This document shows positions 1-64,000 of a DNA stretch of 64,000 bases, in pieces; the stretch's first letter is position 1, and every line of letters begins with the position of its first letter. The DNA is taken from positions 1 through 64,000 of the forward strand of contig NZ_JACEHK010000002.1 of assembly GCF_025377685.1 (NCBI RefSeq), in the 5' to 3' direction. A program made the position numbers and the translations under genes. Below the pieces are notes generated by a model that saw only the letters and a program-made list of their open reading frames with translations, did no database searches and was not told the DNA's origin. Source of the stretch: Anaerobacillus sp. CMMVII (GTDB lineage Bacteria; Bacillota; Bacilli; Bacillales; Anaerobacillaceae).

Positions 1-540
1 ACATATACATGAATTTCATAGTAGCTTTTCTTAAATTTTCTATAAATTTTACATACTTTTTTGACCGAGCCATCGTTTCTTCATAAATAAAATGTTTACG
101 GTGCTTAATTAATTTCATTAATACTTTACTACATATGGCGCGTGACTCCTTATGAACAAGATTAGCGGCTTGTTTTGGATTGTCTTTTTTTAATAGGTGA
201 TATTTTGGTAACATTTCTTTTATTTCATCAGGGTCAATGGCAATAGCTTCAATCTTTTTTCTTTTAAGTAACTGCGGTATAACCGACTTTCTTAATGAAG
301 TCTTACCTGAAGCCGTCCCTCCACCAACTAAGATCGCGATGGGTCTTTGTCCTTTATTTGTACTGGTGGCATTTTTAAGATAATTTTTATTATCTTTTCA
401 TGAAATAATTTTTGGTGCTTACTTAGTAGTTCATGATTAGTATTTGAATTTCTATATGGGTTATTATGAAGCGTTTCACCCTTTGCTTTTCTAAAAACAC
501 ACGAGAGTACTCTTATTAGTTTATTTAACATCCAGCTCAC
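1..540 (-). CDS. Zeta-toxin-family kinase, partial, frameshifted
   Basis: The minus strand encodes a P-loop kinase of the zeta toxin family. The motif GGGTASGKT is followed by IDPDE, an HKES motif and YEETMA, which is the usual order in zeta/PezT-like kinases. The gene runs off the left edge. The N-terminal part (start at 540, MSWMLNKL) ends at a stop at 328, and the kinase part continues in another frame from about 375. Adding one base in the T run at 372-376 joins them into one protein reading ILKNATSTNKGQRPIAILVG. Chromosomal zeta-like proteins in bacilli often lack an epsilon antitoxin, and none is visible here. Whether it is toxic is not known. Confidence 0.75.
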
Positions 541-694
541 CTAGATTAATATATTCAAAATTTATTTGAAATGTTAATAAATATATTGGTGGATAAAGAT
601 AAGGTATATGCAACTTCCACCATTAACCTTTCTAGGAATGATATTACGGTAAATGGGAAAAAGTAATTACGAAAAGATTGAAGGAGGAATTAAA

Positions 695-1087
695 ATGAAA
701 CTTAAGTATATTGTTATGGCTTTTACTTTATGTCTAGTAGTATTAGGTGCATCGGGGATGAGTGTAGTTGAAGCTGCTCCGAAGGTTATCGATTTTGAGT
801 TAGAAGTCGAATTAAAAAATGATACTGAATACGATATTGAGTATGAGGTAAAAGGGGAGAGAATTGAAGCCAAATATAAAGTCCCTGGCCAAGCAACAAA
901 ATATGGCCAAGAAGCACAAGCTTTAATTGAACCCTTACTAAATCAATGGAACGTATCACCAGATATAAACAAAGAAGAACTAAAAAAACAAATTCTATCG
1001 ACTTTACAAGTGAATCCAATTGATGTGGATGAATTTGAACTTGAAGTGAAATTTGATAATGGTCAAAATCTAAAAATTGACCGATAA
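695..1087 (+). CDS. YusW-like secreted protein
   Basis: Small exported protein of 130 residues. It has a signal peptide (MKLKYIVMAF, hydrophobic core, cleavage near VEAA) and two similar acidic segments (FELEVELKND near the mature N-terminus, FELEVKFDNG near the C-terminus), the pattern of the YusW-like family of Bacillus. The start at 695 is chosen because AAGGAGGA lies just upstream; an in-frame ATG at 653 has no such site and would bury the signal peptide. It stands alone between its own promoter region and a terminator. The function of the family is unknown. Confidence 0.75.
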   Translation: MKLKYIVMAFTLCLVVLGASGMSVVEAAPKVIDFELEVELKNDTEYDIEYEVKGERIEAKYKVPGQATKYGQEAQALIEPLLNQWNVSPDINKEELKKQILSTLQVNPIDVDEFELEVKFDNGQNLKIDR

Positions 1088-1095
1088 AGACTTTT

Positions 1096-1127
1096 ACGCT
1101 TACTTAGTACGGAGTAAGCGTTTTTTT
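1096..1127 (+). terminator. Rho-independent terminator after YusW-like gene
   Basis: Perfect 9-bp stem ACGCTTACT / AGTAAGCGT followed by seven T residues, nine bases after the stop codon. Confidence 0.95.
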
Positions 1128-1129
1128 AC

Positions 1130-1905
1130 TTTACCTACTTTTCGTTTAGTTACTAACCAACTGAAATTCCTTGATGGGAGTTGAGTATGTACCAAAAATA
1201 AAATGTGAGAATTAAAAACTAGAATACCTCACACAACTAGAGGGTCTAAGTTGATGAACGATGAATATCACAATAGAAAAAGTAACAGGCAAAGTAGCAA
1301 AAGTTTTATAACTCAAGTTTGAAGTATTATTCTTAAAATTTTTGTCTCAACTTTCCACTTAATTGAGTATAGATACGAGTAGTTCCACTCTTTTTATTAC
1401 AACTGAATTCGTTATTTTTTTCTTTAAGAAGCTCTTTGAGACTGTAAATGGTAGGATCTTAAAGAAAGCACGGAGTACCGGATGTCTTCTAAGAGCACAG
1501 ACCCGTTGCGTTAGCAAAACGGGCACCCATCCCCTTGGGCAGGCATGATGAAGGAATGAGGTGGCTTAGACAAGTTGAGAATGGGAGGGATTGCCTCCAG
1601 GGGTGGCGTAGAGAATATCTACATTATATGGTAATAAATATAGTTTGTTTTATCTCCTCTATTTCCCCATGCCTCTATGTTGCAAAACTAGCAACACTCA
1701 TTCCATTCATCCGTTATTGTTCTAACAAATGGATTGAAATTCTGCGAATAAGTGAGCATTCGAGGAGATAATAGTATCTAACTGAGGGAGTTGAAAAATT
1801 GACTGTATTAAAAGAAGGTATGGTGATTGTGAGATTGCTGGATGAAACAGAAATTAACGAATAATAAAGAATGAATGTTTTTTATAAGGTATTCTTTAAA
1901 TAATT
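1130..1905. other. Gene-free stretch with GC-rich island
   Basis: No convincing gene. The open frames at 1363-1548 and 1535-1771 overlap, lack good ribosome sites and have no recognisable domain. Within it, about 1465-1620 is much richer in GC than the flanks and contains several short hairpins: CCCGTT/AACGGG, GGAGG/CCTCC, and TCTAAG pairing with CTTAGA some 75 bases later. It could be a structured RNA. A 21-codon frame with a TTG start at 1799 follows GAGGGAG but is too short to support. Confidence 0.4.
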
Positions 1906-1907
1906 GT

Positions 1908-1937
1908 GAAGAACGAGGTGTTTTATCGGTGTTCTTC
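1908..1937. repeat. Inverted repeat after receiver gene
   Basis: GAAGAAC / GTTCTTC arms enclose 16 bases just beyond the stop of the minus-strand receiver gene. There is no clear T run, so it may be a weak terminator or an mRNA-stabilising stem. Confidence 0.5.
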
Positions 1938-1942
1938 AGACC

Positions 1943-2314
1943 TTATTTGGTTAATAACTGATTTACTTTTAAAAGCAGGTCTTTGATGGAAAATGGTTTT
2001 ATTAAAAGTTCTAGATTGTTATCAGCACATAAGCATTTATTTATTGATGGACTTGTTTTAACAAATAAAATAGGCGTATCTATGCCCTTTTTTCTAATGT
2101 CTGAACATAGTTGAAGTCCATTTACATCATGAAGGTTTACATTAATAATAATTAAATCAAAGGATTTTTGACTACAATTCAGAAATTGTTCAGCACTCTC
2201 AAATAGTGAAACCCTTACTCCTCGTGATTCAAGGTTATAGCTAATTAAAAGTGCATGAGACGGTTCATCTTCTAACAATGCTATTTTTTTTATATCTTCC
2301 TCTATGAATTCCAA
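1943..2314 (-). CDS. Stand-alone receiver domain with Asn at phospho-site
   Basis: A 123-residue protein that is one CheY-like receiver domain with no output domain. The acidic pair (LLEDE, residues 13-17), the central strand, the VKTSP stretch and the conserved Lys (LIKPFS) are present. The residue that should be the phosphorylated Asp is Asn58 (IIINVNLHDVNG; codon AAT), so conventional phosphorylation is not expected. It starts with TTG behind AGGAGAGGG on the minus strand. No histidine kinase is adjacent, and its partner is unknown. It may be a phosphorylation-independent pseudo-receiver. Confidence 0.85.
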   Translation of the reverse strand: MEFIEEDIKKIALLEDEPSHALLISYNLESRGVRVSLFESAEQFLNCSQKSFDLIIINVNLHDVNGLQLCSDIRKKGIDTPILFVKTSPSINKCLCADNNLELLIKPFSIKDLLLKVNQLLTK

Positions 2315-2513
2315 AAAATACCCTCTCCTATTTCCCTATTTTCAAGAATGGGGGAACGATGCAGATTAAAAATCGATTATATAATTAATTACTTATATAT
2401 TAAGTTACTGTAAAACTTAAATCAATTATGCAGTTTGTTAAGTTTATGTAAAGGCTTTAAGATCGAGAAGGAAAATAAAATATCGTAGGGAGTATACGTA
2501 TTAATAACTCCGA

Positions 2514-2543
2514 GAAAAAACGACCAGAACTTAATCCTAGTCG
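2514..2543 (-). terminator. Terminator of Na/Pi symporter gene
   Basis: On the minus strand a 7-bp stem CGACTAG / CTGGTCG (one G-T pair) is followed by a run of T, 19 bases past the symporter stop. Confidence 0.85.
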
Positions 2544-2561
2544 TTTCAACGAAAGTAACAT

Positions 2562-4184
2562 TTATTCTTCTCCAATGACCTCTTCAGCAATATTCACCGC
2601 GTGGTCACCAATGCGTTCAAAGTTACTCACTATATCCACAAATACAATGCCAGCCTGTCCTGTACATCTGTTTTCATTTAAACGTAGGATATGTTTCTTA
2701 CGCAGTTCGCGCTCCATTTTATCAATTTTTTCTTCTTTTTCTAGAACCGCCCTAGCTTCATCAATATCTTCCAAGTCTAATGCTTTAATAGCTTGTTTTA
2801 ATGTGGATAAAGTTAACTCAAACATTTCTTCAAGATCTGCAATAGCTGACTCTGAAAACTTGACCTTATTTGTTATTTGATATTCCACAAGTTCCATTAT
2901 ATTTTCCATATGATCACCAATACGCTCAAAGTCTCTAATAGTATTCATGAGAGTGTGGTGAAGTTTTGTGTCCTGGTTCGATAATGAGTGTGAAGATACT
3001 TGGATAAGGTAATCAGTAATTTTTTTATCCAAATTATTGATGGCATCTTCGTATTGCGGGATTAATTCTCTATGTTTTTTTCCTTGTGTTTTTAAGTAAA
3101 GGCCAACTTCTTTTAGTCCATTTTCAGATAACTCGGCCATACGCAATACTTCTTTTTTCCCTTGACCTAGTGCTATACCAGGTGATTGTCTAATAAACTT
3201 TTCGTCCAAATGAACTGCTTTATAAGCAATGGCTGAATCTTGACCAGGAATGATCCTGACAACTATCCAAGCGAGAACAGTAATAAACGGCAATTGGATA
3301 ATTGCATTTGAAACATTAAAAATACCATGCGCGAAGGCAATTGTCATTTCTGGGTTTAAATTTAAACTATCACGGATGTATTCAATTAAAACTGTAAAAG
3401 GACCTAAAATGATTAATACAATAGTAGTTCCGATTAAATTAAAAATAACATGAGCTGCAGCAGCACGTCTTGCAGCAACTGACGCCCCTATTGCTGCTAA
3501 TACAGCGGTAATTGTCGTCCCAATGTTATCACCAAAAAGAACAGGTAATGCAGCATTTAAGTCCATTAACCCTTGTCCAAAAAGAGTTTGAAGTAAGCCG
3601 ATAGCCGCTGTAGAACTTTGTACAGCAATGGTAAATATAGTACCAATTAAAACACCTAAAAGAGGGTTTTCGCTCATACTAACTGTTAAATCAGCAAATG
3701 CTTGCACATCTCGCAACGGACGAAGCCCATCACCCATAAAATTAAGCCCTAAAAACAATGCACCGAAACCGAAGATAACCTGCCCATAATTATTAATTCT
3801 AGTATTTTTAAAGAAGAAAATGAAAAAAGTCCCTAAAGCAATAATTGGTAGTGCATATGCGGAAATTTTTATCCCAATAATAAATGCTGTAACAGTTGTG
3901 CCGACATTAGCACCGATTATAACACCAATTGCTTGCTTTAAAGTCATAAATCCGGCATTAACTAATCCGATGGTTAGAACTGTCGTACCTGTACTTGTCT
4001 GAAGTAAAATAGTTACAAAAATTCCCGCGATCACCCCCATCACAGGGTTAGTGGTAAAACGATCAAGTAGATCTCTAAGCCCCTCCCCCGCAACTTTTTG
4101 AAGTCCATCGCCTAAATATTTAATCCCAAATAGGAAAATCCCTAATCCCCCAAAAAACATAAATAACATTGTTTGTAAATCCAT
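2562..4184 (-). CDS. Na/Pi cotransporter family protein with PhoU domain
   Basis: Membrane protein of about 541 residues that imports inorganic phosphate with sodium. The N-terminal two thirds holds two inverted Na/Pi-cotransporter repeats with the family motifs QTSTGTT and QSSTAAIG. The C-terminal third is a soluble PhoU-like helical domain carrying FERIGDH twice. The ATG at 4184 is preferred because AAAGGAT lies about ten bases upstream; the longer frame from 4211 starts inside that site. It diverges from the arsenic operon across about 260 bp. A sodium-driven phosphate route would help a cell keep arsenate out, but that link is inference from position. Confidence 0.9.
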   Translation of the reverse strand: MDLQTMLFMFFGGLGIFLFGIKYLGDGLQKVAGEGLRDLLDRFTTNPVMGVIAGIFVTILLQTSTGTTVLTIGLVNAGFMTLKQAIGVIIGANVGTTVTAFIIGIKISAYALPIIALGTFFIFFFKNTRINNYGQVIFGFGALFLGLNFMGDGLRPLRDVQAFADLTVSMSENPLLGVLIGTIFTIAVQSSTAAIGLLQTLFGQGLMDLNAALPVLFGDNIGTTITAVLAAIGASVAARRAAAAHVIFNLIGTTIVLIILGPFTVLIEYIRDSLNLNPEMTIAFAHGIFNVSNAIIQLPFITVLAWIVVRIIPGQDSAIAYKAVHLDEKFIRQSPGIALGQGKKEVLRMAELSENGLKEVGLYLKTQGKKHRELIPQYEDAINNLDKKITDYLIQVSSHSLSNQDTKLHHTLMNTIRDFERIGDHMENIMELVEYQITNKVKFSESAIADLEEMFELTLSTLKQAIKALDLEDIDEARAVLEKEEKIDKMERELRKKHILRLNENRCTGQAGIVFVDIVSNFERIGDHAVNIAEEVIGEE

Positions 4185-4363
4185 TATTAGTAACATCCTT
4201 TCTTTCGACAAATTCCTACAATTATAATCTTTCCCTAAAAAAAGTTAAAATCAAAGTAAATAAAACTTTTGTAAAGATTTTTCTTAAGGAAGTATAATAA
4301 ATAAAATACATTAAGTTATGAAATGATAGGAAATAAATAATACAATTTTTCAAAAAAAAATCC

Positions 4364-4414
4364 TTGATATAAGTATAAAAGTAAGATAGCATATAAGTGA
4401 TTTATTATATAAGT
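4364..4414 (+). promoter_or_regulatory. ars operon promoter with ArsR-type half-sites
   Basis: Possible sigma-A promoter TTGATA (4364-4369), 17-base spacer, TAGCAT (4387-4392). The octamer ATATAAGT occurs three times here, at 4367-4374, 4391-4398 and 4407-4414. The same octamer forms one arm of the palindrome before arsD, which suggests a shared operator for the ArsR repressor. Confidence 0.6.
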
Positions 4415-4446
4415 AATTAATTATATGGAACTTAAGGGGGGCTAAA

Positions 4447-4788
4447 ATGGAGCATGTTGTTGAACTTGAAAAGGCTACATTGGTATTAAAGTTATTAGGG
4501 GATAAAACACGTTTAACAATGGTAAAGATTTTAAATTCGCATGATTGTTGTGTTTGCGAATTTGTTGAAATATTTAAAACTAGCCAACCTGCTATTAGTC
4601 AACATATTCGTAAGTTAAAAGATATTGGTATCGTCCGAGAAACAAGGAGGGGTCAATGGATCTTTTATTCTCTAAATAAAGAAAGTGTCTATTATCCTTT
4701 AGTCTTAAGTGTTTTGCACTATATAAAAAACCAAGATTATAAATTAAAAGAGTTAGAGGAACAAGGTTTACGTATTTCATGTGATTAA
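4447..4788 (+). CDS. arsR: ArsR-family arsenical-responsive repressor
   Basis: Winged-helix repressor of 113 residues that should release DNA when As(III) or Sb(III) binds. The metal-site signature HDCCVCEF puts Cys34, Cys35 and Cys37 on the DNA-binding side, as in ELCVCDL-type ArsR proteins. The recognition helix is TSQPAISQHIRKLKDIG, and the wing is RRGQWIFYSL. It starts at ATG 4447 behind AAGGGGGGC and is the first gene of the arsenic operon, with 17 bases before acr3. Three ATATAAGT octamers in its promoter are candidate operators. Confidence 0.95.
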   Translation: MEHVVELEKATLVLKLLGDKTRLTMVKILNSHDCCVCEFVEIFKTSQPAISQHIRKLKDIGIVRETRRGQWIFYSLNKESVYYPLVLSVLHYIKNQDYKLKELEEQGLRISCD

Positions 4789-4805
4789 CAAAGGAGAGTG
4801 AAGGA

Positions 4806-5869
4806 ATGAGTACAAAAGAAGATAAACAAGGAATTGGTTTTTTTGAGCGATATTTAACGGTATGGGTTGCTTTGTGTATTATTATTGGTTTAGCTATTGG
4901 TCAGTGGTTACCTGTAGTACCTGAAACTTTAAGTCAATTTGAATATGCCCAAGTTTCTATTCCTGTTGCCATACTTATTTGGTTAATGATTTACCCTATG
5001 ATGGCGCAAATTGATTTTACTAGCATTGTTAATGCAGGAAAGAAGCCTAAAGGTTTAGTGATTACACTTGTAGTGAACTGGATCATCAAACCTTTTACTA
5101 TGTTTTTCTTTGCGTGGATCTTTTTTAAAGTGATTTTTTCACCTTTTATCTCAGGGGAATTAGCTACTGAATATATTGCTGGTGCCGTTCTTTTAGGTGC
5201 TGCTCCATGTACAGCCATGGTATTTGTTTGGAGTTATCTTACTAGAGGAGATGCTAGTTATACACTTATTCAAGTATCAGTAAATGATTTGATTTTAATT
5301 TTTGCTTATGGACCAATTGTTATGTTTTTACTTCGTATTAACAATGTCGTGGTACCATATGAAACAGTCATTTTATCAGTCGTGTTATTTATTGTTGTTC
5401 CTTTAGTGGCAGGATACTTATCCCGTGTTGTACTAATAAAAAATAAAGGTAAAGAGTGGTTCGAGCAAGTCTATTAAAACGGGCAGGAAAGTTTACGATG
5501 GTAGGTCTTCTGCTTACTTTAATTATTATTTTCTCTTTCCAAGGTGAAGTGATTTTAAATAATCCATTCCATATTGGATTGATAGCTATTCCTTTAATTA
5601 TTCAAACTTTCTTTATATTTATTATTGCTTATTTCTGGGCTAAGAAATGGCGTTTAGATCATAGTGTTGCTGCACCAGCAGCCATGATTGGAACGAGTAA
5701 TTTCTTTGAATTAGCTGTTGCTGTTTCGATCGCATTATTTGGATTGAATTCAGGGGCTACGTTAGTAACGGTAGTAGGTGTACTAGTTGAAGTGCCGCTG
5801 ATGCTGTATTTAGTGAAAATAGCAAATAATACTAGACACTGGTTCCCTGAACAAAAATGGGCAAGATAA
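4806..5869 (+). CDS. acr3: ACR3 arsenite efflux permease (frameshifted)
   Basis: Arsenite exporter of the ACR3 type, about 354 residues with ten membrane segments. The essential Cys is seen at position 135 ([12 protein letters not shown]) and the conserved Glu in GVLVEVP near the C-terminus. The reading frame breaks near 5470: the first part ends EWFEQVY-stop at 5477, and the rest ([14 protein letters not shown] to 5869) lies one frame over. One missing T in TATTAAAA would restore it. The joined protein has normal length and both halves are well conserved, so a sequencing deletion is plausible. It sits between arsR and arsC. Confidence 0.9.
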
Positions 5870-5912
5870 AAATAGGTAGTCAAAATTATAGTCATTCAGA
5901 AGGAGTATTATT

Positions 5913-6332
5913 ATGAATAAAAAAACAATTTATTTCTTATGTACAGGTAATTCTTGTAGAAGTCAGATGGCAGAAGGTTGGGCAAAGGAACATCTAGGGG
6001 ATGAGTGGAATGTTTACAGTGCAGGGATTGAAGCCCATGGGTTAAACCCGAATGCTGTAAAAGCAATGAAAGAAGCTGGAATTGACATTTCAAATCAAAC
6101 ATCGGATATTATTGATCCTGAGATTTTAAATAATGCTGATTTGGTGGTCACATTATGTGGTGACGCAGCCGATAAATGTCCTATGACACCACCACATGTA
6201 AAGCGAGAGCACTGGGGCTTTGACGACCCTGCTAAGGCTGAAGGAACAGAAGAAGAAAAGTGGGCATTTTTCCAACGTGTACGTGATGAAGTGGGAGACA
6301 GAATAAAACGATTTGCTGAAACTGGGGAATAA
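5913..6332 (+). CDS. arsC: Arsenate reductase, thioredoxin-coupled
   Basis: Cytoplasmic enzyme of 139 residues that reduces arsenate to arsenite, with the low-molecular-weight phosphatase fold. The P-loop CTGNSCRS gives the nucleophile Cys10 with Cys15 and Arg16. The relay cysteines are Cys82 and Cys89 in [12 protein letters not shown], and the catalytic Asp is in FDDPAKAEG. These positions match the thioredoxin-dependent ArsC of pI258 and B. subtilis. It starts at ATG 5913 behind AGAAGGAG, and its product feeds the ACR3 pump encoded just upstream. A terminator hairpin follows. Confidence 0.97.
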
Positions 6333-6343
6333 TAATCAAATAG

Positions 6344-6370
6344 CCAAGAGAAAATTCTCTTGGTTTTCTT
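6344..6370 (+). terminator. Terminator between arsC and arsD
   Basis: Stem CCAAGAGAA / TTCTCTTGG followed by TTTTCTTCTT. It separates arsRBC from arsDA, which has its own operator-like palindrome downstream. Confidence 0.85.
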
Positions 6371-6379
6371 CTTAATCTA

Positions 6380-6401
6380 TATATAAGTATTTGCTTATAT
6401 A
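6380..6401 (+). promoter_or_regulatory. Palindromic operator before arsD
   Basis: TATATAAG - six bases - CTTATATA, a perfect 8-bp inverted repeat 26 bases before the arsD start codon. Its left arm is the ATATAAGT octamer repeated in the arsR promoter. It is probably an ArsR or ArsD site. Confidence 0.65.
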
Positions 6402-6427
6402 CCATTATCTATGTGGAGGTTTTATCA

Positions 6428-6793
6428 ATGAAAAAAGTAGAAATCTTTGATCCTGCAATGTGTTGCTCGACTGGGGTTTGTGGTCCGAGTGTCGATCCAG
6501 AATTAACAAGGGTAGCAGCAGCTGTTTATTTACTCGAAAAGAAGGGGTTCGATATTAAACGATATCAGTTAACAAATGATCCTGATAAATTTGCTGATAA
6601 CAAGGAAATAAATCGTATCTTAATGGAAAAAGGACCAGATGCTTTACCTGTTGTTTTAGTTGATGGGGAAGTTGAAAAAGTTGGTAATTATCCATCAAAT
6701 GAAGAATTAGCTGAGTGGTTTAACGTTGAGTCCGAAGAATTAACCAAAAAACCAAAAACTCGACTATCCATTAATTTAAATAACCTTAAGTAA
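6428..6793 (+). CDS. arsD: ArsD arsenic metallochaperone
   Basis: Protein of 121 residues that hands As(III) to the ArsA ATPase and weakly represses ars promoters. The thiol triad is visible at Cys12, Cys13 and Cys18 in FDPAMCCSTGVCGPSVDPEL. The thioredoxin-like fold is supported by DALPVVLVDGE. The start at 6428 is chosen because TGGAGG lies eight bases upstream; a longer in-frame start at 6413 would overlap that site. It is followed at once by arsA, its usual partner. The distal Cys pair of some ArsD proteins is absent. Confidence 0.95.
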   Translation: MKKVEIFDPAMCCSTGVCGPSVDPELTRVAAAVYLLEKKGFDIKRYQLTNDPDKFADNKEINRILMEKGPDALPVVLVDGEVEKVGNYPSNEELAEWFNVESEELTKKPKTRLSINLNNLK

Positions 6794-6813
6794 ATTTGAA
6801 AGTAGGTGAAACA

Positions 6814-8580
6814 ATGTATCCACTATTCAACCCTAATCATATCAAGACGAAGTTTTTATTTTTAACGGGAAAAGGTGGGGTAGGTAAAACATCAACGGCT
6901 TGTGCAGCAGCTGTAGCATTAGCAGATCGAGGAGATAAAGTACTACTAATTAGTACCGATCCCGCTTCTAATCTACAAGATGTATTTAATATCGAATTAA
7001 CGAGTAAACCGAAAGCTATTCCAAAGGTTGCGAATTTATTTGTTAGCAATATTGATCCAGAAGAATCAGCAAAAGCCTATCGCGAAAAAATGGTAGGCCC
7101 ATATCGTGACAAATTGCCAGCAGCTGTTGTGGCTACAATGGAAGAGCAGTTATCAGGTGCTTGTACAGTAGAAATTGCAGCATTTGATGAATTTACGGGC
7201 TTTCTTACCAATAGCGAGATTGTAGATCAGTACGAGCATATTATTTTTGATACAGCTCCAACAGGCCATACGTTACGACTATTACAATTACCAACGGCTT
7301 GGAATGGATTTTTAGAAGAAAGTACTCACGGAGCTTCTTGTTTGGGGCCATTATCGGGACTTGCAGATAAAAAGGATTTATATGCAAAGGCGGTATCTGC
7401 CTTATCTGATGTGGCGAGAACAACGTTAATTCTTGTTTCAAGACCTGAAAGTTCATCCCTAATAGAAGCCGATCGTGCTTCCCGAGAATTAAAAGAGATC
7501 GGCATCAATAATCAAATCTTGATTGTTAATGGGCTCCTACAGGAGCATAACGAAAGTGATGAAGTGGCGTCTACCTTTTACATGCGTCAAAGAGAGGCTT
7601 TAAGGACAATACCAGAGAATTTAAACCAAATGAAGGTTTACTCATTACCGTATGTACCTTACTCGTTAACAGGAATAGAGAATTTACGTATTCTATTTCA
7701 ACCGTACAAAGCGGAAGTAATGGCAGCGGATGTTGAACGAAGGGAGATCAACCTTCCAGGGTTAAAGGAAGTTGTCGCTGACTTTTCTGCTAATGGTACG
7801 AAGTTAATATTCACTATGGGCAAGGGAGGCGTGGGTAAAACAACGGTTGCATCAGCGATCGCTGTTGGATTAGTCGAAAAAGGACATCGTGTGCATTTAA
7901 CGACTACCGATCCTGCAGCTCACTTAGAATATCAATTCCAATCTGAACAGCAGAATGAAAGATTAACGATTAGCAGAATCGATCCTAAGGTAGAAGTTGA
8001 AAAATATAAAGCAAAAGTCCTGGAAAATTCGAGTAAGGATTTAGATGAAGAAGGTCTTGCTTATTTAAAAGAGGACTTAGAATCACCTTGTACAGAAGAA
8101 ATTGCCATTTTCCAAGCGTTCGCAGAAGTGGTGGCCAAAACAGAAAATGAAGTGGTTGTCATTGATACGGCACCAACTGGGCATACCTTATTATTATTAG
8201 ATGCTTCCGAATCCTATAGCAAGGAAATAGCAAGATCAACAGGGGATGTTCCAGAAAGTGCTAAAATGCTATTGCCACAAATAAGAAATCCAAAAGAAAC
8301 GGCTGTAGTCATTGTAACGCTTGCAGAGGCGACACCTGTTTTAGAAGCTTCAAGGTTACAAGATGATCTAAGACGTGCTAGTATTCATCCGAAGTGGTGG
8401 GTAATTAATCAAAGTCTATTTGCAACGAATACAACTGATCCCATTTTAAAAGGAAAAGCATTAGCAGAGCAAGTGTGGATTCAAGAAGTACATGATAAGC
8501 AGGCAAATAATGCTGCGCTTATTCCTTGGTTCCATGAGGAAAAAATAGGATATAACAGCTTAAAGGATTTTATTAGTTGA
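6814..8580 (+). CDS. arsA: ArsA arsenite-transporting ATPase
   Basis: About 588 residues made of two homologous ATPase halves. Each half has a deviant Walker A (GKGGVGKTST near residue 19, GKGGVGKTTV near residue 336) and a DTAPTGHTL switch/signature (near residues 146 and 451). Candidate As(III)-binding cysteines lie in GACTVEIA and SPCTEEIA, with another in GASCLGPL. ArsA normally drives arsenite through ArsB or Acr3 and receives it from ArsD. The ATG at 6814 follows AGGTGA; a TTG start at 6796 is less likely. It lies 20 bases after arsD in the same transcript. Confidence 0.97.
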   Translation: MYPLFNPNHIKTKFLFLTGKGGVGKTSTACAAAVALADRGDKVLLISTDPASNLQDVFNIELTSKPKAIPKVANLFVSNIDPEESAKAYREKMVGPYRDKLPAAVVATMEEQLSGACTVEIAAFDEFTGFLTNSEIVDQYEHIIFDTAPTGHTLRLLQLPTAWNGFLEESTHGASCLGPLSGLADKKDLYAKAVSALSDVARTTLILVSRPESSSLIEADRASRELKEIGINNQILIVNGLLQEHNESDEVASTFYMRQREALRTIPENLNQMKVYSLPYVPYSLTGIENLRILFQPYKAEVMAADVERREINLPGLKEVVADFSANGTKLIFTMGKGGVGKTTVASAIAVGLVEKGHRVHLTTTDPAAHLEYQFQSEQQNERLTISRIDPKVEVEKYKAKVLENSSKDLDEEGLAYLKEDLESPCTEEIAIFQAFAEVVAKTENEVVVIDTAPTGHTLLLLDASESYSKEIARSTGDVPESAKMLLPQIRNPKETAVVIVTLAEATPVLEASRLQDDLRRASIHPKWWVINQSLFATNTTDPILKGKALAEQVWIQEVHDKQANNAALIPWFHEEKIGYNSLKDFIS

Positions 8581-8620
8581 ATAGGAATAAGTAAAGAATT
8601 ACAAAAGGAGAATGGATGTA

Positions 8621-9049
8621 ATGACAACAAAGAATTACCATGAATTATTTAAAAATCGGATATATATTGGTGGAGCAGACGACGTTAATGATTTACTTGA
8701 TAATGAAAAAGTAGATCTTGTATTTGACTTAAGGGCAGAGGCGCCAACAGAAGAAGTAAACTATAATCGCGTGCACAGTCCAATCGTTGATGATGCAGCG
8801 GACCAAGATGAATCTGTTAAGAAATCCATTGAACAAGTAGTTAAGGCATATAATGAAGGAAAAAATATTTATTTTCATTGCCAAGGCGGAAGTAACCGTA
8901 CAGGTACAGTAGCAATAGGCACGTTGCTTCGTTTAGGTAAAGCAAATTCTATTGATGAGGCAGAAAAAATAGCTAAGGAAGCTAGACCGAAAATAAATGT
9001 AAAGCCAGAGATGAAAGAAACGTTATCTAGAATATTCGCAAATAAATAA
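8621..9049 (+). CDS. Dual-specificity-type phosphatase in ars operon
   Basis: About 142 residues. The signature HCQGGSNRTG is a Cys-x5-Arg phosphatase loop, and the upstream VFDLRAEAPTEEVNY matches the N-terminal part of small Cys phosphatases of the dual-specificity or DUF442-like kind. The start at 8621 is preferred because AAAGGAG is ten bases upstream; an in-frame ATG at 8612 is too close. It is the last gene of the arsDA transcript and ends at a terminator. Its substrate is unknown. Co-transcription suggests a role in arsenic stress, for example on arsenylated or phosphorylated metabolites, but nothing in the sequence proves this. Confidence 0.75.
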   Translation: MTTKNYHELFKNRIYIGGADDVNDLLDNEKVDLVFDLRAEAPTEEVNYNRVHSPIVDDAADQDESVKKSIEQVVKAYNEGKNIYFHCQGGSNRTGTVAIGTLLRLGKANSIDEAEKIAKEARPKINVKPEMKETLSRIFANK

Positions 9050-9068
9050 AATGAACTAGCAATAATTC

Positions 9069-9105
9069 AAGGATTAGGTGAAAAATTTCATCTAATCCTT
9101 TTATG
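9069..9105 (+). terminator. Terminator of arsDA operon
   Basis: Long stem AAGGATTAGGTGAAA / TTTCATCTAATCCTT (one G-T pair) followed by TTATG. It lies between convergent ars and moeA genes and could serve both strands. Confidence 0.85.
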
Positions 9106-9119
9106 TTTGACTGCTAACT

Positions 9120-10388
9120 TTATATCTTCAGCACATTACTACTTCCTTCACCATTTAGCAAAAGAATGTCCACGATATCTCCTTTTTTATAGCCTCTAGT
9201 ACCGCCTGGTAAAACAACCAAACAATCTGAGTTTGCAAGTGACCTAACTACCCCCGATTTATCTAGCCCTACAGGTTGGGCGTAAATTTTACCTTCTTCA
9301 ATTTTCATTTTACTACGAATAAAACGGACAAAAGGATTCGGTTTAGGGAAATCTACTTTTAGAAGTCCTTGAATTTTTTGTAAGTGTGGTTTCTCCGAAC
9401 CTAAGTAGTGTTGAATCCATGGTCGAGCCAATAACTCAAAACCGACAAAGCAAGCAGAAGGATTTCCGGACAAACCAAATAATAGTTTACCTTTGTATTC
9501 AGCAACTGTTGTTACACTTCCGGGTCGCATCCCTATTTTATTAAAGAGGACATTAGCGCCTAACTTTTCATAGACTGCTGGTAAAAAATCAAAATCTCCT
9601 ACTGATACTCCCCCGGTCGTAATTAGAGTGTCTACTTTTCCTAAAGCAGAAACAATAGACTCAAAACATTGATCGAATTGATCATCTAGTTTTCCGAAGT
9701 ATTTTGGATCCCCACCGGCTTTTATTATTTGCGAGACAATCATATAAGAATTACTGTTCCTTATTTTTCCTGGTTTAAGTGCTTCATGAACATCTAGTAG
9801 TTCAGTACCGGTTGCGTACACTCCAATAACAGGCTTTTTAGTTACTGGTACTTTATGATATCCAAATGTAGCTAATAAAGCTTTCACTCCGGGTTCTATC
9901 TTGCGTCCAGGCTCAACAAGTATTTCACCGATACGTGTTTCTTCTGCTTGGAACGAAACGTTATCCCCAGGCTTAAAAGATCGTTTAATAACGACATAGG
10001 TATTTCCACTTCTGACCACTTCTTTCGTTAATTCAAACATAACAATTACATCAGTTCCTTTTGGCATTTTTGCTCCGGTCATAATTCGAATTGCTTGCCC
10101 CTGTTTTGGAACCTTTTTTGCGATCCCACCAGCTCCAACTGTTTCAATTACTTCAAGTTCAATTGGGTTTGTTTGAGATGCTAAAACTGTGTCCTCAGCT
10201 CGAACAGCGAATCCATCTAATGGAGAGCGGTTAAATGGTGGAATATCATGGTCTGCTTTTATTGGCGCATGTAATATGCGGTTATCACTTGCATCTAATG
10301 AAACATATTCACACACACTTTCTCTTGAAAATTGCATGACTCTTTCCACTGCCTCTTGTATTTTAATTGGGTTACGATCGATTTTCAT
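9120..10388 (-). CDS. moeA: Molybdopterin molybdotransferase MoeA
   Basis: Enzyme of 422 residues that inserts molybdate into adenylylated molybdopterin in the last step of Mo-cofactor synthesis. Typical motifs are present: PPFNRSPLDGFAVRAEDT, MTGAKMPKGTDVIVMFE, TTGGVSVGDFDF and LSGNPSACFVGFELL. The length is usual for the family. It is transcribed away from tatA-arrA, and the 330-bp divergent region contains two FNR-type sites. This fits supply of cofactor to the ArrA molybdoenzyme under anaerobic conditions, which is inference from position. Confidence 0.96.
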   Translation of the reverse strand: MKIDRNPIKIQEAVERVMQFSRESVCEYVSLDASDNRILHAPIKADHDIPPFNRSPLDGFAVRAEDTVLASQTNPIELEVIETVGAGGIAKKVPKQGQAIRIMTGAKMPKGTDVIVMFELTKEVVRSGNTYVVIKRSFKPGDNVSFQAEETRIGEILVEPGRKIEPGVKALLATFGYHKVPVTKKPVIGVYATGTELLDVHEALKPGKIRNSNSYMIVSQIIKAGGDPKYFGKLDDQFDQCFESIVSALGKVDTLITTGGVSVGDFDFLPAVYEKLGANVLFNKIGMRPGSVTTVAEYKGKLLFGLSGNPSACFVGFELLARPWIQHYLGSEKPHLQKIQGLLKVDFPKPNPFVRFIRSKMKIEEGKIYAQPVGLDKSGVVRSLANSDCLVVLPGGTRGYKKGDIVDILLLNGEGSSNVLKI

Positions 10389-10555
10389 ACATATCTTCCT
10401 TCCTTCACTGAAATGTCAAAAATGAATTCTTAGAAAGAGACTTCTTTTTACGAATAGTTTAACTGATCATTCAGTAATATCAACGATTTTTTTTGTAGGG
10501 AATATTATTGCCACAATTACGTTTTTTCCCTACAAGAGATATCCGTTTTCCTGAT

Positions 10556-10571
10556 AGTGATAAAAATCACA
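10556..10571 (+). promoter_or_regulatory. FNR/CRP-type site, distal
   Basis: AGTGA - TAAAAA - TCACA, one mismatch from the TGTGA-N6-TCACA consensus. It lies between moeA and tatA, 168 bases before the moeA start on the other strand, so it could act on moeA or as a second site for the arr operon. Confidence 0.6.
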
Positions 10572-10645
10572 ATTAGTGCAAAATGAAGATAACAACAGGC
10601 ACTACAATGAAAAATATCCCAATATATTGATCAACTAATGCACTT

Positions 10646-10686
10646 TGTGAATAATTTCACAAAGAGAACGAAATGCGTGTTATAGT
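10646..10686 (+). promoter_or_regulatory. arr promoter with perfect FNR-type box
   Basis: TGTGA-ATAATT-TCACA (10646-10661) is a perfect FNR/CRP-family site. A -10 hexamer TATAGT follows at 10681-10686, which predicts a start near 10694. The site would then be centred about 40-41 bases upstream, the usual class II activator position. There is no good -35 element, as expected for an activator-dependent promoter. Confidence 0.8.
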
Positions 10687-10717
10687 TTAAGTGTACTAAA
10701 AAGAAGGAGGGGATTAA

Positions 10718-10900
10718 ATGCTATCAAATATCGGAATACCAGGATTAATTTTAATTTTAGTCATCGCACTTATTATTTTCGGACCTAAAAAGCTACCTGA
10801 AATGGGTAGAGCAATAGGTGAAACATTAAAGGAGTTCAAAAAATCAACCCGTCAATTAACAGAGTTTGACGAAGTATCACAGGATAAGACAAAAGAGTAA
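10718..10900 (+). CDS. tatA: Twin-arginine translocase subunit TatA
   Basis: A 60-residue protein with one N-terminal membrane helix ([18 protein letters not shown]), the FGPKKLPE hinge, and an amphipathic helix ([13 protein letters not shown]). This is the standard TatA layout. It begins at ATG 10718 behind GAAGGAGGGG and lies 36 bases before arrA, whose product has a Tat signal. It is probably a pathway-dedicated TatA that exports the folded molybdoenzyme with TatC encoded elsewhere; no tatC is in this window. Confidence 0.95.
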
Positions 10901-10936
10901 CTAAAAAAGGATATAGATGAAGAGGAGGAAAAGTGC

Positions 10937-13366
10937 ATGAGAAGACGTACGTTTCTTAAAGCAAGTGCAGCAGCTGGTGCATTAGCGGCGGTTAGTAGTG
11001 CAATGCCAATTTCATTAAGTAATTTAGAAGAATCGAGAGTCAAAGCAGATGCAATGAAAGAAGAAAAATGGGTTAATAGTTTTTGTACTAACTGTGTAGG
11101 TTGGTGTCCTTTACGAGTTAGAGTGGTAAACGGCAAGGCAGTTCACGTTGAGGGAAACCCACTTTCAAAAACAACTGGCGGGAAGATTTGTCCTAAAGGC
11201 CATTTAGGTCTTCAACAAATGTATGATCCAGATCGTATTAAAGGCCCGATGAAAAGAACGAATCCTAAGAAAGGTAAAAATGAAGATCCGCAATTTGTAC
11301 CTATTTCATGGGATGAAGCATTGGAAACAGTAGCAAATAAAATGAAGGAGCTACGTAATAGTGGTAATGCTCACAAAGTAGTATTAAATCGTGGTCGTTA
11401 CAACACGTTAGATGTTCATTTATTGTACGAACGTTTTTGTAAAGTTTATGGAACTCCAAATAATATATCTCATAGCTCAATTTGTGCTGAGGCAACGAAG
11501 CAAGGTAGACAGATGGCAGATGGAGTATGGGATTATGTGGGAATTGACCTAGAAAGAACGAACTATCTATTATGTTTTGGAATGAGCCCGCTAGAAGCTC
11601 ATCGTCCATATACAAGATTACTTAATGCTTTCGGAAAGGTTCGAGATCGAGCCAACCGTATAAAAATGGTCGTCGTAGATCCGCGAATGAGTGTTTCCGC
11701 TGCTAAGGCAGATGAATGGGTTGCATTAAATCCTGGAACAGACGGAGCTCTTGCTAATGCTATAGCACATGTTATCCTAACCGAAGGGTTATGGGATAAG
11801 AATTTTGTGGGAGACTTTGTAAATCCAGAAGATAAGTTTACAACTGGAAAAACAATTATGGAAACATCAGGGACTAATGAAGCTGGTGAACCGATACCAA
11901 CATTTGTTGAAAATGAAACCCATGGGTTAATAAAATGGTGGAACATGGTTTTAAAAGATGCTACCCCTGAATGGGCGGCAGATATTACAGGTATTTCTGC
12001 AGATCGTATTATTAAAATAGCGAAAGAATTTGCGACAACAAAACCTGCGTATGCTTGGAGTGGTCGAGGAACGGGAATGCGGCCTAATGGAGCCTATTGC
12101 ACATACAGTGTATACGTATTAAATGGGTTAGTTGGATCCATTGATGTACCCGGAGGAATTATTTATCCATCAGGTTCAACATATGCAGAGGATCCAATAG
12201 ATCATACAGTGGTAATGGACGATATTGCTAACAAAGGCTTAGAGCAACCTCGTATAGATAACCGTCGTTCAAAGCAATTTCCAAATGCGGGTGTTGTTAC
12301 AGCACAATTAGGGGAAGCCATATTAAATGAAGACCCTTATAATGTTGAAATGATTTTAGCGTATTTTAACAATTTTACATTCTCAATTCCAAATACGAAA
12401 GTATATGAAGAGGCTTATGCTAAAGTTCCATTTATCGTTCATATTACACCAATGATGGCTGAACTCACGACCTATGCTGATATTATTTTACCTACACCAA
12501 CGAGCTTTGAGAAATGGAATTACACACACCCAGTAAAATCAGGTCTTTATGCGGAAACAAGAATTTCTACACCTGTCGTACAGCCTTTATATGACACGAT
12601 GCAAACGGCTGATATTACACTTGAGCTTGCAAAGCGTATTGGGGGATCAGTGGCAAAGACATTCGAAGGGGTTAATGTTCAAGAATATATTAAGGCACGC
12701 TTAGGAGAAATGCAGTCTTGGGATGAGTGGATGGAAAAAGGAATTCATGTAAAAGATCCGTATAAGATTGGTTCTACCCGAGAGATAGGTTTTCCAACAC
12801 CTACTGGGAAGTTTGAATTTTTCGCGAACACTACTAAACTATTATTTGAAGAAAGAGGAATTTCTGTAACGAATGATGCTGACATGGCACGTATAAAGGT
12901 TGATGCAAGAGGCGATCTAGTTTACCTTCCACATTGGGAAAAACCTAAGGATTTAGGTACTAAAGAAGAGTATCCGCTATTATTAATCTCCTATAAATCA
13001 GCACTTGCAGGTGAAGGTCGTACAGCAAATAACCCTTGGGCTCAAGATCGTTTCTTAGTCCAGTATGGAGCGGGAAATACGACTTTTGCTGAGATTAATC
13101 CAGATACTGCAGAAAAATGGGGGATTAACGAAGGTGATTTAGTTAAAGTGTCGTCATTATTTGGAGAAGTACAATGTCAAGCCAAGCTTTCGGAAGGAAT
13201 TCATCCTGATATCTTAGCCATGGTTTATGGTAATGGTCACTGGGCTTATGGAAGATTTGCGAAAGATAAAGGCGTAAACCCGAACGATTTAAAAGGTACA
13301 GATTATGAATATATTTCAGGATCATCAAGTTACTATAATACACGCGTAAAAGTAACAAAAGTTTAG
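10937..13366 (+). CDS. arrA: Respiratory arsenate reductase-like molybdoenzyme, large subunit
   Basis: DMSO-reductase-family catalytic subunit of 809 residues. It has a Tat signal (RRRTFLKASAAAGALA), a [4Fe-4S] motif C50-x2-C53-x3-C57-x27-C85, and a probable Mo-ligand Cys183 in ISHSSICAEA, with RGRYNTLDV just before it. The molybdopterin-dinucleotide domain is at the C-terminus (AEINPDTAEKWGINEGD). The subunit set, the adjacent ars operon and the nearby PhnD/kinase/regulator genes favour ArrA, which reduces arsenate to arsenite outside the membrane. Alternatives are selenate (Srd-type), polysulfide or tetrathionate reductase; the sequence alone does not settle the substrate. It begins at ATG 10937 behind GAGGAGG. 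Confidence 0.8.
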   Translation: MRRRTFLKASAAAGALAAVSSAMPISLSNLEESRVKADAMKEEKWVNSFCTNCVGWCPLRVRVVNGKAVHVEGNPLSKTTGGKICPKGHLGLQQMYDPDRIKGPMKRTNPKKGKNEDPQFVPISWDEALETVANKMKELRNSGNAHKVVLNRGRYNTLDVHLLYERFCKVYGTPNNISHSSICAEATKQGRQMADGVWDYVGIDLERTNYLLCFGMSPLEAHRPYTRLLNAFGKVRDRANRIKMVVVDPRMSVSAAKADEWVALNPGTDGALANAIAHVILTEGLWDKNFVGDFVNPEDKFTTGKTIMETSGTNEAGEPIPTFVENETHGLIKWWNMVLKDATPEWAADITGISADRIIKIAKEFATTKPAYAWSGRGTGMRPNGAYCTYSVYVLNGLVGSIDVPGGIIYPSGSTYAEDPIDHTVVMDDIANKGLEQPRIDNRRSKQFPNAGVVTAQLGEAILNEDPYNVEMILAYFNNFTFSIPNTKVYEEAYAKVPFIVHITPMMAELTTYADIILPTPTSFEKWNYTHPVKSGLYAETRISTPVVQPLYDTMQTADITLELAKRIGGSVAKTFEGVNVQEYIKARLGEMQSWDEWMEKGIHVKDPYKIGSTREIGFPTPTGKFEFFANTTKLLFEERGISVTNDADMARIKVDARGDLVYLPHWEKPKDLGTKEEYPLLLISYKSALAGEGRTANNPWAQDRFLVQYGAGNTTFAEINPDTAEKWGINEGDLVKVSSLFGEVQCQAKLSEGIHPDILAMVYGNGHWAYGRFAKDKGVNPNDLKGTDYEYISGSSSYYNTRVKVTKV

Positions 13367-13379
13367 GGAGGTGTAAAAA

Positions 13380-14000
13380 ATGAGAATAGGAATGGTAATA
13401 GATATAGATAAATGTACAGCATGTCAAGCTTGCACGATTGCGTGTTGCTCTGAAAATAATCTTCCAAAAGGTATTCAAAGAACAAATATCTACCCAATTG
13501 GACCAAAAGGTAAATTTCCGAATGTCTCTATGCAATTTGTCTCAATGGGCTGTATGCAATGTGATGATGCACCTTGTGTGAAGGTTTGTCCAATTAAGGC
13601 AACATATATGAGGGAAGATGGAATAGTTATACAAGACAACGATAAATGTATGGGATGTAAATATTGTATGACAGCGTGTCCGTATGAAGCTCGAAATTTC
13701 AATAAATATGCACCGTTTACTGAAGAGTATGACGAAAAGCCAGAGTTTATAAATCCTAGTTCGAGTCTATCTCCAAGACATACTATTGAAAAGTGCGATT
13801 TCTGTAGCCATCGCCAAGACGCTAGTGATGGAATTGCTGCTACAGCATGTGTAGTAGCCTGCCCTTCAGAGGCACGGTATATTGGTGATCTTGATGATCC
13901 AAACAGTGAAATAAATCAACTGATTAGAAGAAAGCACGCTCAACCTTTACGACCAGAGCAAAAAACAAAGCCAAAAGTTTATTACGTGTGGGATAAATAA
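13380..14000 (+). CDS. arrB: Four-cluster ferredoxin subunit (ArrB-like)
   Basis: Electron-transfer subunit of 206 residues with four cysteine groups, enough for four [4Fe-4S] clusters: C12-C15-C18-C22, C58-C61-C66-C70, C90-C93-C96-C100, and C139-C142 with C157 and C161. There is no signal peptide, so it would be co-exported with the Tat-tagged large subunit. It starts 13 bases after arrA behind GGGAGGTG. It passes electrons from the NrfD-type membrane subunit to the molybdenum subunit. Confidence 0.93.
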   Translation: MRIGMVIDIDKCTACQACTIACCSENNLPKGIQRTNIYPIGPKGKFPNVSMQFVSMGCMQCDDAPCVKVCPIKATYMREDGIVIQDNDKCMGCKYCMTACPYEARNFNKYAPFTEEYDEKPEFINPSSSLSPRHTIEKCDFCSHRQDASDGIAATACVVACPSEARYIGDLDDPNSEINQLIRRKHAQPLRPEQKTKPKVYYVWDK

Positions 14001-14026
14001 ATTCCTAAAGAAAGGGAGGTATTAAA

Positions 14027-15193
14027 ATGTCAGTTAACACAGAAGTTCAAACAAACGTACCTTTAAAGAATTCTATTATTCCTTCAGGTACGGCGTTAAT
14101 ATGGGTTGTTGTTTTTGGGGTCTTAGCTGCAGTAGGACTATTCGCTGCTGGAACCATTTTAGTTCAAGGTCAGTCTTCACTAGCAGCGACAAACTTAGTT
14201 CCATGGAATATCTTTGTATCAGCCTATGTATTCTTTGTTGTTACGAGTACTGGACTATGTTTCATATCTGCATTTGGCCACGTTGTTGGAATTCACAGGT
14301 ATGAAATTATAAGTAAAAGAGCAGTAACTATGTCGTTAATTATGCTAGCGGTAGGTATGATGGCAATTCTTTTAGACATAGGCCGTCCGCTAATGATGAT
14401 TAACATGTTGTTTTCACCAAATCCAACATCACCTATGTTCTGGATGGGATTACTTTATGGGGTTTATGGCTTCTTATTAGTGATGGAGCTAATATCTATA
14501 ATTAAAGGTAACCATAAAGCAACAAAAATCTGGGGAACACTTGGTGTTCTTTCAGCGCTAGTTGCTCACGGAACATTAGGTGCATTATTCGGGATGCTTT
14601 ATGCTAGAGATTTATGGTACGGAGAATATATGCCAATCTACTTTATTCTTTCAGCATTTGTATCTGGATTAGCAGCATTATCATTGTTTATCTTTTTATC
14701 TTATGGGTCTCAAAAAAAATATATCCCTTATAAGTTAGAAGGTCTGTTAAGTGAAATCGGTCGAATTTTGGCTTATGCTTTAGGTGCATTACTATTCTTC
14801 ATATTTTGGAAGTCAGTTGCTGGACTTTACGCAGGAAAAGTAGAAACACAAATGTTATTATTCGGTGAATACGCAGTTAGGTTCTGGGTATTTGAAGTAA
14901 TCATTGGAATATTAGTTCCTATGTTTATCCTTGCAAATAAATCAATGAGAACAAAAGGTGGTATTGTACTTTCAGCAATTCTAGTATTAACAGGTTTAGT
15001 GATGGCTCGTTTAAATCTAGTAATTGTAGGGCAGTTATCGCGTCCATTTGAGCAAGGATTGGCATCATATAGTGCCAACGCTTTAGAAATAATGTTCTTT
15101 GCAGGATTGTTTGGAATCGCAGGTCTCCTTTACATGATTGCAAGCACTATACTGAAGTTTGAAAAATATGAAGAAAAAATGAGTAAACAATAG
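14027..15193 (+). CDS. arrC: NrfD-type membrane quinol-oxidising subunit
   Basis: Integral membrane protein of 388 residues with about ten hydrophobic segments, matching the NrfD/PsrC family that oxidises menaquinol and anchors Mo-Fe-S reductases. Family features include the polar LLDIGRPLMMINMLFSPNPTSPMFW stretch (about residues 111-135, quoted in part: LDIGRPL, SPNPTSPMFW) and LARLN-like VMARLNLVI near the C-terminus. It has its own GGGAGG site and follows arrB by 26 bases. NrfD proteins bind no heme. Confidence 0.92.
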   Translation: MSVNTEVQTNVPLKNSIIPSGTALIWVVVFGVLAAVGLFAAGTILVQGQSSLAATNLVPWNIFVSAYVFFVVTSTGLCFISAFGHVVGIHRYEIISKRAVTMSLIMLAVGMMAILLDIGRPLMMINMLFSPNPTSPMFWMGLLYGVYGFLLVMELISIIKGNHKATKIWGTLGVLSALVAHGTLGALFGMLYARDLWYGEYMPIYFILSAFVSGLAALSLFIFLSYGSQKKYIPYKLEGLLSEIGRILAYALGALLFFIFWKSVAGLYAGKVETQMLLFGEYAVRFWVFEVIIGILVPMFILANKSMRTKGGIVLSAILVLTGLVMARLNLVIVGQLSRPFEQGLASYSANALEIMFFAGLFGIAGLLYMIASTILKFEKYEEKMSKQ

Positions 15194-15214
15194 TCATATA
15201 AGAAGAAGAATGAG

Positions 15215-15250
15215 CAACAAACAACTGGTTACAAGATCAGTTGTTTGTTG
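15215..15250 (+). repeat. Stem-loop between arrC and chaperone gene
   Basis: Perfect 13-bp inverted repeat CAACAAACAACTG / CAGTTGTTTGTTG with a 10-base loop. It is followed by TCTCTTATT rather than a clean T run, so it is more likely a partial terminator or an RNA-processing stem that lowers chaperone expression relative to arrABC. Confidence 0.8.
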
Positions 15251-15293
15251 TCTCTTATTAAGTCACTCCGTCAAAATCGAAAGGAGACATCTT

Positions 15294-15974
15294 ATGTCAC
15301 AATCTACAGAATTAAACGTAATTGACAACAAATCTGAGGCTAGAGCTTATATTTACAAGTGGTTACAAGAAAAATTTGTAACTCCGAATGGAGAAAAATA
15401 CACTGAATTTGATTTTTCTACATTAAGGGAAGCGCTAGCTTATATTGGAATGAACAATTTGGAAGCACCGATACTTGAAATGGAAGAAACCCTCAATCAA
15501 AACTATAGTGAGAAAGATGCAGTATTAGAATTTTGCAGATTGTTCTACGGACCACAAAAGATTCCTTGTCCACCGTTCGGTTCCTATTATGTTGACACGA
15601 TGATACCAATGAATAAGTCGGCAGTAATGGCTCTTGAAGAATATTTGAATTGGGGACTTGTATTGTCTGAAAACACAGGGTGCTTTCCAGATCACATTGC
15701 AATTGAATTGGAATTTATCTATTATTTAGCAGCTAAAGAAGAAGATGCTAGAGAGCAAAGGGATTATCTAAAGGCAATAGAATTAGTAGATGCTCAACAA
15801 CAATTTTTAGCAAAGCACTTAATTAAATGGGTACCACAGTTTGTAGAAAAAACTGTAGAAACTACAAATCTGAAATTATTCAGTGGACTAGTAAAGTTTA
15901 TTAACGAGTTTCTTAAAGAAGATTATAGATTATTGAATGATATAAAAGAGCAATACAAACAGTCAATGAATTAG
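15294..15974 (+). CDS. arrD: TorD/DmsD-family molybdoenzyme chaperone
   Basis: Cytoplasmic all-helical protein of about 226 residues of the TorD/NarJ family, which binds the Tat signal of a molybdoenzyme until cofactor is inserted. The family signature region is FCRLFYGPQKIPCPPFGSYY followed by DHIAIELEFIYYLAAKE. The start at 15294 follows AAGGAGA; an in-frame start at 15210 would translate the upstream hairpin. The partner is most likely ArrA. Confidence 0.92.
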   Translation: MSQSTELNVIDNKSEARAYIYKWLQEKFVTPNGEKYTEFDFSTLREALAYIGMNNLEAPILEMEETLNQNYSEKDAVLEFCRLFYGPQKIPCPPFGSYYVDTMIPMNKSAVMALEEYLNWGLVLSENTGCFPDHIAIELEFIYYLAAKEEDAREQRDYLKAIELVDAQQQFLAKHLIKWVPQFVEKTVETTNLKLFSGLVKFINEFLKEDYRLLNDIKEQYKQSMN

Positions 15975-16057
15975 ATTCAAATTCTTAAATGAAATAAAAA
16001 AACGAACATGAACAAATTATGTAATTGTAAGCATAGAGGGAGAGGGGTTGATAGTAT

Positions 16058-17215
16058 ATGAGCACAGCAATAAGTAAGTGGATTGAGGGGCATTCAATGG
16101 ATCTATCTTTAGTTCAATGTTTGAATAAGCAAAGTCGCAGTGTTGTATGTGATAAGTGTATCGGCGGCTGTCCAACTAATGCATTACAATTAAACAATAA
16201 AAGTGAAATAGATTTTCTTAAAGAACAGTGCTTATATTGTGGGAAATGTGTCAGTGACTGCTCGGTTTTAGCATTTGATTTCATCTCAAAGCCATATACA
16301 AAAACAATTAAACAAATGACTGCTTATCCTAATAGTTCAATTACATGCGAACAATTTGAAAAATACCAAAAAGGTATTAAAGTACCATGTTATTTACACC
16401 TTGATACTGCAATGCTCATTCATTATGTCACAGTTAATAGAAAATTACCGACAGACCATCAGAATAATATGATTGTGGAATTATATATAGGAAGCTGTGA
16501 ATCTTGCCCTCAAAATAAGCATATATATATATCAGTGCAAGATCATCTGACACAAATTCAAGAATGGTTTGATCAAGTAGGTATGGCTATAAAGATAGTT
16601 GTCTCATTAGATGATAAGCACTACTTTTCTAAAATAGATGAAGAGGCTGCTGATGGGATTACTCGAAGGACATTACTTAAAAGCCTAGCGTTTAACTTTT
16701 TTAAACGTACAGAAGAACAAGAAATAGAAACGAAAGATACTGCTCCTGAGCAATTAAATGTGAAGGGAAAATTTAAATACAAACGGGAATTAATTAATCA
16801 AGGGTTTACGCTTTTTCAAGATCAAGTTGAAAATAATTGTAACGTATTACCTCATTCAGATTTTGCAATGGTAAAGAAAAAGGAGCCATGTACTCATTGT
16901 CGTATTTGCGAAAAAATCTGTCCTACTAAAGCTTTGATTTGGGAAGATAACAACAGTAACTCAACATTAAACTTTTTTCCACAAAAGTGTATTGCTTGTC
17001 GTCGTTGTGAAAGTTGTCCAATGGGATCAATTTCGGTTCTGCCTATTTCTGCATACGATTATATTCACACTAATAAACAGCAAATAGCAGAGTTGATCAC
17101 TGGAAGATGTATAGATTGTGGGGATAGTATTAGAAGTTTAGGTGATACACAAGATTTGTGCCCTATCTGCATAAAAAAAAGAGAAATCGCTCAAAGCTTA
17201 TTTGATAGATTATAA
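16058..17215 (+). CDS. Polyferredoxin-like 4Fe-4S protein with zinc ribbon
   Basis: Protein of 385 residues that I do not recognise by name. Two N-terminal clusters are indicated by C31-x2-C34-x3-C38 and C58-x2-C61-x2-C64-x3-C68. A middle domain has VPC (C111) and SCESCP (C147, C150). Two more clusters follow (C278-x2-C281-x2-C284-x3-C288; C311-x2-C314-x2-C317-x2-C320), and a C-terminal ribbon C351-x2-C354, C368-x2-C371 probably binds zinc. There is no signal peptide or membrane segment, so it is cytoplasmic. It follows arrD by 83 bases and precedes a related gene. A role in electron supply or in maturing the reductase is a guess. Confidence 0.8.
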   Translation: MSTAISKWIEGHSMDLSLVQCLNKQSRSVVCDKCIGGCPTNALQLNNKSEIDFLKEQCLYCGKCVSDCSVLAFDFISKPYTKTIKQMTAYPNSSITCEQFEKYQKGIKVPCYLHLDTAMLIHYVTVNRKLPTDHQNNMIVELYIGSCESCPQNKHIYISVQDHLTQIQEWFDQVGMAIKIVVSLDDKHYFSKIDEEAADGITRRTLLKSLAFNFFKRTEEQEIETKDTAPEQLNVKGKFKYKRELINQGFTLFQDQVENNCNVLPHSDFAMVKKKEPCTHCRICEKICPTKALIWEDNNSNSTLNFFPQKCIACRRCESCPMGSISVLPISAYDYIHTNKQQIAELITGRCIDCGDSIRSLGDTQDLCPICIKKREIAQSLFDRL

Positions 17216-17255
17216 TAAATTACTTATATATCTAGCGAAGAGGTGCATAAATAAA

Positions 17256-18263
17256 ATGTTACAAAAATGGTTGGCTAATCCGTTTGGTAATAGCACTTCA
17301 ATACAATTGGTCGAGAGTTATTGTCTGAATTTTATAAACGAGGAAATTAACTGTTCACACTGTAGAAATGTTTGTCCAACAAATGCAATTATATTTAAAA
17401 ATGACAAAATAGAACTTGATCATACTAAATGTAATAAATGTAGTGTGTGCGTTCACCACTGTCCAACAGATGCTTTATTTTTGGAAACTGAAACATTGTA
17501 TCATTATGAAAACAGATCGCATCTAGAGAATATGTTTGTTTGACTTGCAAAAAACAAAAAGGCATCAAGATGATATCGTCTTACCATGTCTATCGGTTAT
17601 TACACCAGAACTTATTTTAGTTGCACACATGCATAACAAATGGGTTCAAGTTTTTTATAATCATCATAAATGTAGAAATTGCCCTTTAAACCATAACGTT
17701 TCAAAAACAATGGAAACTCTAAGAGAACTAGATTACATTACTAACTATGATATTGAGCTTATTGATGATGAGTTTGATAAAAAGGCAAGGAAAAAAAGCC
17801 TAAAAAAACAACAATGGTTTACGTTTCATAAACAGAAGTCAAATGAACAAACGGAGAAATTAATTTTAATTGAACAAGTAAAATTAATATTGAAAATAAA
17901 ATCCCAACACCTGAAAGAAGAAAGTATCTTGCTGAATATCTAAAACGTGAAAAGCAGGAAATGTACTTGTCAGTAAATTTAGCTGAAAAATTTAAATTAA
18001 TCACATTAACGGTAGATGATCATTGTGATTTATGTGAAAAGTGCGTAAATCATTGTCCAACTGGAGCATTAAACATTGTAAATAACGACGAGGGGATAAC
18101 CTTATCGCATAATGTAATACAGTGTATAGATTGTGAACTTTGCAGTGACAGCTGTTTATATATAAATCGAGCACTTCAAACGTGCCTTTATGAAGGAGTG
18201 GTTTTACCTAGAGTCTTGAAAGGGGCTATTCCTTCTGAGTGGAAAAAAGGTAAAAATCTATAA
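17256..18263 (+). CDS. Second polyferredoxin-like protein (frameshifted)
   Basis: Paralogue-like partner of the gene upstream, about 335 residues if the frame is repaired. The first part has CSHCRNVCPTNA and CNKCSVCVHHCPTDA. The middle part has LPCLSVI and KCRNCPLN, matching the VPC/SCESCP middle domain of the neighbour. The end has CDLCEKCVNHCPTGA and CIDCELCSDSC. The frame changes near 17538-17560 (possibly two single-base losses, since TCKK and KTKRHQ lie in different frames) and again near 17880-17895, where the IPTPERRKYLAEYL frame takes over. Each is explained by one missing base. No stop lies within the repaired frame. Function unknown; probably cotranscribed with arr. Confidence 0.75.
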
Positions 18264-18266
18264 TGT

Positions 18267-18300
18267 AAAGTAGTTAATTTAAGTATTAACTACTTTTTTG
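18267..18300 (+). terminator. Terminator of arr operon
   Basis: Perfect 12-bp stem AAAGTAGTTAAT / ATTAACTACTTT, 6-base loop, then T-rich tail, just after the second polyferredoxin gene. Confidence 0.93.
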
Positions 18301-18367
18301 ATTTTCTACAAAATGTAAGAAATCAAAACTAAACTACGAATTGTTATATTTTTGTTTTTGTATCTTA

Positions 18368-18485
18368 ATGAATTTCATAATTCATTATTTTCGCTACTAA
18401 GTTCTAAATGTAGTTACGTAGAAACCATTCGCAACTACATTTAATTTGATATAGCACGGTAAAGGTAATTATGAAATTTACTCAT
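18368..18485 (+). repeat. Palindromic interspersed repeat, copy A
   Basis: An AT-rich unit of about 118 bp whose ends are inverted copies (ATGAATTTCATAATT at the left, AATTATGAAATTTACTCAT at the right) and whose centre is TTCTAAATGTAGTTAC ... GCAACTACATTTAA. Four relatives occur at 22098, 53926, 57205 and 57497. It is MITE-like; no coding capacity. Confidence 0.8.
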
Positions 18486-18636
18486 CTAAGGTGCTGTTAT
18501 TTATAAACGTTTAATGACAATTAACGAGAAATCAGCAAAAGTAACTTAAATAAAGGTATATTAGTTTTGTGGATTATTTTAATTGTTAATACTTGAACTG
18601 TATGAGCTTAACTTTTGGAATTGCGTCTACATTACC

Positions 18637-19563
18637 ATGTTAAATGAGGTGAACATTATTAAAACACAATATTTATTCCTATTCTATTTATTTATATTAG
18701 TAGCATGTGATAAAACGCCCGAGTTAGAGTTTATTCATTTAGTCGAAAAAAATACAGCAGAAGTCTTTGTTGAAGAAGAAAACGACGCTACAGTAAAAGT
18801 TGCTTTTGCCTCTGTTGTTTCTCCAGAAGAAACGCGATATAAATATGAATTATTAATTAAATATATTGAAAGAAAAATTGACAAACCGATTACTGTTATT
18901 CAAAGACAGACGTATGATGAAATTAATCAGTTATTAAAAGATGGGGATGTTGATTTAGCTTTTATATGTTCACTTTCCTATGTTATCGGTAAGGAAGAGG
19001 GATATGTACTAGATATTGCAACTACTAAGATTAATGGAAATGATCATTATCAAGCATATATCATTACCCATATTAATAGTGATATATACTCAATTGAAGA
19101 TTTAAGAGGGAAAAATTTTGCTTTTGTTGATCCTTATTCATATTCAGGTAAGTTAGCATTATTAGGGATGCTCGATGATTACGGATATTCAGAAGATACA
19201 TTTTTTGATGAAACATTTTATACGTACAGTCATGACTATTCAGTAAAAGCAGTAGCGAGAGGTGCTGTTGATGCTGCAACGGTTGATGGAATTACCTTCG
19301 ACATGTTAGTAGAAATTGAAAATGAAGATGCTAAGCAAATTAGAGTTATAGATAAGGGGCCGTTGGCAGGAGCACCGCCAATAGTTGTTTCACATAAAAT
19401 TGATCCCAATTTAAAAAAAGAATTAAAGGATTTAATCTTATCTTTAAAAGATGATCCTGCTGGGAAAATAATCTTACAAGAATTAATGATTGAAGAATTT
19501 GTAGTCATTAACCAAGAGAACTATGAACCAATAAGAAACGTATTAAATTTAATGGGTGAATAA
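18637..19563 (+). CDS. PhnD-like oxyanion-binding lipoprotein (ArrT/AioX-like)
   Basis: Extracytoplasmic binding lipoprotein of about 308 residues. A signal peptide ends in the lipobox LVAC (LFYLFILVACDK). The body matches the phosphate/phosphite/phosphonate-binding PhnD family: VAFASVVSPEETRYKYELL, IDKPITVIQRQTYDEI, DLAFICSLSYV, LRGKNFAFVDPYSYSG, AVDAATVDG. There are no ABC transporter genes beside it. Instead it directly precedes a sensor kinase, as AioX does for arsenite oxidase and ArrT for some arr clusters. It probably binds arsenate or a related oxyanion and signals to the kinase. The start is uncertain: 18637 gives a normal signal peptide, but no strong ribosome site is seen. Confidence 0.8.
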   Translation: MLNEVNIIKTQYLFLFYLFILVACDKTPELEFIHLVEKNTAEVFVEEENDATVKVAFASVVSPEETRYKYELLIKYIERKIDKPITVIQRQTYDEINQLLKDGDVDLAFICSLSYVIGKEEGYVLDIATTKINGNDHYQAYIITHINSDIYSIEDLRGKNFAFVDPYSYSGKLALLGMLDDYGYSEDTFFDETFYTYSHDYSVKAVARGAVDAATVDGITFDMLVEIENEDAKQIRVIDKGPLAGAPPIVVSHKIDPNLKKELKDLILSLKDDPAGKIILQELMIEEFVVINQENYEPIRNVLNLMGE

Positions 19564-19565
19564 CT

Positions 19566-21469
19566 ATGAATATTAAAAGAAAACACTGGAGCTTTTTTTG
19601 GGGGCTTCCATCCACATTAAAATTTATGGAATGGTTTTCATTGTAATTACTTTAGTGACAGTTTTTAGTTTATTTGCAATAAGAATGTCAATCACTGAGA
19701 CGTTATCTCAACAGTTAGATGATAGGGTAAAATCAATCGGTAGTGATGTAGCGGCAAAAAGTAGTGACCTTATGTTGACAAATAATATTTATGCCCTACA
19801 AAAACTTGTAAATGATACGAAAGCTAATAATAAAGACATTGAATATGTTTTTATTCTAAATGAACGTGGGAAACCACTTGTTCATACTTATGAAAATCAA
19901 ATGTTAAGTGACGAGCTCAAATTATATAATAAAGTAGATAATAACGACAATGTAAATTTAGTTTTATTTAACTCTGAGAAAGGAATAATTCGTGATGTTG
20001 CAGTTCCAGTCGTAAAGGGGTTGGGTGGAACTGCAAGAGTAGGTTTACGAAATGATTCTTTGAACAAAGCGTTAGTCGATGTAACGAAACATATATTTAC
20101 GATTATGTTTTTTGTATTAATTGTATCTGTTGTAATTGTTTTGGGATTAACAAGGATCATTACATTTCCAATTACAAAATTAGTGGGTTTAACTAAAAAA
20201 GTGGCAATAGGTGATTTCAGTTCAAGAATAAGTAATTTTCCGAATGATGAGATTGGAAAACTAACACATTCTTTTAATTCAATGCTTGGGAATCTCGAAA
20301 AAGAAAGAAATGAAAAAGAAGAATATTTTAAAGAAATATTAACTAGGAATCGAGAATTAACTCTATTAAACAGTATTTCAGCAAATATAACATCAATCGA
20401 TGAAATGAAAAAGGTTTTGCAAAAGTTTGTTCAGAAAATCGTACATGAACTTTCATTAAATAGTGCATTTATTCAAATAAAAATAGGAGATCAAATCGAA
20501 GTGATTTCTGATTCAAAGGAAAAGTGTTTTTTAGACATGTATAGTAATGAGGCAGAAATCAAGGAACCAAGATGTTTATGTGAAAACGAGGAGGCTAAAG
20601 TAAATAATACTTTTCCATTATTAGTGAAAGATCAATATGTAGGGAAAATACAAATATGTAATACGAAAGAATTGGATCCTTATTCGGTAAAAATCTTAAA
20701 AACGATCGGAAATCAACTTTCAGTAACCATTGAGAATATTCAACTTTGGCAAGAGCTGAAAAAGAAGGAAAAAATCCGTGAAATGCTTTTAGAAAAAGTA
20801 ATGACCGTGCAGGAAGAGGAAAGGAAGAGAATTGCAAGAGAGCTGCATGATGAAACGAGTCATTCCCTTTCATCGATTTTATTAGGTTTAAAAGTCTTAC
20901 AAGAATCCCCATCAGATGAAGTCAGAAAAAATGAGATAAAAAAATTAAGAGAACTAACCCATAATACGATTGAAGAGGTACATGAATTAGCTTGGCAGTT
21001 AAGACCGAGCATCCTTGATAAATTCGGTCTAAAAGTAGCAATTGAACGGTATATTGAAGAATTTAAAAAGAAATTTCCGGCAGAGTTTGATTTAATAATT
21101 AACGGAATTGAGACGGATAGACTAAGACCAGAGATAGAGACAGCCATTTTTCGGGTTGTTCAAGAGTCATTAACGAATATTTTGAAGTATTCCAATGCTA
21201 CATCAGTAAGCGTTATAATTATGAAAAATCGATCCATCATTTCAGTCATTATTGAAGATGATGGTGTAGGTTTTAATATTGAAGCAGTGTTAAATAAAGA
21301 CCCTTCAAAATACAATTTAGGTATTAGAGGAATGCAGGAACGAGTTTCTTTATTAGGTGGGACGCTTAACATCGAATCTGAACGTGATCAAGGTACAGTA
21401 ATTATGGTTAAAATTCCGTTAAAACCTGAGGGGGGAGATATACTTGACAGTCAGAATCATGCTAGTTGA
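19566..21469 (+). CDS. NarL-type sensor histidine kinase (N-terminal frameshift)
   Basis: Membrane sensor kinase of about 634 residues. Order: membrane helix, extracytoplasmic sensor of about 130 residues, second helix (IFTIMFFVLIVSVVIVLG), HAMP, GAF-like segment, HisKA_3 dimerisation domain with phospho-His in RIARELHDETSHS (His417 counted from 19598), and HATPase_c (NILKYSNAT, DDGVGF, GIRGMQERV). The natural start appears to be ATG 19566, two bases after the binding-protein stop (MNIKRKHWSFF), but that frame stops early. One missing base in the TTTTTTTGGGGG run at 19592-19603 would join it to the main frame, which otherwise must begin at TTG 19598. It likely pairs with the lipoprotein upstream and the regulator downstream. 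Confidence 0.88.
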
Positions 21470-22100
21470 TGATCATCCTGTATTTCGTTCCGGTTTAAAA
21501 ACTATTATTCTAGCAGAAGAAAATTTTGAAGTTGTTGCTGAGGCTGATAATGGGAAGACCGCCATCGAAAAAGCGTGTCGAACTAATCTGGATATCATCA
21601 TAATGGATATTAATATGCCTGAAAAAGATGGTATTGAAGCAACAAAAGAAATTATGGCCAAAAATCCTGATGTGAAAATATTAATTTTAACAATGTATTC
21701 AGATGAGGCATATTTGAAAGAGGGTCTTAATGCAGGTGCTTCTGGGTATGTGTTAAAAAGAGCTGTAGATACAGAACTAATTACTGCAATCAAGACAGTA
21801 ATTAGAGGCGAACACTATATTTATCCAACTTTAATTCCTAGTTTATATGGTAAACCTAAAGAACAAAATATAGATATAAACACTAGTGTTGAAGATGATC
21901 TACTTAGTCAAAGAGAAAAAGAGGTTTTAAGGCTCATAGCTCTAGGTTATACACAAAAGGAAATCTCGACAGAGCTTTTTATTAGTATTAAAACTGTAGA
22001 AACTTATAAGGCAAGATTAATGGATAAGATTGGTGCAAAGAAAAAGTCGGACCTAGTTAAGTATGCTTTGAAAACAGAATTATTAACAAACATGGATTAA
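21444..22100 (+). CDS. NarL/FixJ-family response regulator
   Basis: Response regulator of 218 residues with an N-terminal receiver (acidic pair VDDHP, phospho-Asp55 in IIIMDINMPEKDG) and a C-terminal LuxR-type helix-turn-helix (LSQREKEVLRLIALGYTQKEISTELFISIKTVETYKARLM). It starts with TTG inside the kinase gene (26-base overlap) behind GGGGGAGAT, indicating translational coupling. It is the cognate partner of the kinase and a candidate activator of the arr operon 7 kb upstream; the target is inference. Confidence 0.95.
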   Translation: MTVRIMLVDDHPVFRSGLKTIILAEENFEVVAEADNGKTAIEKACRTNLDIIIMDINMPEKDGIEATKEIMAKNPDVKILILTMYSDEAYLKEGLNAGASGYVLKRAVDTELITAIKTVIRGEHYIYPTLIPSLYGKPKEQNIDINTSVEDDLLSQREKEVLRLIALGYTQKEISTELFISIKTVETYKARLMDKIGAKKKSDLVKYALKTELLTNMD

Positions 22101-22210
22101 TAAATTTCCAAATTCATTATTTTCACTACTAAGTTCTAAATGTAGTTGGATAAAAACCATTCGTAACTATATTAGATTGCCTAGCTAGGTTATAAATTGA
22201 AATTCACTCA
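22098..22210 (+). repeat. Palindromic interspersed repeat, copy B
   Basis: Same family and orientation as the copy at 18368: AAATTCATTATTTTC, CTACTAAGTTCTAAATGTAGTT, AACCATTCGTAACTA, and an end close to GAAATTCACTCA. It begins at the stop codon of the response regulator gene, so copies A and B bracket the sensor module. Confidence 0.78.
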
Positions 22211-22337
22211 AATAGTAATATTTAAGCGTGAATGGTTCCTAAGTTTATATAATATCCTTCTAGTCAGGGGATATTTTTATAAATATAATACAAACTAGAT
22301 AATGAATACTCGCCCTAAAAGTATTCGACAATTCTTT

Positions 22338-22368
22338 GGCCGACTAATCTTGTTTAGATTGGTCGGCC
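22338..22368. terminator. Strong hairpin after regulator gene
   Basis: 13-bp stem GGCCGACTAATCT / AGATTGGTCGGCC (one G-T pair) with a 5-base loop, then ATTTATCCTTTTCTT. Probable terminator of the sensor module. Confidence 0.7.
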
Positions 22369-22446
22369 ATTTATCCTTTTCTTATCAAAGAAAGAGAATT
22401 TTAACTGAGTGATCTTCAATCTGCTCTAGGTGATTGGAAGTTTACA

Positions 22447-22632
22447 GTGCTGGTCTTAAAGCCCACAGTCACGCTCAAGTGTACAAAGTACCATTATATA
22501 AACAAGTCCTTTCAGAGTTGTATACAAATATTAAAGAGATATCGAGATATTATGTTTGGTGATGACAAACCGAAACCGATTACCGTAATTATTACTACAT
22601 TAGCAGCAAGAGCATATAGTGGTGAGTGGTGA
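22447..22632 (+). pseudogene. Remnant of CBASS-type CD-NTase
   Basis: A short open stretch reads QILKRYRDIMFGDDKPKPIT then VIITTLAARAYSGEW. This closely resembles the conserved segment of SMODS-domain nucleotidyltransferases (CD-NTases of CBASS anti-phage systems), where LKRHRD is followed by a PISIIITTLAA motif. Only about 60 codons remain. The catalytic GSxxxGT...DxD half is missing upstream, and the protein stops right after the fragment. A MITE lies 38 bases downstream, and no effector gene is present. It is a decayed defence gene. Confidence 0.65.
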
Positions 22633-22662
22633 AAGTGATATATACATCGCTTTAAGTAATAT

Positions 22663-22771
22663 ATTAGATAGGCTTTTTCAAAAACTTTGTGGCTTTTAGG
22701 TCGTAACCAAGCATTCGTTTGGTTACGACCTAAAACTATTAGCAACAATATTTTAGAAGAGCCATTAGATA
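22663..22771 (+). mobile_element. ISL3-like MITE, 93 bp, with 8-bp target duplication
   Basis: Element 22671-22763 starts GGCTTTTTCAAAAACTTTG and ends in the imperfect complement (CAATATTTTAGAAGAGCC). It is flanked on both sides by the 8-bp direct repeat ATTAGATA (22663-22670 and 22764-22771). The centre is a hairpin AGGTCGTAACCAAGC / GTTTGGTTACGACCT. GGCTCTTT-type ends and 8-bp duplications fit the ISL3 family. A longer relative lies at 62475. Confidence 0.85.
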
Positions 22772-23040
22772 AAATTTGTATCATATAGATATGAAATAAT
22801 TTTGGCGAAAGCGAATTCACACAACTGTTATGAGAATTGTTCATAAGTTTTCAAATCAATCATTAAGTGAAAGAACAGCTTTCGCAGCAATAAAAATTAT
22901 TGAGAAGCACTGGAAGATCGTCGACAAGAATTTCATTGGTTAGTAAGATGATGTCAAAGACAAAAAATGTCTAATGTTTTAAACGGAGTCAGCTATGAAC
23001 GGCTACAAAGTTTACTGCAAATGATTTATTTTTCATGAAA
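22772..23040. other. Gene-poor stretch before the M-box
   Basis: No supported gene. One open stretch from 22797 to 22943 on the plus strand (containing MRIVHKFSNQSLSERTAF) has no start signal or recognised family and may be a relic of an inserted gene. Confidence 0.4.
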
Positions 23041-23047
23041 ATATATG

Positions 23048-23070
23048 TTGACAAATCGTAATGATTCCGT
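23048..23070 (+). promoter_or_regulatory. mgtE promoter -35 with Zur-like half box
   Basis: TTGACA at 23048-23053 overlaps the flank of TCGTAATGATTCCGT (23056-23070), two mismatches from the 7-1-7 Zur consensus TCGTAATNATTACGA. The -10 element is not clear. The metal-regulator call is tentative. Confidence 0.4.
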
Positions 23071-23091
23071 TAACCTCAATATAGAATTAAA

Positions 23092-23250
23092 TACCTCGTT
23101 AGGTGAGGCTCCTGTGCTGGAGATATGCTGCTGCCCAAAAATGTCGAAAGACGCCAATGGGTCAACAGGAACCATCGAATTAAGGTGGTTTTTAACGTAG
23201 CTGGAACTATTCCTATGCCGCACAGTGCTAAAGCTCTACGAATGGAGGGA
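23092..23250 (+). ncRNA. M-box (ykoK) magnesium riboswitch
   Basis: The aptamer is recognised by its conserved strings CTCGTTAGGTGAGGCTCCTG, GCTGCTGCCCAAAAATGTC, AAGACGCCAATGGGTCAACAG, CTATGCC and CAGTGCTAAAGCTCTACG (the longer ones can be read at 23094-23190 and 23210-23250). It lies in the leader of mgtE, its usual target. High magnesium should favour the terminator at 23311 and shut off the transporter gene. Confidence 0.97.
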
Positions 23251-23310
23251 AAGTATTTATTTGTGTTGCCTATTTATAGGTCTATACACTGTATTTTTGT
23301 TGCGCATCAA

Positions 23311-23338
23311 ACACCTTCATTCGTGAAGGTGTTTTTTT
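23311..23338 (+). terminator. Riboswitch expression-platform terminator
   Basis: ACACCTTCA / TGAAGGTGT stem with a short loop and an eight-T run, between the M-box and mgtE. It is the expected regulated terminator. Confidence 0.93.
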
Positions 23339-23512
23339 ACGTTTCAAAGAAATCGGAGGTGGGGAAATGGATAGTGACTCGGATAGTAGGACAAATAACA
23401 ACTTTTTGATAAAACAAACTAACTTAATACAAACTATTACTAAGATATTGAGGAGTTCCATTTCTACACCTCTGGTGTTAGGTCTGCTGAATTCCAATTA
23501 GGAGGAAGTGCC

Positions 23513-24880
23513 ATGGTAAAATTAGACCAACAAACTCGTGAAACTTATCAAAATCACATCATTCAAACAATTATTGACCAAAATATGACTGATTTTAGAG
23601 AACTTTTTTTTGAATTACATCCTACAGATCAAATAGACATCTTAAATTCAGTAACCAAAAAACAGCGTGCTGTTTTTTATAAATTTGTGAAACCTGACGA
23701 GTTTGCGGAGATATTTCAAGGGCTGGAAGTTAGTAAGCAAAAATTGTATATCTCAGAATTGCAACAGAACTATGCTATCGATGTTATCAATAATATGCCT
23801 TACGATGACATAGCTGACTTTTTTGCAGAGCTTCCCGAAAGCACGAAAGAATTGTATTTGAGTCAAATGGATAAGGATGAAGCCGCGGAAGTAATCCACC
23901 TATTAAAGTATGATGACCAAACAGCCGGTGCAATTATGACGACAGAGTATATATCCGTGGCATCATCAGATACCGTTGGGAACGTTATGAACCGCCTACG
24001 GTTAGAGGCACCTGAAGCAGAAACAATTTACTACCTTTACGTTATTGATGAGCAGTTGAAATTAGTAGGAGTTGTATCATTAAGAGATTTAATTGTTTCA
24101 CCTTTAGATCAAAGTATTGAAGAAGTTATGCTTTCAAGGGTTAGATCGGTTGAAACACACACGGACCAAGAAGAAGTGGCAAGGATAATGAAAAAATACG
24201 ATTTCCTTGCCATTCCAGTAACTGCTCAAGGAATGCTTGTTGGGATTGTCACAGTTGATGATATTATGGATGTTGTTGAGGAAGAAACAGAGGAAGATTT
24301 TGGTGAGATTTCAGCTGTTAGAGGTTCCATTGATGCCAATGTTACTGCTTTTGCTGCAGCTAAGAAACGCGCACCATGGATTATCATGCTAATGTTTTTA
24401 GGGCTGGTAACCGCTGGTGTAATTGGAGAATTTGAGGAAACCCTAGAAGCAGTCATTATATTAGCGGTATTTATTCCGTTAATTATGGACTCAGCAGGAA
24501 ATACCGGTACACAGGCTTTAGCAGTAGTTGTACGTGGATTAGCGTTGGGATCTGTTGACGGATCATCTGTTAAGAAAATGCTGAAGCGCGAATTTGGAAC
24601 TGGACTTATGCTCGGGCTAATTTGTGCCATTACATTGCTAATTATTATTCCGTTTTTATACGATGGTGGATTAATACTAGCTGCTATTGTGGGTGTTTCC
24701 TTATTTTTCACTCTCAGCTTCTCTACCATGGTTGGAGCTACAGTTCCTTTAATTATTAATAAGTTAAAAATCGATCCTGCAGTTGCGTCAGGCCCATTTA
24801 TCACAACTATAAATGATATTATGGGATTAATTATTTACTTCTCAATCGCAACAGCCTTATTAGATTATTTACCTCAATAA
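23513..24880 (+). CDS. mgtE: MgtE magnesium channel/transporter
   Basis: Magnesium channel of 455 residues. The cytosolic N domain has the helical MgtE_N repeat (FAELPESTKELYLSQMDKDEAAEVIHLL, read in part as FAELPEST and DEAAEVIHLL). Two CBS domains follow (about residues 140-260, with VDDIMDVVEEE), then five membrane segments with the pore signature DSAGNTGTQALAVVVRGLALG (residues near 325-345). It starts at ATG 23513 behind TAGGAGGAAG. Expression is controlled by the M-box upstream, and the CBS domains gate the pore when magnesium is high. Confidence 0.98.
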   Translation: MVKLDQQTRETYQNHIIQTIIDQNMTDFRELFFELHPTDQIDILNSVTKKQRAVFYKFVKPDEFAEIFQGLEVSKQKLYISELQQNYAIDVINNMPYDDIADFFAELPESTKELYLSQMDKDEAAEVIHLLKYDDQTAGAIMTTEYISVASSDTVGNVMNRLRLEAPEAETIYYLYVIDEQLKLVGVVSLRDLIVSPLDQSIEEVMLSRVRSVETHTDQEEVARIMKKYDFLAIPVTAQGMLVGIVTVDDIMDVVEEETEEDFGEISAVRGSIDANVTAFAAAKKRAPWIIMLMFLGLVTAGVIGEFEETLEAVIILAVFIPLIMDSAGNTGTQALAVVVRGLALGSVDGSSVKKMLKREFGTGLMLGLICAITLLIIIPFLYDGGLILAAIVGVSLFFTLSFSTMVGATVPLIINKLKIDPAVASGPFITTINDIMGLIIYFSIATALLDYLPQ

Positions 24881-24950
24881 TATATTGGTTAACGACTAAG
24901 TTTAAGACAAAAAAATGCAATTTAAAAGAGGCACTTTAATAGGTGCCTCA

Positions 24951-24983
24951 GGCTGTTGAGGAAGTCTCAACAGCCACTTTTAT
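24951..24983 (+). terminator. mgtE terminator
   Basis: 10-bp stem GGCTGTTGAG / CTCAACAGCC followed by ACTTTTATT. Confidence 0.85.
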
Positions 24984-25038
24984 TACAATACAGATACCAG
25001 CCAAGCTTGACTCTTCGCGCATAGCGTGACGTTTGAAG

Positions 25039-25097
25039 ACTAAATGAGGCAGTGAGACAAATTCATTTTCCCACTGCCTCATTTAGTTTTCTTTTTT
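25039..25097 (+). terminator. Long-stem terminator
   Basis: Perfect 16-bp stem ACTAAATGAGGCAGTG / CACTGCCTCATTTAGT, then TTTCTTTTTT. It has no gene directly before it apart from mgtE read-through. Confidence 0.85.
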
Positions 25098-25201
25098 CTA
25101 TAAAAAAATTAAGTCTTCAACCTATATAAGAAACCCTCTGTTTTTTTAACAGGGGGTCTCTAGACACTCTGAGGCCCCTTAATAGGAGCCACTAAATGAC
25201 C

Positions 25202-25546
25202 TTACATAACTGTAATCAACTCAACCGGACCATGGTCATCACAATGGTCACCATGAACATGATGCAGTCTACCGTTAACTAAATAATCGAAATGGTCTCC
25301 ATGGGGGACCATTTCATGTCCACAATCTTCTTCGTGATTGCAACCACAATTCATTGGTTTACATTCTGCAGGATTGACCTCAGAAACTTCGATTGTACAC
25401 TCGTCCCAATGCCCTTCGTGTTCGTGATGCAAATGTCCATTATGAATATAATCAATATGGTCATTATGCCTTATTTTCGTATGTCCACATGCGATACTAT
25501 GTTTATGGTTATGATTCGTGTGAACGTGGTGATCTTTTTCCGCCAT
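25202..25546 (-). CDS. Histidine-rich metal-binding protein, two repeats
   Basis: Protein of 114 residues with about one quarter His. It carries two copies of one unit: CGHTKIRHNDHIDYIHNGHLHHEH and CGHEMVPHGDHFDYLVNGRLHHVH (each about 30 residues; shown here by their ends CGH and HLHHEH/RLHHVH), separated by an acidic CKPMNCGC linker. The His-Cys-Asp pattern suggests zinc, nickel or cobalt storage or buffering. There is no signal peptide. It starts at 25546 behind GGAGGGA on the minus strand. A Fur-like box lies about 100 bp upstream, shared with a divergent CxxH/CxxC gene. Related small proteins occur beside zinc genes in other bacteria. The exact function is unknown. Confidence 0.8.
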   Translation of the reverse strand: MAEKDHHVHTNHNHKHSIACGHTKIRHNDHIDYIHNGHLHHEHEGHWDECTIEVSEVNPAECKPMNCGCNHEEDCGHEMVPHGDHFDYLVNGRLHHVHGDHCDDHGPVELITVM

Positions 25547-25643
25547 AAAAATCCCTCCTTTCTTTCATTGTTCATTGTTCCCTCTTGAAGAGTAAATTAG
25601 TAATTTATAGACAGGGAAGTGTGTAAAAATTAGGTTTTTAGTT

Positions 25644-25662
25644 GAAAACAATTATCATTATC
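25644..25662. promoter_or_regulatory. Fur-type box between divergent metal genes
   Basis: On the minus strand GATAATGATAATTGTTTTC matches 16 of 19 positions of the classical Fur box GATAATGATAATCATTATC. It is placed to control the His-rich gene, the CxxH/CxxC gene, or both. Confidence 0.7.
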
Positions 25663-25738
25663 AACGAACTGTGGTAAATTTACCTAAGTAAATCTGAACT
25701 TTTTAACAGAGTAAGCTTGAAAAATGGAGGGGATAAGC

Positions 25739-25945
25739 TTGTTAGTAGTTTGTAAACACCATATTAAACATGGATTACAATATCTCAACACACCACACAT
25801 AGCTTCAATTAAAGATGAAAAATATAAAGTGTGTTGTGTATTTTGCGAACATAATGCCAACTATAAATTATTTTACTCCATACCAGTCTCAAAAAGTCAT
25901 AGATTGCTTGTGCAAGAAATGATTAAGGGAAAGAAATATAACTGA
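25739..25945 (+). CDS. CxxH/CxxC small protein (YyzF/BA_5709-like)
   Basis: Small cytoplasmic protein of 68 residues with VCKHH near the N-terminus and VFCEHNANYKLFY near the C-terminus. It resembles the CxxH/CxxC family of bacilli, which probably binds zinc. The preferred start is TTG 25739, six bases behind GGAGGGG; the in-frame ATG at 25724 is part of that ribosome site. It diverges from the His-rich gene and lies downstream of the Fur-like box. Confidence 0.7.
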   Translation: MLVVCKHHIKHGLQYLNTPHIASIKDEKYKVCCVFCEHNANYKLFYSIPVSKSHRLLVQEMIKGKKYN

Positions 25946-25952
25946 TTAGATC

Positions 25953-26108
25953 GTGACTAGAACTCTAAAAGTTGATCATTCTAAGATTACAGTTACCTTA
26001 TCTTTTCCTTTAAAAGTTACATATGCCATTAAGGTCAAATGTAGTGACTGCATGTTTGAAAGTGACGATGATATCATAGCTTTCTTAGACCAGGCTGTTT
26101 TCCCATAG
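25953..26108 (+). CDS. Possible small protein with CSDC motif
   Basis: An open frame of 51 codons starting with GTG seven bases after the CxxH/CxxC gene. It reads as beta-rich sequence (KITVTLSFPLKVTYAIKVK) followed by CSDC and an acidic tail. No ribosome site or known family was seen, so it may be a chance frame. Confidence 0.3.
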   Translation: MTRTLKVDHSKITVTLSFPLKVTYAIKVKCSDCMFESDDDIIAFLDQAVFP

Positions 26109-26245
26109 ACTGTTGTTTTCAAAGAGCATAATGTATTGCACTATGTTTGGTGGCATCTTATCTGCTCAGTTATCGAAATGAGTAAAAGAATAAGGTACTG
26201 TACATTTTTTTCTATGTTACAAAAATATTGTTCTAACTAATTAGT

Positions 26246-26274
26246 TTGACAGATTTGTATAAATTGATTATATT
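26246..26274 (+). promoter_or_regulatory. Sigma-A promoter of Zur-boxed ABC operon
   Basis: TTGACA (26246-26251), 17-base spacer, TATATT (26269-26274). The predicted start near 26281 lies just before two repressor boxes. Confidence 0.85.
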
Positions 26275-26287
26275 TTGTAATAGAGAA

Positions 26288-26331
26288 AAATCGTAATCAT
26301 TATGATTTGTAAATCGTAATTATTTTGATTT
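26288..26331 (+). promoter_or_regulatory. Two tandem Zur-like boxes
   Basis: TCGTAATCATTATGA (26291-26305, one mismatch from TCGTAATNATTACGA) and TCGTAATTATTTTGA (26314-26328, two mismatches), each flanked by AAA and TTT. They are spaced 23 bp apart and sit between the promoter and the ribosome site, a typical zinc repressor position. Confidence 0.8.
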
Positions 26332-26347
26332 AAAGGAGAGGTTACTA

Positions 26348-27898
26348 TTGAAAAAGTATAATTTAGTGTTGTTTTTCATAGCTATTTTTTTTATAACAAT
26401 GGGCTGTTCTAAAGTGTCTGAGGTTACTGAAACGAAGACAAAAGCTTCTGAAGAGGGGACAGGGACTGAACCAAAGTCGGTTACGTTACTGTATAGTTTT
26501 GCCCCTGGTAGCCTAGATCCTCACACAGAGTCCATTACGGTGAGAGCAGGAATTACTGAGACGTTAGTAAAAATTGATGAAAATCTAGAAATTAAGCCTT
26601 GGCTTGCCGAAAGTTGGGAACAAATAGATGGTAAAACATGGAGGTTTAAGGTGAGAGAAGGAGTTACGTTCCACGATGGGCTACCTGTTGATGGAGAGGC
26701 GGTTAAAGCTTCATTTGAAAGAGCGATTGAGGTAAGTAAAGCACTTCAATCCCTTTTAAAGATTGAGTCTATTGAGGCAGATGGTCAGCAAGTAACGTTT
26801 AAAACAACCGATGAGTACCCAGCGTTTATTTCTGAACTAGTACATACAAATGCCTCAGTTATTCAAGTGAATGCTGAGAACATTGAGCATGCACCAATTG
26901 GTACTGGACCTTTTAAAGTGACATCATATATTCAAGATGTCCAAATACAGTTGGAACGTTTTGAGGGGTATTGGGATGGGGTGGCTAAGTTAGAGAAAGC
27001 AACTGTTAAGTTTAACTCTGACGGAAATGTTCGTTCGTTAAGTTTACAGTCAAAAGATGCGGACATTGCCTACCATATTCCTACTGAAAGCATAGAGATA
27101 ATTGAGAAGTCAGATTTCTTAAGAATTGAGTCAATTCCAAGTCTTCGCGCGCATTTTATTCTTTACAACAATAATAAAGCAACGATGAAAGATGTAAAAG
27201 TACGCCAAGCATTAGATATGTTAATAAATCGTCCAGTAATTGCAAAGGATCTTATGAATGGTCACGCAACTGAGGCAAATGGTCCATTTAACAAGAACCT
27301 ACCTTTTGGGAGTCCAAAAGAGATAACTGCCTTTGATCCTGACAAGGCTAAAGCTTTATTAGAAGAAGCAGGTTATCACCTAAACGCAAAAGGGTTGATG
27401 GAAAAGGATGGCCAAACTTTATCTTTAAAACTAGCGACATATCAAGGACGCCCAGAACTGCCTCTTATGGCCCAATATCTTCTTGCAGAAGCATCTTTAG
27501 TAGGAATTGAAATAGACATAGTTGTTGTTGAGAATGTGGATAGCTATTTATTCGAAAACCAAGATGAGTGGGATATGGTTACTTATAGTATTTTAACAAC
27601 TCCTCGTGGAGATGGAGGATATTTCTTTAACGTAGCTTATCTTCCTGCTGCTTCGTTAAATCCTGGGCAGATTGATAACCCAGAGCTTACTTCGCTTATT
27701 GAGGTACTTAATACAACGAGTGATCAATTCACTCGGAACGAGTTGAAGAGTCGCGGTGTTGAAATAATTCAAGAACAGGTACCACAATCCTTTATTGTTT
27801 ATCCACACATTGTTGTCGGTGTAAATGAACGGGTGATCAATTGGAAGCCAGGTGCAGAGGAATATTATTTACTTACAAATACTTTGGATGTGAAATAG
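26348..27898 (+). CDS. Oligopeptide/nickel-type ABC substrate-binding lipoprotein
   Basis: Binding lipoprotein of 516 residues (SBP_bac_5 family). Lipobox TMGC (FFITMGCSKVSE), then typical motifs GSLDPHTES, LAESWEQIDGKTWRFKVREGVTFHDG (given in part: WRFKVREGVTFHDG), GTGPFKVTSY and YHLNAKGLM. It starts with TTG behind AAAGGAGAGG and is the first gene of a five-gene importer. The family binds peptides, nickel chelates, heme or opine metallophores. Because Zur-like boxes control the operon, a zinc-chelate ligand such as an opine-type metallophore is the best guess. No metallophore synthesis genes are seen nearby. Confidence 0.9.
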   Translation: MKKYNLVLFFIAIFFITMGCSKVSEVTETKTKASEEGTGTEPKSVTLLYSFAPGSLDPHTESITVRAGITETLVKIDENLEIKPWLAESWEQIDGKTWRFKVREGVTFHDGLPVDGEAVKASFERAIEVSKALQSLLKIESIEADGQQVTFKTTDEYPAFISELVHTNASVIQVNAENIEHAPIGTGPFKVTSYIQDVQIQLERFEGYWDGVAKLEKATVKFNSDGNVRSLSLQSKDADIAYHIPTESIEIIEKSDFLRIESIPSLRAHFILYNNNKATMKDVKVRQALDMLINRPVIAKDLMNGHATEANGPFNKNLPFGSPKEITAFDPDKAKALLEEAGYHLNAKGLMEKDGQTLSLKLATYQGRPELPLMAQYLLAEASLVGIEIDIVVVENVDSYLFENQDEWDMVTYSILTTPRGDGGYFFNVAYLPAASLNPGQIDNPELTSLIEVLNTTSDQFTRNELKSRGVEIIQEQVPQSFIVYPHIVVGVNERVINWKPGAEEYYLLTNTLDVK

Positions 27899-28840
27899 GT
27901 GATTCAAATTATCTTTGCCAGACTAGGGCAAATGGTGTTTGTTATCTTTATGCTAACAATAATTACGTTTAGCTTGATGAAGCTTGCACCGGGTGACCCT
28001 ATTTGGACAATGCTACAAGTTGATGAAGTAATCATCACTTTTGAAGAAAAGGAAAGTCTAAGAGAAGAACTTTTATTTGATCAGCCAATTCTTATCCAAT
28101 ATGGAAATTGGTTAAAAAATATAGTTCGATTAGATCTAGGGAAATCTTTCGTAAGTCAACAGCCTGTAACGAAAGAAATTGGCAGTAGAATTATGCCGAC
28201 CTTGTTTTTAACTATGGGCGGCCTTGCAGTAATGATGGGTATCGCCTTACTTTTAGGAAGTCTTGCTGCTATTTATCAAAATCGCTGGATTGATCACCTG
28301 AGTAGGTTACTAGCTTTCGCTGGGGCAAGTGTTCCTACCTTCTGGCTTGGTCTCATTATGATTTATCTGTTTTCGGTGAAATTTGCAATTCTGCCAGCGT
28401 TAGAACATGGAGGTATCAAGAGTTTGATACTTCCATCTTTTACGTTAGGTCTAGGTCTTGCCGCAGTCTATGCTAGGTTACTTCGAGCAGGACTATTAGA
28501 GAGCTACTCTCAAGAATACATTCGCGCTGCTCGGGCAAGAGGTATAGGTGAGTGGCAAATTTTGCGAGTTCACGCCTTGCGTTCAGCCTTGGTACCAGTC
28601 ATAACTATGTTTGGGATGAGCTTTGGTAGTTTATTAGGAGGATCAGTGGTTGTCGAAGTGTTATTTTCTTATCCTGGATTAGGTAAATTAGTGGTTGATG
28701 CGGTGTTTAAACGAGATTATCCACTAATTCAAGGGTACGTTCTCTTTACAGGGGTTGTCGTTGTTTTTGTAAATTTAATTGTAGATTTATCTTACCGGTT
28801 TCTAGACCCTCGAATTCGTTACGGGAAGGGTGGACATTAG
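27899..28840 (+). CDS. ABC permease, NikB/OppB type
   Basis: Inner-membrane permease of 313 residues with six hydrophobic segments and the BPD signature EYIRAARARGIGEWQILRVHALRSALVP (residues about 200-228; core RAARARGIGEWQI). It has the N-terminal LMKLAPGDPIW motif of OppB/DppB/NikB proteins. It starts with GTG immediately after the binding-protein stop codon. It pairs with the next gene to form the channel. Confidence 0.93.
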   Translation: MIQIIFARLGQMVFVIFMLTIITFSLMKLAPGDPIWTMLQVDEVIITFEEKESLREELLFDQPILIQYGNWLKNIVRLDLGKSFVSQQPVTKEIGSRIMPTLFLTMGGLAVMMGIALLLGSLAAIYQNRWIDHLSRLLAFAGASVPTFWLGLIMIYLFSVKFAILPALEHGGIKSLILPSFTLGLGLAAVYARLLRAGLLESYSQEYIRAARARGIGEWQILRVHALRSALVPVITMFGMSFGSLLGGSVVVEVLFSYPGLGKLVVDAVFKRDYPLIQGYVLFTGVVVVFVNLIVDLSYRFLDPRIRYGKGGH

Positions 28841-29664
28841 TGACTGTGAAAGAGTTTTTTCGTGATCCGATGTTAGTAGCAGGATTTTTGATTTTATCAA
28901 TCGTTATGATGTTAATAATAATTGGTCCTTTTGTCATTCCTAATAATCCATTTGAAATGAATATGGGAAATCGTTTTGCTAGACCGACGTTACAGTACCC
29001 ATTAGGAACCGATTTTTTCGGAAGATGTATTTTTTCTAGACTAATTGAAGGGGCAAAATATACCTTAGGCTTATCGACACTCGTTCTATTAGCAGCTCTT
29101 TCTATAGGTGTTCCGATTGGTTTAATTTCTGGGTATGTAGGAGGCAAACTAGACGCCATTTTGATGAGGATTGTTGATGGGTTAATTGCGTTTCCTGACT
29201 TTATTTTGGCAATTGCTATAGCAGGATTTTTAGGACTCAATATGAAGAATGTTGTTATAGCCATCATTGTCGTAAAATGGATTAGCTATGCACGGCTAGT
29301 TCGAAGTAGTACACTAGCGGAAAAAGAGAAGGACTACATTCTTGCAGCAAAACTGAACGGATCAAGTCATCCAAAAATTATTGTTAAACATTTATTTCCT
29401 CATATTGCTTCCCAAGTGGCGATTGTTGGTAGTTTAGATTTAGGAAAGATTATTTTAATTATTGCATCGTTATCTTACTTAGGTATTGGAGCTCAACCTC
29501 CAACTCCTGAATGGGGAGCGATGTTAAATGATGCAAGACCTTATTTTCAAACAGTTCCTACCTTGATGATTTATCCAGGTTTGGCAATTATGATGGTTGT
29601 TCTTAGTTTCAACTTAATTGGCGATGGTCTTAGAGAAGCGCTTGATATAAAGAATAGATCGTGA
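28840..29664 (+). CDS. ABC permease, NikC/OppC type
   Basis: Permease of 274 residues. It has LGTDFFGRCIFSRLIEGAKYT near residue 53 (core GTDFFGR), the ABC-contact loop KDYILAAKLNGSSHPKIIVKH (core AAKLNGSS), and GIGAQPPTPEWGAML, all standard for OppC/DppC/NikC. The GTG start overlaps the preceding stop by one base, so the two permeases are translationally coupled. Confidence 0.93.
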   Translation: MTVKEFFRDPMLVAGFLILSIVMMLIIIGPFVIPNNPFEMNMGNRFARPTLQYPLGTDFFGRCIFSRLIEGAKYTLGLSTLVLLAALSIGVPIGLISGYVGGKLDAILMRIVDGLIAFPDFILAIAIAGFLGLNMKNVVIAIIVVKWISYARLVRSSTLAEKEKDYILAAKLNGSSHPKIIVKHLFPHIASQVAIVGSLDLGKIILIIASLSYLGIGAQPPTPEWGAMLNDARPYFQTVPTLMIYPGLAIMMVVLSFNLIGDGLREALDIKNRS

Positions 29665-29674
29665 GGTGATCGTA

Positions 29675-30661
29675 ATGAGAACTAGTTTAATAGATACAAG
29701 CCCTGTGTTGCAGATAAAAGGTTTATCTATTAAAAATAAGCAAAACAAGCAACAATTGCTTCATAGCTTGGATTTAACGATTAACCCAGGTGAAATGGTT
29801 GGCCTTGTAGGTGAAAGCGGCAGTGGGAAAAGTATAACTGCATCTGCTATTTTAGGGTTACTACCAAGGCAACTAGAAATAAATCAAGGTGAAATCTCAT
29901 TTCAAGGGAATAGAATTGATCATTTACCTCAACAACGACTACGCCCATTGCGTGGAAGACATATGGCAATGATATTTCAAGATTACAACGGCAGTCTAAC
30001 TCCGTTTATTAAAATAGGAAAACAGATGATAGAAACACTTCGTATCCATGAAAAGATAACGAAAAAGGAAGCAAGAGAACGTGCCTTAGAAGCTTTACAG
30101 CGTGTGAAGCTTCCGGAAACAAGAGTGTTTGAAAATTATCCTTTTGAGCTAAGTGGTGGACAAAAGCAGCGTGTCGCTATTGCTATGGCAATGATGCTAC
30201 ATCCAGCCTTGTTAATTGCAGATGAGCCAACTACGGCGTTAGATGTTGTAACGGGAGAGCGGATTTTGGAACTCATCAAAGATCTTCAAAGTGAATTGAA
30301 ATGTGGTGTTTTATTAATTTCACACCATTTAGGTGAAGTGTTGAAATGGTCTGATCGTATCGCAGTGATGTATGGTGGACATCTAGTAGAAGAAGGAACA
30401 ACTAGAATAGTTGGCCAACATCCGTATACAAGCTTACTTCTACAGTCTAGACCACAGTTAACCAATGAGTTTACTGAACTAAAATTAATTCCTGGAGAAC
30501 CAGGGAATGTCTCGGAACTAGGTTGCCCATTTGTAAATCGGTGCCCGAGTAGAGTGGAAAAGTGTTGGGAGAGTAACCTAAAATTAGTTTATTTACAAGC
30601 TAATCATCGGGTCTCTTGTCACTTGTTTGACCGACAATTTTATTGCAATGAGGTACGGTAA
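29675..30661 (+). CDS. ABC ATPase, NikD/OppD type
   Basis: ATPase of 328 residues with Walker [10 protein letters not shown]-loop FQDYNGSLTP, signature [15 protein letters not shown], Walker B LLIADEPTTALD and switch His in LISHH. The C-terminal oligopeptide-transporter extension CPFVNRCPSRVEKCW has the Cys pattern that in OppD proteins holds an Fe-S or metal site. ATG 29675 is chosen over GTG 29666 because GAGGTG lies upstream. Confidence 0.94.
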   Translation: MRTSLIDTSPVLQIKGLSIKNKQNKQQLLHSLDLTINPGEMVGLVGESGSGKSITASAILGLLPRQLEINQGEISFQGNRIDHLPQQRLRPLRGRHMAMIFQDYNGSLTPFIKIGKQMIETLRIHEKITKKEARERALEALQRVKLPETRVFENYPFELSGGQKQRVAIAMAMMLHPALLIADEPTTALDVVTGERILELIKDLQSELKCGVLLISHHLGEVLKWSDRIAVMYGGHLVEEGTTRIVGQHPYTSLLLQSRPQLTNEFTELKLIPGEPGNVSELGCPFVNRCPSRVEKCWESNLKLVYLQANHRVSCHLFDRQFYCNEVR

Positions 30662-30663
30662 CA

Positions 30664-31437
30664 ATGAGTGTTTTGTTAGATGTTTGTCATGTTGAAAAAA
30701 AGTATCAGGACCAATTCTACGCAGTTAAAGACGTTTCTTTTCAAATAAAAATTGGCGAATGTTTGGGTTTAGTTGGTGAGAGTGGCAGTGGAAAAAGTAC
30801 AATTGCCCGCGCAATCCTATCTGTTGTGAAGCTAGATAAAGGGGCAATTTATTTCCACGGATCAAGGCTAGATACACTTCAGGGTGAAAAGCTAAGGCAA
30901 ATGCGAAAGCATATCCAAATGGTGTTCCAAGATCCTACATCTTCTCTAAATGAGCGCTTATCCATTTTCACCTCTGTGATGGAACCTTTAGATAATTTTA
31001 AAAAAGTAAAGCCTTCTTTTTTAGCTGATGTTAGACATTCAAGAGAAGAAACAGCCATTAAACTATTAGAGATGGTTGGTCTCTCAAGCGATTTTTTAAA
31101 GCGTTATCCGCATGAATTAAGTGGTGGACAAAAGCAGCGAGTAGCCATAGCTAGAGCCATCAGTTTAGGACCAGATTTAATCATATGCGATGAACCTACG
31201 GCTAGCCTTGATGCTTCTATTCAGGCGCAAATACTAAATTTGTTAAAAGAACTAAAAAAAGACCTAGAGATGTCTTACTTATTTATAAGTCATGATATTG
31301 CTGCCGTTCAATATATGAGTGATGAAATGATTGTGATGAAAGAAGGGGAAATTGTCGATCAGTTTTCTACGCAGCAATTATTGCATTCTGATCGTAATTT
31401 ATACACGCGGCAGCTAATTCAAGCTAATTCGTATTAA
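30664..31437 (+). CDS. ABC ATPase, NikE/OppF type
   Basis: Second ATPase of 257 residues with Walker [11 protein letters not shown]-loop [11 protein letters not shown], signature [15 protein letters not shown], Walker [13 protein letters not shown] and LFISHD. It lacks the C-terminal Cys extension of its partner, like NikE. It starts three bases after the previous gene and completes the importer. Confidence 0.93.
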
Positions 31438-31595
31438 AAAATTAATGTGGTCTTCTTTTGAAATAAAATAAGCTATTAGGGATCAATTTCATTTCATTAT
31501 TATAATAAAAGCTGCCCCCTGATACCTTGAAATTAGAGTGACTACTACTAATTGCAAACTAGGAGAAAACATCCTAGTAAAAGAGGTGTTGAAAA
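31438..31595 (+). other. Gap before GNAT gene
   Basis: No gene. A small hairpin CTAGGA / TCCTAG lies just before the GNAT ribosome site. No clear terminator follows the ATPase gene, so the next genes may share the transcript. Confidence 0.4.
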
Positions 31596-32090
31596 ATGAT
31601 AGATGTTCGAGAGGTAAACGACACTGAGATTGAGGCTGTGAGCCACTTCTTACTTAGTACAATGGGTGAAGTCTTTCCATTCCCACTAAGTCAGAGATCT
31701 TTACGAGATTTAGAGGAAATGAAAGAACGCTTTTTAGACCGTAAAGATGCAACATTTTTGGCGGCATTTTTTGAGGGGAAAGTGGTGGGAACTTTAGCTA
31801 TTGACCGTTATGACAACCGAATTAAAGCTCTTAGAGGGCGTTTTGATTTGGATGCTACATGTGAAGTAATCAAATGTTATGCAGATCGAAATAAACGGCG
31901 ACAAGGCATTGGTAGTTTACTTTTTGAAAAGGCAACAGAGTTTTCAAAACGAGCAGGCTATCAAACAATGTATCTCCATACTCATAAGTTTTTACCAGGG
32001 GGATTCACGTTTTGGAGGAAAAAAGGTTTTTCAATTATTCTTGATGAAGGTGATCCTTTTGAAACGGTTCATATGGAAAAAGGACTGTAA
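31596..32090 (+). CDS. GNAT-family acetyltransferase
   Basis: Protein of 164 residues with the acetyl-CoA-binding pattern of GNAT enzymes: central strand CYADRNKRRQGIGSLLFEKATEFSKRAGY (core RRQGIGSLLF) and the late motif YLHTHKFLPGGFTFWRKKGF. It starts at ATG behind AGAGGTG. It lies between the Zur-boxed importer and a MATE exporter, whose start codon follows its stop directly. Its substrate is unknown; a metallophore or antimicrobial is possible. Confidence 0.85.
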   Translation: MIDVREVNDTEIEAVSHFLLSTMGEVFPFPLSQRSLRDLEEMKERFLDRKDATFLAAFFEGKVVGTLAIDRYDNRIKALRGRFDLDATCEVIKCYADRNKRRQGIGSLLFEKATEFSKRAGYQTMYLHTHKFLPGGFTFWRKKGFSIILDEGDPFETVHMEKGL

Positions 32091-33452
32091 GTGTTGAATA
32101 CATTAGCAGTAGACCTTTCGAATAATCGTCCTGCCTTAACTAATCGCAAGTATTTAGCATTAGCTATTCCGTTAATCATTTCAACACTAACAACACCATT
32201 ATTAGGTGCGGTTGATACAGCAGTCGTAGGTCATTTATCAGACCCTGTCTTTATTGGTGGGGTTGCAGTAGGTAGCTTAATTTTCTCACAATTGTATTGG
32301 TTATTAGGTTTTCTTCGAGTTAGCACCTCAGGATTTACAGCTCAAGCGAAAGGTGCTAACAACCGAGAAGAACTTTTTTACTCATTTATTAGACCATTTC
32401 TTTTAGCGGCTATGTTAGGTTGCTTTTTCCTTCTGATTCAATCGCCAATAAAATGGGTAGCCTTTTCGATCATTCAAAGTAGTGAAGGTGTTTACGTTCA
32501 AGCAGCTAATTATTTTGATATTCGTATCTGGGGAGCACCATTTGCCCTTATAAATTATGTTATTCTTGGTTGGTTAGTTGGATCATCACAAATTCGTATA
32601 ACGGTTTTTTCACAAATATTTATCAATGTCTTAAATATTATTTTAAATGTAGTTTTTGTATTAAATTTTAATCTTGGAGTTCAAGGGGTTGCTCTAGCTA
32701 GTTTAATAGCAGAAATTAGTTCGGTTGTGATAGGTTTGGTCATCCTCTGGAAGCTTAACATGATTCCAAAAGATCTCAATACACAATGGAAGAAGTTGTT
32801 TCAACATGGCCCGTTCGTAAAAATGCTCCAAGTAAATCGTGATTTGTTTATTAGAACTGTTTGTTTACTGACAGTCTTTACAATGTTTACATCAAAAAGT
32901 GGACAAATGGGGGAAGTTGAGCTTGCGGCTAACGCAATATTATACCAATTGCACCTTATTCTTGCCTATTTCATCAGTGGATTTTCAAATGCTAGCAGTA
33001 TCTTAATTGGTAGAGCGGTGGGGGGCAAACAGATTGACCTTTATGATGCAACAGTAAAAATGTCGGCAAAATGGGGAGGCATAGCAGCTGTTACTCTTAC
33101 ACTTCTCCTCCTCTTATTTAGTGATTGGATCTTACCGCTATTTACATCAATTGAAGAAGTTCTATTAATGGCTAATCAATTTATGTATTGGCTGTTATTA
33201 TTTCCATTAGTCAGCTTTTGGGGTTTACAATTGTATGGGATATTTACAGGTGCAACAGAGGGTAGACCTTTAAGGAATTCTATCATTCTTTCTTTACTTA
33301 TTTTTCTGATTTCCTATTATGTGTTTGTTCCTATATTAGGCAACCATGGCTTATGGTTAGCGTTTATCTTATTTTCGCTTGCTCGGTCTATATTTTTATG
33401 GCCTTATTTACTTTCCTTGAAAAGTAAATGTTTCACGAATGGTGTTGGATAG
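32091..33452 (+). CDS. MATE-family efflux transporter
   Basis: Membrane protein of 453 residues with about twelve hydrophobic segments. The N-terminal motif PLIISTLTTPLLGAVDTAVVGHLSD (core GAVDTAVVGHL) is that of the MATE/DinF group, which exports drugs or metabolites in exchange for Na+ or H+. It starts with GTG directly after the GNAT stop, so the two are coupled. Behind a Zur-boxed importer it could export a metal chelator, but that is speculative. Confidence 0.93.
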   Translation: MLNTLAVDLSNNRPALTNRKYLALAIPLIISTLTTPLLGAVDTAVVGHLSDPVFIGGVAVGSLIFSQLYWLLGFLRVSTSGFTAQAKGANNREELFYSFIRPFLLAAMLGCFFLLIQSPIKWVAFSIIQSSEGVYVQAANYFDIRIWGAPFALINYVILGWLVGSSQIRITVFSQIFINVLNIILNVVFVLNFNLGVQGVALASLIAEISSVVIGLVILWKLNMIPKDLNTQWKKLFQHGPFVKMLQVNRDLFIRTVCLLTVFTMFTSKSGQMGEVELAANAILYQLHLILAYFISGFSNASSILIGRAVGGKQIDLYDATVKMSAKWGGIAAVTLTLLLLLFSDWILPLFTSIEEVLLMANQFMYWLLLFPLVSFWGLQLYGIFTGATEGRPLRNSIILSLLIFLISYYVFVPILGNHGLWLAFILFSLARSIFLWPYLLSLKSKCFTNGVG

Positions 33453-33524
33453 GAAATTAATTGCATATTTAACCAAAATTTTTTAGTGGAAGGCTCCCGC
33501 TAGTCTCCGCCAACCAACGTACAT

Positions 33525-33568
33525 AACGACTTCGTTTCTTGCTAAAGCAAGGAATGGGGTCGTTTTTT
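33525..33568 (+). terminator. Terminator after MATE gene
   Basis: Long imperfect stem AACGAC...TTTCTTGC / GCAAGGAA...GTCGTT with loop TAAA, then a TTTTTT run. Confidence 0.9.
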
Positions 33569-33977
33569 AATATTGCATGTAGAATTTGCAGAGTTCCTTT
33601 ATTTGTTCAAAAATTGAGAAAAAAGAGCTTTTTTTTAAGAAAATAAGTGATCCTATGACCGTTTTATAAGTATACCTCATTTATAATTTCCAGCAGCCAA
33701 AAGTTTAAGTGTTTGGTCATGCAAGCCTCCATCCTCTTTAAATGATCGCTACTAAGACGAGTTACATCAATGCAAAAGAACATAGTGGTGCCTGTGGTAC
33801 ACCAAGTTACCGTAGCGTGTCAAAGGAATCGGCTATCTGTTGATATAGAAAGTCGAGTCTTCAGAAATTTATTGTTTTGGTGACAGTGCAACCCCCGATA
33901 ATTATTCCCTAGTTTAAAACACCTAAAGGAAGTATCAATCCTAAAAAAAATATATTATAGAAAAATGAAAAGATCTA
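33569..33977. other. Gene-free stretch before first lacI gene
   Basis: No supported gene. A minus-strand stretch between about 33655 and 33830 is open for some 50 codons without a start signal; it may be a relic. Confidence 0.4.
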
Positions 33978-34036
33978 TTGAAAACGTTTTAAAAGTGTAG
34001 TAATGTTGTTATTAAGAAATATCCGAAACGTTTTGG
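33978..34036 (+). promoter_or_regulatory. Operators before LacI regulator 1
   Basis: TTGAAAACGTTTTAA (33978-33992) and CCGAAACGTTTTGG (34023-34036) are near-palindromes of the AAACGTTT type. The second overlaps the ribosome site, which indicates autoregulation. Confidence 0.7.
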
Positions 34037-34047
34037 AGGTTTGGATC

Positions 34048-35064
34048 ATGGCTACGATTAAAGATATTGCTAAAGCTGCTGGGGTATCTGTGACAACTGT
34101 TTCCAGAGCGTTAAATGGCTATCACGATGTAAATGAAAAGACAAGAAAGAAAATAAAAGAAGTTGCTGACCAACTAAACTATAGTCCAAATACACTTGCA
34201 AGAAGTCTTGTGATGAATAAGACAAACACAATAGGTTTATTAGTCTCTGAGCTTAACCGTTCAGGAGTTAAAGACAATTTCACTTTTGAAGTGATGTGCG
34301 GAATAAATGATTGTGTTGGAGACTTAGGTTACGATTTAATTCTCTTTAATACAAATCCAGATAAACAAAAAAAGAAGAGTTATACTCAACTTTGCCGTGA
34401 AAGACAAGTCGAGGGTGTTATTTTCCAAGGTATGAAGAAAGATGATCCTTATTTGAAAGAGATCATTGATAGTGAAATTCCGTGTGTTCTTGTAGATATT
34501 GAAATGCAGGGTGAAAATGTTGGGTATGTGACAACGGACAATGAATTTGGGGCACAAATGGCAGTAAAGCATTTGTATAATTATGGTCATCGTCATATTG
34601 CTATGGTTAATGGTCACGATCAAGCATTAGTTAGTATAAGAAGGCTACAAGGATATAAAAAAATGTTAAGTGAAGCCAACATCCCTTTTAATGAAAACTA
34701 TGTTGTTGACGGAGGATTTTCTGAACAAAACGCAGAAGAAGTAACTATTCAGCTACTTAAGAATTTCCCTGAAATTACTGCTATCTTTTGTGCCAGTGAC
34801 TTAATGGCAATGGGTGTAATGAAAGCAGCTAAAAATTTAGGTCTCAACATTCCTAGTGATCTATCAGTTGTTGGATTTGACGATATTCTTTTAGCATCAT
34901 ATGTCAATCCACCACTCACAACAATTGCTCAGGATAAATACAAAATGGGGTATGAATCTGCTAACCTACTAATTAATATCTTAAATTCAAAAGATAGTTC
35001 CCGAGTAAAGGTACTTGATAACCACTTAGTGATTAGGCAAACAACAGCTGAAAAACATTGTTAA
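34048..35064 (+). CDS. LacI-family regulator 1
   Basis: Repressor of 338 residues. N-terminal helix-turn-helix MATIKDIAKAAGVSVTTVSRA, hinge SPNTLARSLV, and a periplasmic-binding-like effector domain with IFCASDLMAMGVMKAAKNLG (core ASDLMAMG) and VVGFDDI. ATG 34048 follows TTTTGGAGGT; the frame upstream to 34003 is not translated. It precedes the alpha-glucobiose operon, and operators of the type CCGAAACGTTTCGG lie on both sides of the gene. The ligand is probably a disaccharide or glucose phosphate. Confidence 0.95.
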   Translation: MATIKDIAKAAGVSVTTVSRALNGYHDVNEKTRKKIKEVADQLNYSPNTLARSLVMNKTNTIGLLVSELNRSGVKDNFTFEVMCGINDCVGDLGYDLILFNTNPDKQKKKSYTQLCRERQVEGVIFQGMKKDDPYLKEIIDSEIPCVLVDIEMQGENVGYVTTDNEFGAQMAVKHLYNYGHRHIAMVNGHDQALVSIRRLQGYKKMLSEANIPFNENYVVDGGFSEQNAEEVTIQLLKNFPEITAIFCASDLMAMGVMKAAKNLGLNIPSDLSVVGFDDILLASYVNPPLTTIAQDKYKMGYESANLLINILNSKDSSRVKVLDNHLVIRQTTAEKHC

Positions 35065-35091
35065 CTTCCCCGGAATGGGGGGAGTTGTTTT
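35063..35091 (+). terminator. Terminator of lacI 1
   Basis: AACTTCCCC / GGGGGAGTT stem overlapping the stop codon, then GTTTT. Confidence 0.75.
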
Positions 35092-35102
35092 AACAAAATA
35101 TA

Positions 35103-35149
35103 CCGAAACGTTTCGGTTTTTATTTTAATAGAAATCCAAAACGTTTCGG
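35103..35149 (+). promoter_or_regulatory. Twin operators for alpha-glucobiose operon
   Basis: CCGAAACGTTTCGG (35103-35116, perfect palindrome) and CCAAAACGTTTCGG (35136-35149), with starts 33 bp apart (about three helical turns). They match the sites before lacI 1. Confidence 0.85.
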
Positions 35150-35296
35150 TTAATAAATGATCTGTTTTTGAAGCTTTTCATAAGACATGGACATATGGCC
35201 TTAGTTAAAGTGGCAAAATGATAAATGATAGTACCAATTTTTAGTGATCAATTTTATAGAATGCATACACCAAAAGAAAATGCTAGGGGTGGAAGA

Positions 35297-36091
35297 ATGA
35301 AAGATATTAAAGCGATAGCGCTTGATTTAGATGGAACTTTTATTAAAAGAGATGGCACTATCTCAGAACGAAATAAGCAAGCTGTTTTAAAGGCGTTAAA
35401 TCAAGGGATTAAGGTGGTCTTAGCCTCGGGTAGAGTACCAGCAGCAAGTGTAATGTATCATAAGGCATTAGGGTTAGATACATACATGATTTGTTCAAAT
35501 GGTGCATTAATATACGATTTTGTTGGTCAAAAAGCATTTAAAAGATTAGCTATAAATAAAGAGAATGCACGAAAGATTTTGGATCACTTTAAGCCTTTAT
35601 CTAGGAATATCCTTGCCCATTATGATGATGACTTTTTCAGTTTATATGAAGATGAAGTCGTAAAATCTTGGTCCGAAAATGAAAAAAGAAGTCCAAGTTT
35701 TATAGGAGATTATTCTAGTCTTATTGGCGATAACATTACTAAATTTGAAATATTTCTAAACAAATTAGACGATGTTTATCCAAAGGAGCATGAGAAGACA
35801 TTACCAAATGATATATACATTATCAATAAACCTGGTTATATTGAAGCGATGTTTCAACCGTCATCAAAATGGCATGCTCTAAAAGATGTGCTTGAGTTAT
35901 ATGGGATAAAACCAGAACAAACGATGGCTTTTGGAGATAATGATAATGATTTAGATATGCTTGAAAATGTTGGTTATGGAGTAGCAATGGAAAACGGTAT
36001 TGATGAGGCGAAAAAGGCAGCAAAATATATCACCTTTCACCATGAAGAAGATGGTGTTGCTCGCTTCTTAGAGAAAAATATATTTTCATAA
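35297..36091 (+). CDS. Cof-type HAD-family phosphatase
   Basis: Hydrolase of 264 residues with HAD motif I LDLDGTF, motif II LASGR, and motif III/IV FGDNDNDLDML, and the Cof cap (IIB) between. Such enzymes dephosphorylate sugar phosphates or flavin mononucleotide. ATG 35297 is used because GGGGTGGA precedes it; the longer frame from 35225 has no such site. First gene of the operon behind the twin operators. Likely substrate is a hexose phosphate, by context. Confidence 0.9.
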   Translation: MKDIKAIALDLDGTFIKRDGTISERNKQAVLKALNQGIKVVLASGRVPAASVMYHKALGLDTYMICSNGALIYDFVGQKAFKRLAINKENARKILDHFKPLSRNILAHYDDDFFSLYEDEVVKSWSENEKRSPSFIGDYSSLIGDNITKFEIFLNKLDDVYPKEHEKTLPNDIYIINKPGYIEAMFQPSSKWHALKDVLELYGIKPEQTMAFGDNDNDLDMLENVGYGVAMENGIDEAKKAAKYITFHHEEDGVARFLEKNIFS

Positions 36092-36145
36092 AAATGTAAG
36101 TAAGAAGAATGAAATATAAAATTTATAAAGAATGGTGGTAAGTCA

Positions 36146-38251
36146 ATGGATTATCGAGTAATCAAGGAGAATGATTTATTTATTCTTTCTGATAAATCAG
36201 GAAATATACCTTCAGCAACATCTACAGAATATGGATTATATACGAAAGACACAAGGTTTTTAAGCACTTATAAATTATCGATTGAAGGAATAGAGTTAGT
36301 TCTTCTATCATCCGAAGCTAGACAGAATTATGTTGGAACCTTCAGGTTAACGAATACTGAAGTGAAAGAAAACGACAATATCGTACTATGGCGGGAATCG
36401 ATTGGTATAAAAAGAAAGCGTTTTATTTATAATGATGCTTTTTATGAAAGAATTTACTTTGAAAATTATAATACACACTCTGTAACCTTAAAGCCTAGAT
36501 TTGAAGTAGCTGCAGATTATAGTGATATGTTTATTGTTCGCGGTTTTCTAGGTGGAAAAACAGGGGTACGTACTCCGAATAAGGTAATTAAAGAAGGCAT
36601 TGTTTTAGGGTACGAAGGTAGTGATGGTATTACTAGACAAACGAAGATAGAAATTTCACCAAGACCAGACTTAATCGAAGAAGCGGGAGAAATAGGTTTA
36701 ACACTAGAATTAGGCCCTGAAAGCACGACAACGGTTGATGTATTGATTACTCCGGTAATTGGAAGTGTTGCTGAGAAGGTTCCTTTCGATAAAGCGCTTC
36801 ACCAACTAGAATCGAGCTATAAAGAATGGAATGCTAAAAGTACAAAAATAGAATCAGATTCGAAACTATTGAATGACATATATTCGAGAAGTTTAGATGA
36901 TTTAAGAGCTCTTCTTACTAATCTGGGTGAAGGTTCATTTCCAGTAGCTGGAATCCCTTGGTTTGCTGTACCTTTTGGAAGGGATAGTCTCATAGCAGCT
37001 ATTCAAATGTTAGTTGCCAATGTGGAAATCGCAAAAGGAACTTTGAAAACTCTCGCAAAGTATCAAGGTAAAAATTTAGATTCATGGAGAGATGAGCAGC
37101 CTGGAAAAATACTTCATGAAATTAGATTTGGTGAACTAGCAAATAATAATGAAATTCCTCATACCCCATACTATGGAACAGTCGATGCAACTCCACTGTT
37201 TTTGGTACTTGCTGTTGAGTATTATCGATGGACAGGTGATAAAGAAACGATCACTCAAATTTTACCAAACATCAAACATGCTATTCAGTGGATAGAACAG
37301 TATGGTGATCGTGATAGTGATGGTTTTGTTGAGTATTATCAAGAATCGAGTAAAGGTATTGCTAATCAAGCATGGAAAGATTCTGGTGATTCAGTTGTTC
37401 ACCGTAATGGGGAATTTGCTAAAGCACCAATCGCAATTGCAGAGGTACAAGGTTATGTATATGACGCAAAAGTTAAATTAGCAGCTATTTTTAGAGAGTT
37501 TGGCGATATCGATTTAGCTGAACAGCTTACAAATGAAGCGGCAGAGCTAAAGAAGAAATTTGCAAAAGAATTTTGGTTAGAAGAGGAACAATTCGTTGCA
37601 ATCGCTCTTGATAAACATAAAAAGAAGGTTGAAAGTGTCACAACAAACCCTGGCCATTGCTTGTGGTCCAACCTATTAAATGAAGAACAAGCGAAAAAGG
37701 TTGTAGCAAGATTAGTTTCAGATGATATGTTTACTGGTTATGGAATTAGAACAATGAGTTCAACTTCTACACGCTATAACCCAATGAGTTACCATGATGG
37801 TTCTATATGGCCACACGATAATTCACTTATCTTCTTAGGAATGAAAGAACAAGGTTATGCTGAAGAAGCGATGAAGGTGATCCAAGGACTATTAGATGCG
37901 GCAAATCATTTTGAATACAATAGACTCCCAGAATTATTCTGTGGCTATAGCAAAAGTGAGGAACCATATCCTGTTGATTATCCTGTTGCGTGTTCACCGC
38001 AAGCCTGGGCTGCAGGAACTTCCTTAGTCATGATTCAGGCAATGCTTGGAATTAAACCTGATGTGCCAAATGGTTTAATTAAATTCTTACCATCCTTACC
38101 TAGCTCAGTTAATAAGTTAACTGTTAAGGATATTGCTATTGGAAAAGGACATGTTTCTGTTCAGCTTATCAAAGAAGGTGAGTATGTCTTACTTGAGGTA
38201 TTGGCTAATACCACTGGATTAACGATTATTAATGAAGAAAAACAAATTTGA
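36146..38251 (+). CDS. Amylo-alpha-1,6-glucosidase/debranching-type glycosidase
   Basis: Cytoplasmic protein of 701 residues. The N-terminal beta-rich domain (residues about 10-210, YGLYTKDTRFLSTYKL) is that found in some glycogen-debranching enzymes. The C-terminal (alpha/alpha)6 barrel has GIPWFAVPFGRDSLIAA, TPYYGTVDATPLF, and AWKDSGDSV, with conserved acidic residues typical of GDE_C/GH15-like barrels. There is no signal peptide. In this operon it probably trims alpha-glucosides imported by the ABC system. Specificity cannot be read from sequence. Confidence 0.8.
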   Translation: MDYRVIKENDLFILSDKSGNIPSATSTEYGLYTKDTRFLSTYKLSIEGIELVLLSSEARQNYVGTFRLTNTEVKENDNIVLWRESIGIKRKRFIYNDAFYERIYFENYNTHSVTLKPRFEVAADYSDMFIVRGFLGGKTGVRTPNKVIKEGIVLGYEGSDGITRQTKIEISPRPDLIEEAGEIGLTLELGPESTTTVDVLITPVIGSVAEKVPFDKALHQLESSYKEWNAKSTKIESDSKLLNDIYSRSLDDLRALLTNLGEGSFPVAGIPWFAVPFGRDSLIAAIQMLVANVEIAKGTLKTLAKYQGKNLDSWRDEQPGKILHEIRFGELANNNEIPHTPYYGTVDATPLFLVLAVEYYRWTGDKETITQILPNIKHAIQWIEQYGDRDSDGFVEYYQESSKGIANQAWKDSGDSVVHRNGEFAKAPIAIAEVQGYVYDAKVKLAAIFREFGDIDLAEQLTNEAAELKKKFAKEFWLEEEQFVAIALDKHKKKVESVTTNPGHCLWSNLLNEEQAKKVVARLVSDDMFTGYGIRTMSSTSTRYNPMSYHDGSIWPHDNSLIFLGMKEQGYAEEAMKVIQGLLDAANHFEYNRLPELFCGYSKSEEPYPVDYPVACSPQAWAAGTSLVMIQAMLGIKPDVPNGLIKFLPSLPSSVNKLTVKDIAIGKGHVSVQLIKEGEYVLLEVLANTTGLTIINEEKQI

Positions 38252-38322
38252 TTGAGAGTTAGATAATCCTAATTTGGAGAAGTCTACTTCAATATAAAAT
38301 TAGTAAAAGGAGAGGGAAATTA

Positions 38323-39615
38323 ATGAAAAACCACTTTTGGAAATTGTTTTCAGTTTTAGTGCTTGCGTTTTTAATCTTACTAACAGGATGTTCATCATCA
38401 GATTCAAGTAAAGACAGTGATCAAATAACATTACGTATTGGAACGTGGGAAGGTGGAGACGCTTTTCAGATTCAACAAAGGTTAGCAGAAGAGTATATGG
38501 ATAAAAATCCAAATATAAAAATCGAAGTAGAATCTGTACCAGATGGTTATGGTCAAAGAATTTTAACTCAAGTAGCTTCTGGGGTGGCACCTGATATTTT
38601 TCAAATTGGAGAAGATGACATTCGAACTTATGCTGATCGTGGTGCAATTATTGACTTAACCACTTTTACTAATAGCGATAGTGAATTTTCTGAAGCAGAT
38701 TATATTGATACAGTACTTAATATTGGTAGAATTGATGGTAAATTGTTTACACTACCTAAAGATTTCAGTAATATAGCTGTTTATTATAATAAAAGATTAT
38801 TTGATGAAGCAGGGATTCCGCACCCAGAGGTAGGTTGGACTTGGGAAGAATTTTATGAAATTGCTAAAAAATTAACGGTAAAAGATGGAAATCGTATTAC
38901 GCAATGGGGAGTACAGTTACCGGGTACTGACCTTACAAGAATTTTACCTTTAATCTATGCATATGGTGGAGATTTAATAAGCCAGGATGGTACTCAATTT
39001 GAAGGATATTTAAACAGTGAAGGTACGGCTACAGCTTTGCAAATGTATTACGATATGTACTTTAAAGATAGCATTGCGCCAACAGACGTAGATAGAGAAG
39101 CCTTCGCAGGTGTAAACTTATTCGGTTCTGAAATTGTTGCTATGAGTGTCCATGGTCGTTGGCCAGCAGCTGGATATATAGATAATCCGAATTTAGAGTT
39201 TGGTACGGTAGCATTGCCAGAAGGACCTGCAGGAGCAGGGAATAGTATTGCATATGCAGGTTATGGGATCTATTCTCAATCAAAAAACCAAGCGGCTGCT
39301 TGGGATTATCTTAAATATTTAGCAGGTAAAGAAGGAACTTCACAATTCGCGGAACATGCATTTGTCGCTGTTCAATCTGTAGCTGAGGAATCTGGTCAGT
39401 TAACAAAACCTGTGTATCAAGGATTTACTGATGGAAACGAGCATATACGTCCGAAACCATCTCTATTAACTCCACATTTTGCTCAATCAGGTGCGGTGGT
39501 TATTAAAGAATTACTCGAGAAGATTACCTTAGGTTACGAAATGGATATTAACCAAGAACTTGATAGATTAGCAAAAGAAGCAGATGAATTATTAAAACAA
39601 GCACAGGATAAATAA
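38323..39615 (+). CDS. Sugar ABC substrate-binding lipoprotein 1
   Basis: Family 1 extracellular solute-binding lipoprotein of 430 residues. Lipobox LTGC (ILLTGCSSSD), then typical segments ITLRIGTWEGGD, GVAPDIFQIGEDD, LPKDFSNIAVYYNKRLFDEAGI (core AVYYNKRLFDEAG) and the hinge VGWTWEEFY. It starts at ATG behind AAAGGAGAG. It binds the sugar for the two following permeases; no ATPase gene is present, so a shared MsmX-type ATPase is expected. Confidence 0.93.
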   Translation: MKNHFWKLFSVLVLAFLILLTGCSSSDSSKDSDQITLRIGTWEGGDAFQIQQRLAEEYMDKNPNIKIEVESVPDGYGQRILTQVASGVAPDIFQIGEDDIRTYADRGAIIDLTTFTNSDSEFSEADYIDTVLNIGRIDGKLFTLPKDFSNIAVYYNKRLFDEAGIPHPEVGWTWEEFYEIAKKLTVKDGNRITQWGVQLPGTDLTRILPLIYAYGGDLISQDGTQFEGYLNSEGTATALQMYYDMYFKDSIAPTDVDREAFAGVNLFGSEIVAMSVHGRWPAAGYIDNPNLEFGTVALPEGPAGAGNSIAYAGYGIYSQSKNQAAAWDYLKYLAGKEGTSQFAEHAFVAVQSVAEESGQLTKPVYQGFTDGNEHIRPKPSLLTPHFAQSGAVVIKELLEKITLGYEMDINQELDRLAKEADELLKQAQDK

Positions 39616-39623
39616 TTAAGGGC

Positions 39624-39645
39624 AGGTGAGGGATTTTCCTCACCT
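39624..39645 (+). repeat. Stem-loop after sugar-binding gene 1
   Basis: AGGTGAGG / CCTCACCT stem with a 6-base loop and no T run. Such stems keep binding-protein mRNA more abundant than permease mRNA. Confidence 0.7.
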
Positions 39646-39671
39646 CTCTATTCCTAATTTGAGGTGATATA

Positions 39672-40628
39672 ATGGCAACTGATCAAAAGAAACCCATACA
39701 CAAAAACGATAATCAGTCTGTCCATAGAAAGAAATCATGGTGGAATAGCAGTCGTAAAGAAACACTGACATTTTACTTATTAATTTCCCCATGGATATTA
39801 GGGTTCTTATTTTTTATTGGAGGACCAATGATTGCATCATTGTACTTTAGTTTTACAAACTGGGACTTATTTACGTCGCCTAAGTGGGTAGGTTTCGATA
39901 ACTATGTTTATGCATTTACTAAAGATCCACTTTTCAAACAATCTATCAAGGTAACTTTAATCTATTCATTATTTTCAGTTCCTATCGGTATGGTTGCATC
40001 CTTATTAATTGCTTTGTTATTACACCAAGGTGTAAGAGGTATGAGAGTTTTTAGAACAATATTTTATCTTCCTGCTGTTGTTAGTGGTGTTTCTGTAATG
40101 GTTCTTTGGATGTGGATTTTCAACCCAGAAATTGGATTGTTCAATACAATCTTAGGTTATATCGGAATCCAAGGGCCAAAGTGGATTTATGATCCAGATT
40201 GGGCATTACCTTCTTTAATCATCATGAGTTTATGGAGTGTCGGTGGTGGAATGGTCATTTGGTTAGCAGGTTTAAATAGTATTCCAAATTACTTGTATGA
40301 AGTTGCTAAAATCGATGGTGCAAATGCTTGGCATAGATTTAGATATGTGACAATTCCAATGTTGACGCCAACAATATTCTTTAATTTAGTAATGGGAATA
40401 ATAGGAGCACTTCAAAGTTTTGGAGAAGCCTACGTAATGACAGGGGGCGGCCCTTTAAACTCAACTTTGTTCTTTAATTTTTATTTATTCCAAAAAGCCT
40501 TTGAGCATTTTCAAATGGGATATGCATCAGCTTTGGCTTGGGTGTTATTTGTAATTGTTTTATTCTTTACACTCTTAGTTGTTAAATCATCTAAACTATG
40601 GGTTTACTACGAGGGAGAAAGGAGATAA
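39672..40628 (+). CDS. Sugar ABC permease 1, MalF type
   Basis: Permease of 318 residues with six membrane segments (first near residue 30, LTFYLLISPWILGFLFF). The ABC-contact loop YEVAKIDGANAWHRFRYVTIPML (core AKIDGANAWHRF) marks it as MalF/UgpA-type. Starts at ATG behind GAGGTGAT. It pairs with the frameshifted permease that follows by three bases. Confidence 0.94.
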   Translation: MATDQKKPIHKNDNQSVHRKKSWWNSSRKETLTFYLLISPWILGFLFFIGGPMIASLYFSFTNWDLFTSPKWVGFDNYVYAFTKDPLFKQSIKVTLIYSLFSVPIGMVASLLIALLLHQGVRGMRVFRTIFYLPAVVSGVSVMVLWMWIFNPEIGLFNTILGYIGIQGPKWIYDPDWALPSLIIMSLWSVGGGMVIWLAGLNSIPNYLYEVAKIDGANAWHRFRYVTIPMLTPTIFFNLVMGIIGALQSFGEAYVMTGGGPLNSTLFFNFYLFQKAFEHFQMGYASALAWVLFVIVLFFTLLVVKSSKLWVYYEGERR

Positions 40629-40631
40629 TAA

Positions 40632-41521
40632 ATGGCAAACTTAGATCATTCAAATAAAAAGTTATATTCTTCTCCTAAAAAAGGCTTCGGTATGAAGACT
40701 TCTAAATTTATTTGGCAGTTAATTGTTTATACACTATTAATATCCGGATCCATTGTTATGTTAATTCCATTTTCTGGATGTTATCAACAGCTTTAAAAGA
40801 ATCTTGGCAGGTTTTTGAATATCCAGTAAGGTGGATTCCTGACCCGATACGTTGGGATAACTTTATCACGACATTTACTTCCTTGCCGTTTGGGAAATGG
40901 GCATTAAATACTGCTTTTATTACATTGCTAACAATTATTGGTACTTTGTTTTCATGTACAATTGTTGCATATGGTTTTGCGAGATTTAAAGCACGAGGTA
41001 AAGACGTACTATTCATGCTTATGCTGGCAACGATGATGCTACCAGGGGCAGTAACTATGATTCCTGTTTTCTATCTATTTTTGAAATTAGAGTGGGTAAA
41101 CACATATTTACCACTTATTGTTCCTAGCTTTTTCGGAAATGCATTCTTTATATTTTTACTGAGACAATTCTTCTTAACATTACCAATTGAGCTTGAAGAA
41201 GCTGCAAGAATAGATGGCTTAAATACAATTGGCATACTTTATAGAATAATTTTACCTTTAACAGTTCCTGCCTTAATTACTGTGGCCATTTTCCAGTTCA
41301 ATGGAGCATGGAATGATTTTATGGGTCCGTTAATTTATTTAAATAAGCCAGAATTATATACCTTATCCTTAGGGATAAATTTCTTTAAAAATGTTAACGA
41401 AACACAATGGAATTTCTTGATGGCTGCTTCGGTAGTTACAATGCTGCCATCCTTAATCTTATTTTTCTTAGGTCAAAAATACTTTGTTGAGAGTATTACT
41501 TTATCGGGTATTAAGGGTTAA
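40632..41521 (+). CDS. Sugar ABC permease 1, MalG type (frameshifted)
   Basis: Permease of about 297 residues with the loop EEAARIDGLNTIGILYRIILPL (core AARIDGLN). The true start is ATG 40632 (MANLDHSNKKLY). That frame stops at 40796 after IPFSGCYQQL, while the rest (FWMLSTALKESWQVFEYP onward) is in another frame. One missing T in the run at 40770-40773 restores LIPFFWMLSTALKES, the normal MalG N-terminus. The remainder is undamaged, so an assembly deletion is likely. Confidence 0.9.
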
Positions 41522-41539
41522 TAATACGAGGGAGGGAAC

Positions 41540-42172
41540 ATGATGGAAATAGGTGGGGTTATAGGTGGTTTATATCGTACTTGTGAATGGATAACTCGGG
41601 TAGCCTTCCTGGGAGTATTATGGATACTCTTTACTATTTTAGGGTTAGTTATTTTTGGATTGTTTCCTTCTACTGTTGCAATGTTGGCGATCACTAGAAA
41701 ATGGATTATTGGAGAAAAGGAAATTTCAATTTTCAATACCTTTTTTGGTGTATATAAAAAAGAATTTTTAAAATCACAAATTTTAGGTATTATCATGACT
41801 GGTATTGGAGTAATTCTTTATGTAAATATTTTATTTACTCTAACCCAAGAAGGATTTTTCCTCTTAAAAGTACTTATAGTATTTTTTACAATTGTCTATT
41901 TAATTACCTGTCCATATCTGTTAACGATGTTCGTTCATTATGAATTAACTTTTTTGGAATACTTTAAAAATTCATTGCTTATTGCGATTTTTAACCCGGT
42001 TTATAGTATCTTAACCATAGTGGGTATAATTCCTTTGTTATATTTATTAGGAATGTTTCCTGTTCTATTTATATTGTATGCTGTGAGCTTGAGTGGGGTT
42101 TGGATCACGTGGATTTCACATCGCATATTTAATAAAATAGTAAGAAAGAAAGAGCAACTTGGTGGGACTTAA
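41540..42172 (+). CDS. DUF624 (YesL-like) membrane protein 1
   Basis: Membrane protein of 210 residues with about five hydrophobic segments and the family's LGVLWILFTILGLVIFGLFPSTVAM opening (core LWILFTILGLVIFG). YesL-like proteins are usually encoded inside carbohydrate ABC operons, and their role is unknown. It starts at ATG behind GAGGGAGG, 18 bases after the permease gene. A second member lies at 61805. Confidence 0.88.
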   Translation: MMEIGGVIGGLYRTCEWITRVAFLGVLWILFTILGLVIFGLFPSTVAMLAITRKWIIGEKEISIFNTFFGVYKKEFLKSQILGIIMTGIGVILYVNILFTLTQEGFFLLKVLIVFFTIVYLITCPYLLTMFVHYELTFLEYFKNSLLIAIFNPVYSILTIVGIIPLLYLLGMFPVLFILYAVSLSGVWITWISHRIFNKIVRKKEQLGGT

Positions 42173-42270
42173 TAAAAAAATAAACCTTTTAATTATTAAT
42201 AATGATTAAATGATTAGATAACGTAGAGAAAACGGGGGAGTTGCTAGCCCCCCCGATACTTAATAATTAA

Positions 42271-42341
42271 CGAAAGGAGTAGAAGTTTTTTTCTACTCCT
42301 TTCGTGTTAGTGTTGATTTGGTATTTTTAGAAAGGAGTAGA
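42271..42341 (+). promoter_or_regulatory. Mutually exclusive hairpin at pgmB ribosome site
   Basis: CGAAAGGAGTAG (42271-42282) can pair with CTACTCCTTTCG (42293-42304). The same GAAAGGAGTAG occurs again at 42330-42340 as the pgmB ribosome site, so the middle strand could instead mask translation of pgmB. The hairpin has no T run. Confidence 0.6.
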
Positions 42342-42346
42342 GTTTT

Positions 42347-43027
42347 ATGGACAATAATTTAAAAGCAGTTATTTTTGATTTAGATGGCGTTATTACAGAT
42401 ACAGCAGAATACCACTTTTTAGCTTGGAGGAACTTGGCAGAAAGCTTAGGGATCTCTTTTACGAGAGACCAAAATGAGTTGTTAAAGGGTATTAGTCGAA
42501 TGGAATCGCTAGATTTAATCCTGGAGTTAGGTGGAAAGTCTTTAGAGTATTCTGATGAAGAAAAAATTGCATTAGCCGAAAGAAAAAATGAAAATTATTT
42601 AAAGCTAATTAGTAACATTACTCCCAAAGACATTTTACCCGGAATTAAGGAGCTCTTGGTAGAGTTGAAAGGGAACGATATAAAAATCGGCCTAGCTTCA
42701 GCTAGTAAAAATGCTTTTCAGGTGATAAATAGTCTGGAGCTTAATGATTATTTTGATTTCATCGTAAATGCGGCAAATGTGAAAAACGGGAAACCAGATC
42801 CAGAGATATTTAGGACTGCAGCAGATATTTTACAAGTTTCTTATGAAAATTGTGTTGGGATTGAGGATGCCGAGGCTGGGGTAGCCGCAATTAAGGCAGC
42901 AAATATGTTTGCTATTGGGATAGGTTCTGAGGAGGCGTTAAAACAAGCCGACGTAATCTATAAAGATACAACTGAGCTTACTTACGCTAAGATCGTTGAC
43001 CAATTTAAGAACAGTACAAAAATATAG
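42347..43027 (+). CDS. pgmB: Beta-phosphoglucomutase
   Basis: HAD-family enzyme of 226 residues that converts beta-glucose 1-phosphate to glucose 6-phosphate. Nucleophile and acid Asp11 and Asp13 in FDLDGVITDT, cap residues HFLAWRNLAESLGI, motif II LASASKN, and IEDAEAGVAAIKAA. Start at ATG behind AAAGGAG. It is followed by a GH65 inverting phosphorylase, which releases exactly this substrate, so the pair forms one catabolic step. Translation may be controlled by the hairpin just upstream. Confidence 0.95.
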   Translation: MDNNLKAVIFDLDGVITDTAEYHFLAWRNLAESLGISFTRDQNELLKGISRMESLDLILELGGKSLEYSDEEKIALAERKNENYLKLISNITPKDILPGIKELLVELKGNDIKIGLASASKNAFQVINSLELNDYFDFIVNAANVKNGKPDPEIFRTAADILQVSYENCVGIEDAEAGVAAIKAANMFAIGIGSEEALKQADVIYKDTTELTYAKIVDQFKNSTKI

Positions 43028-43039
43028 AGGTGATTTAAG

Positions 43040-45274
43040 ATGACGTGGAAGATCACGAGTACTAAGCTTGATCAAGCTGGTTTATTAGTAGATGAAAGCT
43101 TGTTTTCTCTTGGGAATGGTTATTTAGGTGTACGCGGAAATTTTGAAGAAGGGTATCAAGCTAACTATAAATCGATCAGAGGAACTTATATCAATGCGTT
43201 CCACGATATTACTGATATTACTTACGGTGAGAAATTATTTGCTTTTCCTGAAACCCAACAAAAATTATTAAATCTGATTGATGCTCAATCAGTCGATATT
43301 TTTATTGATGGAGAGCAATTTTCTTTATTTGAAGGGGAAGTAATAGCATTTGAGCGGCACCTGAATTTTGACAAGGGAACAGCTGAGCGACTCATTTGTT
43401 GGAAATCTCCAAGTGGAAAAGAGCTAAGACTTACATTTCGTCGACTTGTTTCGTTTAAAACAAAGGAGCTATTTGCAATTGAGATTACCATAGATCCAAT
43501 TTCGGACATAGAAGAAGTAAAGCTCGTATCAACTGTAAATGGAGACGTTAGCAATTTTGTTGATAAAAATGACCCGCGTGTGGCTTCAGGGCATGCAAAG
43601 CGACTATCTGTAGTTGACGTGAAACACCTAGACCGTATGAGTTTAATTGTGAATAAAACATATGTCTCGGAGTTAAAAGTCGCTTGTGCATCAACAAGCC
43701 AAATCGATGTGGAACACTCCTATTCATCATCGGCTTCTCAAACAGGTATAACAGAAGTTTATACGTGTAAAGGGGATCAACAAATTCATTTTATAAAGGC
43801 AAACTTCTATACGGATACATTAAGACATGGATCGATGTTAGCTGACTATGCAATTAGTCTTTGTAAAGAAAACCGCTCAAAAACATTTCATGATTATCTG
43901 TACGACCAGCAAATGTATTTAGATAATTTTTGGAAAAAAGCTGATATTACGATCAAAGGGGATGACGACCTTCAGGAGGGACTCCGCTTTAATTTATTTC
44001 ACCTGCTTCAGTCAGCAGGAAAAGACGGAGTAAGTAATATTGCGGCCAAAGGACTATCTGGAGAAGGATACGAGGGTCATTATTTTTGGGATACAGAGAT
44101 TTATATGTTTCCGGTATTTCTATTTACTAATCCTGAAATAGCCAAACTGCTTTTGACCTATCGCTACTCAATATTGGAAGGTGCAAAAGCTCGCGCGAAA
44201 GAAATGGGGCATAAAAAAGGAGCATTATTCCCTTGGCGAACCATTTCAGGAACTGAATGCTCAGCATTTTTTCCAGCTGGAACGGCTCAATACCATATAA
44301 GTGCTGATGTAGCGTACAGTTTTATCCAATACTATTTAGCAACTGAAGATATCGACTATTTATTTGAGTTTGGTGCAGAGGTTGTGTTTGAAACAGCCAG
44401 ATTATGGCTCGATACTGGTCACTTTTACGATGGGCACTTCAGAATTGATAATGTAACTGGCCCTGATGAATATACTTGCATCGTTAACAATAATTACTAC
44501 ACAAATGTGATGGCAAAACATAATTTACGATGGTCTTCGAAAATCGTTTCGATTCTTAAACAAGAAAATTCAAGCAGATTATTAGAATTAACTAATAGAT
44601 TAGGGATTTCTGAAACTGAGATCAACGAGTGGAGTGAAGCAGCAGAGAAGATGTACCTGCCTTATGATGAAGGATTGGGTATTAATCCACAAGACGATTC
44701 GTTTTTACAGAAAGCAATTTGGGATTTTGAGAATACCCCAAAGGAACATCATCCTTTACTGCTTCATTATCATCCATTAACATTGTATCGTTATCAAGTA
44801 TGCAAACAAGCAGATACAGTGTTAGCACACTTTTTGCTTGAGGATGAACAAACCTATGCTACAATGAAAAACTCTTTTGACTACTATGAAAAAATAACGA
44901 CTCATGATTCCTCATTATCCTATTGCGTTCATAGTATTATGGCGTCAAAGCTCGGTTACCATGAGAAAGCATATAACTATTTTATCGAAACAGCTCGTTT
45001 AGATTTAGACAATACTCATGGCAATACCAAAGATGGACTTCATTTGGCTAATATGGGCGGAACGTGGTTAGCAATTGTCTTTGGTTTTGCTGGTCTTAGA
45101 TTAAAGGAAGAAGGAATTTCCTTAAGCCCATCGCTTCCTAATAATTGGGAAGAACTTGCATTTAACCTTCAATTTAAAGGACGGTTGTTCCGGGTTGAAA
45201 TTACTAAACACTCTGCCCAATGTCATTTACTAGAAGGTGAGCCTTTAATAAAGCCAATTAGAATAAAAATCTAA
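43040..45274 (+). CDS. GH65 alpha-glucobiose phosphorylase
   Basis: Cytoplasmic enzyme of 744 residues that splits an alpha-linked glucobiose with phosphate and releases beta-glucose 1-phosphate. The family features are SLGNGYLGVRGNFEEGY at the N-terminus, FWDTEIYMFPVFLF, the catalytic Glu477 in VTGPDEYTCIVNNNYYTN, and the KQADTVL segment. GH65 includes maltose, trehalose, kojibiose and nigerose phosphorylases, and I cannot tell which this is. It lies 12 bases after pgmB. The operon ends here at a terminator. Confidence 0.93.
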   Translation: MTWKITSTKLDQAGLLVDESLFSLGNGYLGVRGNFEEGYQANYKSIRGTYINAFHDITDITYGEKLFAFPETQQKLLNLIDAQSVDIFIDGEQFSLFEGEVIAFERHLNFDKGTAERLICWKSPSGKELRLTFRRLVSFKTKELFAIEITIDPISDIEEVKLVSTVNGDVSNFVDKNDPRVASGHAKRLSVVDVKHLDRMSLIVNKTYVSELKVACASTSQIDVEHSYSSSASQTGITEVYTCKGDQQIHFIKANFYTDTLRHGSMLADYAISLCKENRSKTFHDYLYDQQMYLDNFWKKADITIKGDDDLQEGLRFNLFHLLQSAGKDGVSNIAAKGLSGEGYEGHYFWDTEIYMFPVFLFTNPEIAKLLLTYRYSILEGAKARAKEMGHKKGALFPWRTISGTECSAFFPAGTAQYHISADVAYSFIQYYLATEDIDYLFEFGAEVVFETARLWLDTGHFYDGHFRIDNVTGPDEYTCIVNNNYYTNVMAKHNLRWSSKIVSILKQENSSRLLELTNRLGISETEINEWSEAAEKMYLPYDEGLGINPQDDSFLQKAIWDFENTPKEHHPLLLHYHPLTLYRYQVCKQADTVLAHFLLEDEQTYATMKNSFDYYEKITTHDSSLSYCVHSIMASKLGYHEKAYNYFIETARLDLDNTHGNTKDGLHLANMGGTWLAIVFGFAGLRLKEEGISLSPSLPNNWEELAFNLQFKGRLFRVEITKHSAQCHLLEGEPLIKPIRIKI

Positions 45275-45297
45275 GGAATTCATAGAACGTTAAATCA

Positions 45298-45326
45298 AAC
45301 TATTTTTTCATGGGAAAATAGTTTTG
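45298..45326 (+). terminator. Terminator of alpha-glucobiose operon
   Basis: 10-bp stem AAACTATTTT / AAAATAGTTT followed by a short T-rich tail. Confidence 0.75.
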
Positions 45327-45523
45327 CATAATACAACTTAATAAATTGCTACTGTATTTGCTTATAATACTGCTGAGTAATTCATTTAACTTGCTATCTA
45401 ATGTTGTGTAGATTTTTATAGTTGGTTGATAGGCAGTGCTAAAACAAAACTTTTGCGGACACTGTGTCCGTGAAAGTTTTGAAAACATCATTGACAACGA
45501 GCAACAACAAATATAAACTAACT

Positions 45524-45591
45524 CCGAAAGCGCTTCCGGTACAAAAACCATTAGGGAGGAATGATGCTGTTTAAAAACGAAAGCGCTTTGG
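45524..45591 (+). promoter_or_regulatory. Two operators before chemoreceptor gene
   Basis: CCGAAAGCGCTTCCGG (45524-45539) and CGAAAGCGCTTTGG (45578-45591). They match the operator family of LacI regulator 2 and differ from the AAACGTTT sites of regulator 1. Confidence 0.8.
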
Positions 45592-45647
45592 AAAAAAGAG
45601 CTCTTATTTATCTAATTTGGAGGTCACTATGTTTAAATCTTCCTTGA
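45561..45647 (+). CDS. Possible leader peptide overlapping chemoreceptor start
   Basis: A 28-codon frame (MMLFKNESALEKRALIYLIW start) lies behind AGGGAGGA, a stronger ribosome site than many genes here. It contains the second operator and ends 19 bases inside the chemoreceptor gene in another frame. It may couple or dampen translation of the chemoreceptor. It has no database-type features. Confidence 0.4.
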   Translation: MMLFKNESALEKRALIYLIWRSLCLNLP

Positions 45648-47665
45648 AGGCTAAATTGACAATATTCTTTATTGGTACCTTATTACTATCATTGACCGTA
45701 GTATCTAGCTCACTAATGTATCGAAGTTATCATTATACAAATCAAGTCATGAATGATCGTATTGATGAGAACTACTTAGTATTTGATACTATTATGAAAC
45801 AAGAAAATTTAAGATTATCGGCTCTAGTTGAGACAATTGCTGTTTCAAATTTTTTTCAAGAGAGCCTTTCTGGAGATAGAGTCGAAGGCATAAAAGAACT
45901 AATCAAAGACCAATCCTATCAATATCACTTGAATTTTGCTACAAATTTTAAAACTAATATTTTTGCTATATATTCTCCAGATATGAGCTCAGTTTTCTAT
46001 ATTAATAATAATAATCGTGACCTGAGTCAAGATCCATTTTTACAAAAAGCTCTAGAAACAAGGAAGAGACTAGAACAACAATCTGTAAACCAACATGGTA
46101 TGGAATTAAGATCAGTTGGGCCAATTTATAACGCAAATAAGGAATTGGTTGGATTTGTCGAAATAGCAAAATACTTTGATAATGCGTATTTCGATCAGCT
46201 AGTTCATGCTACCGGAACTGAGGTAACTATTTTTAATGGGACTGAAAGTGTCGTATCTACGATCTTTGACTTAGATGAAGATATTCCAAACACCCCTGAG
46301 AGTAGACTTATCGGACTCGAGTTAGAAGATAAAGAATTGCTAGAGCCGATATTAATGGAAGGTGACTATATCGTTAGGGAAGAAACACTGAAAAATGGAA
46401 GAGTCATTAAAGGTGGCTATTATCCGATCCAGTTGACAAATGGTGATCTTGCTGGTGTATTATTTGTAGGTTTTCCAATCGATAAATTTAAACAACAACA
46501 AATAGAAGATATGGTTGTTACTTCAATTATTTTCTTAGTATTACTTGTTTTAGTAGGAACGATTACATTAATTTATCTACATATCAATTTAAATCCTATC
46601 AAGAAGTTATCCTCAACAGTCACTGAATTCGCTGAGTATGATTATCGATCGTTAATCGAACAAAAGTTTTTAAAGAAAAACAACGAAATAGGTGATATAT
46701 CAAGAAGTTTATCAGTTATGCGTGAGAATACGAAGAGTTTAATCGAGGTTATACAAAGCTCATCATCGAAATTGAACAATTCAGCTGACGAAGGATTATC
46801 TTTGGCTGAGAGTAGTTTATGTGCAATCGAAGAAATTACGGTTTTGGTGGATGAAATTAATAAAAGTGTAGAGTTAGAGCATATTAATTTACAGGAAAGT
46901 TCAACCGCATTGGATAGTGTTGCAGTCGCAGTGAGTGGAATTGTTAATACTTTATCTGTTTTTGCAGAAGAAATTCAAAAGGTAAATGAACAGACAAATT
47001 CAGGTACGCAATTAATAAATAGTAGTGTAGAGAAGTTTGATGAGATTTCAAAAAATTCAGCCCAAATAAAAGTAGATGTTTCCGAATTAGTGTCTTCGCT
47101 AAAAGACATTAGCTCATTTGTGACAATCATTAAGAATTTAGCCGAACAAACAAACTTACTATCTCTAAATGCTAGTATAGAAGCTGCCCGTGCAGGAGCA
47201 AACGGCAGAGGGTTTGCTGTAGTAGCTCAAGAAATAAGAGCACTTGCAGCACAAAGTGCAAAAGCGTCTGAGGATATCAATACAATTGTTGCAGCGATAA
47301 GTGAAAGTTCAAAACGATCAGTCGATTCGCTTAACAAAAATGAATGTGGAATTACTGAAGGAGTAAATGTAATCTCAAAGATTGTATCTTCATTTGAAAC
47401 AATCGACTATTCGGTGAAAGAATTAACGGGTCAAGCTGATATCCTTTCTGCTACATCAGAAGAGATTTCTGCCACAATTGAAGAAGTGTATTCTTCTGTC
47501 GTAGATATTGAAAATCTCTCACAAAAAAATAGGGATGCAGTGGCTTCCATTGCGACCAATTTAAATTTACAAAAGAAAAGTACAGAAGAGTTAGTGGTGT
47601 CTTCGAGCGGACTAACTAGGTTGGCGGATAGTCTTTCAGAAAAAATAGATTCGTTCAAATTGTAA
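45629..47665 (+). CDS. Methyl-accepting chemotaxis protein
   Basis: Transmembrane chemoreceptor of 678 residues. N-terminal helix, extracellular sensor of about 260 residues with Cache-type features (LRSVGPIYNANKELVGFVEIAKYF, core VGPIYNANKELVGFVE), a second helix near residue 300 (SIIFLVLLVLVGTITLIYL), HAMP, and the signalling domain with the highly conserved tip AEQTNLLSLNASIEAARAGANGRGFAVVAQEIR (residues about 505-537; core NASIEAARAGANGRGF). ATG 45629 follows TTGGAGGT. Operators of regulator 2 suggest it guides cells toward the same sugar that the downstream genes use. Confidence 0.95.
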   Translation: MFKSSLKAKLTIFFIGTLLLSLTVVSSSLMYRSYHYTNQVMNDRIDENYLVFDTIMKQENLRLSALVETIAVSNFFQESLSGDRVEGIKELIKDQSYQYHLNFATNFKTNIFAIYSPDMSSVFYINNNNRDLSQDPFLQKALETRKRLEQQSVNQHGMELRSVGPIYNANKELVGFVEIAKYFDNAYFDQLVHATGTEVTIFNGTESVVSTIFDLDEDIPNTPESRLIGLELEDKELLEPILMEGDYIVREETLKNGRVIKGGYYPIQLTNGDLAGVLFVGFPIDKFKQQQIEDMVVTSIIFLVLLVLVGTITLIYLHINLNPIKKLSSTVTEFAEYDYRSLIEQKFLKKNNEIGDISRSLSVMRENTKSLIEVIQSSSSKLNNSADEGLSLAESSLCAIEEITVLVDEINKSVELEHINLQESSTALDSVAVAVSGIVNTLSVFAEEIQKVNEQTNSGTQLINSSVEKFDEISKNSAQIKVDVSELVSSLKDISSFVTIIKNLAEQTNLLSLNASIEAARAGANGRGFAVVAQEIRALAAQSAKASEDINTIVAAISESSKRSVDSLNKNECGITEGVNVISKIVSSFETIDYSVKELTGQADILSATSEEISATIEEVYSSVVDIENLSQKNRDAVASIATNLNLQKKSTEELVVSSSGLTRLADSLSEKIDSFKL

Positions 47666-47822
47666 GGCTGTTTTCGAACACCAGTTGGTTCTTAATTGAC
47701 AATATTCTGCTTTCTAATCTTTTGAAATGAAAGAAAAATGCTTCTCTGGCCTTACTGTAAATAACAAACTATAATCTTTGAATAGCCTTAAAAACGACAC
47801 AATTTTCTTTTTTGAGAAGGCT

Positions 47823-47870
47823 TGACTTTTTAACTAAATGGTTATATTATTAGTTCGAAAGCGCTTTCGG
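47823..47870 (+). promoter_or_regulatory. Promoter and operator of LacI regulator 2
   Basis: TTGACT (47823-47828), TATATT (47844-47849), and the perfect palindrome CGAAAGCGCTTTCG (47857-47870) at the start site. Fits autorepression. Confidence 0.8.
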
Positions 47871-47888
47871 ATATTGGAGGAATGACTA

Positions 47889-48896
47889 GTGCCTACAATT
47901 TATGACATTGCAAAAAAAACTGGATATTCCATAACAACAGTATCTAGAGCACTAAATGATTATCCTGATGTAAGTGCAAAGACCAAAAAGATTATTTTAG
48001 ATGCGGTAAAAGAAATTGGATATTACCCAAACTCTATTGCTCGTTCTTTAACAACAAAGAAATCGTGGACATTAGGAGTAATCTTTATTGAAGACTTAGG
48101 TGTCGGTATTAAGCATCCATTTTTTAGTGCGGTTATTCAGAGTTTTAAACAAAGAGTTGAAAGTTCTGGTTACGATATTATTTTCCTAAGCCAAAATATT
48201 GGTACAGAAAAAAAGAGCTACTTAGATCACGCACTACATCGTGGTGTTGATGGGATCATTGTCGTTAGTTCAAACTATGATAACCCAGAAGTTCAACATT
48301 TAATGGACTCTGAAGTACCGAGTGTTGTTATTGACTTGCATAGTAATAAGTCAAGTGTTGTTTACAGTGATAGTTTTTCAGGCAGTGAGATGGCTGTCAG
48401 CCATTTATATGCTCTTGGCCATCGCAAGATCGCCCATATTAGCGGTCACCAAAGAACATTTGCAGGAATTGAAAGATTAAGAGGCTTTAAAAAGGCAGTA
48501 GAAACGCTTAATTTAGATATTCCGGATTCATACATTGTTGAGGGTGGTTTCTTCTCTTATGAAGATGGATACCTTGGAATGAAAAAATTACTTGATTTAA
48601 AAGAACGTCCAACGGCAGTATATGCAGCTGGTGATATGATGGCGATTGGTGCAATAAGCGCAATAAATGAAAGTGGACTAAATGTACCAGCGGATATCTC
48701 AGTCATAGGTTTTGATGATATCGAGATAGCGAAGTATACCACTCCAAAATTAACAACAGTGAGGCAGGACACCGATTTAATAGGTGAAAATGCCGCAAAA
48801 GTCTTGTTAAATCAAATTAACGACAATAGTAAAGTGTTTTCGGCTGTGACTATACCTGTTCAATTAGTTACAAGAGAATCAACTAGAGAGCTTTAA
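47889..48896 (+). CDS. LacI-family regulator 2
   Basis: Repressor of 335 residues starting with GTG behind TTGGAGGAA. Helix-turn-helix MPTIYDIAKKTGYSITTVSRA, hinge YPNSIARSLTTKK, and a sugar-binding domain with VYAAGDMMAIGAISAINESG (core AAGDMMAIGA) and VIGFDDI. It differs from regulator 1 at helix residues that touch DNA (GYSI in place of GVSV), in line with its different operators (GCGC centre in place of ACGT). Its sites occur at the chemoreceptor, its own promoter, three times before the next ABC operon, and before the GH16 gene. Confidence 0.95.
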   Translation: MPTIYDIAKKTGYSITTVSRALNDYPDVSAKTKKIILDAVKEIGYYPNSIARSLTTKKSWTLGVIFIEDLGVGIKHPFFSAVIQSFKQRVESSGYDIIFLSQNIGTEKKSYLDHALHRGVDGIIVVSSNYDNPEVQHLMDSEVPSVVIDLHSNKSSVVYSDSFSGSEMAVSHLYALGHRKIAHISGHQRTFAGIERLRGFKKAVETLNLDIPDSYIVEGGFFSYEDGYLGMKKLLDLKERPTAVYAAGDMMAIGAISAINESGLNVPADISVIGFDDIEIAKYTTPKLTTVRQDTDLIGENAAKVLLNQINDNSKVFSAVTIPVQLVTRESTREL

Positions 48897-48934
48897 CCGG
48901 ATAGAGGACTACATCAAAGTAGTTCCTGTCTATC

Positions 48935-49110
48935 CCGAAAGCGCTTTGGATATAGAAGTGCATTCACAAGAGTTTTTGGAACAATGGTAGAGAAACTATG
49001 TTTTTTTACTAAACCGAAAGCGCTTTGGATAATGATGTTGTATTCACAAGAGTTTTTGGCTGAGTTGTAAAAGATTGTTTTGTTTTTACTACTTTCCGAA
49101 AGCGCTTTGG
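48935..49110 (+). repeat. Tandem repeat carrying three operators
   Basis: CCGAAAGCGCTTTGG occurs at 48935, 49014 and 49096. The 79- and 82-bp intervals are themselves similar: each has ATTCACAAGAGTTTTTGG about 25-35 bases in and a T-rich end. This is a duplicated regulatory unit before the second sugar ABC operon. Confidence 0.85.
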
Positions 49111-49187
49111 ATAATAAATGGTTTCCTATTAACGGATAAATAGTGAATGGAAACTAAAACTAAAAAAAACGAAATGGGGGAAAGAAA

Positions 49188-50520
49188 ATGAAGAAATTGT
49201 TTTTGTTTTTGCTAGTATCTGTATTAAGTTTTGGTCTTATCGCATGTAATAGTTCAGATTCGAATGGTGATGCGAAAAAATCAGGTGGTAAAGAAAAGCT
49301 TACTGTTTGGTCGTTCACAGATGAACTTCAAGAACCAATTGATGTTTTCATGGAAAGACATGATGTTGAGATTGAGTTAACAATTATTCCAATTGCTGAC
49401 TATCCAACACGTTTAAGACCAGTTCTTGAAAGTGGTTCAGGTGCACCTGATATTTTTACTGGTGAATTAGCATTTATTAAAGATTGGGTTGAACAAGGAT
49501 ACTGGGAAAACCTTTCTCAAGCACCTTATAATGTTGAAGAATTAAAAGGTGACTTTGTTGATTACGTTTTCGATTTAGGTCGTGGTTCTGACGGCAACAT
49601 TAAAGCGTTATCATGGCAAACAACACCAGGTGGTATTTTCTATAGAAGAAGTATCGCTAAAGAAGTTTTAGGTACAGACGATCCTCAAGTAATTGGTGAG
49701 AAGTTCAGTACAATGGACGGACTTTTAAAGTAGGGGAAGAATTAAAAGCTAAGGGATACCGTTTATTCCCTGATGAAGGTGCTGTTCGTTGGTTTGCCCA
49801 AGGGAATGATCCTCAAGCATGGGTAAATGCAAATGACGAACTAGTAATGACAGAAGGTCGTTTAAATCATTTTGATTATGCAAAGGAATTACGTGAAAAA
49901 GATTTAACAGCGTTTGCACCAGAATGGTCTCCAGCATGGTTTGCTGCAATGGATGGCCCAATCAACTATAATGCAGGTTGGGATGCTGTAGAAGAAAACT
50001 CTTCAAATGAAGTAGAAGTATTTGCTTATGCTTTACCAACTTGGGGCCTTCATAGTGTTCTTAAGACGAATACTGAAGAATCTGTTGGTGATTGGGCTGT
50101 TACAAATGGACCAAACCCTTACTTCTGGGGTGGAACTTGGTTAGGAATTTATAGTGGTTCGAAAAATAAAGATCTAGCTTGGGAATTTGTGAAAATGATG
50201 ACACATGATGAAGAGTTTTTAACAAACTGGGCTAAGAAAGCGGAGATGTACTTTCGTATCTTCCTGTAACAGAAAAGATTAAAGGTGACTTTAGTGAGCC
50301 GTTCTTAGCTGGACAAAATAACTACACATACTTCTTAGATCAAGCTGAAAGTATTAACCCTGGTCTTGTTACAAGATACGACCAACAAATTGATACTTTA
50401 TTCGGAAATATGGTTTCAGAGTATGTAGAAGGTGTAAAAACAAAAGAGGAAGCAATTCAAGAATTTTATAACTTAGTAAGAAACGCTTACCCACAAATTA
50501 AAACACCAGATCAACAATAA
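49188..50520 (+). CDS. Sugar ABC substrate-binding lipoprotein 2 (two frameshifts)
   Basis: Family 1 solute-binding lipoprotein of about 444 residues. Lipobox LIAC (FGLIACNSSDS), ESGSGAPDIFTGELAFI, and a C-terminal half with NPYFWGGTWLGIYSGS. The frame is lost at about 49728-49731 (STMDGLLK stops; KVGEELKAKGYRLF continues in another frame) and again near 50243-50246, where VLSYLPVTEKIKGDF continues to the stop at 50520. Each break is one missing base (A run; GG). No residues seem lost. It starts at ATG behind GGGGGAAAG downstream of three operators. Confidence 0.88.
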
Positions 50521-50528
50521 TAATAATG

Positions 50529-50563
50529 AAAGGGGATAGCAGCTTGTTACTATCCCCTTTTAT
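50529..50563 (+). terminator. Attenuating terminator after binding-protein gene 2
   Basis: 11-bp stem AAAGGGGATAG / CTATCCCCTTT with a 10-base loop, then TTATAT. Read-through would express the permeases at a lower level. Confidence 0.8.
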
Positions 50564-50760
50564 ATAAAGGCTCTTTTCGTAAACATTGTCGCTTTGGGTA
50601 TTAATTCAATAAGAACACTCGATATTTCTACGCTTACAAACTTCAAATATTAGAAAAATTGCCCTGAGAGCTTGGTATATCTTGTCAATACAAGCTATTT
50701 TTTAAGCAACAATCTTTAAGAAAACAGTCTATATAAGATCGGAGAAGGAAGGCGCTTATC
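50564..50760 (+). other. Gap with solo ISL3-like MITE end
   Basis: No gene. GGCTCTTTTCGTAAACATTG at 50569 matches the ends of the MITEs at 22671 and 62475, but no second end with target duplication was found, so it is a fragment. The permease ribosome site follows. Confidence 0.5.
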
Positions 50761-51645
50761 ATGAAAAATAAAAACTATTATGGATATCTGTTTATTTTAC
50801 CTTTCTTTATCGTCTTTGCTACGTTTAGCATATATCCTATTTTATTAACTTTCTATTATAGTTTTACGAATTATTCAGGCATGGGTACACCGGAATTTAT
50901 TGGTTTAGCCAACTACAAAAGATTAATCACAGATACGTATTTCCTTCAAGCGTTTATTAACACTTGGTATATCTGGGGGATTAACTTTATCTTTCAAATA
51001 GGAATTGCTCTTGGATTAGCTGTACTATTTTCAGATATTCGTTTAAAAATGAAAGGTTTAGGATTTTTTAGAGCGATGTTCTATTTACCAAATTTAATCA
51101 CAATTGCCTCTGTGGCTTTATTGTTCGGAATATTGTTAGGATGGCACCATGGTACGCTAAATCATCTATTATTAGACCTTGGAATAATTTCTAAACCTAT
51201 TAACTGGTTGAATAGTCCTACCACAGCACGCTGGTCAGTCGCTTTAATTGGTGCTTGGATGTGGTTTGGTCATACGTTTATTGTCTTAATGGCAGGTATT
51301 TCAGGGATTTCCCATGATTATTATGAATCAGCACTTATTGATGGAGCTAATCGTTTTCAGACATTTATTAATATCACGTTACCATTACTAAAGCCGATAT
51401 TATTATATGTGTTAATTACATCTTTGATTGGTGGCTTGCAAATTTTTGACTTGCCGATGTTAATCACTAATGGCTTAGGTGCTCCACAAGGATCATTAAA
51501 CACAATGGTATTATACTTGTACAATCAAGCATTTCGTTTTAACAATTACGGTTATGCAGCAGCGGTGGCATATGGATTGTTTATTATCACCGTAATATTC
51601 TCATTTATTACTTTTAAAGCAATGTATCGCAAAAGTGTGAACTAG
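50761..51645 (+). CDS. Sugar ABC permease 2, MalF type
   Basis: Permease of 294 residues with six membrane segments and the contact loop YESALIDGANRFQTFINITLPL (core ALIDGANRFQTF). It starts at ATG behind GGAGAAGGAAGG. Partner of the next gene and of binding protein 2. No ATPase gene is linked. Confidence 0.94.
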   Translation: MKNKNYYGYLFILPFFIVFATFSIYPILLTFYYSFTNYSGMGTPEFIGLANYKRLITDTYFLQAFINTWYIWGINFIFQIGIALGLAVLFSDIRLKMKGLGFFRAMFYLPNLITIASVALLFGILLGWHHGTLNHLLLDLGIISKPINWLNSPTTARWSVALIGAWMWFGHTFIVLMAGISGISHDYYESALIDGANRFQTFINITLPLLKPILLYVLITSLIGGLQIFDLPMLITNGLGAPQGSLNTMVLYLYNQAFRFNNYGYAAAVAYGLFIITVIFSFITFKAMYRKSVN

Positions 51646-51657
51646 GGGTGAACAACA

Positions 51658-52488
51658 GTGAGTAAAAGAGGTATCGCAAAAGGTATATTTTATGCCCTAT
51701 TAATAATGCTTTTAATTATTAGCTTCATACCGTTTTATATGATGATCATTAATGCTACGCGTTCTACAGCGGATATTTTACGACATGGTTTTACGTTATT
51801 GCCTGGCAGTTCGTTACTTGACAATTATAACGTGTTATTAAGTTATATGGATGTTTGGAAGGGTTTTAGAAACAGTTTATTTATCGCTGTAAGTGTTACA
51901 GTCTTAAGCTCATATTTTTCTGCATTAACAGCATATGGCTTTGCAGTATATAAGTTTAAGGGGAGTAGTATCTTATTTGTTACGGTGTTGGTACTAATGA
52001 TGGTACCAGGTCAATTAGGCTTAATCGGGTTTTATGATTTAGCGAAAACATTAGGCATTCTTGACAGTTATATTCCATTAATTATTCCTTCAATTGCAGC
52101 TCCGTTTACAGTGTTCTTTTTGAGGCAGTTTATTGTTTCGACTTTGCATCCATCGTTATTAGAAGCAGCACGAATTGATGGAGCAGGTGAATTAAGGATA
52201 TTCCATCAAATTGGTTTTCCAATTATGATGCCGGCAATTGCAACAATGGGGATTTTTACATTCATTGGCTCATGGAACAATTACATTCTCCCGCTTGTTG
52301 TACTTTTTACTCCGAGCAAATATACATTACCAGTTATGATGGGGGCTTTAAGAGGTTCGCAAGTAGAGTCAAATATCGGGGCAATGTATTTGGGAATTGC
52401 CATTTCAGTAGTACCGATCATGATTATGTTCTTATTCTTATCTAAATACATTATCAGCAGTATCTCAGCAGGATCAGTGAAGGAATAA
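51658..52488 (+). CDS. Sugar ABC permease 2, MalG type
   Basis: Permease of 276 residues with the contact loop LLEAARIDGAGELRIFHQIGFPI (core EAARIDGAGELRIF) and a final LPVMMGALRGSQ region typical of MalG-type proteins from beta-glucoside operons. It starts with GTG behind GGGGTGA, 12 bases after its partner, and precedes the beta-glucosidase gene by 25 bases. Confidence 0.94.
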   Translation: MSKRGIAKGIFYALLIMLLIISFIPFYMMIINATRSTADILRHGFTLLPGSSLLDNYNVLLSYMDVWKGFRNSLFIAVSVTVLSSYFSALTAYGFAVYKFKGSSILFVTVLVLMMVPGQLGLIGFYDLAKTLGILDSYIPLIIPSIAAPFTVFFLRQFIVSTLHPSLLEAARIDGAGELRIFHQIGFPIMMPAIATMGIFTFIGSWNNYILPLVVLFTPSKYTLPVMMGALRGSQVESNIGAMYLGIAISVVPIMIMFLFLSKYIISSISAGSVKE

Positions 52489-52513
52489 CAGAATTTTAGA
52501 AGAGGTGTCATAT

Positions 52514-53848
52514 ATGTCACAGTTTAAGAAAGAATTTATTTTTGGAACAGCAACGTCCTCCTATCAAATTGAAGGAGCCTACAATGAAGGTGGTCGCTCT
52601 CTATCTATATGGGATACATTTGCTAGAACTCCAGGGAAGGTTATCAATGGTGATACGGGGGATGTTGCTTGTGATCACTACCACCGTTATGAGGACGATG
52701 TTCAGCTTATTAAAGAGTTAGGTGTTGATTCTTACCGTCTTTCAATTGCATGGCCAAGAATTTTCCCACAAGAAGGTGTCTATAACGAAGAAGGAATGAA
52801 TTTTTATAAATCGTTAATTTCTGAGTTGTTGAAAGCCGGAATAAAGCCAATGGTAACTCTTTATCACTGGGATTTACCGATGTGGGCACATGAAAAAGGT
52901 GGCTGGGTGAGTAGAGACTCTGTTTCGTGGTTTCTTGAATTCGCTGAAAAATGCTTTGAGGAATTAGATAAGTATGTGTATTCTTGGATCACTCATAATG
53001 AGCCATGGTGTGCAAGTTTCTTAAGCTATATTCAAGGACACCATGCACCAGGTCATAAAAATATTGAAGAAGGATTGAAAGCAGCTCATCATATCCTTCT
53101 CTCTCATGGAAAAGCGGTGCAACTCTTAAAGGGGAAATTTAATTCTAAGACTCCGATTGGAATTACACTGAATTTATCTCCAACGTATCCTGCGAGTGGT
53201 TCATTTAATGATCAAGTAGCTAGTAATAACATTGATGGCTATACAAATCGTTGGTTTTTAGATCCTATCTTTAAGGGAAGTTATCCACTAGATATGGTGA
53301 ATCTTTTCTCGAAGTCAGTTCATGATTTTGGTTTTATTAAGACAGGTGATTTAGAAACAATCGCAGTTGAATGTGATTTCTTTGGTATTAACTACTACAA
53401 TCGCGCACTAGTGGAGTTTGACGGAACAAGTAATTTTCTCTTCACTTCTGCATATTCGGACTATCCTAAAACTGGAATGGGCTGGGATGTTTCACCAAAA
53501 GAGTTTAAAGAATTAATTCATCGTCTAAGACGAGAATATACAGATCTGCCAATCTATATCACTGAAAATGGAGCGGCATATGACGATGTTTTAGAAGCAG
53601 ATGGAAATGTCCGCGATAAAGAAAGAACCGACTATGTTGTAAAACATATTACTGCAGTTCGTGAGCTAGATGAAGAAGGCATGAATATGGCTGGTTATTT
53701 TCTTTGGTCGCTTTTTGATAATTTTGAGTGGGCCTTCGGATATGAAAAACGTTTTGGGATTTTTTATGTTGATTTCAAGACACAACAAAGATATTGGAAA
53801 GATAGTGCGAAACGTTATAAGGAAATTGTAAAGAATAGATCGATATAA
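52514..53848 (+). CDS. GH1 beta-glucosidase
   Basis: Cytoplasmic glycosidase of 444 residues, normal GH1 length. N-terminal FIFGTATSSYQIEGA, acid/base Glu in WITHNEPWC, nucleophile Glu in IYITENGAAY, and aglycone loop SLFDNFEWAFGYEKRFG. The absence of a phosphate-binding motif typical of 6-phospho enzymes, together with the ABC rather than PTS import, favours unphosphorylated beta-glucosides. ATG 52514 is preferred over GTG 52505, which lies in the ribosome site AGAGGTG. Confidence 0.95.
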   Translation: MSQFKKEFIFGTATSSYQIEGAYNEGGRSLSIWDTFARTPGKVINGDTGDVACDHYHRYEDDVQLIKELGVDSYRLSIAWPRIFPQEGVYNEEGMNFYKSLISELLKAGIKPMVTLYHWDLPMWAHEKGGWVSRDSVSWFLEFAEKCFEELDKYVYSWITHNEPWCASFLSYIQGHHAPGHKNIEEGLKAAHHILLSHGKAVQLLKGKFNSKTPIGITLNLSPTYPASGSFNDQVASNNIDGYTNRWFLDPIFKGSYPLDMVNLFSKSVHDFGFIKTGDLETIAVECDFFGINYYNRALVEFDGTSNFLFTSAYSDYPKTGMGWDVSPKEFKELIHRLRREYTDLPIYITENGAAYDDVLEADGNVRDKERTDYVVKHITAVRELDEEGMNMAGYFLWSLFDNFEWAFGYEKRFGIFYVDFKTQQRYWKDSAKRYKEIVKNRSI

Positions 53849-53925
53849 TTTTAAGAGAGCCCAATAACAGGATAGCGAAGATGAATTTGTTGAAGTTGAG
53901 GTTGAAAGACGTTCAATTGCAACAT

Positions 53926-54020
53926 TTATCATTTAATCGAGCTTTACCAATCTAAACGTCGTAGTTTCGAATGGTTTTTACGCAACTACACTTTGAACTT
54001 AGTAGCGAAAATAATGAATG
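53926..54020 (-). repeat. Palindromic interspersed repeat, copy C
   Basis: Reverse-oriented, partly eroded relative of the copy at 18368: TCGAATGGTTTTTACGCAAC, TTGAACTTAGTAGCGAAAAT, AATGAAT. It lies between the GH1 and GH94-clan genes. Confidence 0.75.
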
Positions 54021-54039
54021 ACCGTTTTGGGGGAATGAC

Positions 54040-57000
54040 ATGTATTCACTAAAAGAAAATCAAAACTTTGAGATTGAACAATTTCAACAACGCCCGACAT
54101 TCTCTAGTTTTTTACCAGGGATCGCTGGCGTAGATGGAATTCCAATGTGGGTATTTTACGTAAATCGCGGCCAAGGAATTGCGAGCTTTGGGGTCCAAGA
54201 TAAAAATCATGCAATTATGGAATTTTTACCAGCCGATAAATCGTATCAGCTTGTCCAAGTCCAAGGATTTCGAACATTCATTAAGATTATTGAGAATGGC
54301 GAGACAACGTTTTTAGAGCCATTTTCGTCCCAATGTTACTCAGACGCGAAAGAAACAATGGTGATTTCCGAGAACAAACTCGCTCTAGAATACGTCAACA
54401 AAGCACACGGCATTAAGATGAGTGTAGAGTATTTTATTTTACCAGAGTCACCTGTGGCTGGCCTCGTTCGTCATGTGAAGTTCCAAAACTTATCCAATAA
54501 TGAAAAGCAAATTGAATTATTAGATGGACTACCGTCTGTATTTCCTAGTGGAGTTCCTAATGCTGCGTATAAGGAATTAGGAAATACGATTAAGAGCTGG
54601 TTTGATGTTTATAATCTTGAAAATGACATCCCTTTCTATAAATTAAGAGGAAGCATGGAAGACACGGCTGAAGTAAAAGAAGTACATCAAGGAAACTTCT
54701 TTATGAGCTTGATCTCTTACCGTGGTGAGGAAAAACGTTCGAAGCCAATTATTGATCGTGATATCATCTTTGGAACGGATACAACATTACAATTGCCTCA
54801 AAACTTTATGAAAGAGACGATCGAAGCGTTAATGGCTGAAGAAGGGCAGACAACGAATAAAGTGTCATGTGGTTTTACAGCGACTAAAGTGGAGTTAGAG
54901 CCGAATGAAGAACTAGAGATTTATACAGTTGTTGGTCATGCTAGTGAGCTTCAAACCGTTAATACGTATGTGAAAGAAGAAATTACAATATCACGGTTAC
55001 GCAACATGCAGAAGATTGCAGCGACCATTACTGATAAAATTACTAAACCGATTAAAAGCAAAACAGGCCAACCGCTCTTTGATGCATATAGTCGCCAAAG
55101 CTATTTAGATAATGGCCTTCGTGGTGGATTCCCGGTTGTGTTTGGAAATGACGAAACGCAAAGCTTGTATTATTTATATTCACGTAAGCATGGTGATTTA
55201 GAACGAGATTACAACTTCTTCTCACTTAGTCCTACTTACTATTCTCAAGGGAATGGGAATTATCGTGATATTAACCAAAATCGCCGTTGTGATGTCTTTT
55301 TTGAGCCAAAAGTAAAGGATTACAATGTTAAACTGTTTATGAATTTAATTCAACTAGATGGATACAATCCCCTTGGAGTGAAAGGTGTTAGGTTTTCAAT
55401 CAATTCGAGGTCGTTTGATTTTACTCCTTACGTACCAAAAGAAGCTGAAGAGAAAGTAAGGGAATTCTTCAATTCTTCTTACACGCCAGGAGAGCTTAAA
55501 CATTTCTTAGAGGATGAAAAAGTAACATTGTCGACGACCTTCGATGAGTTTTTAGCGGAAGTCTTGAGTGTTTCAGAACATTTATTCCAAGCCGAGTTCG
55601 GCGAAGGGTATTGGATGGACCACTGGACATATAACCTTGATTTAATTGAAAGTTATCTAGCGATTTATCCAGATAAAAAGGAAGAATTATATTTCAACAA
55701 AGAGTATCAGTACTTTGAGAGCCCAGCTAGAGTTAAGAAACGTGCTGATAAATATGTCATAAACAATGGTAAGTTGCGTCAGTACGGTGCGATTTACGAA
55801 GATAAACAAAAAGAGCATGAAGCTGCCCCAAATAATGGAGTAATGTGGATAAAAGAGAACCGTGGACAAGGTGATATTTATAAAACAACACTTTACTCTA
55901 AGCTATTTCTTCTCGGTCTCGTAAAAACAGCAACACTAGCTCCAATGGGACTAGGTGTAGAAATGGAAGCGGATAAACCTGGGTGGAACGATTCTTTAAA
56001 TGGTTTACCAGGAATGATTGGTGCGAGTACTTCAGAATTATTTGAAGTAAAACGTCTATTTGACCTTCTTTTAGAGGTAACTGATGAAGAGAAAGTAGCA
56101 CTGCCAATCGAAGCAGCTGATTTTCTAAGTGGCGTTATAAATGCAATTAAGAAAGTCGAAGTTTCAGCAATTAGTGAAGACGTGTATTGGCATGAGGTAG
56201 CGACACTAAGAGAGAACTACCGTGAGACAATATATCAAGGCATTAGTGGTGAAGAGTCTGTATACACGATAGAAGAAATGAAAGAAATCAGTCAAACCCT
56301 TAAGGCCAGAGTCGAGAAAGGAATTGAGCGAGTTCGTTCTTATAATGGAGAGCTTGTTCCTACGTACTTCTATTTTGAACCGAAGAACAGTTTAGATAAT
56401 GGAGTACCAGCGATTTCAGAGCTAGAGTGGACACCAAAAGCAGTAACACCGTTTCTTGAGGGGATTGTCAAATCATTAAAATTGACAGAAGACAGGCAGG
56501 AAGCGAAAAAGATTTATCATGCCGTTCGTGCTTCTGATATTTATGATAACAAGTTAGGTATGTACAAGACGTCGATGTCAATTCAAGAAGAGCCGAATGA
56601 GCTTGGACGTGCAAACGCATTTACCCCTGGATGGTTAGAGAACGAGTCGATCTTCTTGCATATGGAATATAAGTACTTGTTAGCGACACTTAAGTCAGGA
56701 TTAGCAGCGGAATTTTATGAGGATATGAAAACAGCGTTAATCCCATTCCTAGATCCAAAAGTATATGGAAGAAGTACGCTAGAGAATAGTTCGTTTATTG
56801 CAAGTAGTGCAAACCCTAATCCGAAGCTACACGGTCGTGGCTTTGTATCAAGGTTAAGTGGTTCAACGATTGAGTTTATGAATATGTGGTTTGTGATGAT
56901 GACAGGTGGTAAACCATTTAAGGTGGAGGGTGAAGAACTTGTTTGTCAACTGTCTCCAATCCTTCCAAGCTGGATGTTTACAGAAAACGGTGAAGTCTCT

Positions 57001-57207
57001 TGTACGTTCCTCGGAGCGTGTGAACTTACGTACGTAAACACTAAGAAGGTGGACACATTTGGAGATAACGCAGCCCTACCTGTACAATACACAATCACTT
57101 ATGGCAATGGAGAGAGTGTTACTCTCCAAGGTGACTCTGTAAGAGGAACCCATGCTGAAGATATTCGAAATGGTAAGATAACAAAAATTCAAGTTCAATT
57201 AGGTTAA
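54040..57207 (+). CDS. GH94-clan beta-oligoglucan phosphorylase (GH161/GH149-like)
   Basis: Cytoplasmic protein of 1055 residues, longer than cellobiose phosphorylases (about 800) and close to the length of GH149/GH161 beta-1,3-oligoglucan and 1,2-beta-oligoglucan phosphorylases. N-terminal beta-sandwich domains are followed by an (alpha/alpha)6 barrel with GNYRDINQNRRCDVFFEP (Asp410 is a candidate catalytic residue), FGEGYWMDHWTYNLDL, and KPGWNDSLNGLPGMIGAS. It has no signal peptide. With the wall-bound GH16 and GH1 genes, beta-1,3-glucan oligosaccharides are the most likely substrate. It starts at ATG behind TTTTGGGGG. The clan is certain; the exact family is inferred from length and context. 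Confidence 0.8.
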   Translation: MYSLKENQNFEIEQFQQRPTFSSFLPGIAGVDGIPMWVFYVNRGQGIASFGVQDKNHAIMEFLPADKSYQLVQVQGFRTFIKIIENGETTFLEPFSSQCYSDAKETMVISENKLALEYVNKAHGIKMSVEYFILPESPVAGLVRHVKFQNLSNNEKQIELLDGLPSVFPSGVPNAAYKELGNTIKSWFDVYNLENDIPFYKLRGSMEDTAEVKEVHQGNFFMSLISYRGEEKRSKPIIDRDIIFGTDTTLQLPQNFMKETIEALMAEEGQTTNKVSCGFTATKVELEPNEELEIYTVVGHASELQTVNTYVKEEITISRLRNMQKIAATITDKITKPIKSKTGQPLFDAYSRQSYLDNGLRGGFPVVFGNDETQSLYYLYSRKHGDLERDYNFFSLSPTYYSQGNGNYRDINQNRRCDVFFEPKVKDYNVKLFMNLIQLDGYNPLGVKGVRFSINSRSFDFTPYVPKEAEEKVREFFNSSYTPGELKHFLEDEKVTLSTTFDEFLAEVLSVSEHLFQAEFGEGYWMDHWTYNLDLIESYLAIYPDKKEELYFNKEYQYFESPARVKKRADKYVINNGKLRQYGAIYEDKQKEHEAAPNNGVMWIKENRGQGDIYKTTLYSKLFLLGLVKTATLAPMGLGVEMEADKPGWNDSLNGLPGMIGASTSELFEVKRLFDLLLEVTDEEKVALPIEAADFLSGVINAIKKVEVSAISEDVYWHEVATLRENYRETIYQGISGEESVYTIEEMKEISQTLKARVEKGIERVRSYNGELVPTYFYFEPKNSLDNGVPAISELEWTPKAVTPFLEGIVKSLKLTEDRQEAKKIYHAVRASDIYDNKLGMYKTSMSIQEEPNELGRANAFTPGWLENESIFLHMEYKYLLATLKSGLAAEFYEDMKTALIPFLDPKVYGRSTLENSSFIASSANPNPKLHGRGFVSRLSGSTIEFMNMWFVMMTGGKPFKVEGEELVCQLSPILPSWMFTENGEVSCTFLGACELTYVNTKKVDTFGDNAALPVQYTITYGNGESVTLQGDSVRGTHAEDIRNGKITKIQVQLG

Positions 57208-57304
57208 TTTCATAATTACCTTAATCAAGCTAGTAGTTACGAATACTTATATGTACCTACAATTTGAACTTATTAGTGAAAATAATGAATTCTGAAAATC
57301 ATTA
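57205..57304 (-). repeat. Palindromic interspersed repeat, copy D
   Basis: TAATTTCATAATTACCTTAA at one end, TTGAACTTATTAGTGAAAAT and AATGAATTCTGAAAATCATT at the other. Same family, reverse orientation, starting at the stop codon of the phosphorylase gene. Confidence 0.75.
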
Positions 57305-57330
57305 GCTTAGTTTTATTGAAACTGGGTGAT

Positions 57331-57366
57331 AGAAAGTAGGTAATGAACTTGCCTACTTTCTACTCT
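57331..57366 (+). terminator. Hairpin after phosphorylase gene
   Basis: 10-bp stem AGAAAGTAGG / CCTACTTTCT with an 11-base loop. Weak T content follows, so termination may be partial. Confidence 0.6.
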
Positions 57367-57374
57367 TCGATAAA

Positions 57375-57392
57375 ATCGAAAGCGCTTTCGAT
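57375..57392 (+). promoter_or_regulatory. Operator before GH16 gene
   Basis: ATCGAAAGCGCTTTCGAT, a perfect palindrome with the operator core of LacI regulator 2. It puts the secreted glucanase in the same regulon as the ABC operon. Confidence 0.85.
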
Positions 57393-57496
57393 TTTTAGTT
57401 TAAACATCCATGATTCTCACCCATATAACAATTTAGGTAATTAAGGAGGTGATTTACAACGTCATTCTTAATTTTTACCTGTTATTTTATTTTAGA

Positions 57497-57612
57497 GTGA
57501 ATTTCATAATTACCTTAAACGAGCTATATCCATCTAAATGCAGTTTCGAAAGCTTTATACGAAACGACATTTAATACTTATATAGTGAAAATGATGAATT
57601 ATGAAATTCATT
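57497..57612 (-). repeat. Palindromic interspersed repeat, copy E
   Basis: TGAATTTCATAATTACCTTA at the left and GATGAATTATGAAATTCATT at the right form near-perfect inverted ends of a 116-bp unit. It lies immediately before the GH16 ribosome site, so it is part of that leader RNA and could fold into a long stem there. Confidence 0.82.
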
Positions 57613-57633
57613 AAAATGGAGGGAAGTCAATTT

Positions 57634-60600
57634 ATGTTAAAGAAATCTATTAATATGTTCTTAGTATTTCTATTAATTCTTTCTAATTTTAGTATGGTTG
57701 TAGGTGCGAATGAAATGGATGAAGCACAAGATGACTGGACACTAGTTTGGTCTGATGAGTTTGAAGGAGATGAATTAGACGGAACGAAGTGGACTCGTGA
57801 TCTTGGTAATGGATTTTTTCAAGCTGATGGAACATTTATCCCAGGTTGGGGAAATGAAGAGTTACAATCGTATCAAGATGATAATGTAAGAGTTGAGAAT
57901 GGGAAATTGATCCTTGAAGGGCGTAAAGAAACTGTTACTGATCGTACAGGTACATATAATTACACTTCTGGGAAAGTTCACACCCAAGGCAAGTTCAGTC
58001 AAAAATATGGTAGATTTGAAGCGAGTATCAAGCTCCCTGAAGGACAAGGATATTGGCCAGCGTTTTGGATGATGCCTGAAGAGGACGTCTATGGTGGCTG
58101 GGCTGCTTCTGGAGAAATTGATATTATGGAGAACGCTGGTAGTCATCTAAATAAGATTGGTGGCGCAATTCATTACGGAGGCCAATGGCCAAATAATACG
58201 TATACAGCAAAAGATTATTATTTCCCAGATGGAAAAGACATTACTGATTTCAACTTATATGCTGTTGAGTGGGAGCCAGGGGAAATTCGTTGGTATGTAA
58301 ATGATGTTTTGTACCAAACAGTAAACAATTGGAGTTCTACTAGTAATGGAAATCCTGCGAAATTTTCATATCCAGCTCCTTTTGATCAAGAATTTTATAT
58401 TATTTTAAACCTAGCTATCGGGGGCTGGTATGGTGGGAACCCTAATGATACAACACCATTTCCTGGAGAAATGCTCGTCGATTATGTTCGTGTGTATGAA
58501 TTAACAGGGAGAGATTATCGTGAGCCGGTAGAGCCAGTATTTGCACCGGTGGAATTACCTGCTGATGCAAAAGTAGCAGTCGATGGAAACTATGTGTATG
58601 ACACAAACTATGAAAAAGGTTTCACAGTTTTAAGATCTGGTGAAGAAGAATGGAACAATACTTATTGGAATTTCTTAAATTTAAATGAGTTTAACGGGAC
58701 AGGTTCAGTTTCAGTTGATACGTTAAACGGCGATAAATTTGCAAAAGTTGACATCGCCAATGGTGGGAATCAAACTTATTCAATCCAATTAATTCAAAAC
58801 GTAACAATGGGTACAGGAAGATGGTACAAGTTAAGTTTTGACGCAAAATCCAACACTAACCGGAACATCAATGTAAAAATTGGTGGGGGAGCAGATCGTG
58901 GTTGGACAGCGTATTCTCCAAATATGGATTATTCTTTAACAAATGAAGTGCAATCGTATGAAATGGTATTCCAAATGCAACATGATACTGATCCTCGTGC
59001 ACGTCTTGAGTTTAACTTAGGTATTAACTCAAACCCTGTATGGATTGGTAATGTCGTAGTGGAAGAAGTAGACGCGTTAGATCCTTATAATGAAGATGCA
59101 GCGAAGCGTCCTTTGAGAGATGGAAACCATGTTTACAATGGTACATTCGATCAAGGTAGAATGGACCGTATGACGTATTGGAACTTCGATACAGAAGGAG
59201 CAATTGCAAAGGCTTCTGTTGACCCTGATACTAGAAAACTAGCTGTTGCAATTACTGACGGTGGTACTAGCGTTGATTCTATTAAACTAGTACAAAAAGG
59301 AATGAATCTTCTTCCAACTGATGAATATAAGTTAACGTTTGATGCTAAAGCAGGAGCAGCTAGAAATATCGAAGTTGCATTGCTGAGCAAAGATGGTAGC
59401 GTAAATTACTCGGGCAATCAAGTGATCTCGTTAACTACGAATATGGGAACAAAAGAAGCAACATTGGTTATGCCGAATGTACAAGACATTGAAGGACAAC
59501 TAGTATTCTTCTTAGGTGGAAATGCTAGTGATATAGTAATTGATAACTTAAAAATGGTTCGCACAACGAATAATAATGCTAGTGTTACAGTTGAGCAAGC
59601 TTTCCCATTGAAGAATGGTGACTTCTCAAGTGGTTTGAAACATTGGGACCAACATATTCACGGTGTTTATGAGCCATCTTCAGAAGCGACGTTTGATGTT
59701 GTAGATAGTACATTCAAAGCTAATATTATTAATACGGGTTGGGAGCCGTGGCATGTCCTATTAATGCAAAATGGGATGAAACTTTTAAGAAACCAAACGT
59801 ATGTAGTAGAGTTTGATGCGAAATCTACAGTAGATAGAAACATAGAAGTAGTATTAGAAAACGCAAGTTATCAACGATATTTTGCAGAAAAAGTAGAATT
59901 GACAAATGCCCTACAAACATATAAATATGAATTTGTAATGAGTAATGATGAGACAGTAGACTTGAAATTCTTATTAGGAAAAATTGTTGGTTCTGATGAT
60001 ATTGGCAATCATGAAGTAGTCATCGATAACGTAAAGCTTGAGGTTAAAGGTGAAAGAGAACGATATTTCCCATTAACAAATGGTGACTTCATTAATGGAA
60101 TAGAAGGTTGGCACAATCACGTTCAAGGTGTTTGGGAAGGACAATCAAGGGCTTCTTTTGGTGAAGAAGATGGAAAAGCTAAAATAACTGTCGATCACAC
60201 TGGAAATGATACTTGGCATGTACAGTTTTTCCAAGATAACATTACGTTAGAAGAAGGACTAACATATGTCATTCAATTTGATGGAAGTGCGTCAATCAAT
60301 AGAAATATTGAACTAATTGTTGAAAATGCAAGTTACCACCGTTATTTCTCAGAAGAAATCTCATTAACAACTCAGACTGAAACATATAAATATGAATTCG
60401 ATATGAATTCAACTGACGTAACTGCATTAAAATTTTTACTAGGTTCGGTAGGAGGCGTCATAGCTGATAGTCACGATATCTTCATTGATAATGTAAGACT
60501 AGAAGTAAAAGGTGCTCGTGAAGTATTAAATGGAAGTCAAGATGATGAAGAACCAACAGAACCTGCTAATCCAGATGATAAAGTGTGGAAAGAAGTTGGA

Positions 60601-61560
60601 GATAACTTAATCATTGATGGTACTTTCGATACGACAACTGAGTTTGGTAACCCAGGTAGTACCTTACCTTGGAATGTACACAACCAAGGTGTCCATGAAG
60701 AATGGGCAGGTCTTGCAGACTTTTCTGTAGTTGATGGTGTCTTACATGCAGAGATTAAGCAAGTTGGTTGGGACTGGTGGCATATTCAATTGCTACAAGC
60801 TGTTACGGTCCCAAGCGGAACGTATAAAATTGCCTTTGATATGCAATCAGACCATGAACGCCCTGTAAACGTAGAATTAGTAGGTTCAGGCACTGGAATT
60901 CAGAAATTTAATGTAGATGCTACGATGGAAACACATGAGGTCATTATTGAAGTGACTGAAACAGGAAATTATAGCCTTATGTTTGGATTAGGTAGAGAAG
61001 GCGCAGATCCAGAATTATCTACACCATACACAATTTTAATCGACAACGTAAGATTAGTAGAAGTTGAAGAAGTAGAGGGAACTGAACCAGGTGAAGAGCC
61101 AGGAGACGGTCAACCAGGTGAAGAGCCAGGAGACGGTCAACCAGGTGAAGAGCCAGGAGACGGTCAACCAGGTGAAGAGCCAGGAGACGGTCAACCAGGT
61201 GAAGAGCCAGGAGACGGTCAACCAGGTGAAGAGCCAGGAGACGGTCAACCAGGTGAAGAGCCAGGAGACGGTCAACCAGGTGAAGAGCCAGGAGACGGTC
61301 AACCAGGCGAAGAGCCAGGAGATGGTCAACCAGGTGAAGAGCCAGGAGACGGTCAACCAGGTGAAAAACCAAGAGACGATAAAAAAGGTGAAAAATCAAA
61401 AGACGATCAACCAGGTAAAGATCCAAAAACTAAAAAAGATACGGATAAGAAATTACCAAATACAGCGACAAATAGTTTTAACTTGTTACTAGTAGGTTTA
61501 ACGTTAATTATCCTAAGTGGAATCGCTCTCTTTGTGAAACGCAGAAGAAATTTGGCTTAA
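57634..61560 (+). CDS. Wall-anchored GH16 beta-glucanase with five binding modules
   Basis: Surface protein of about 1308 residues. Signal peptide (MLKKSINMFLVFLLILSNFS), GH16 catalytic domain (residues about 40-290) with the active site GEIDIMENAG (Glu161, Asp163, Glu166) of laminarinase-type enzymes, then five CBM4/9-like modules (about 320-485, 495-645, 655-805, 810-960, 985-1145). A linker follows with ten GEEPGDGQP repeats, then the sorting signal LPNTA, a hydrophobic helix and KRRR. It should cut beta-1,3(-1,4)-glucan at the cell surface. Start 57634 follows ATGGAGGG; an earlier ATG at 57601 lies inside a repeat. Confidence 0.92.
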   Translation: MLKKSINMFLVFLLILSNFSMVVGANEMDEAQDDWTLVWSDEFEGDELDGTKWTRDLGNGFFQADGTFIPGWGNEELQSYQDDNVRVENGKLILEGRKETVTDRTGTYNYTSGKVHTQGKFSQKYGRFEASIKLPEGQGYWPAFWMMPEEDVYGGWAASGEIDIMENAGSHLNKIGGAIHYGGQWPNNTYTAKDYYFPDGKDITDFNLYAVEWEPGEIRWYVNDVLYQTVNNWSSTSNGNPAKFSYPAPFDQEFYIILNLAIGGWYGGNPNDTTPFPGEMLVDYVRVYELTGRDYREPVEPVFAPVELPADAKVAVDGNYVYDTNYEKGFTVLRSGEEEWNNTYWNFLNLNEFNGTGSVSVDTLNGDKFAKVDIANGGNQTYSIQLIQNVTMGTGRWYKLSFDAKSNTNRNINVKIGGGADRGWTAYSPNMDYSLTNEVQSYEMVFQMQHDTDPRARLEFNLGINSNPVWIGNVVVEEVDALDPYNEDAAKRPLRDGNHVYNGTFDQGRMDRMTYWNFDTEGAIAKASVDPDTRKLAVAITDGGTSVDSIKLVQKGMNLLPTDEYKLTFDAKAGAARNIEVALLSKDGSVNYSGNQVISLTTNMGTKEATLVMPNVQDIEGQLVFFLGGNASDIVIDNLKMVRTTNNNASVTVEQAFPLKNGDFSSGLKHWDQHIHGVYEPSSEATFDVVDSTFKANIINTGWEPWHVLLMQNGMKLLRNQTYVVEFDAKSTVDRNIEVVLENASYQRYFAEKVELTNALQTYKYEFVMSNDETVDLKFLLGKIVGSDDIGNHEVVIDNVKLEVKGERERYFPLTNGDFINGIEGWHNHVQGVWEGQSRASFGEEDGKAKITVDHTGNDTWHVQFFQDNITLEEGLTYVIQFDGSASINRNIELIVENASYHRYFSEEISLTTQTETYKYEFDMNSTDVTALKFLLGSVGGVIADSHDIFIDNVRLEVKGAREVLNGSQDDEEPTEPANPDDKVWKEVGDNLIIDGTFDTTTEFGNPGSTLPWNVHNQGVHEEWAGLADFSVVDGVLHAEIKQVGWDWWHIQLLQAVTVPSGTYKIAFDMQSDHERPVNVELVGSGTGIQKFNVDATMETHEVIIEVTETGNYSLMFGLGREGADPELSTPYTILIDNVRLVEVEEVEGTEPGEEPGDGQPGEEPGDGQPGEEPGDGQPGEEPGDGQPGEEPGDGQPGEEPGDGQPGEEPGDGQPGEEPGDGQPGEEPGDGQPGEEPGDGQPGEKPRDDKKGEKSKDDQPGKDPKTKKDTDKKLPNTATNSFNLLLVGLTLIILSGIALFVKRRRNLA
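61090..61359 (+). repeat. Ten 27-bp tandem repeats in linker
   Basis: Ten almost identical units encoding GEEPGDGQP. Copies differ by only a few silent bases (one GGC for GGT, one GAT for GAC), which shows recent expansion or homogenisation. Three degraded units follow. Confidence 0.97.
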
Positions 61561-61804
61561 ATATTTTATGGTATTAAAGGTAAAAATGTCTGTTCTCCCA
61601 ATGAGTCAGACATTTTTGCATTTAATATTGGCAATCTTAGTTTTAAATTGTGTTCAATTTGTAAAAGTTAATCAAGACCATCATTGGTAGAACCTTTCAG
61701 AGGATTGATTTTGAGAACCTAGTTTCATTACAAGTAGCAATTTAACATTTGAAAATTAATCTGCAGACTTTGACTTACAAACTGCGGAATTAGGAGGTGA
61801 TTAG
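61561..61804 (+). other. Gap after GH16 gene with terminator
   Basis: No gene. AAAATGTCTG / CAGACATTTT (61586-61617) with TTGCATTT after it is a probable terminator for the GH16 gene. Confidence 0.7.
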
Positions 61805-62440
61805 ATGAAATCAGAAGGATTTGGTGGAAAGGTATATCAAGCTCTCGATTTATTTATGAAAATAGCTTATTTAAATTTATTATGGATTTTATTCACGGTG
61901 ATCGGATTAGTCATTTTGGGAGTCTTCCCTGCATCAGTAGCTTTACTTTCGATTATTAGAAAATGGCTAATGAAAGATACGGATATACCAATTTTTAAGA
62001 GTTTTTTCTTTGAATTTAAAAAGGAATTTATTCGTTCGAATATTTTTGGGTTTATTTTTATTTTTGCAGCTGCCATTTTATACACTAATTTTAGTTATAT
62101 ACTCCATGGCAGTGGCCCACTACAAAGCATTCTTATTATAGGGCTAATTATTAATGGGTTCATATTTTTAATAACATTCATCTATTTTTTCCCTGTATAC
62201 GTTCATTATAAGTTAAAGTTTCGTGAATATTTTAAGCATTCATTTCTCATGGGTTTGATAAATATCCATCACTTGTTATTGATATGTTTCCTTTTTTTCA
62301 TAATCTACCATCTCTTCATATACTTTCCCGTTTACGTGGGGTTATTTTTACCAAGTATGATTGGAATGACGGTTATGTCAATCACCTTAATTTCTTTTAA
62401 TAATTTTGAAAAGAAAAAAGCAAGATTAGAGAAGTCGTAA
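61805..62440 (+). CDS. DUF624 (YesL-like) membrane protein 2
   Basis: Membrane protein of 211 residues with about five hydrophobic segments, similar along its length to the protein encoded at 41540 (shared LWILFTVIGLVILGVFPASVAL and IRKWLM). It starts at ATG behind TAGGAGGTG. It follows the beta-glucan genes as the other copy follows the alpha-glucoside permeases, so each sugar locus has its own YesL-like protein. The role is unknown. Confidence 0.87.
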   Translation: MKSEGFGGKVYQALDLFMKIAYLNLLWILFTVIGLVILGVFPASVALLSIIRKWLMKDTDIPIFKSFFFEFKKEFIRSNIFGFIFIFAAAILYTNFSYILHGSGPLQSILIIGLIINGFIFLITFIYFFPVYVHYKLKFREYFKHSFLMGLINIHHLLLICFLFFIIYHLFIYFPVYVGLFLPSMIGMTVMSITLISFNNFEKKKARLEKS

Positions 62441-62466
62441 TTGGTGGGGACCATGCTATTCTGTTT

Positions 62467-62650
62467 TAATGATAGGCTATTTTCGTAAACTTTGTGGCTT
62501 TTAGGTCGTTTGAGAATAAATAAGCCTTTTGGGACAAATTTATTTATTCTCAAAAGCTTCACGCAAAGCGTGAAGAACCAAGCATTCGCTTGGTTACGAC
62601 CTAAAAGCTAATAGCAACGAAGAGAGTCTTTAGAAAAGAACGTAATGATA
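62467..62650 (+). mobile_element. ISL3-like MITE, 168 bp, with 8-bp target duplication
   Basis: Element 62475-62642 begins GGCTATTTTCGTAAACTTTG and contains the AACCAAGCATTCGCTTGGTT hairpin flanked by AGGTCGT / ACGACCT, as in the copy at 22671. Two extra nested hairpins (TGAGAATAAAT / ATTTATTCTCA and CTTCACG / CGTGAAG) make it longer. It is flanked by TAATGATA at 62467-62474 and 62643-62650. The right end is eroded. Confidence 0.8.
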
Positions 62651-62675
62651 ATAAAGAAGTGTGAGGATACATGTG

Positions 62676-63611
62676 ATGAACTATAGACGATTAGGTAATA
62701 CAGGAATAAAAGTTTCCGAAGTTGGTTTTGGTGCATGGCAGTTAGGAAACCAAAGAGATTGGGGACAAATGTCCGATCAAGAAGCTATTTGCTTAGTCCA
62801 TGAGGCTATTAGTTTTGGGTGTAACTTTTTTGATACTGCTCCTAACTACGGTTTAGGAAAAAGCGAAGAGTTGTTAGGGAAAGCATTTCTCGGAAAAAGA
62901 GATAGAGTCGTTATTAGTACAAAGTTTGGTCATCATTCTGATAACACTCAAAATTTCGATGCGAAACTAATCCGTTCTTCCCTTGAAGCAAGTCTTACAC
63001 GTCTTCAAACCGATTATGTTGATTGCCTTCTTTTACATAATCCACCGTTTGAATGTTTCAATGGCAGCAGTCCACAATTCGAGATCTTAGAAAAATTGAA
63101 AGAAGAAGGGAAAATTCGTGCATTCGGAGCTTCAGTAGATTCTAGTCATGAAGTATTAGAATTATTGGAAATGACAAATTGCCAAGTCATTGAAGTCATG
63201 TACAATATTTTTCATCAAGAACCTGCAAAAGCTTTTCCGCTTGCTCACGAGAAAGAAGTAGGATTAATCGTGAAAGTACCGTTAGATTCAGGGTGGCTTT
63301 CAGGTAAATATGATCAGTATAGTCGTTTTGACGGTGTACGAAACCGTTGGTCTAAAGAACAAATTGAGAGAAGGGCAACACTGCTTTCAAAATTAACTTT
63401 TTTAACAGATGAAGAAACTACCTTAGCTCAAGCTGCCCTTCGATTTATTTTAGCTAGTCAAGCTGTATCAACAGTCATACCAGGTGCTAGAGAAGTGAAA
63501 CAATTAAGAGAAAATTTTTCAGCTAGTGAGTTCCAATTGTCTAATGAAAGTGTAAAAGTACTACAGGAGCTTTGGGAAGAAGAGTTGGCGAATAACCCTC
63601 TAGCTTGGTAA
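62676..63611 (+). CDS. Aldo/keto reductase 1
   Basis: NAD(P)H-dependent oxidoreductase of about 311 residues. (beta/alpha)8 family features: YRRLGNTGIKVSEVGFGAWQLG, catalytic Asp and Tyr in FFDTAPNYGLGKSE, Lys in VVISTKFGHH, and His in CLLLHNPP. The C-terminal ALRFILASQAVSTVIPGAR matches the cofactor-binding end. ATG 62676 fits the family's usual MNYRRLG start; GTG 62661 is in frame upstream. It precedes a second reductase by 31 bases. Substrate unknown, probably a sugar aldehyde. Confidence 0.92.
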   Translation: MNYRRLGNTGIKVSEVGFGAWQLGNQRDWGQMSDQEAICLVHEAISFGCNFFDTAPNYGLGKSEELLGKAFLGKRDRVVISTKFGHHSDNTQNFDAKLIRSSLEASLTRLQTDYVDCLLLHNPPFECFNGSSPQFEILEKLKEEGKIRAFGASVDSSHEVLELLEMTNCQVIEVMYNIFHQEPAKAFPLAHEKEVGLIVKVPLDSGWLSGKYDQYSRFDGVRNRWSKEQIERRATLLSKLTFLTDEETTLAQAALRFILASQAVSTVIPGAREVKQLRENFSASEFQLSNESVKVLQELWEEELANNPLAW

Positions 63612-63642
63612 AAGTACATTTTAAATTTATGGAGGAATAAAA

Positions 63643-64000
63643 ATGGGATATAAACCGAATGAGCAAAGATATGAATCAATGGTTTACAATCGATGTGGTA
63701 GGTCTGGTATTAAACTACCGGCCCTTTCACTAGGATTATGGCACAACTTTGGTGGAGTAGATGTTTTTGAAAATGGACGTGCTCTGATTAGAAAAGCTTT
63801 CGATTTAGGCATTACGCACTTTGACCTTGCTAATAATTACGGACCGCCACCCGGATCGGCAGAAGAAAATTTCGGGAAGATCTTACGTCAAGACTTTGCG
63901 GGGTATAGAGATGAAATGATTATATCTACAAAAGCAGGCTACGGAATGTGGCAAGGGCCATATGGTGAGTGGGGATCAAGGAAGTATTTAGTTTCAAGTC
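63643..64000 (+). CDS. Aldo/keto reductase 2 (YghZ-like), cut by window end
   Basis: First 119 codons of a reductase: MGYKPNEQRYESMVYNRCGR, then LSLGLWHNFG, HFDLANNYGPPPGSAEENFG with the catalytic Asp and Tyr, and MIISTKAGYGMWQGPYGEWG with the Lys. The GPPPGSAEE and WQGPYGEWGSRK segments are typical of the YghZ/L-glyceraldehyde 3-phosphate reductase group. It starts at ATG 63643 behind ATGGAGGAA and continues past 64000. Confidence 0.9.
   Translation, partial: MGYKPNEQRYESMVYNRCGRSGIKLPALSLGLWHNFGGVDVFENGRALIRKAFDLGITHFDLANNYGPPPGSAEENFGKILRQDFAGYRDEMIISTKAGYGMWQGPYGEWGSRKYLVSS

Follow-up and report, generated by a model that had tools for sequence, protein, structure and literature searches.

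Background

The closest described relative of the proteins analyzed here is ArxB2, a ferredoxin of unclear role that, in the passages of PMC6549141 devoted to it, is thought to be specific to arx gene clusters, with no homologs described for ARR clusters. The products of arxB and arxB2 have been named putative small subunits in Azoarcus CIB (PMC6683785), and in Thioalkalivibrio jannaschii arxB2, as opposed to arxABC, was upregulated under arsenite (PMC6620896). A second relevant protein is NapF, a cytosolic Fe-S protein required for Fe-S reconstitution of Rhodobacter NapA, as summarized in a review (PMC10609526). Here we describe a family of polyferredoxins (hereafter PF) that is represented twice in an operon of Anaerobacillus sp. 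CMMVII and has homologs next to molybdoenzymes of different types.

The operon and its catalytic subunit

The window (the whole analyzed stretch of 64,000 nucleotides) contains a confirmed operon in which tatA and the genes for a catalytic Mo subunit, an Fe-S subunit, an NrfD anchor and a TorD chaperone are followed by the gene for the polyferredoxin PF1 (Table 1). The original prediction, made from the nucleotide sequence, of tatA, three reductase subunits and a chaperone is borne out by Pfam and NCBIfam matches. The lipoprotein encoded farther downstream contains one Cys that, judged by eye, possibly corresponds to the pocket Cys of AioX.

ArrA is marked by the motif (R/K)GRY in place of the GRGWG of ArxA (as given in PMC6549141). 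The window catalytic subunit contains RGRY and lacks GRGWG, and matches the ArrA of known structure (PDB 6cz7, E = 2e-183). Its score against the NCBIfam equivalog model for ArrA (NF041714) is 689 bits, below the curated cut-off of 1600, as are those of seven further RGRY enzymes encoded at PF loci (988-1166 bits); none of the 398 sampled genomes reaches this cut-off. In the phylogenetic tree, the window protein is sister to the other RGRY enzymes with support of 98/98. Judged by its sequence, the window enzyme is a sister of the Bacillota ArrA-type enzymes, and the adjacent ars operon and X-S-R-type genes are consistent with a putative arsenate reductase activity.

Table 1. Features of the operon, its polyferredoxins and the adjacent regulatory genes
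Feature	Coordinates	Strand	Evidence and remarks
tatA	10718..10900	+	Pfam TatA_B_E 78 bits, 2.8e-22; NCBIfam PRK14861 above cut-off
Mo-bisPGD catalytic subunit, predicted ArrA-type/sister of ArrA	10937..13366	+	809 aa; Tat signal MRRRTFLK; RGRY motif
Multi-cluster Fe-S subunit (B)	13380..14000	+	Fer4_11 and others; best NCBIfam match ArrB, 198 bits (below cut-off of 450)
NrfD/PsrC-type membrane anchor (C)	14027..15193	+	Pfam NrfD 1.8e-30
TorD/NarJ-type chaperone	15210..15974	+	Pfam Nitrate_red_del 3e-26; true start perhaps further downstream
PF1, intact ArxB2-like polyferredoxin	16058..17215	+	385 aa; family HMM 261 bits (training set included PF1)
PF1 residues 18-76, first ferredoxin module	16109..16285	+	C21, C31, C34, C38 / C58, C61, C64, C68; Pfam Fer4_9 and others; Cys kept in 54-55/55
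PF1 residues 92-185, MvhD/FlpD-like domain	16331..16612	+	C97, PC111, C147, C150; Cys kept in 55/55
PF1 residues 202-207, internal Tat-like twin-arginine motif	16661..16678	+	TRRTLL; R203 in 51/55, R204 in 50/55, then F/L F/L
PF1 residues 270-330, second ferredoxin module	16865..17047	+	Pfam Fer4_7; Cys kept in 54-55/55
PF1 residues 351-371, zinc-ribbon-like CxxC...CxxC	17108..17170	+	Sequence; four Cys kept in 50-52/55
PF2 piece 1, first ferredoxin module	17256..17543	+	HMM positions 1-86, 3e-22; ATG at 17256 the likely start, then frame breaks
PF2 piece 2, MvhD-like part with LPC and CxxCP	17536..17943	+	HMM positions 100-220, 6e-10; other frame
PF2 piece 3, second ferredoxin module, without zinc ribbon	17961..18263	+	HMM positions 225-312, 4e-20; stop-to-stop segment from 17874
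Terminator-like hairpin followed by T run, operon end	18267..18296	+	Fold -11.4 kcal/mol, z -3.7 vs shuffles
AioX/ArxX/ArrX-like oxyanion-binding lipoprotein (PhnD superfamily)	18583..19563	+	Pfam Phosphonate-bd 1.6e-56
Sensor histidine kinase	19598..21469	+	HisKA_3, HATPase_c, HAMP
LuxR-type response regulator	21444..22100	+	Response_reg, GerE

Domain architecture of the polyferredoxin family

In PF1, paired ferredoxin motifs are followed by a VPC element, a CxxCP motif, another ferredoxin pair and, at the C terminus, a zinc-ribbon-like CxxC...CxxC; the shared Cys pattern goes beyond chance because it is conserved in 54-55 of the 55 aligned homologs. The AlphaFold2 model of PF1 has a pLDDT of 86.9 and a pTM of 0.84. 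A Foldseek search with the middle domain, taken from the model of the family member L063, returned chains named as MvhD-type at ranks 1-4 of 883 (5odc_D, 8rvu_F, 5odh_D and 7bkb_F; probability 1.00, TMq 0.51-0.56), and the search with the whole protein retrieved only partial ferredoxin-type matches. Comparison of the middle domain with FlpD using hhalign gave 79%, against 0.1-2% for the controls. The Pfam profile FlpD (PF02662, cut-off 22.3) is passed by three family members (L060, L063 and L078, 24-27 bits), L141 scores 17 bits, and there is no reported match to this profile for L120 or for PF1 of the window.

Downstream of the MvhD-like domain, the family consensus contains a Tat-like motif, (S/G)RR(E/D)(F/L)(F/L), and no hydrophobic core follows this motif in the family (0.33, compared to 1.65 in the signals of the partner enzymes). 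The architecture predicted from these matches, in which an MvhD/FlpD-fold domain followed by a Tat-like RR motif is sandwiched by two ferredoxin modules, is new.

Gene neighborhoods and genome co-occurrence

We examined the genomic context of PF homologs at 54 loci (L067, L141 and L142 excluded; near-identical or identical loci, namely L056/L057 and L052/L053, counted apart; Pseudomonadota covered through plasmid records; L039 omitted from the set used for folding). A Mo catalytic subunit is encoded within about 9 kb at 38 of these loci, TorD is encoded nearby at 37 (within 300 bp at 22), and at 43 at least one of Mo catalytic subunit, TorD and NrfD is encoded in the vicinity. When 55 genomic PF sites are considered, L067 entering as a site without TorD, the 37 sites with TorD compare with 0.9 expected. 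At least 43 of the 398 genomes encode PF (five candidates were scored per genome, and absence means that PF was not detected); TorD is present in 40 of these 43, the other three having none, versus 34 of the 355 genomes without detected PF (odds ratio 126), an association that may be inflated by a common anaerobic lifestyle. Hence the genes do travel with Mo-reductases, which the original prediction had named as the check to be made. PF is not generally required, since 34 of the 74 TorD-bearing genomes have no detected PF.

The partner enzymes are diverse and include ArrA-type, ArxA-type, Srr/Psr-like and other molybdoenzymes. Among the ArrA-like clusters of the sampled genomes, 9 of 13 contain a PF homolog; thus, the initial view that these are not standard arr genes agrees with the literature, where the homologs appear as arxB2 and none had been described for arr, but not with this frequency. 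At 11 of the 54 loci, no Mo subunit, TorD or NrfD is found nearby, and 7 of these additionally lack any Tat or Moco gene tested. Among the loci with no reductase nearby, L052 and L053 show the arrangement tatA-PF-mobB-moeA-mobA-tatA, in L069 PF adjoins tatC, and in L073 it is located near fdhD and a gene for an aldehyde ferredoxin oxidoreductase. This context suggests maturation of exported Mo enzymes rather than arsenic handling.

An alternative that we consider unlikely is that PF is a respiratory electron-entry module. It would take electrons from NAD(P)H, ferredoxin or hydrogenase as the cytosolic donor and hand them either to the membrane subunit, at its cytosolic face, or to the quinone pool, with no classical dehydrogenase involved. 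A wire of this kind fits the five consecutive predicted cluster sites, MvhD-type domains are electron adaptors to HdrA, and NrfD is encoded at 21 of the 54 loci; however, no recognized NrfD is present at the other 33 (NrfD being the only anchor type sought), some PF copies lie beside Tat or Moco genes without a reductase, and PF also accompanies ArxA-type arsenite oxidases, in which electrons flow in the opposite direction.

The second, frame-split copy

The original prediction called for two Fe-S proteins, of which PF1 is intact, whereas the second, PF2, consists of three pieces rather than one open frame. The ORFs at 17202-17543 and 17961-18263 share a frame, the one at 17536-17943 is in another, and neither outer ORF enters the middle. 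Searched separately as stop-to-stop segments, the pieces match the family HMM in collinear order, and therefore PF2 is a single family member that is split in this assembly. The common core proposed for the two proteins is indeed there, with VPC in PF1, LPC in PF2, and CxxCP and ferredoxin modules in both, and the zinc ribbon predicted for one of them corresponds to the C-terminal motif of PF1 and is absent from PF2.

PF2 could be a genuine decaying pseudogene and the tandem pair a dying duplication without function, given the broken reading frame, the twin arginine that is not retained in the HMM alignment, and the fact that only one other locus (L068) showed two PFs in one stretch. This seems rather improbable because the Cys motifs and the HMM match are retained in all three pieces and conserved genes elsewhere in the assembly are split likewise: in L005, addA is spread over three frames and nrfD over two, and the relative L006 has a single frame for each, which indicates sequencing indels. 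The frame breaks of PF2 thus probably come from assembly indels. Four features had been overlooked in the original prediction, namely the split of the second gene, the MvhD-like domain, the RR motif inside the protein and the link to ArxB2.

Phylogeny of the polyferredoxins

The PF tree reflects host lineage far more strongly than the type of enzyme, which still leaves a weak signal. Host family requires 14 changes on the tree for 13 families (minimum 12; shuffles 32.3), and none of 200 shuffles was as low; the 10 arr-linked PFs require 7 changes (shuffles 9.4), with 9 of 500 shuffles as low. When arr, arx and srr labels were considered together, none of 200 shuffles was as low, with the plasmid pAZKH of Azoarcus KH32C (L121) bearing the arx label in this test, as it did in the catalytic-subunit tree. 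The assignment of this locus to arx was rejected, its catalytic subunit lacking GRGWG and falling outside the Arr/Arx rows. The window PF groups (100/100) with PFs of srr-like operons from its own genome and order, and the respective catalytic subunits belong to different clades. An arsenic-specific role was rejected because PF is found alongside unrelated reductases and its phylogeny mirrors host family much more closely than it does enzyme type.

The phylogeny, shaped more by host lineage than by enzyme type, also argues against the idea that the mature reductase contains PF as an accessory small subunit, exported by Tat together with the catalytic subunit; although the PF gene sits within the operon and the Azoarcus CIB paper labels its counterpart in this way (PMC6683785), the RR motif of PF1 is internal and without a hydrophobic core, and some PF copies are found away from any recognized reductase, so that we regard such a role as very improbable. 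A redox or metal sensor controlling enzyme expression or export is the least credible candidate: the zinc-ribbon-like tail, the many predicted clusters and the arsenite response of T. jannaschii arxB2 (PMC6620896) would fit, but Pfam searches of PF1 and of five homologs gave no DNA-binding or kinase domain, and dedicated X-S-R regulators already lie beside the window copy, with an SBP gene at 8 of the 54 loci.

A proposed role in molybdoenzyme maturation

We propose, with a probability of roughly 55%, that the ArxB2 homolog PF1, along with PF2 if intact in the organism, serves as a cytosolic redox relay in the maturation of Tat-exported Mo/W-bisPGD enzymes, in a NapF-like manner. Of the readings considered, electron supply for cofactor maturation, as suggested in the original prediction, has the best support, with gene context as the evidence. 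Under this model, PF, whose two ferredoxin pairs flank an MvhD/FlpD-like cluster domain and a Tat-like RR helix and are followed by a zinc-ribbon-like tail, would act beside the TorD chaperone on the catalytic subunit while the latter is still in the cytosol. A soluble donor would deliver electrons to the MvhD-like domain, from which they would pass through the predicted ferredoxin clusters to the enzyme, such that its [4Fe-4S] cluster or its cofactor is built or reduced prior to export; this use of electrons would parallel the proposal made for NapF acting on NapA. A contact site on the chaperone or Tat side might be provided by the RR helix, mimicking part of a signal peptide. However, the hydrophobic core has been described as central to signal-peptide binding by the chaperone (PMC3316669), and the predicted RR motif, without such a core, speaks against a docking role.

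More tentatively, ArxB2-like proteins could constitute a general, substrate-independent redox branch of Mo/W enzyme maturation, in which a ferredoxin-MvhD-ferredoxin wire feeds low-potential electrons to the chaperone-bound precursor, and the internal mimic of a Tat signal couples completion of the metal centers to release for export.

These observations place arxB2 homologs in clusters of ArrA-type, Srr/Psr-like and other Mo enzymes and, in a small number of genomes, in the vicinity of Tat and Moco genes. They also endow the ArxB2 family with a recognizable redox domain of the MvhD type and with a Tat-like motif that is conserved; the orphan arxB2 thereby becomes a testable maturation factor. 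If the maturation model is true, the TorD/Tat scheme of molybdoenzyme maturation needs an added redox step.

Comparison with known systems

Among PDB sequences, the whole-family profile matches best to the polyferredoxins MvhB and FwdF, which serve another pathway in methanogens; these matches are confined to the ferredoxin repeats. The delta subunit of the methyl-viologen-reducing hydrogenase (MvhD/FlpD) shares the fold of the middle domain; MvhD carries a [2Fe-2S] cluster, and domains of this type are electron adaptors from hydrogenase or formate dehydrogenase to HdrA. The PF domain differs in being fused between ferredoxin modules, in matching only approximately positions 25-100 of the 123 positions of the FlpD profile, and in having a single C97 (PF1 numbering) in place of the N-terminal CC-x-W-C of FlpD.

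Like PF, NapF is a multi-cluster protein encoded in the operon of a Tat-exported Mo enzyme, with an RR before a ferredoxin pair and four cluster motifs, and 6 of 8 NapF sequences start with an RR motif of the PF kind. Unlike PF, it is only about 165 aa long, its RR is N-terminal, and the MvhD-like domain finds no match in it (hhalign 0.9%). PF1 scores 34.3 bits against the NCBIfam napF model (TIGR00402), below the cut-off of 102.2. We considered an origin of PF by permutation of NapF, the N-terminal module matching the C-terminal half of NapF (80.9 vs 63.6) and the C-terminal module its N-terminal half (72.1 vs 64.3), and rejected it because B-subunit ferredoxins score about equally (80.7 and 74.7 compared to 80.9 and 72.1 for the NapF halves); the hhalign similarity between PF and NapF does not go beyond that of generic ferredoxin modules.

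The closest counterpart is ArxB2 (ArxB'). The homologs on Sulfuricella pSCD and Cereibacter ORIO pORIO3 are encoded directly upstream of a GRGWG-type ArxA, together with X-S-R and TorD genes, and because this is the published place of arxB2, the proteobacterial family members are ArxB2. The Sulfuricella protein aligns with residues 54-385 of PF1 (86%) with 23% identity (E = 9e-15), and the Cereibacter protein has the PC, CxxC and RR motifs and lacks several Cys of the second ferredoxin half. The window locus differs in its predicted ArrA-type partner, the position of the PF gene after torD and the presence of a second, frame-split copy; considering that the catalytic subunit contains RGRY and branches with ArrA-type enzymes, we denote PF1 ArxB2-like rather than ArxB2.

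A polyferredoxin gene in an ArrA-type operon

The window operon (Table) lies directly downstream of an ars operon and moeA, and its gene order, A-B-C-D, differs from that of the Arr clusters covered in PMC2500031, which are arranged C-A-B or A-B. The best NCBIfam model for the catalytic subunit is ArrA, with 689 bits, below the equivalog cut-off of 1600; seven other RGRY-motif enzymes encoded at polyferredoxin loci likewise remain below this value (988-1166 bits). RGRY, which is described as an ArrA-type motif in PMC6549141, is present in the window enzyme. In a tree of 21 catalytic subunits, the window protein and its nearest relative found (L139 locus, 1565-3976, RGRY, 52% identity) form the sister group of ten further RGRY enzymes (support 98/98), and two ArxA sequences with the GRGWG motif fall outside the RGRY group. 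The window enzyme is best called ArrA-type, its substrate being a prediction.

Features of the window and of a second operon in the same genome
Feature	Position	Remark
ars operon (arsR-type regulator, acr3-like, LMW phosphatase fold, arsD, arsA, dual-specificity phosphatase) and moeA	4447-10388	
tatA	10718-10900	
Mo-bisPGD catalytic subunit with Tat signal	10937-13366	
Fe-S subunit	13380-14000	
NrfD anchor	14027-15193	
TorD-type chaperone	15210-15974	
PF1, intact polyferredoxin	16058-17215	385 aa
Hairpin and T run	18267-18296	z -3.7
PhnD-type binding lipoprotein, histidine kinase, response regulator	18583-22100	three genes together
Second operon: tatA, PF, rhodanese lipoprotein, PsrA/PhsA-like catalytic subunit, B, C, D, two rhodanese-like proteins	L005 8682-17884	C2:655.7-664.9 kb

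The original prediction placed two Fe-S proteins after the chaperone. The first, PF1, is an intact member of an ArxB2-like polyferredoxin family (hereafter PF); the second, PF2, located 3' of PF1, is a further member but not one open frame, being broken into pieces that align one after another to the family HMM. Elsewhere in this genome (L005), addA occupies three frames (1161-4605) and nrfD two (13923-15112), each being a single frame in the same-genus relative L006, and acr3 of the window (4806-5869) also appears split. Such splits of conserved genes suggest indel errors in this assembly, and the break in PF2 is more likely to stem from the assembly than from gene decay.

Domain architecture of the family

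Pfam searches with PF1 detected ferredoxin-type families only, and none of the 25 NCBIfam models listed, out of 65, reached its cut-off. Among the 55 aligned members, the ferredoxin cysteines are retained in 54-55, four extra cysteines (C97, C111, C147 and C150) in all 55, and the zinc-ribbon cysteines in 50-52. A twin arginine (R203 in 51 members, R204 in 50) lies within the consensus (S/G)-R-R-(E/D)-(F/L)-(F/L). This motif is without a hydrophobic core (best 12-residue hydropathy 0.33, n=55, versus 1.65 for the 30 partner-enzyme signals whose motif was recognised), and no export signal was recognised in PF.

The middle domain (PF1 residues 92-185) resembles MvhD/FlpD. In hhalign, the 55-member middle domain scored 79% (E 1.5e-5) against eight FlpD sequences, compared with 0.1-2% for the controls (NapF, B subunits, and the first ferredoxin pair against FlpD). 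Across 28 PF-bearing genomes, the Pfam FlpD/MvhD family matched five members directly, three of them above the cut-off; a second search confirmed above-cut-off matches for L060, L063 and L078, the L141 score is below the cut-off, and no match was reported for L120 or PF1. For the L063 domain, modeled from 49 sequences (pLDDT 84.9), the four best PDB matches (5odc_D, 8rvu_F, 5odh_D and 7bkb_F) each have a probability of 1.00, the next one 0.44; a search by sequence, starting from an FlpD protein, identifies all four as MvhD-type subunits. A sequence-profile search of the PDB placed 5odc_D second (E 0.078, not significant alone), behind an unrelated chain (E 0.033). The model of the whole PF1 is confident (pLDDT 86.9, pTM 0.84), and among the 50 matches listed no solved chain fits its entire architecture.

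Distribution and genomic context

Within the order, a single-protein query found PF in 4 of 397 genomes (E 1e-15); a profile built from five homologues detected it in 43 of the 398 genomes sampled from the phylum (E 1e-25). At 54 PF loci other than the window, a Mo catalytic subunit is nearby in 38 and TorD in 37 (at most 300 bp away in 22), and 43 have one or more of the three core genes (Mo subunit, TorD, NrfD). TorD occurs at 37 of 55 genomic PF sites, where the number of TorD genes in each genome predicts 0.9. At the level of whole genomes, it is present in 40 of 43 with PF versus 34 of the other 355, an excess that shared anaerobic lifestyle may inflate.

The three core genes are absent nearby at 11 loci, among them L069, where PF adjoins tatC, and L073, where fdhD and a gene for aldehyde ferredoxin oxidoreductase are close by. 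The near-identical loci L052 (9168-12920) and L053 (6888-10640) have the arrangement tatA-PF-mobB-moeA-mobA-tatA, with no recognised reductase within ~9 kb. Neither core genes nor Tat/Moco-type neighbours were seen at 7 of the 54 loci. In two genomes (L064 and L093) PF adjoins cbiZ, encoding adenosylcobinamide amidohydrolase, with ABC-transporter-like ORFs also nearby in L064; no Mo-enzyme link was seen in these contigs, both of which end close to PF.

An ArrA-like gene is present in 13 of the 398 genomes (E 1e-150), 12 of which encode PF (hypergeometric p 7e-12), in the same cluster in nine cases. As for the other four clusters, the 6-kb L139 contig ends beside torD, so that PF presence cannot be judged, and L140, L143 and L144 are without PF within the stretch read. 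On plasmids of Sulfuricella denitrificans and Cereibacter azotoformans ORIO, PF homologues immediately precede ArxA genes of the GRGWG type, in clusters that also hold TorD and X-S-R regulators (binding protein, sensor kinase, response regulator); this position is that of arxB2 in PMC6549141. Our searches of open-licence papers turned up no account of ArxB2 homologues within arr or srr clusters; a 2015 survey (PMC4464133) mentions that formate dehydrogenase operons linked to torD contain 'hypothetical ferredoxins'.

Phylogeny

The second operon of this genome presumably resembles the layout published for srr (selenite reductase). In the PF tree, the window protein falls together with PFs of such srr-like operons from its own genome and order (100/100), whereas the respective catalytic subunits belong to different clades. 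Mapped on the PF tree, the 13 host families require 14 changes (minimum 12; shuffles 32.3), and arr linkage of 10 PFs requires 7 (shuffles 9.4, with a value this low in 9 of 500). By these counts, the tree reflects host lineage strongly and enzyme type weakly.

Predicted function and comparison with NapF

The lack of a recognised export signal, the many clusters, the MvhD-type adaptor, the linkage to TorD, the few Tat and Moco links and the little loyalty to enzyme type are most economically explained if PF is a redox factor that would participate in the maturation of exported Mo/W enzymes, working in a NapF-like way. Within this scheme, we infer where PF is located, which way electrons flow, which donor supplies them, what types of cluster PF carries and what the RR motif contacts. 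According to the review PMC10609526, NapF is cytosolic and binds NapA, whose Fe-S cluster requires it in Rhodobacter; in E. coli and Wolinella its effects are marginal. We do not claim PF as a NapF member: its score is below the NapF cut-off and the similarity is not specific. An RR motif like that of Tat signals is found at the start of six of the eight NapF sequences taken (L099 and L122-L126), although NapF is described as cytosolic; this motif is a feature that they have in common with PF.
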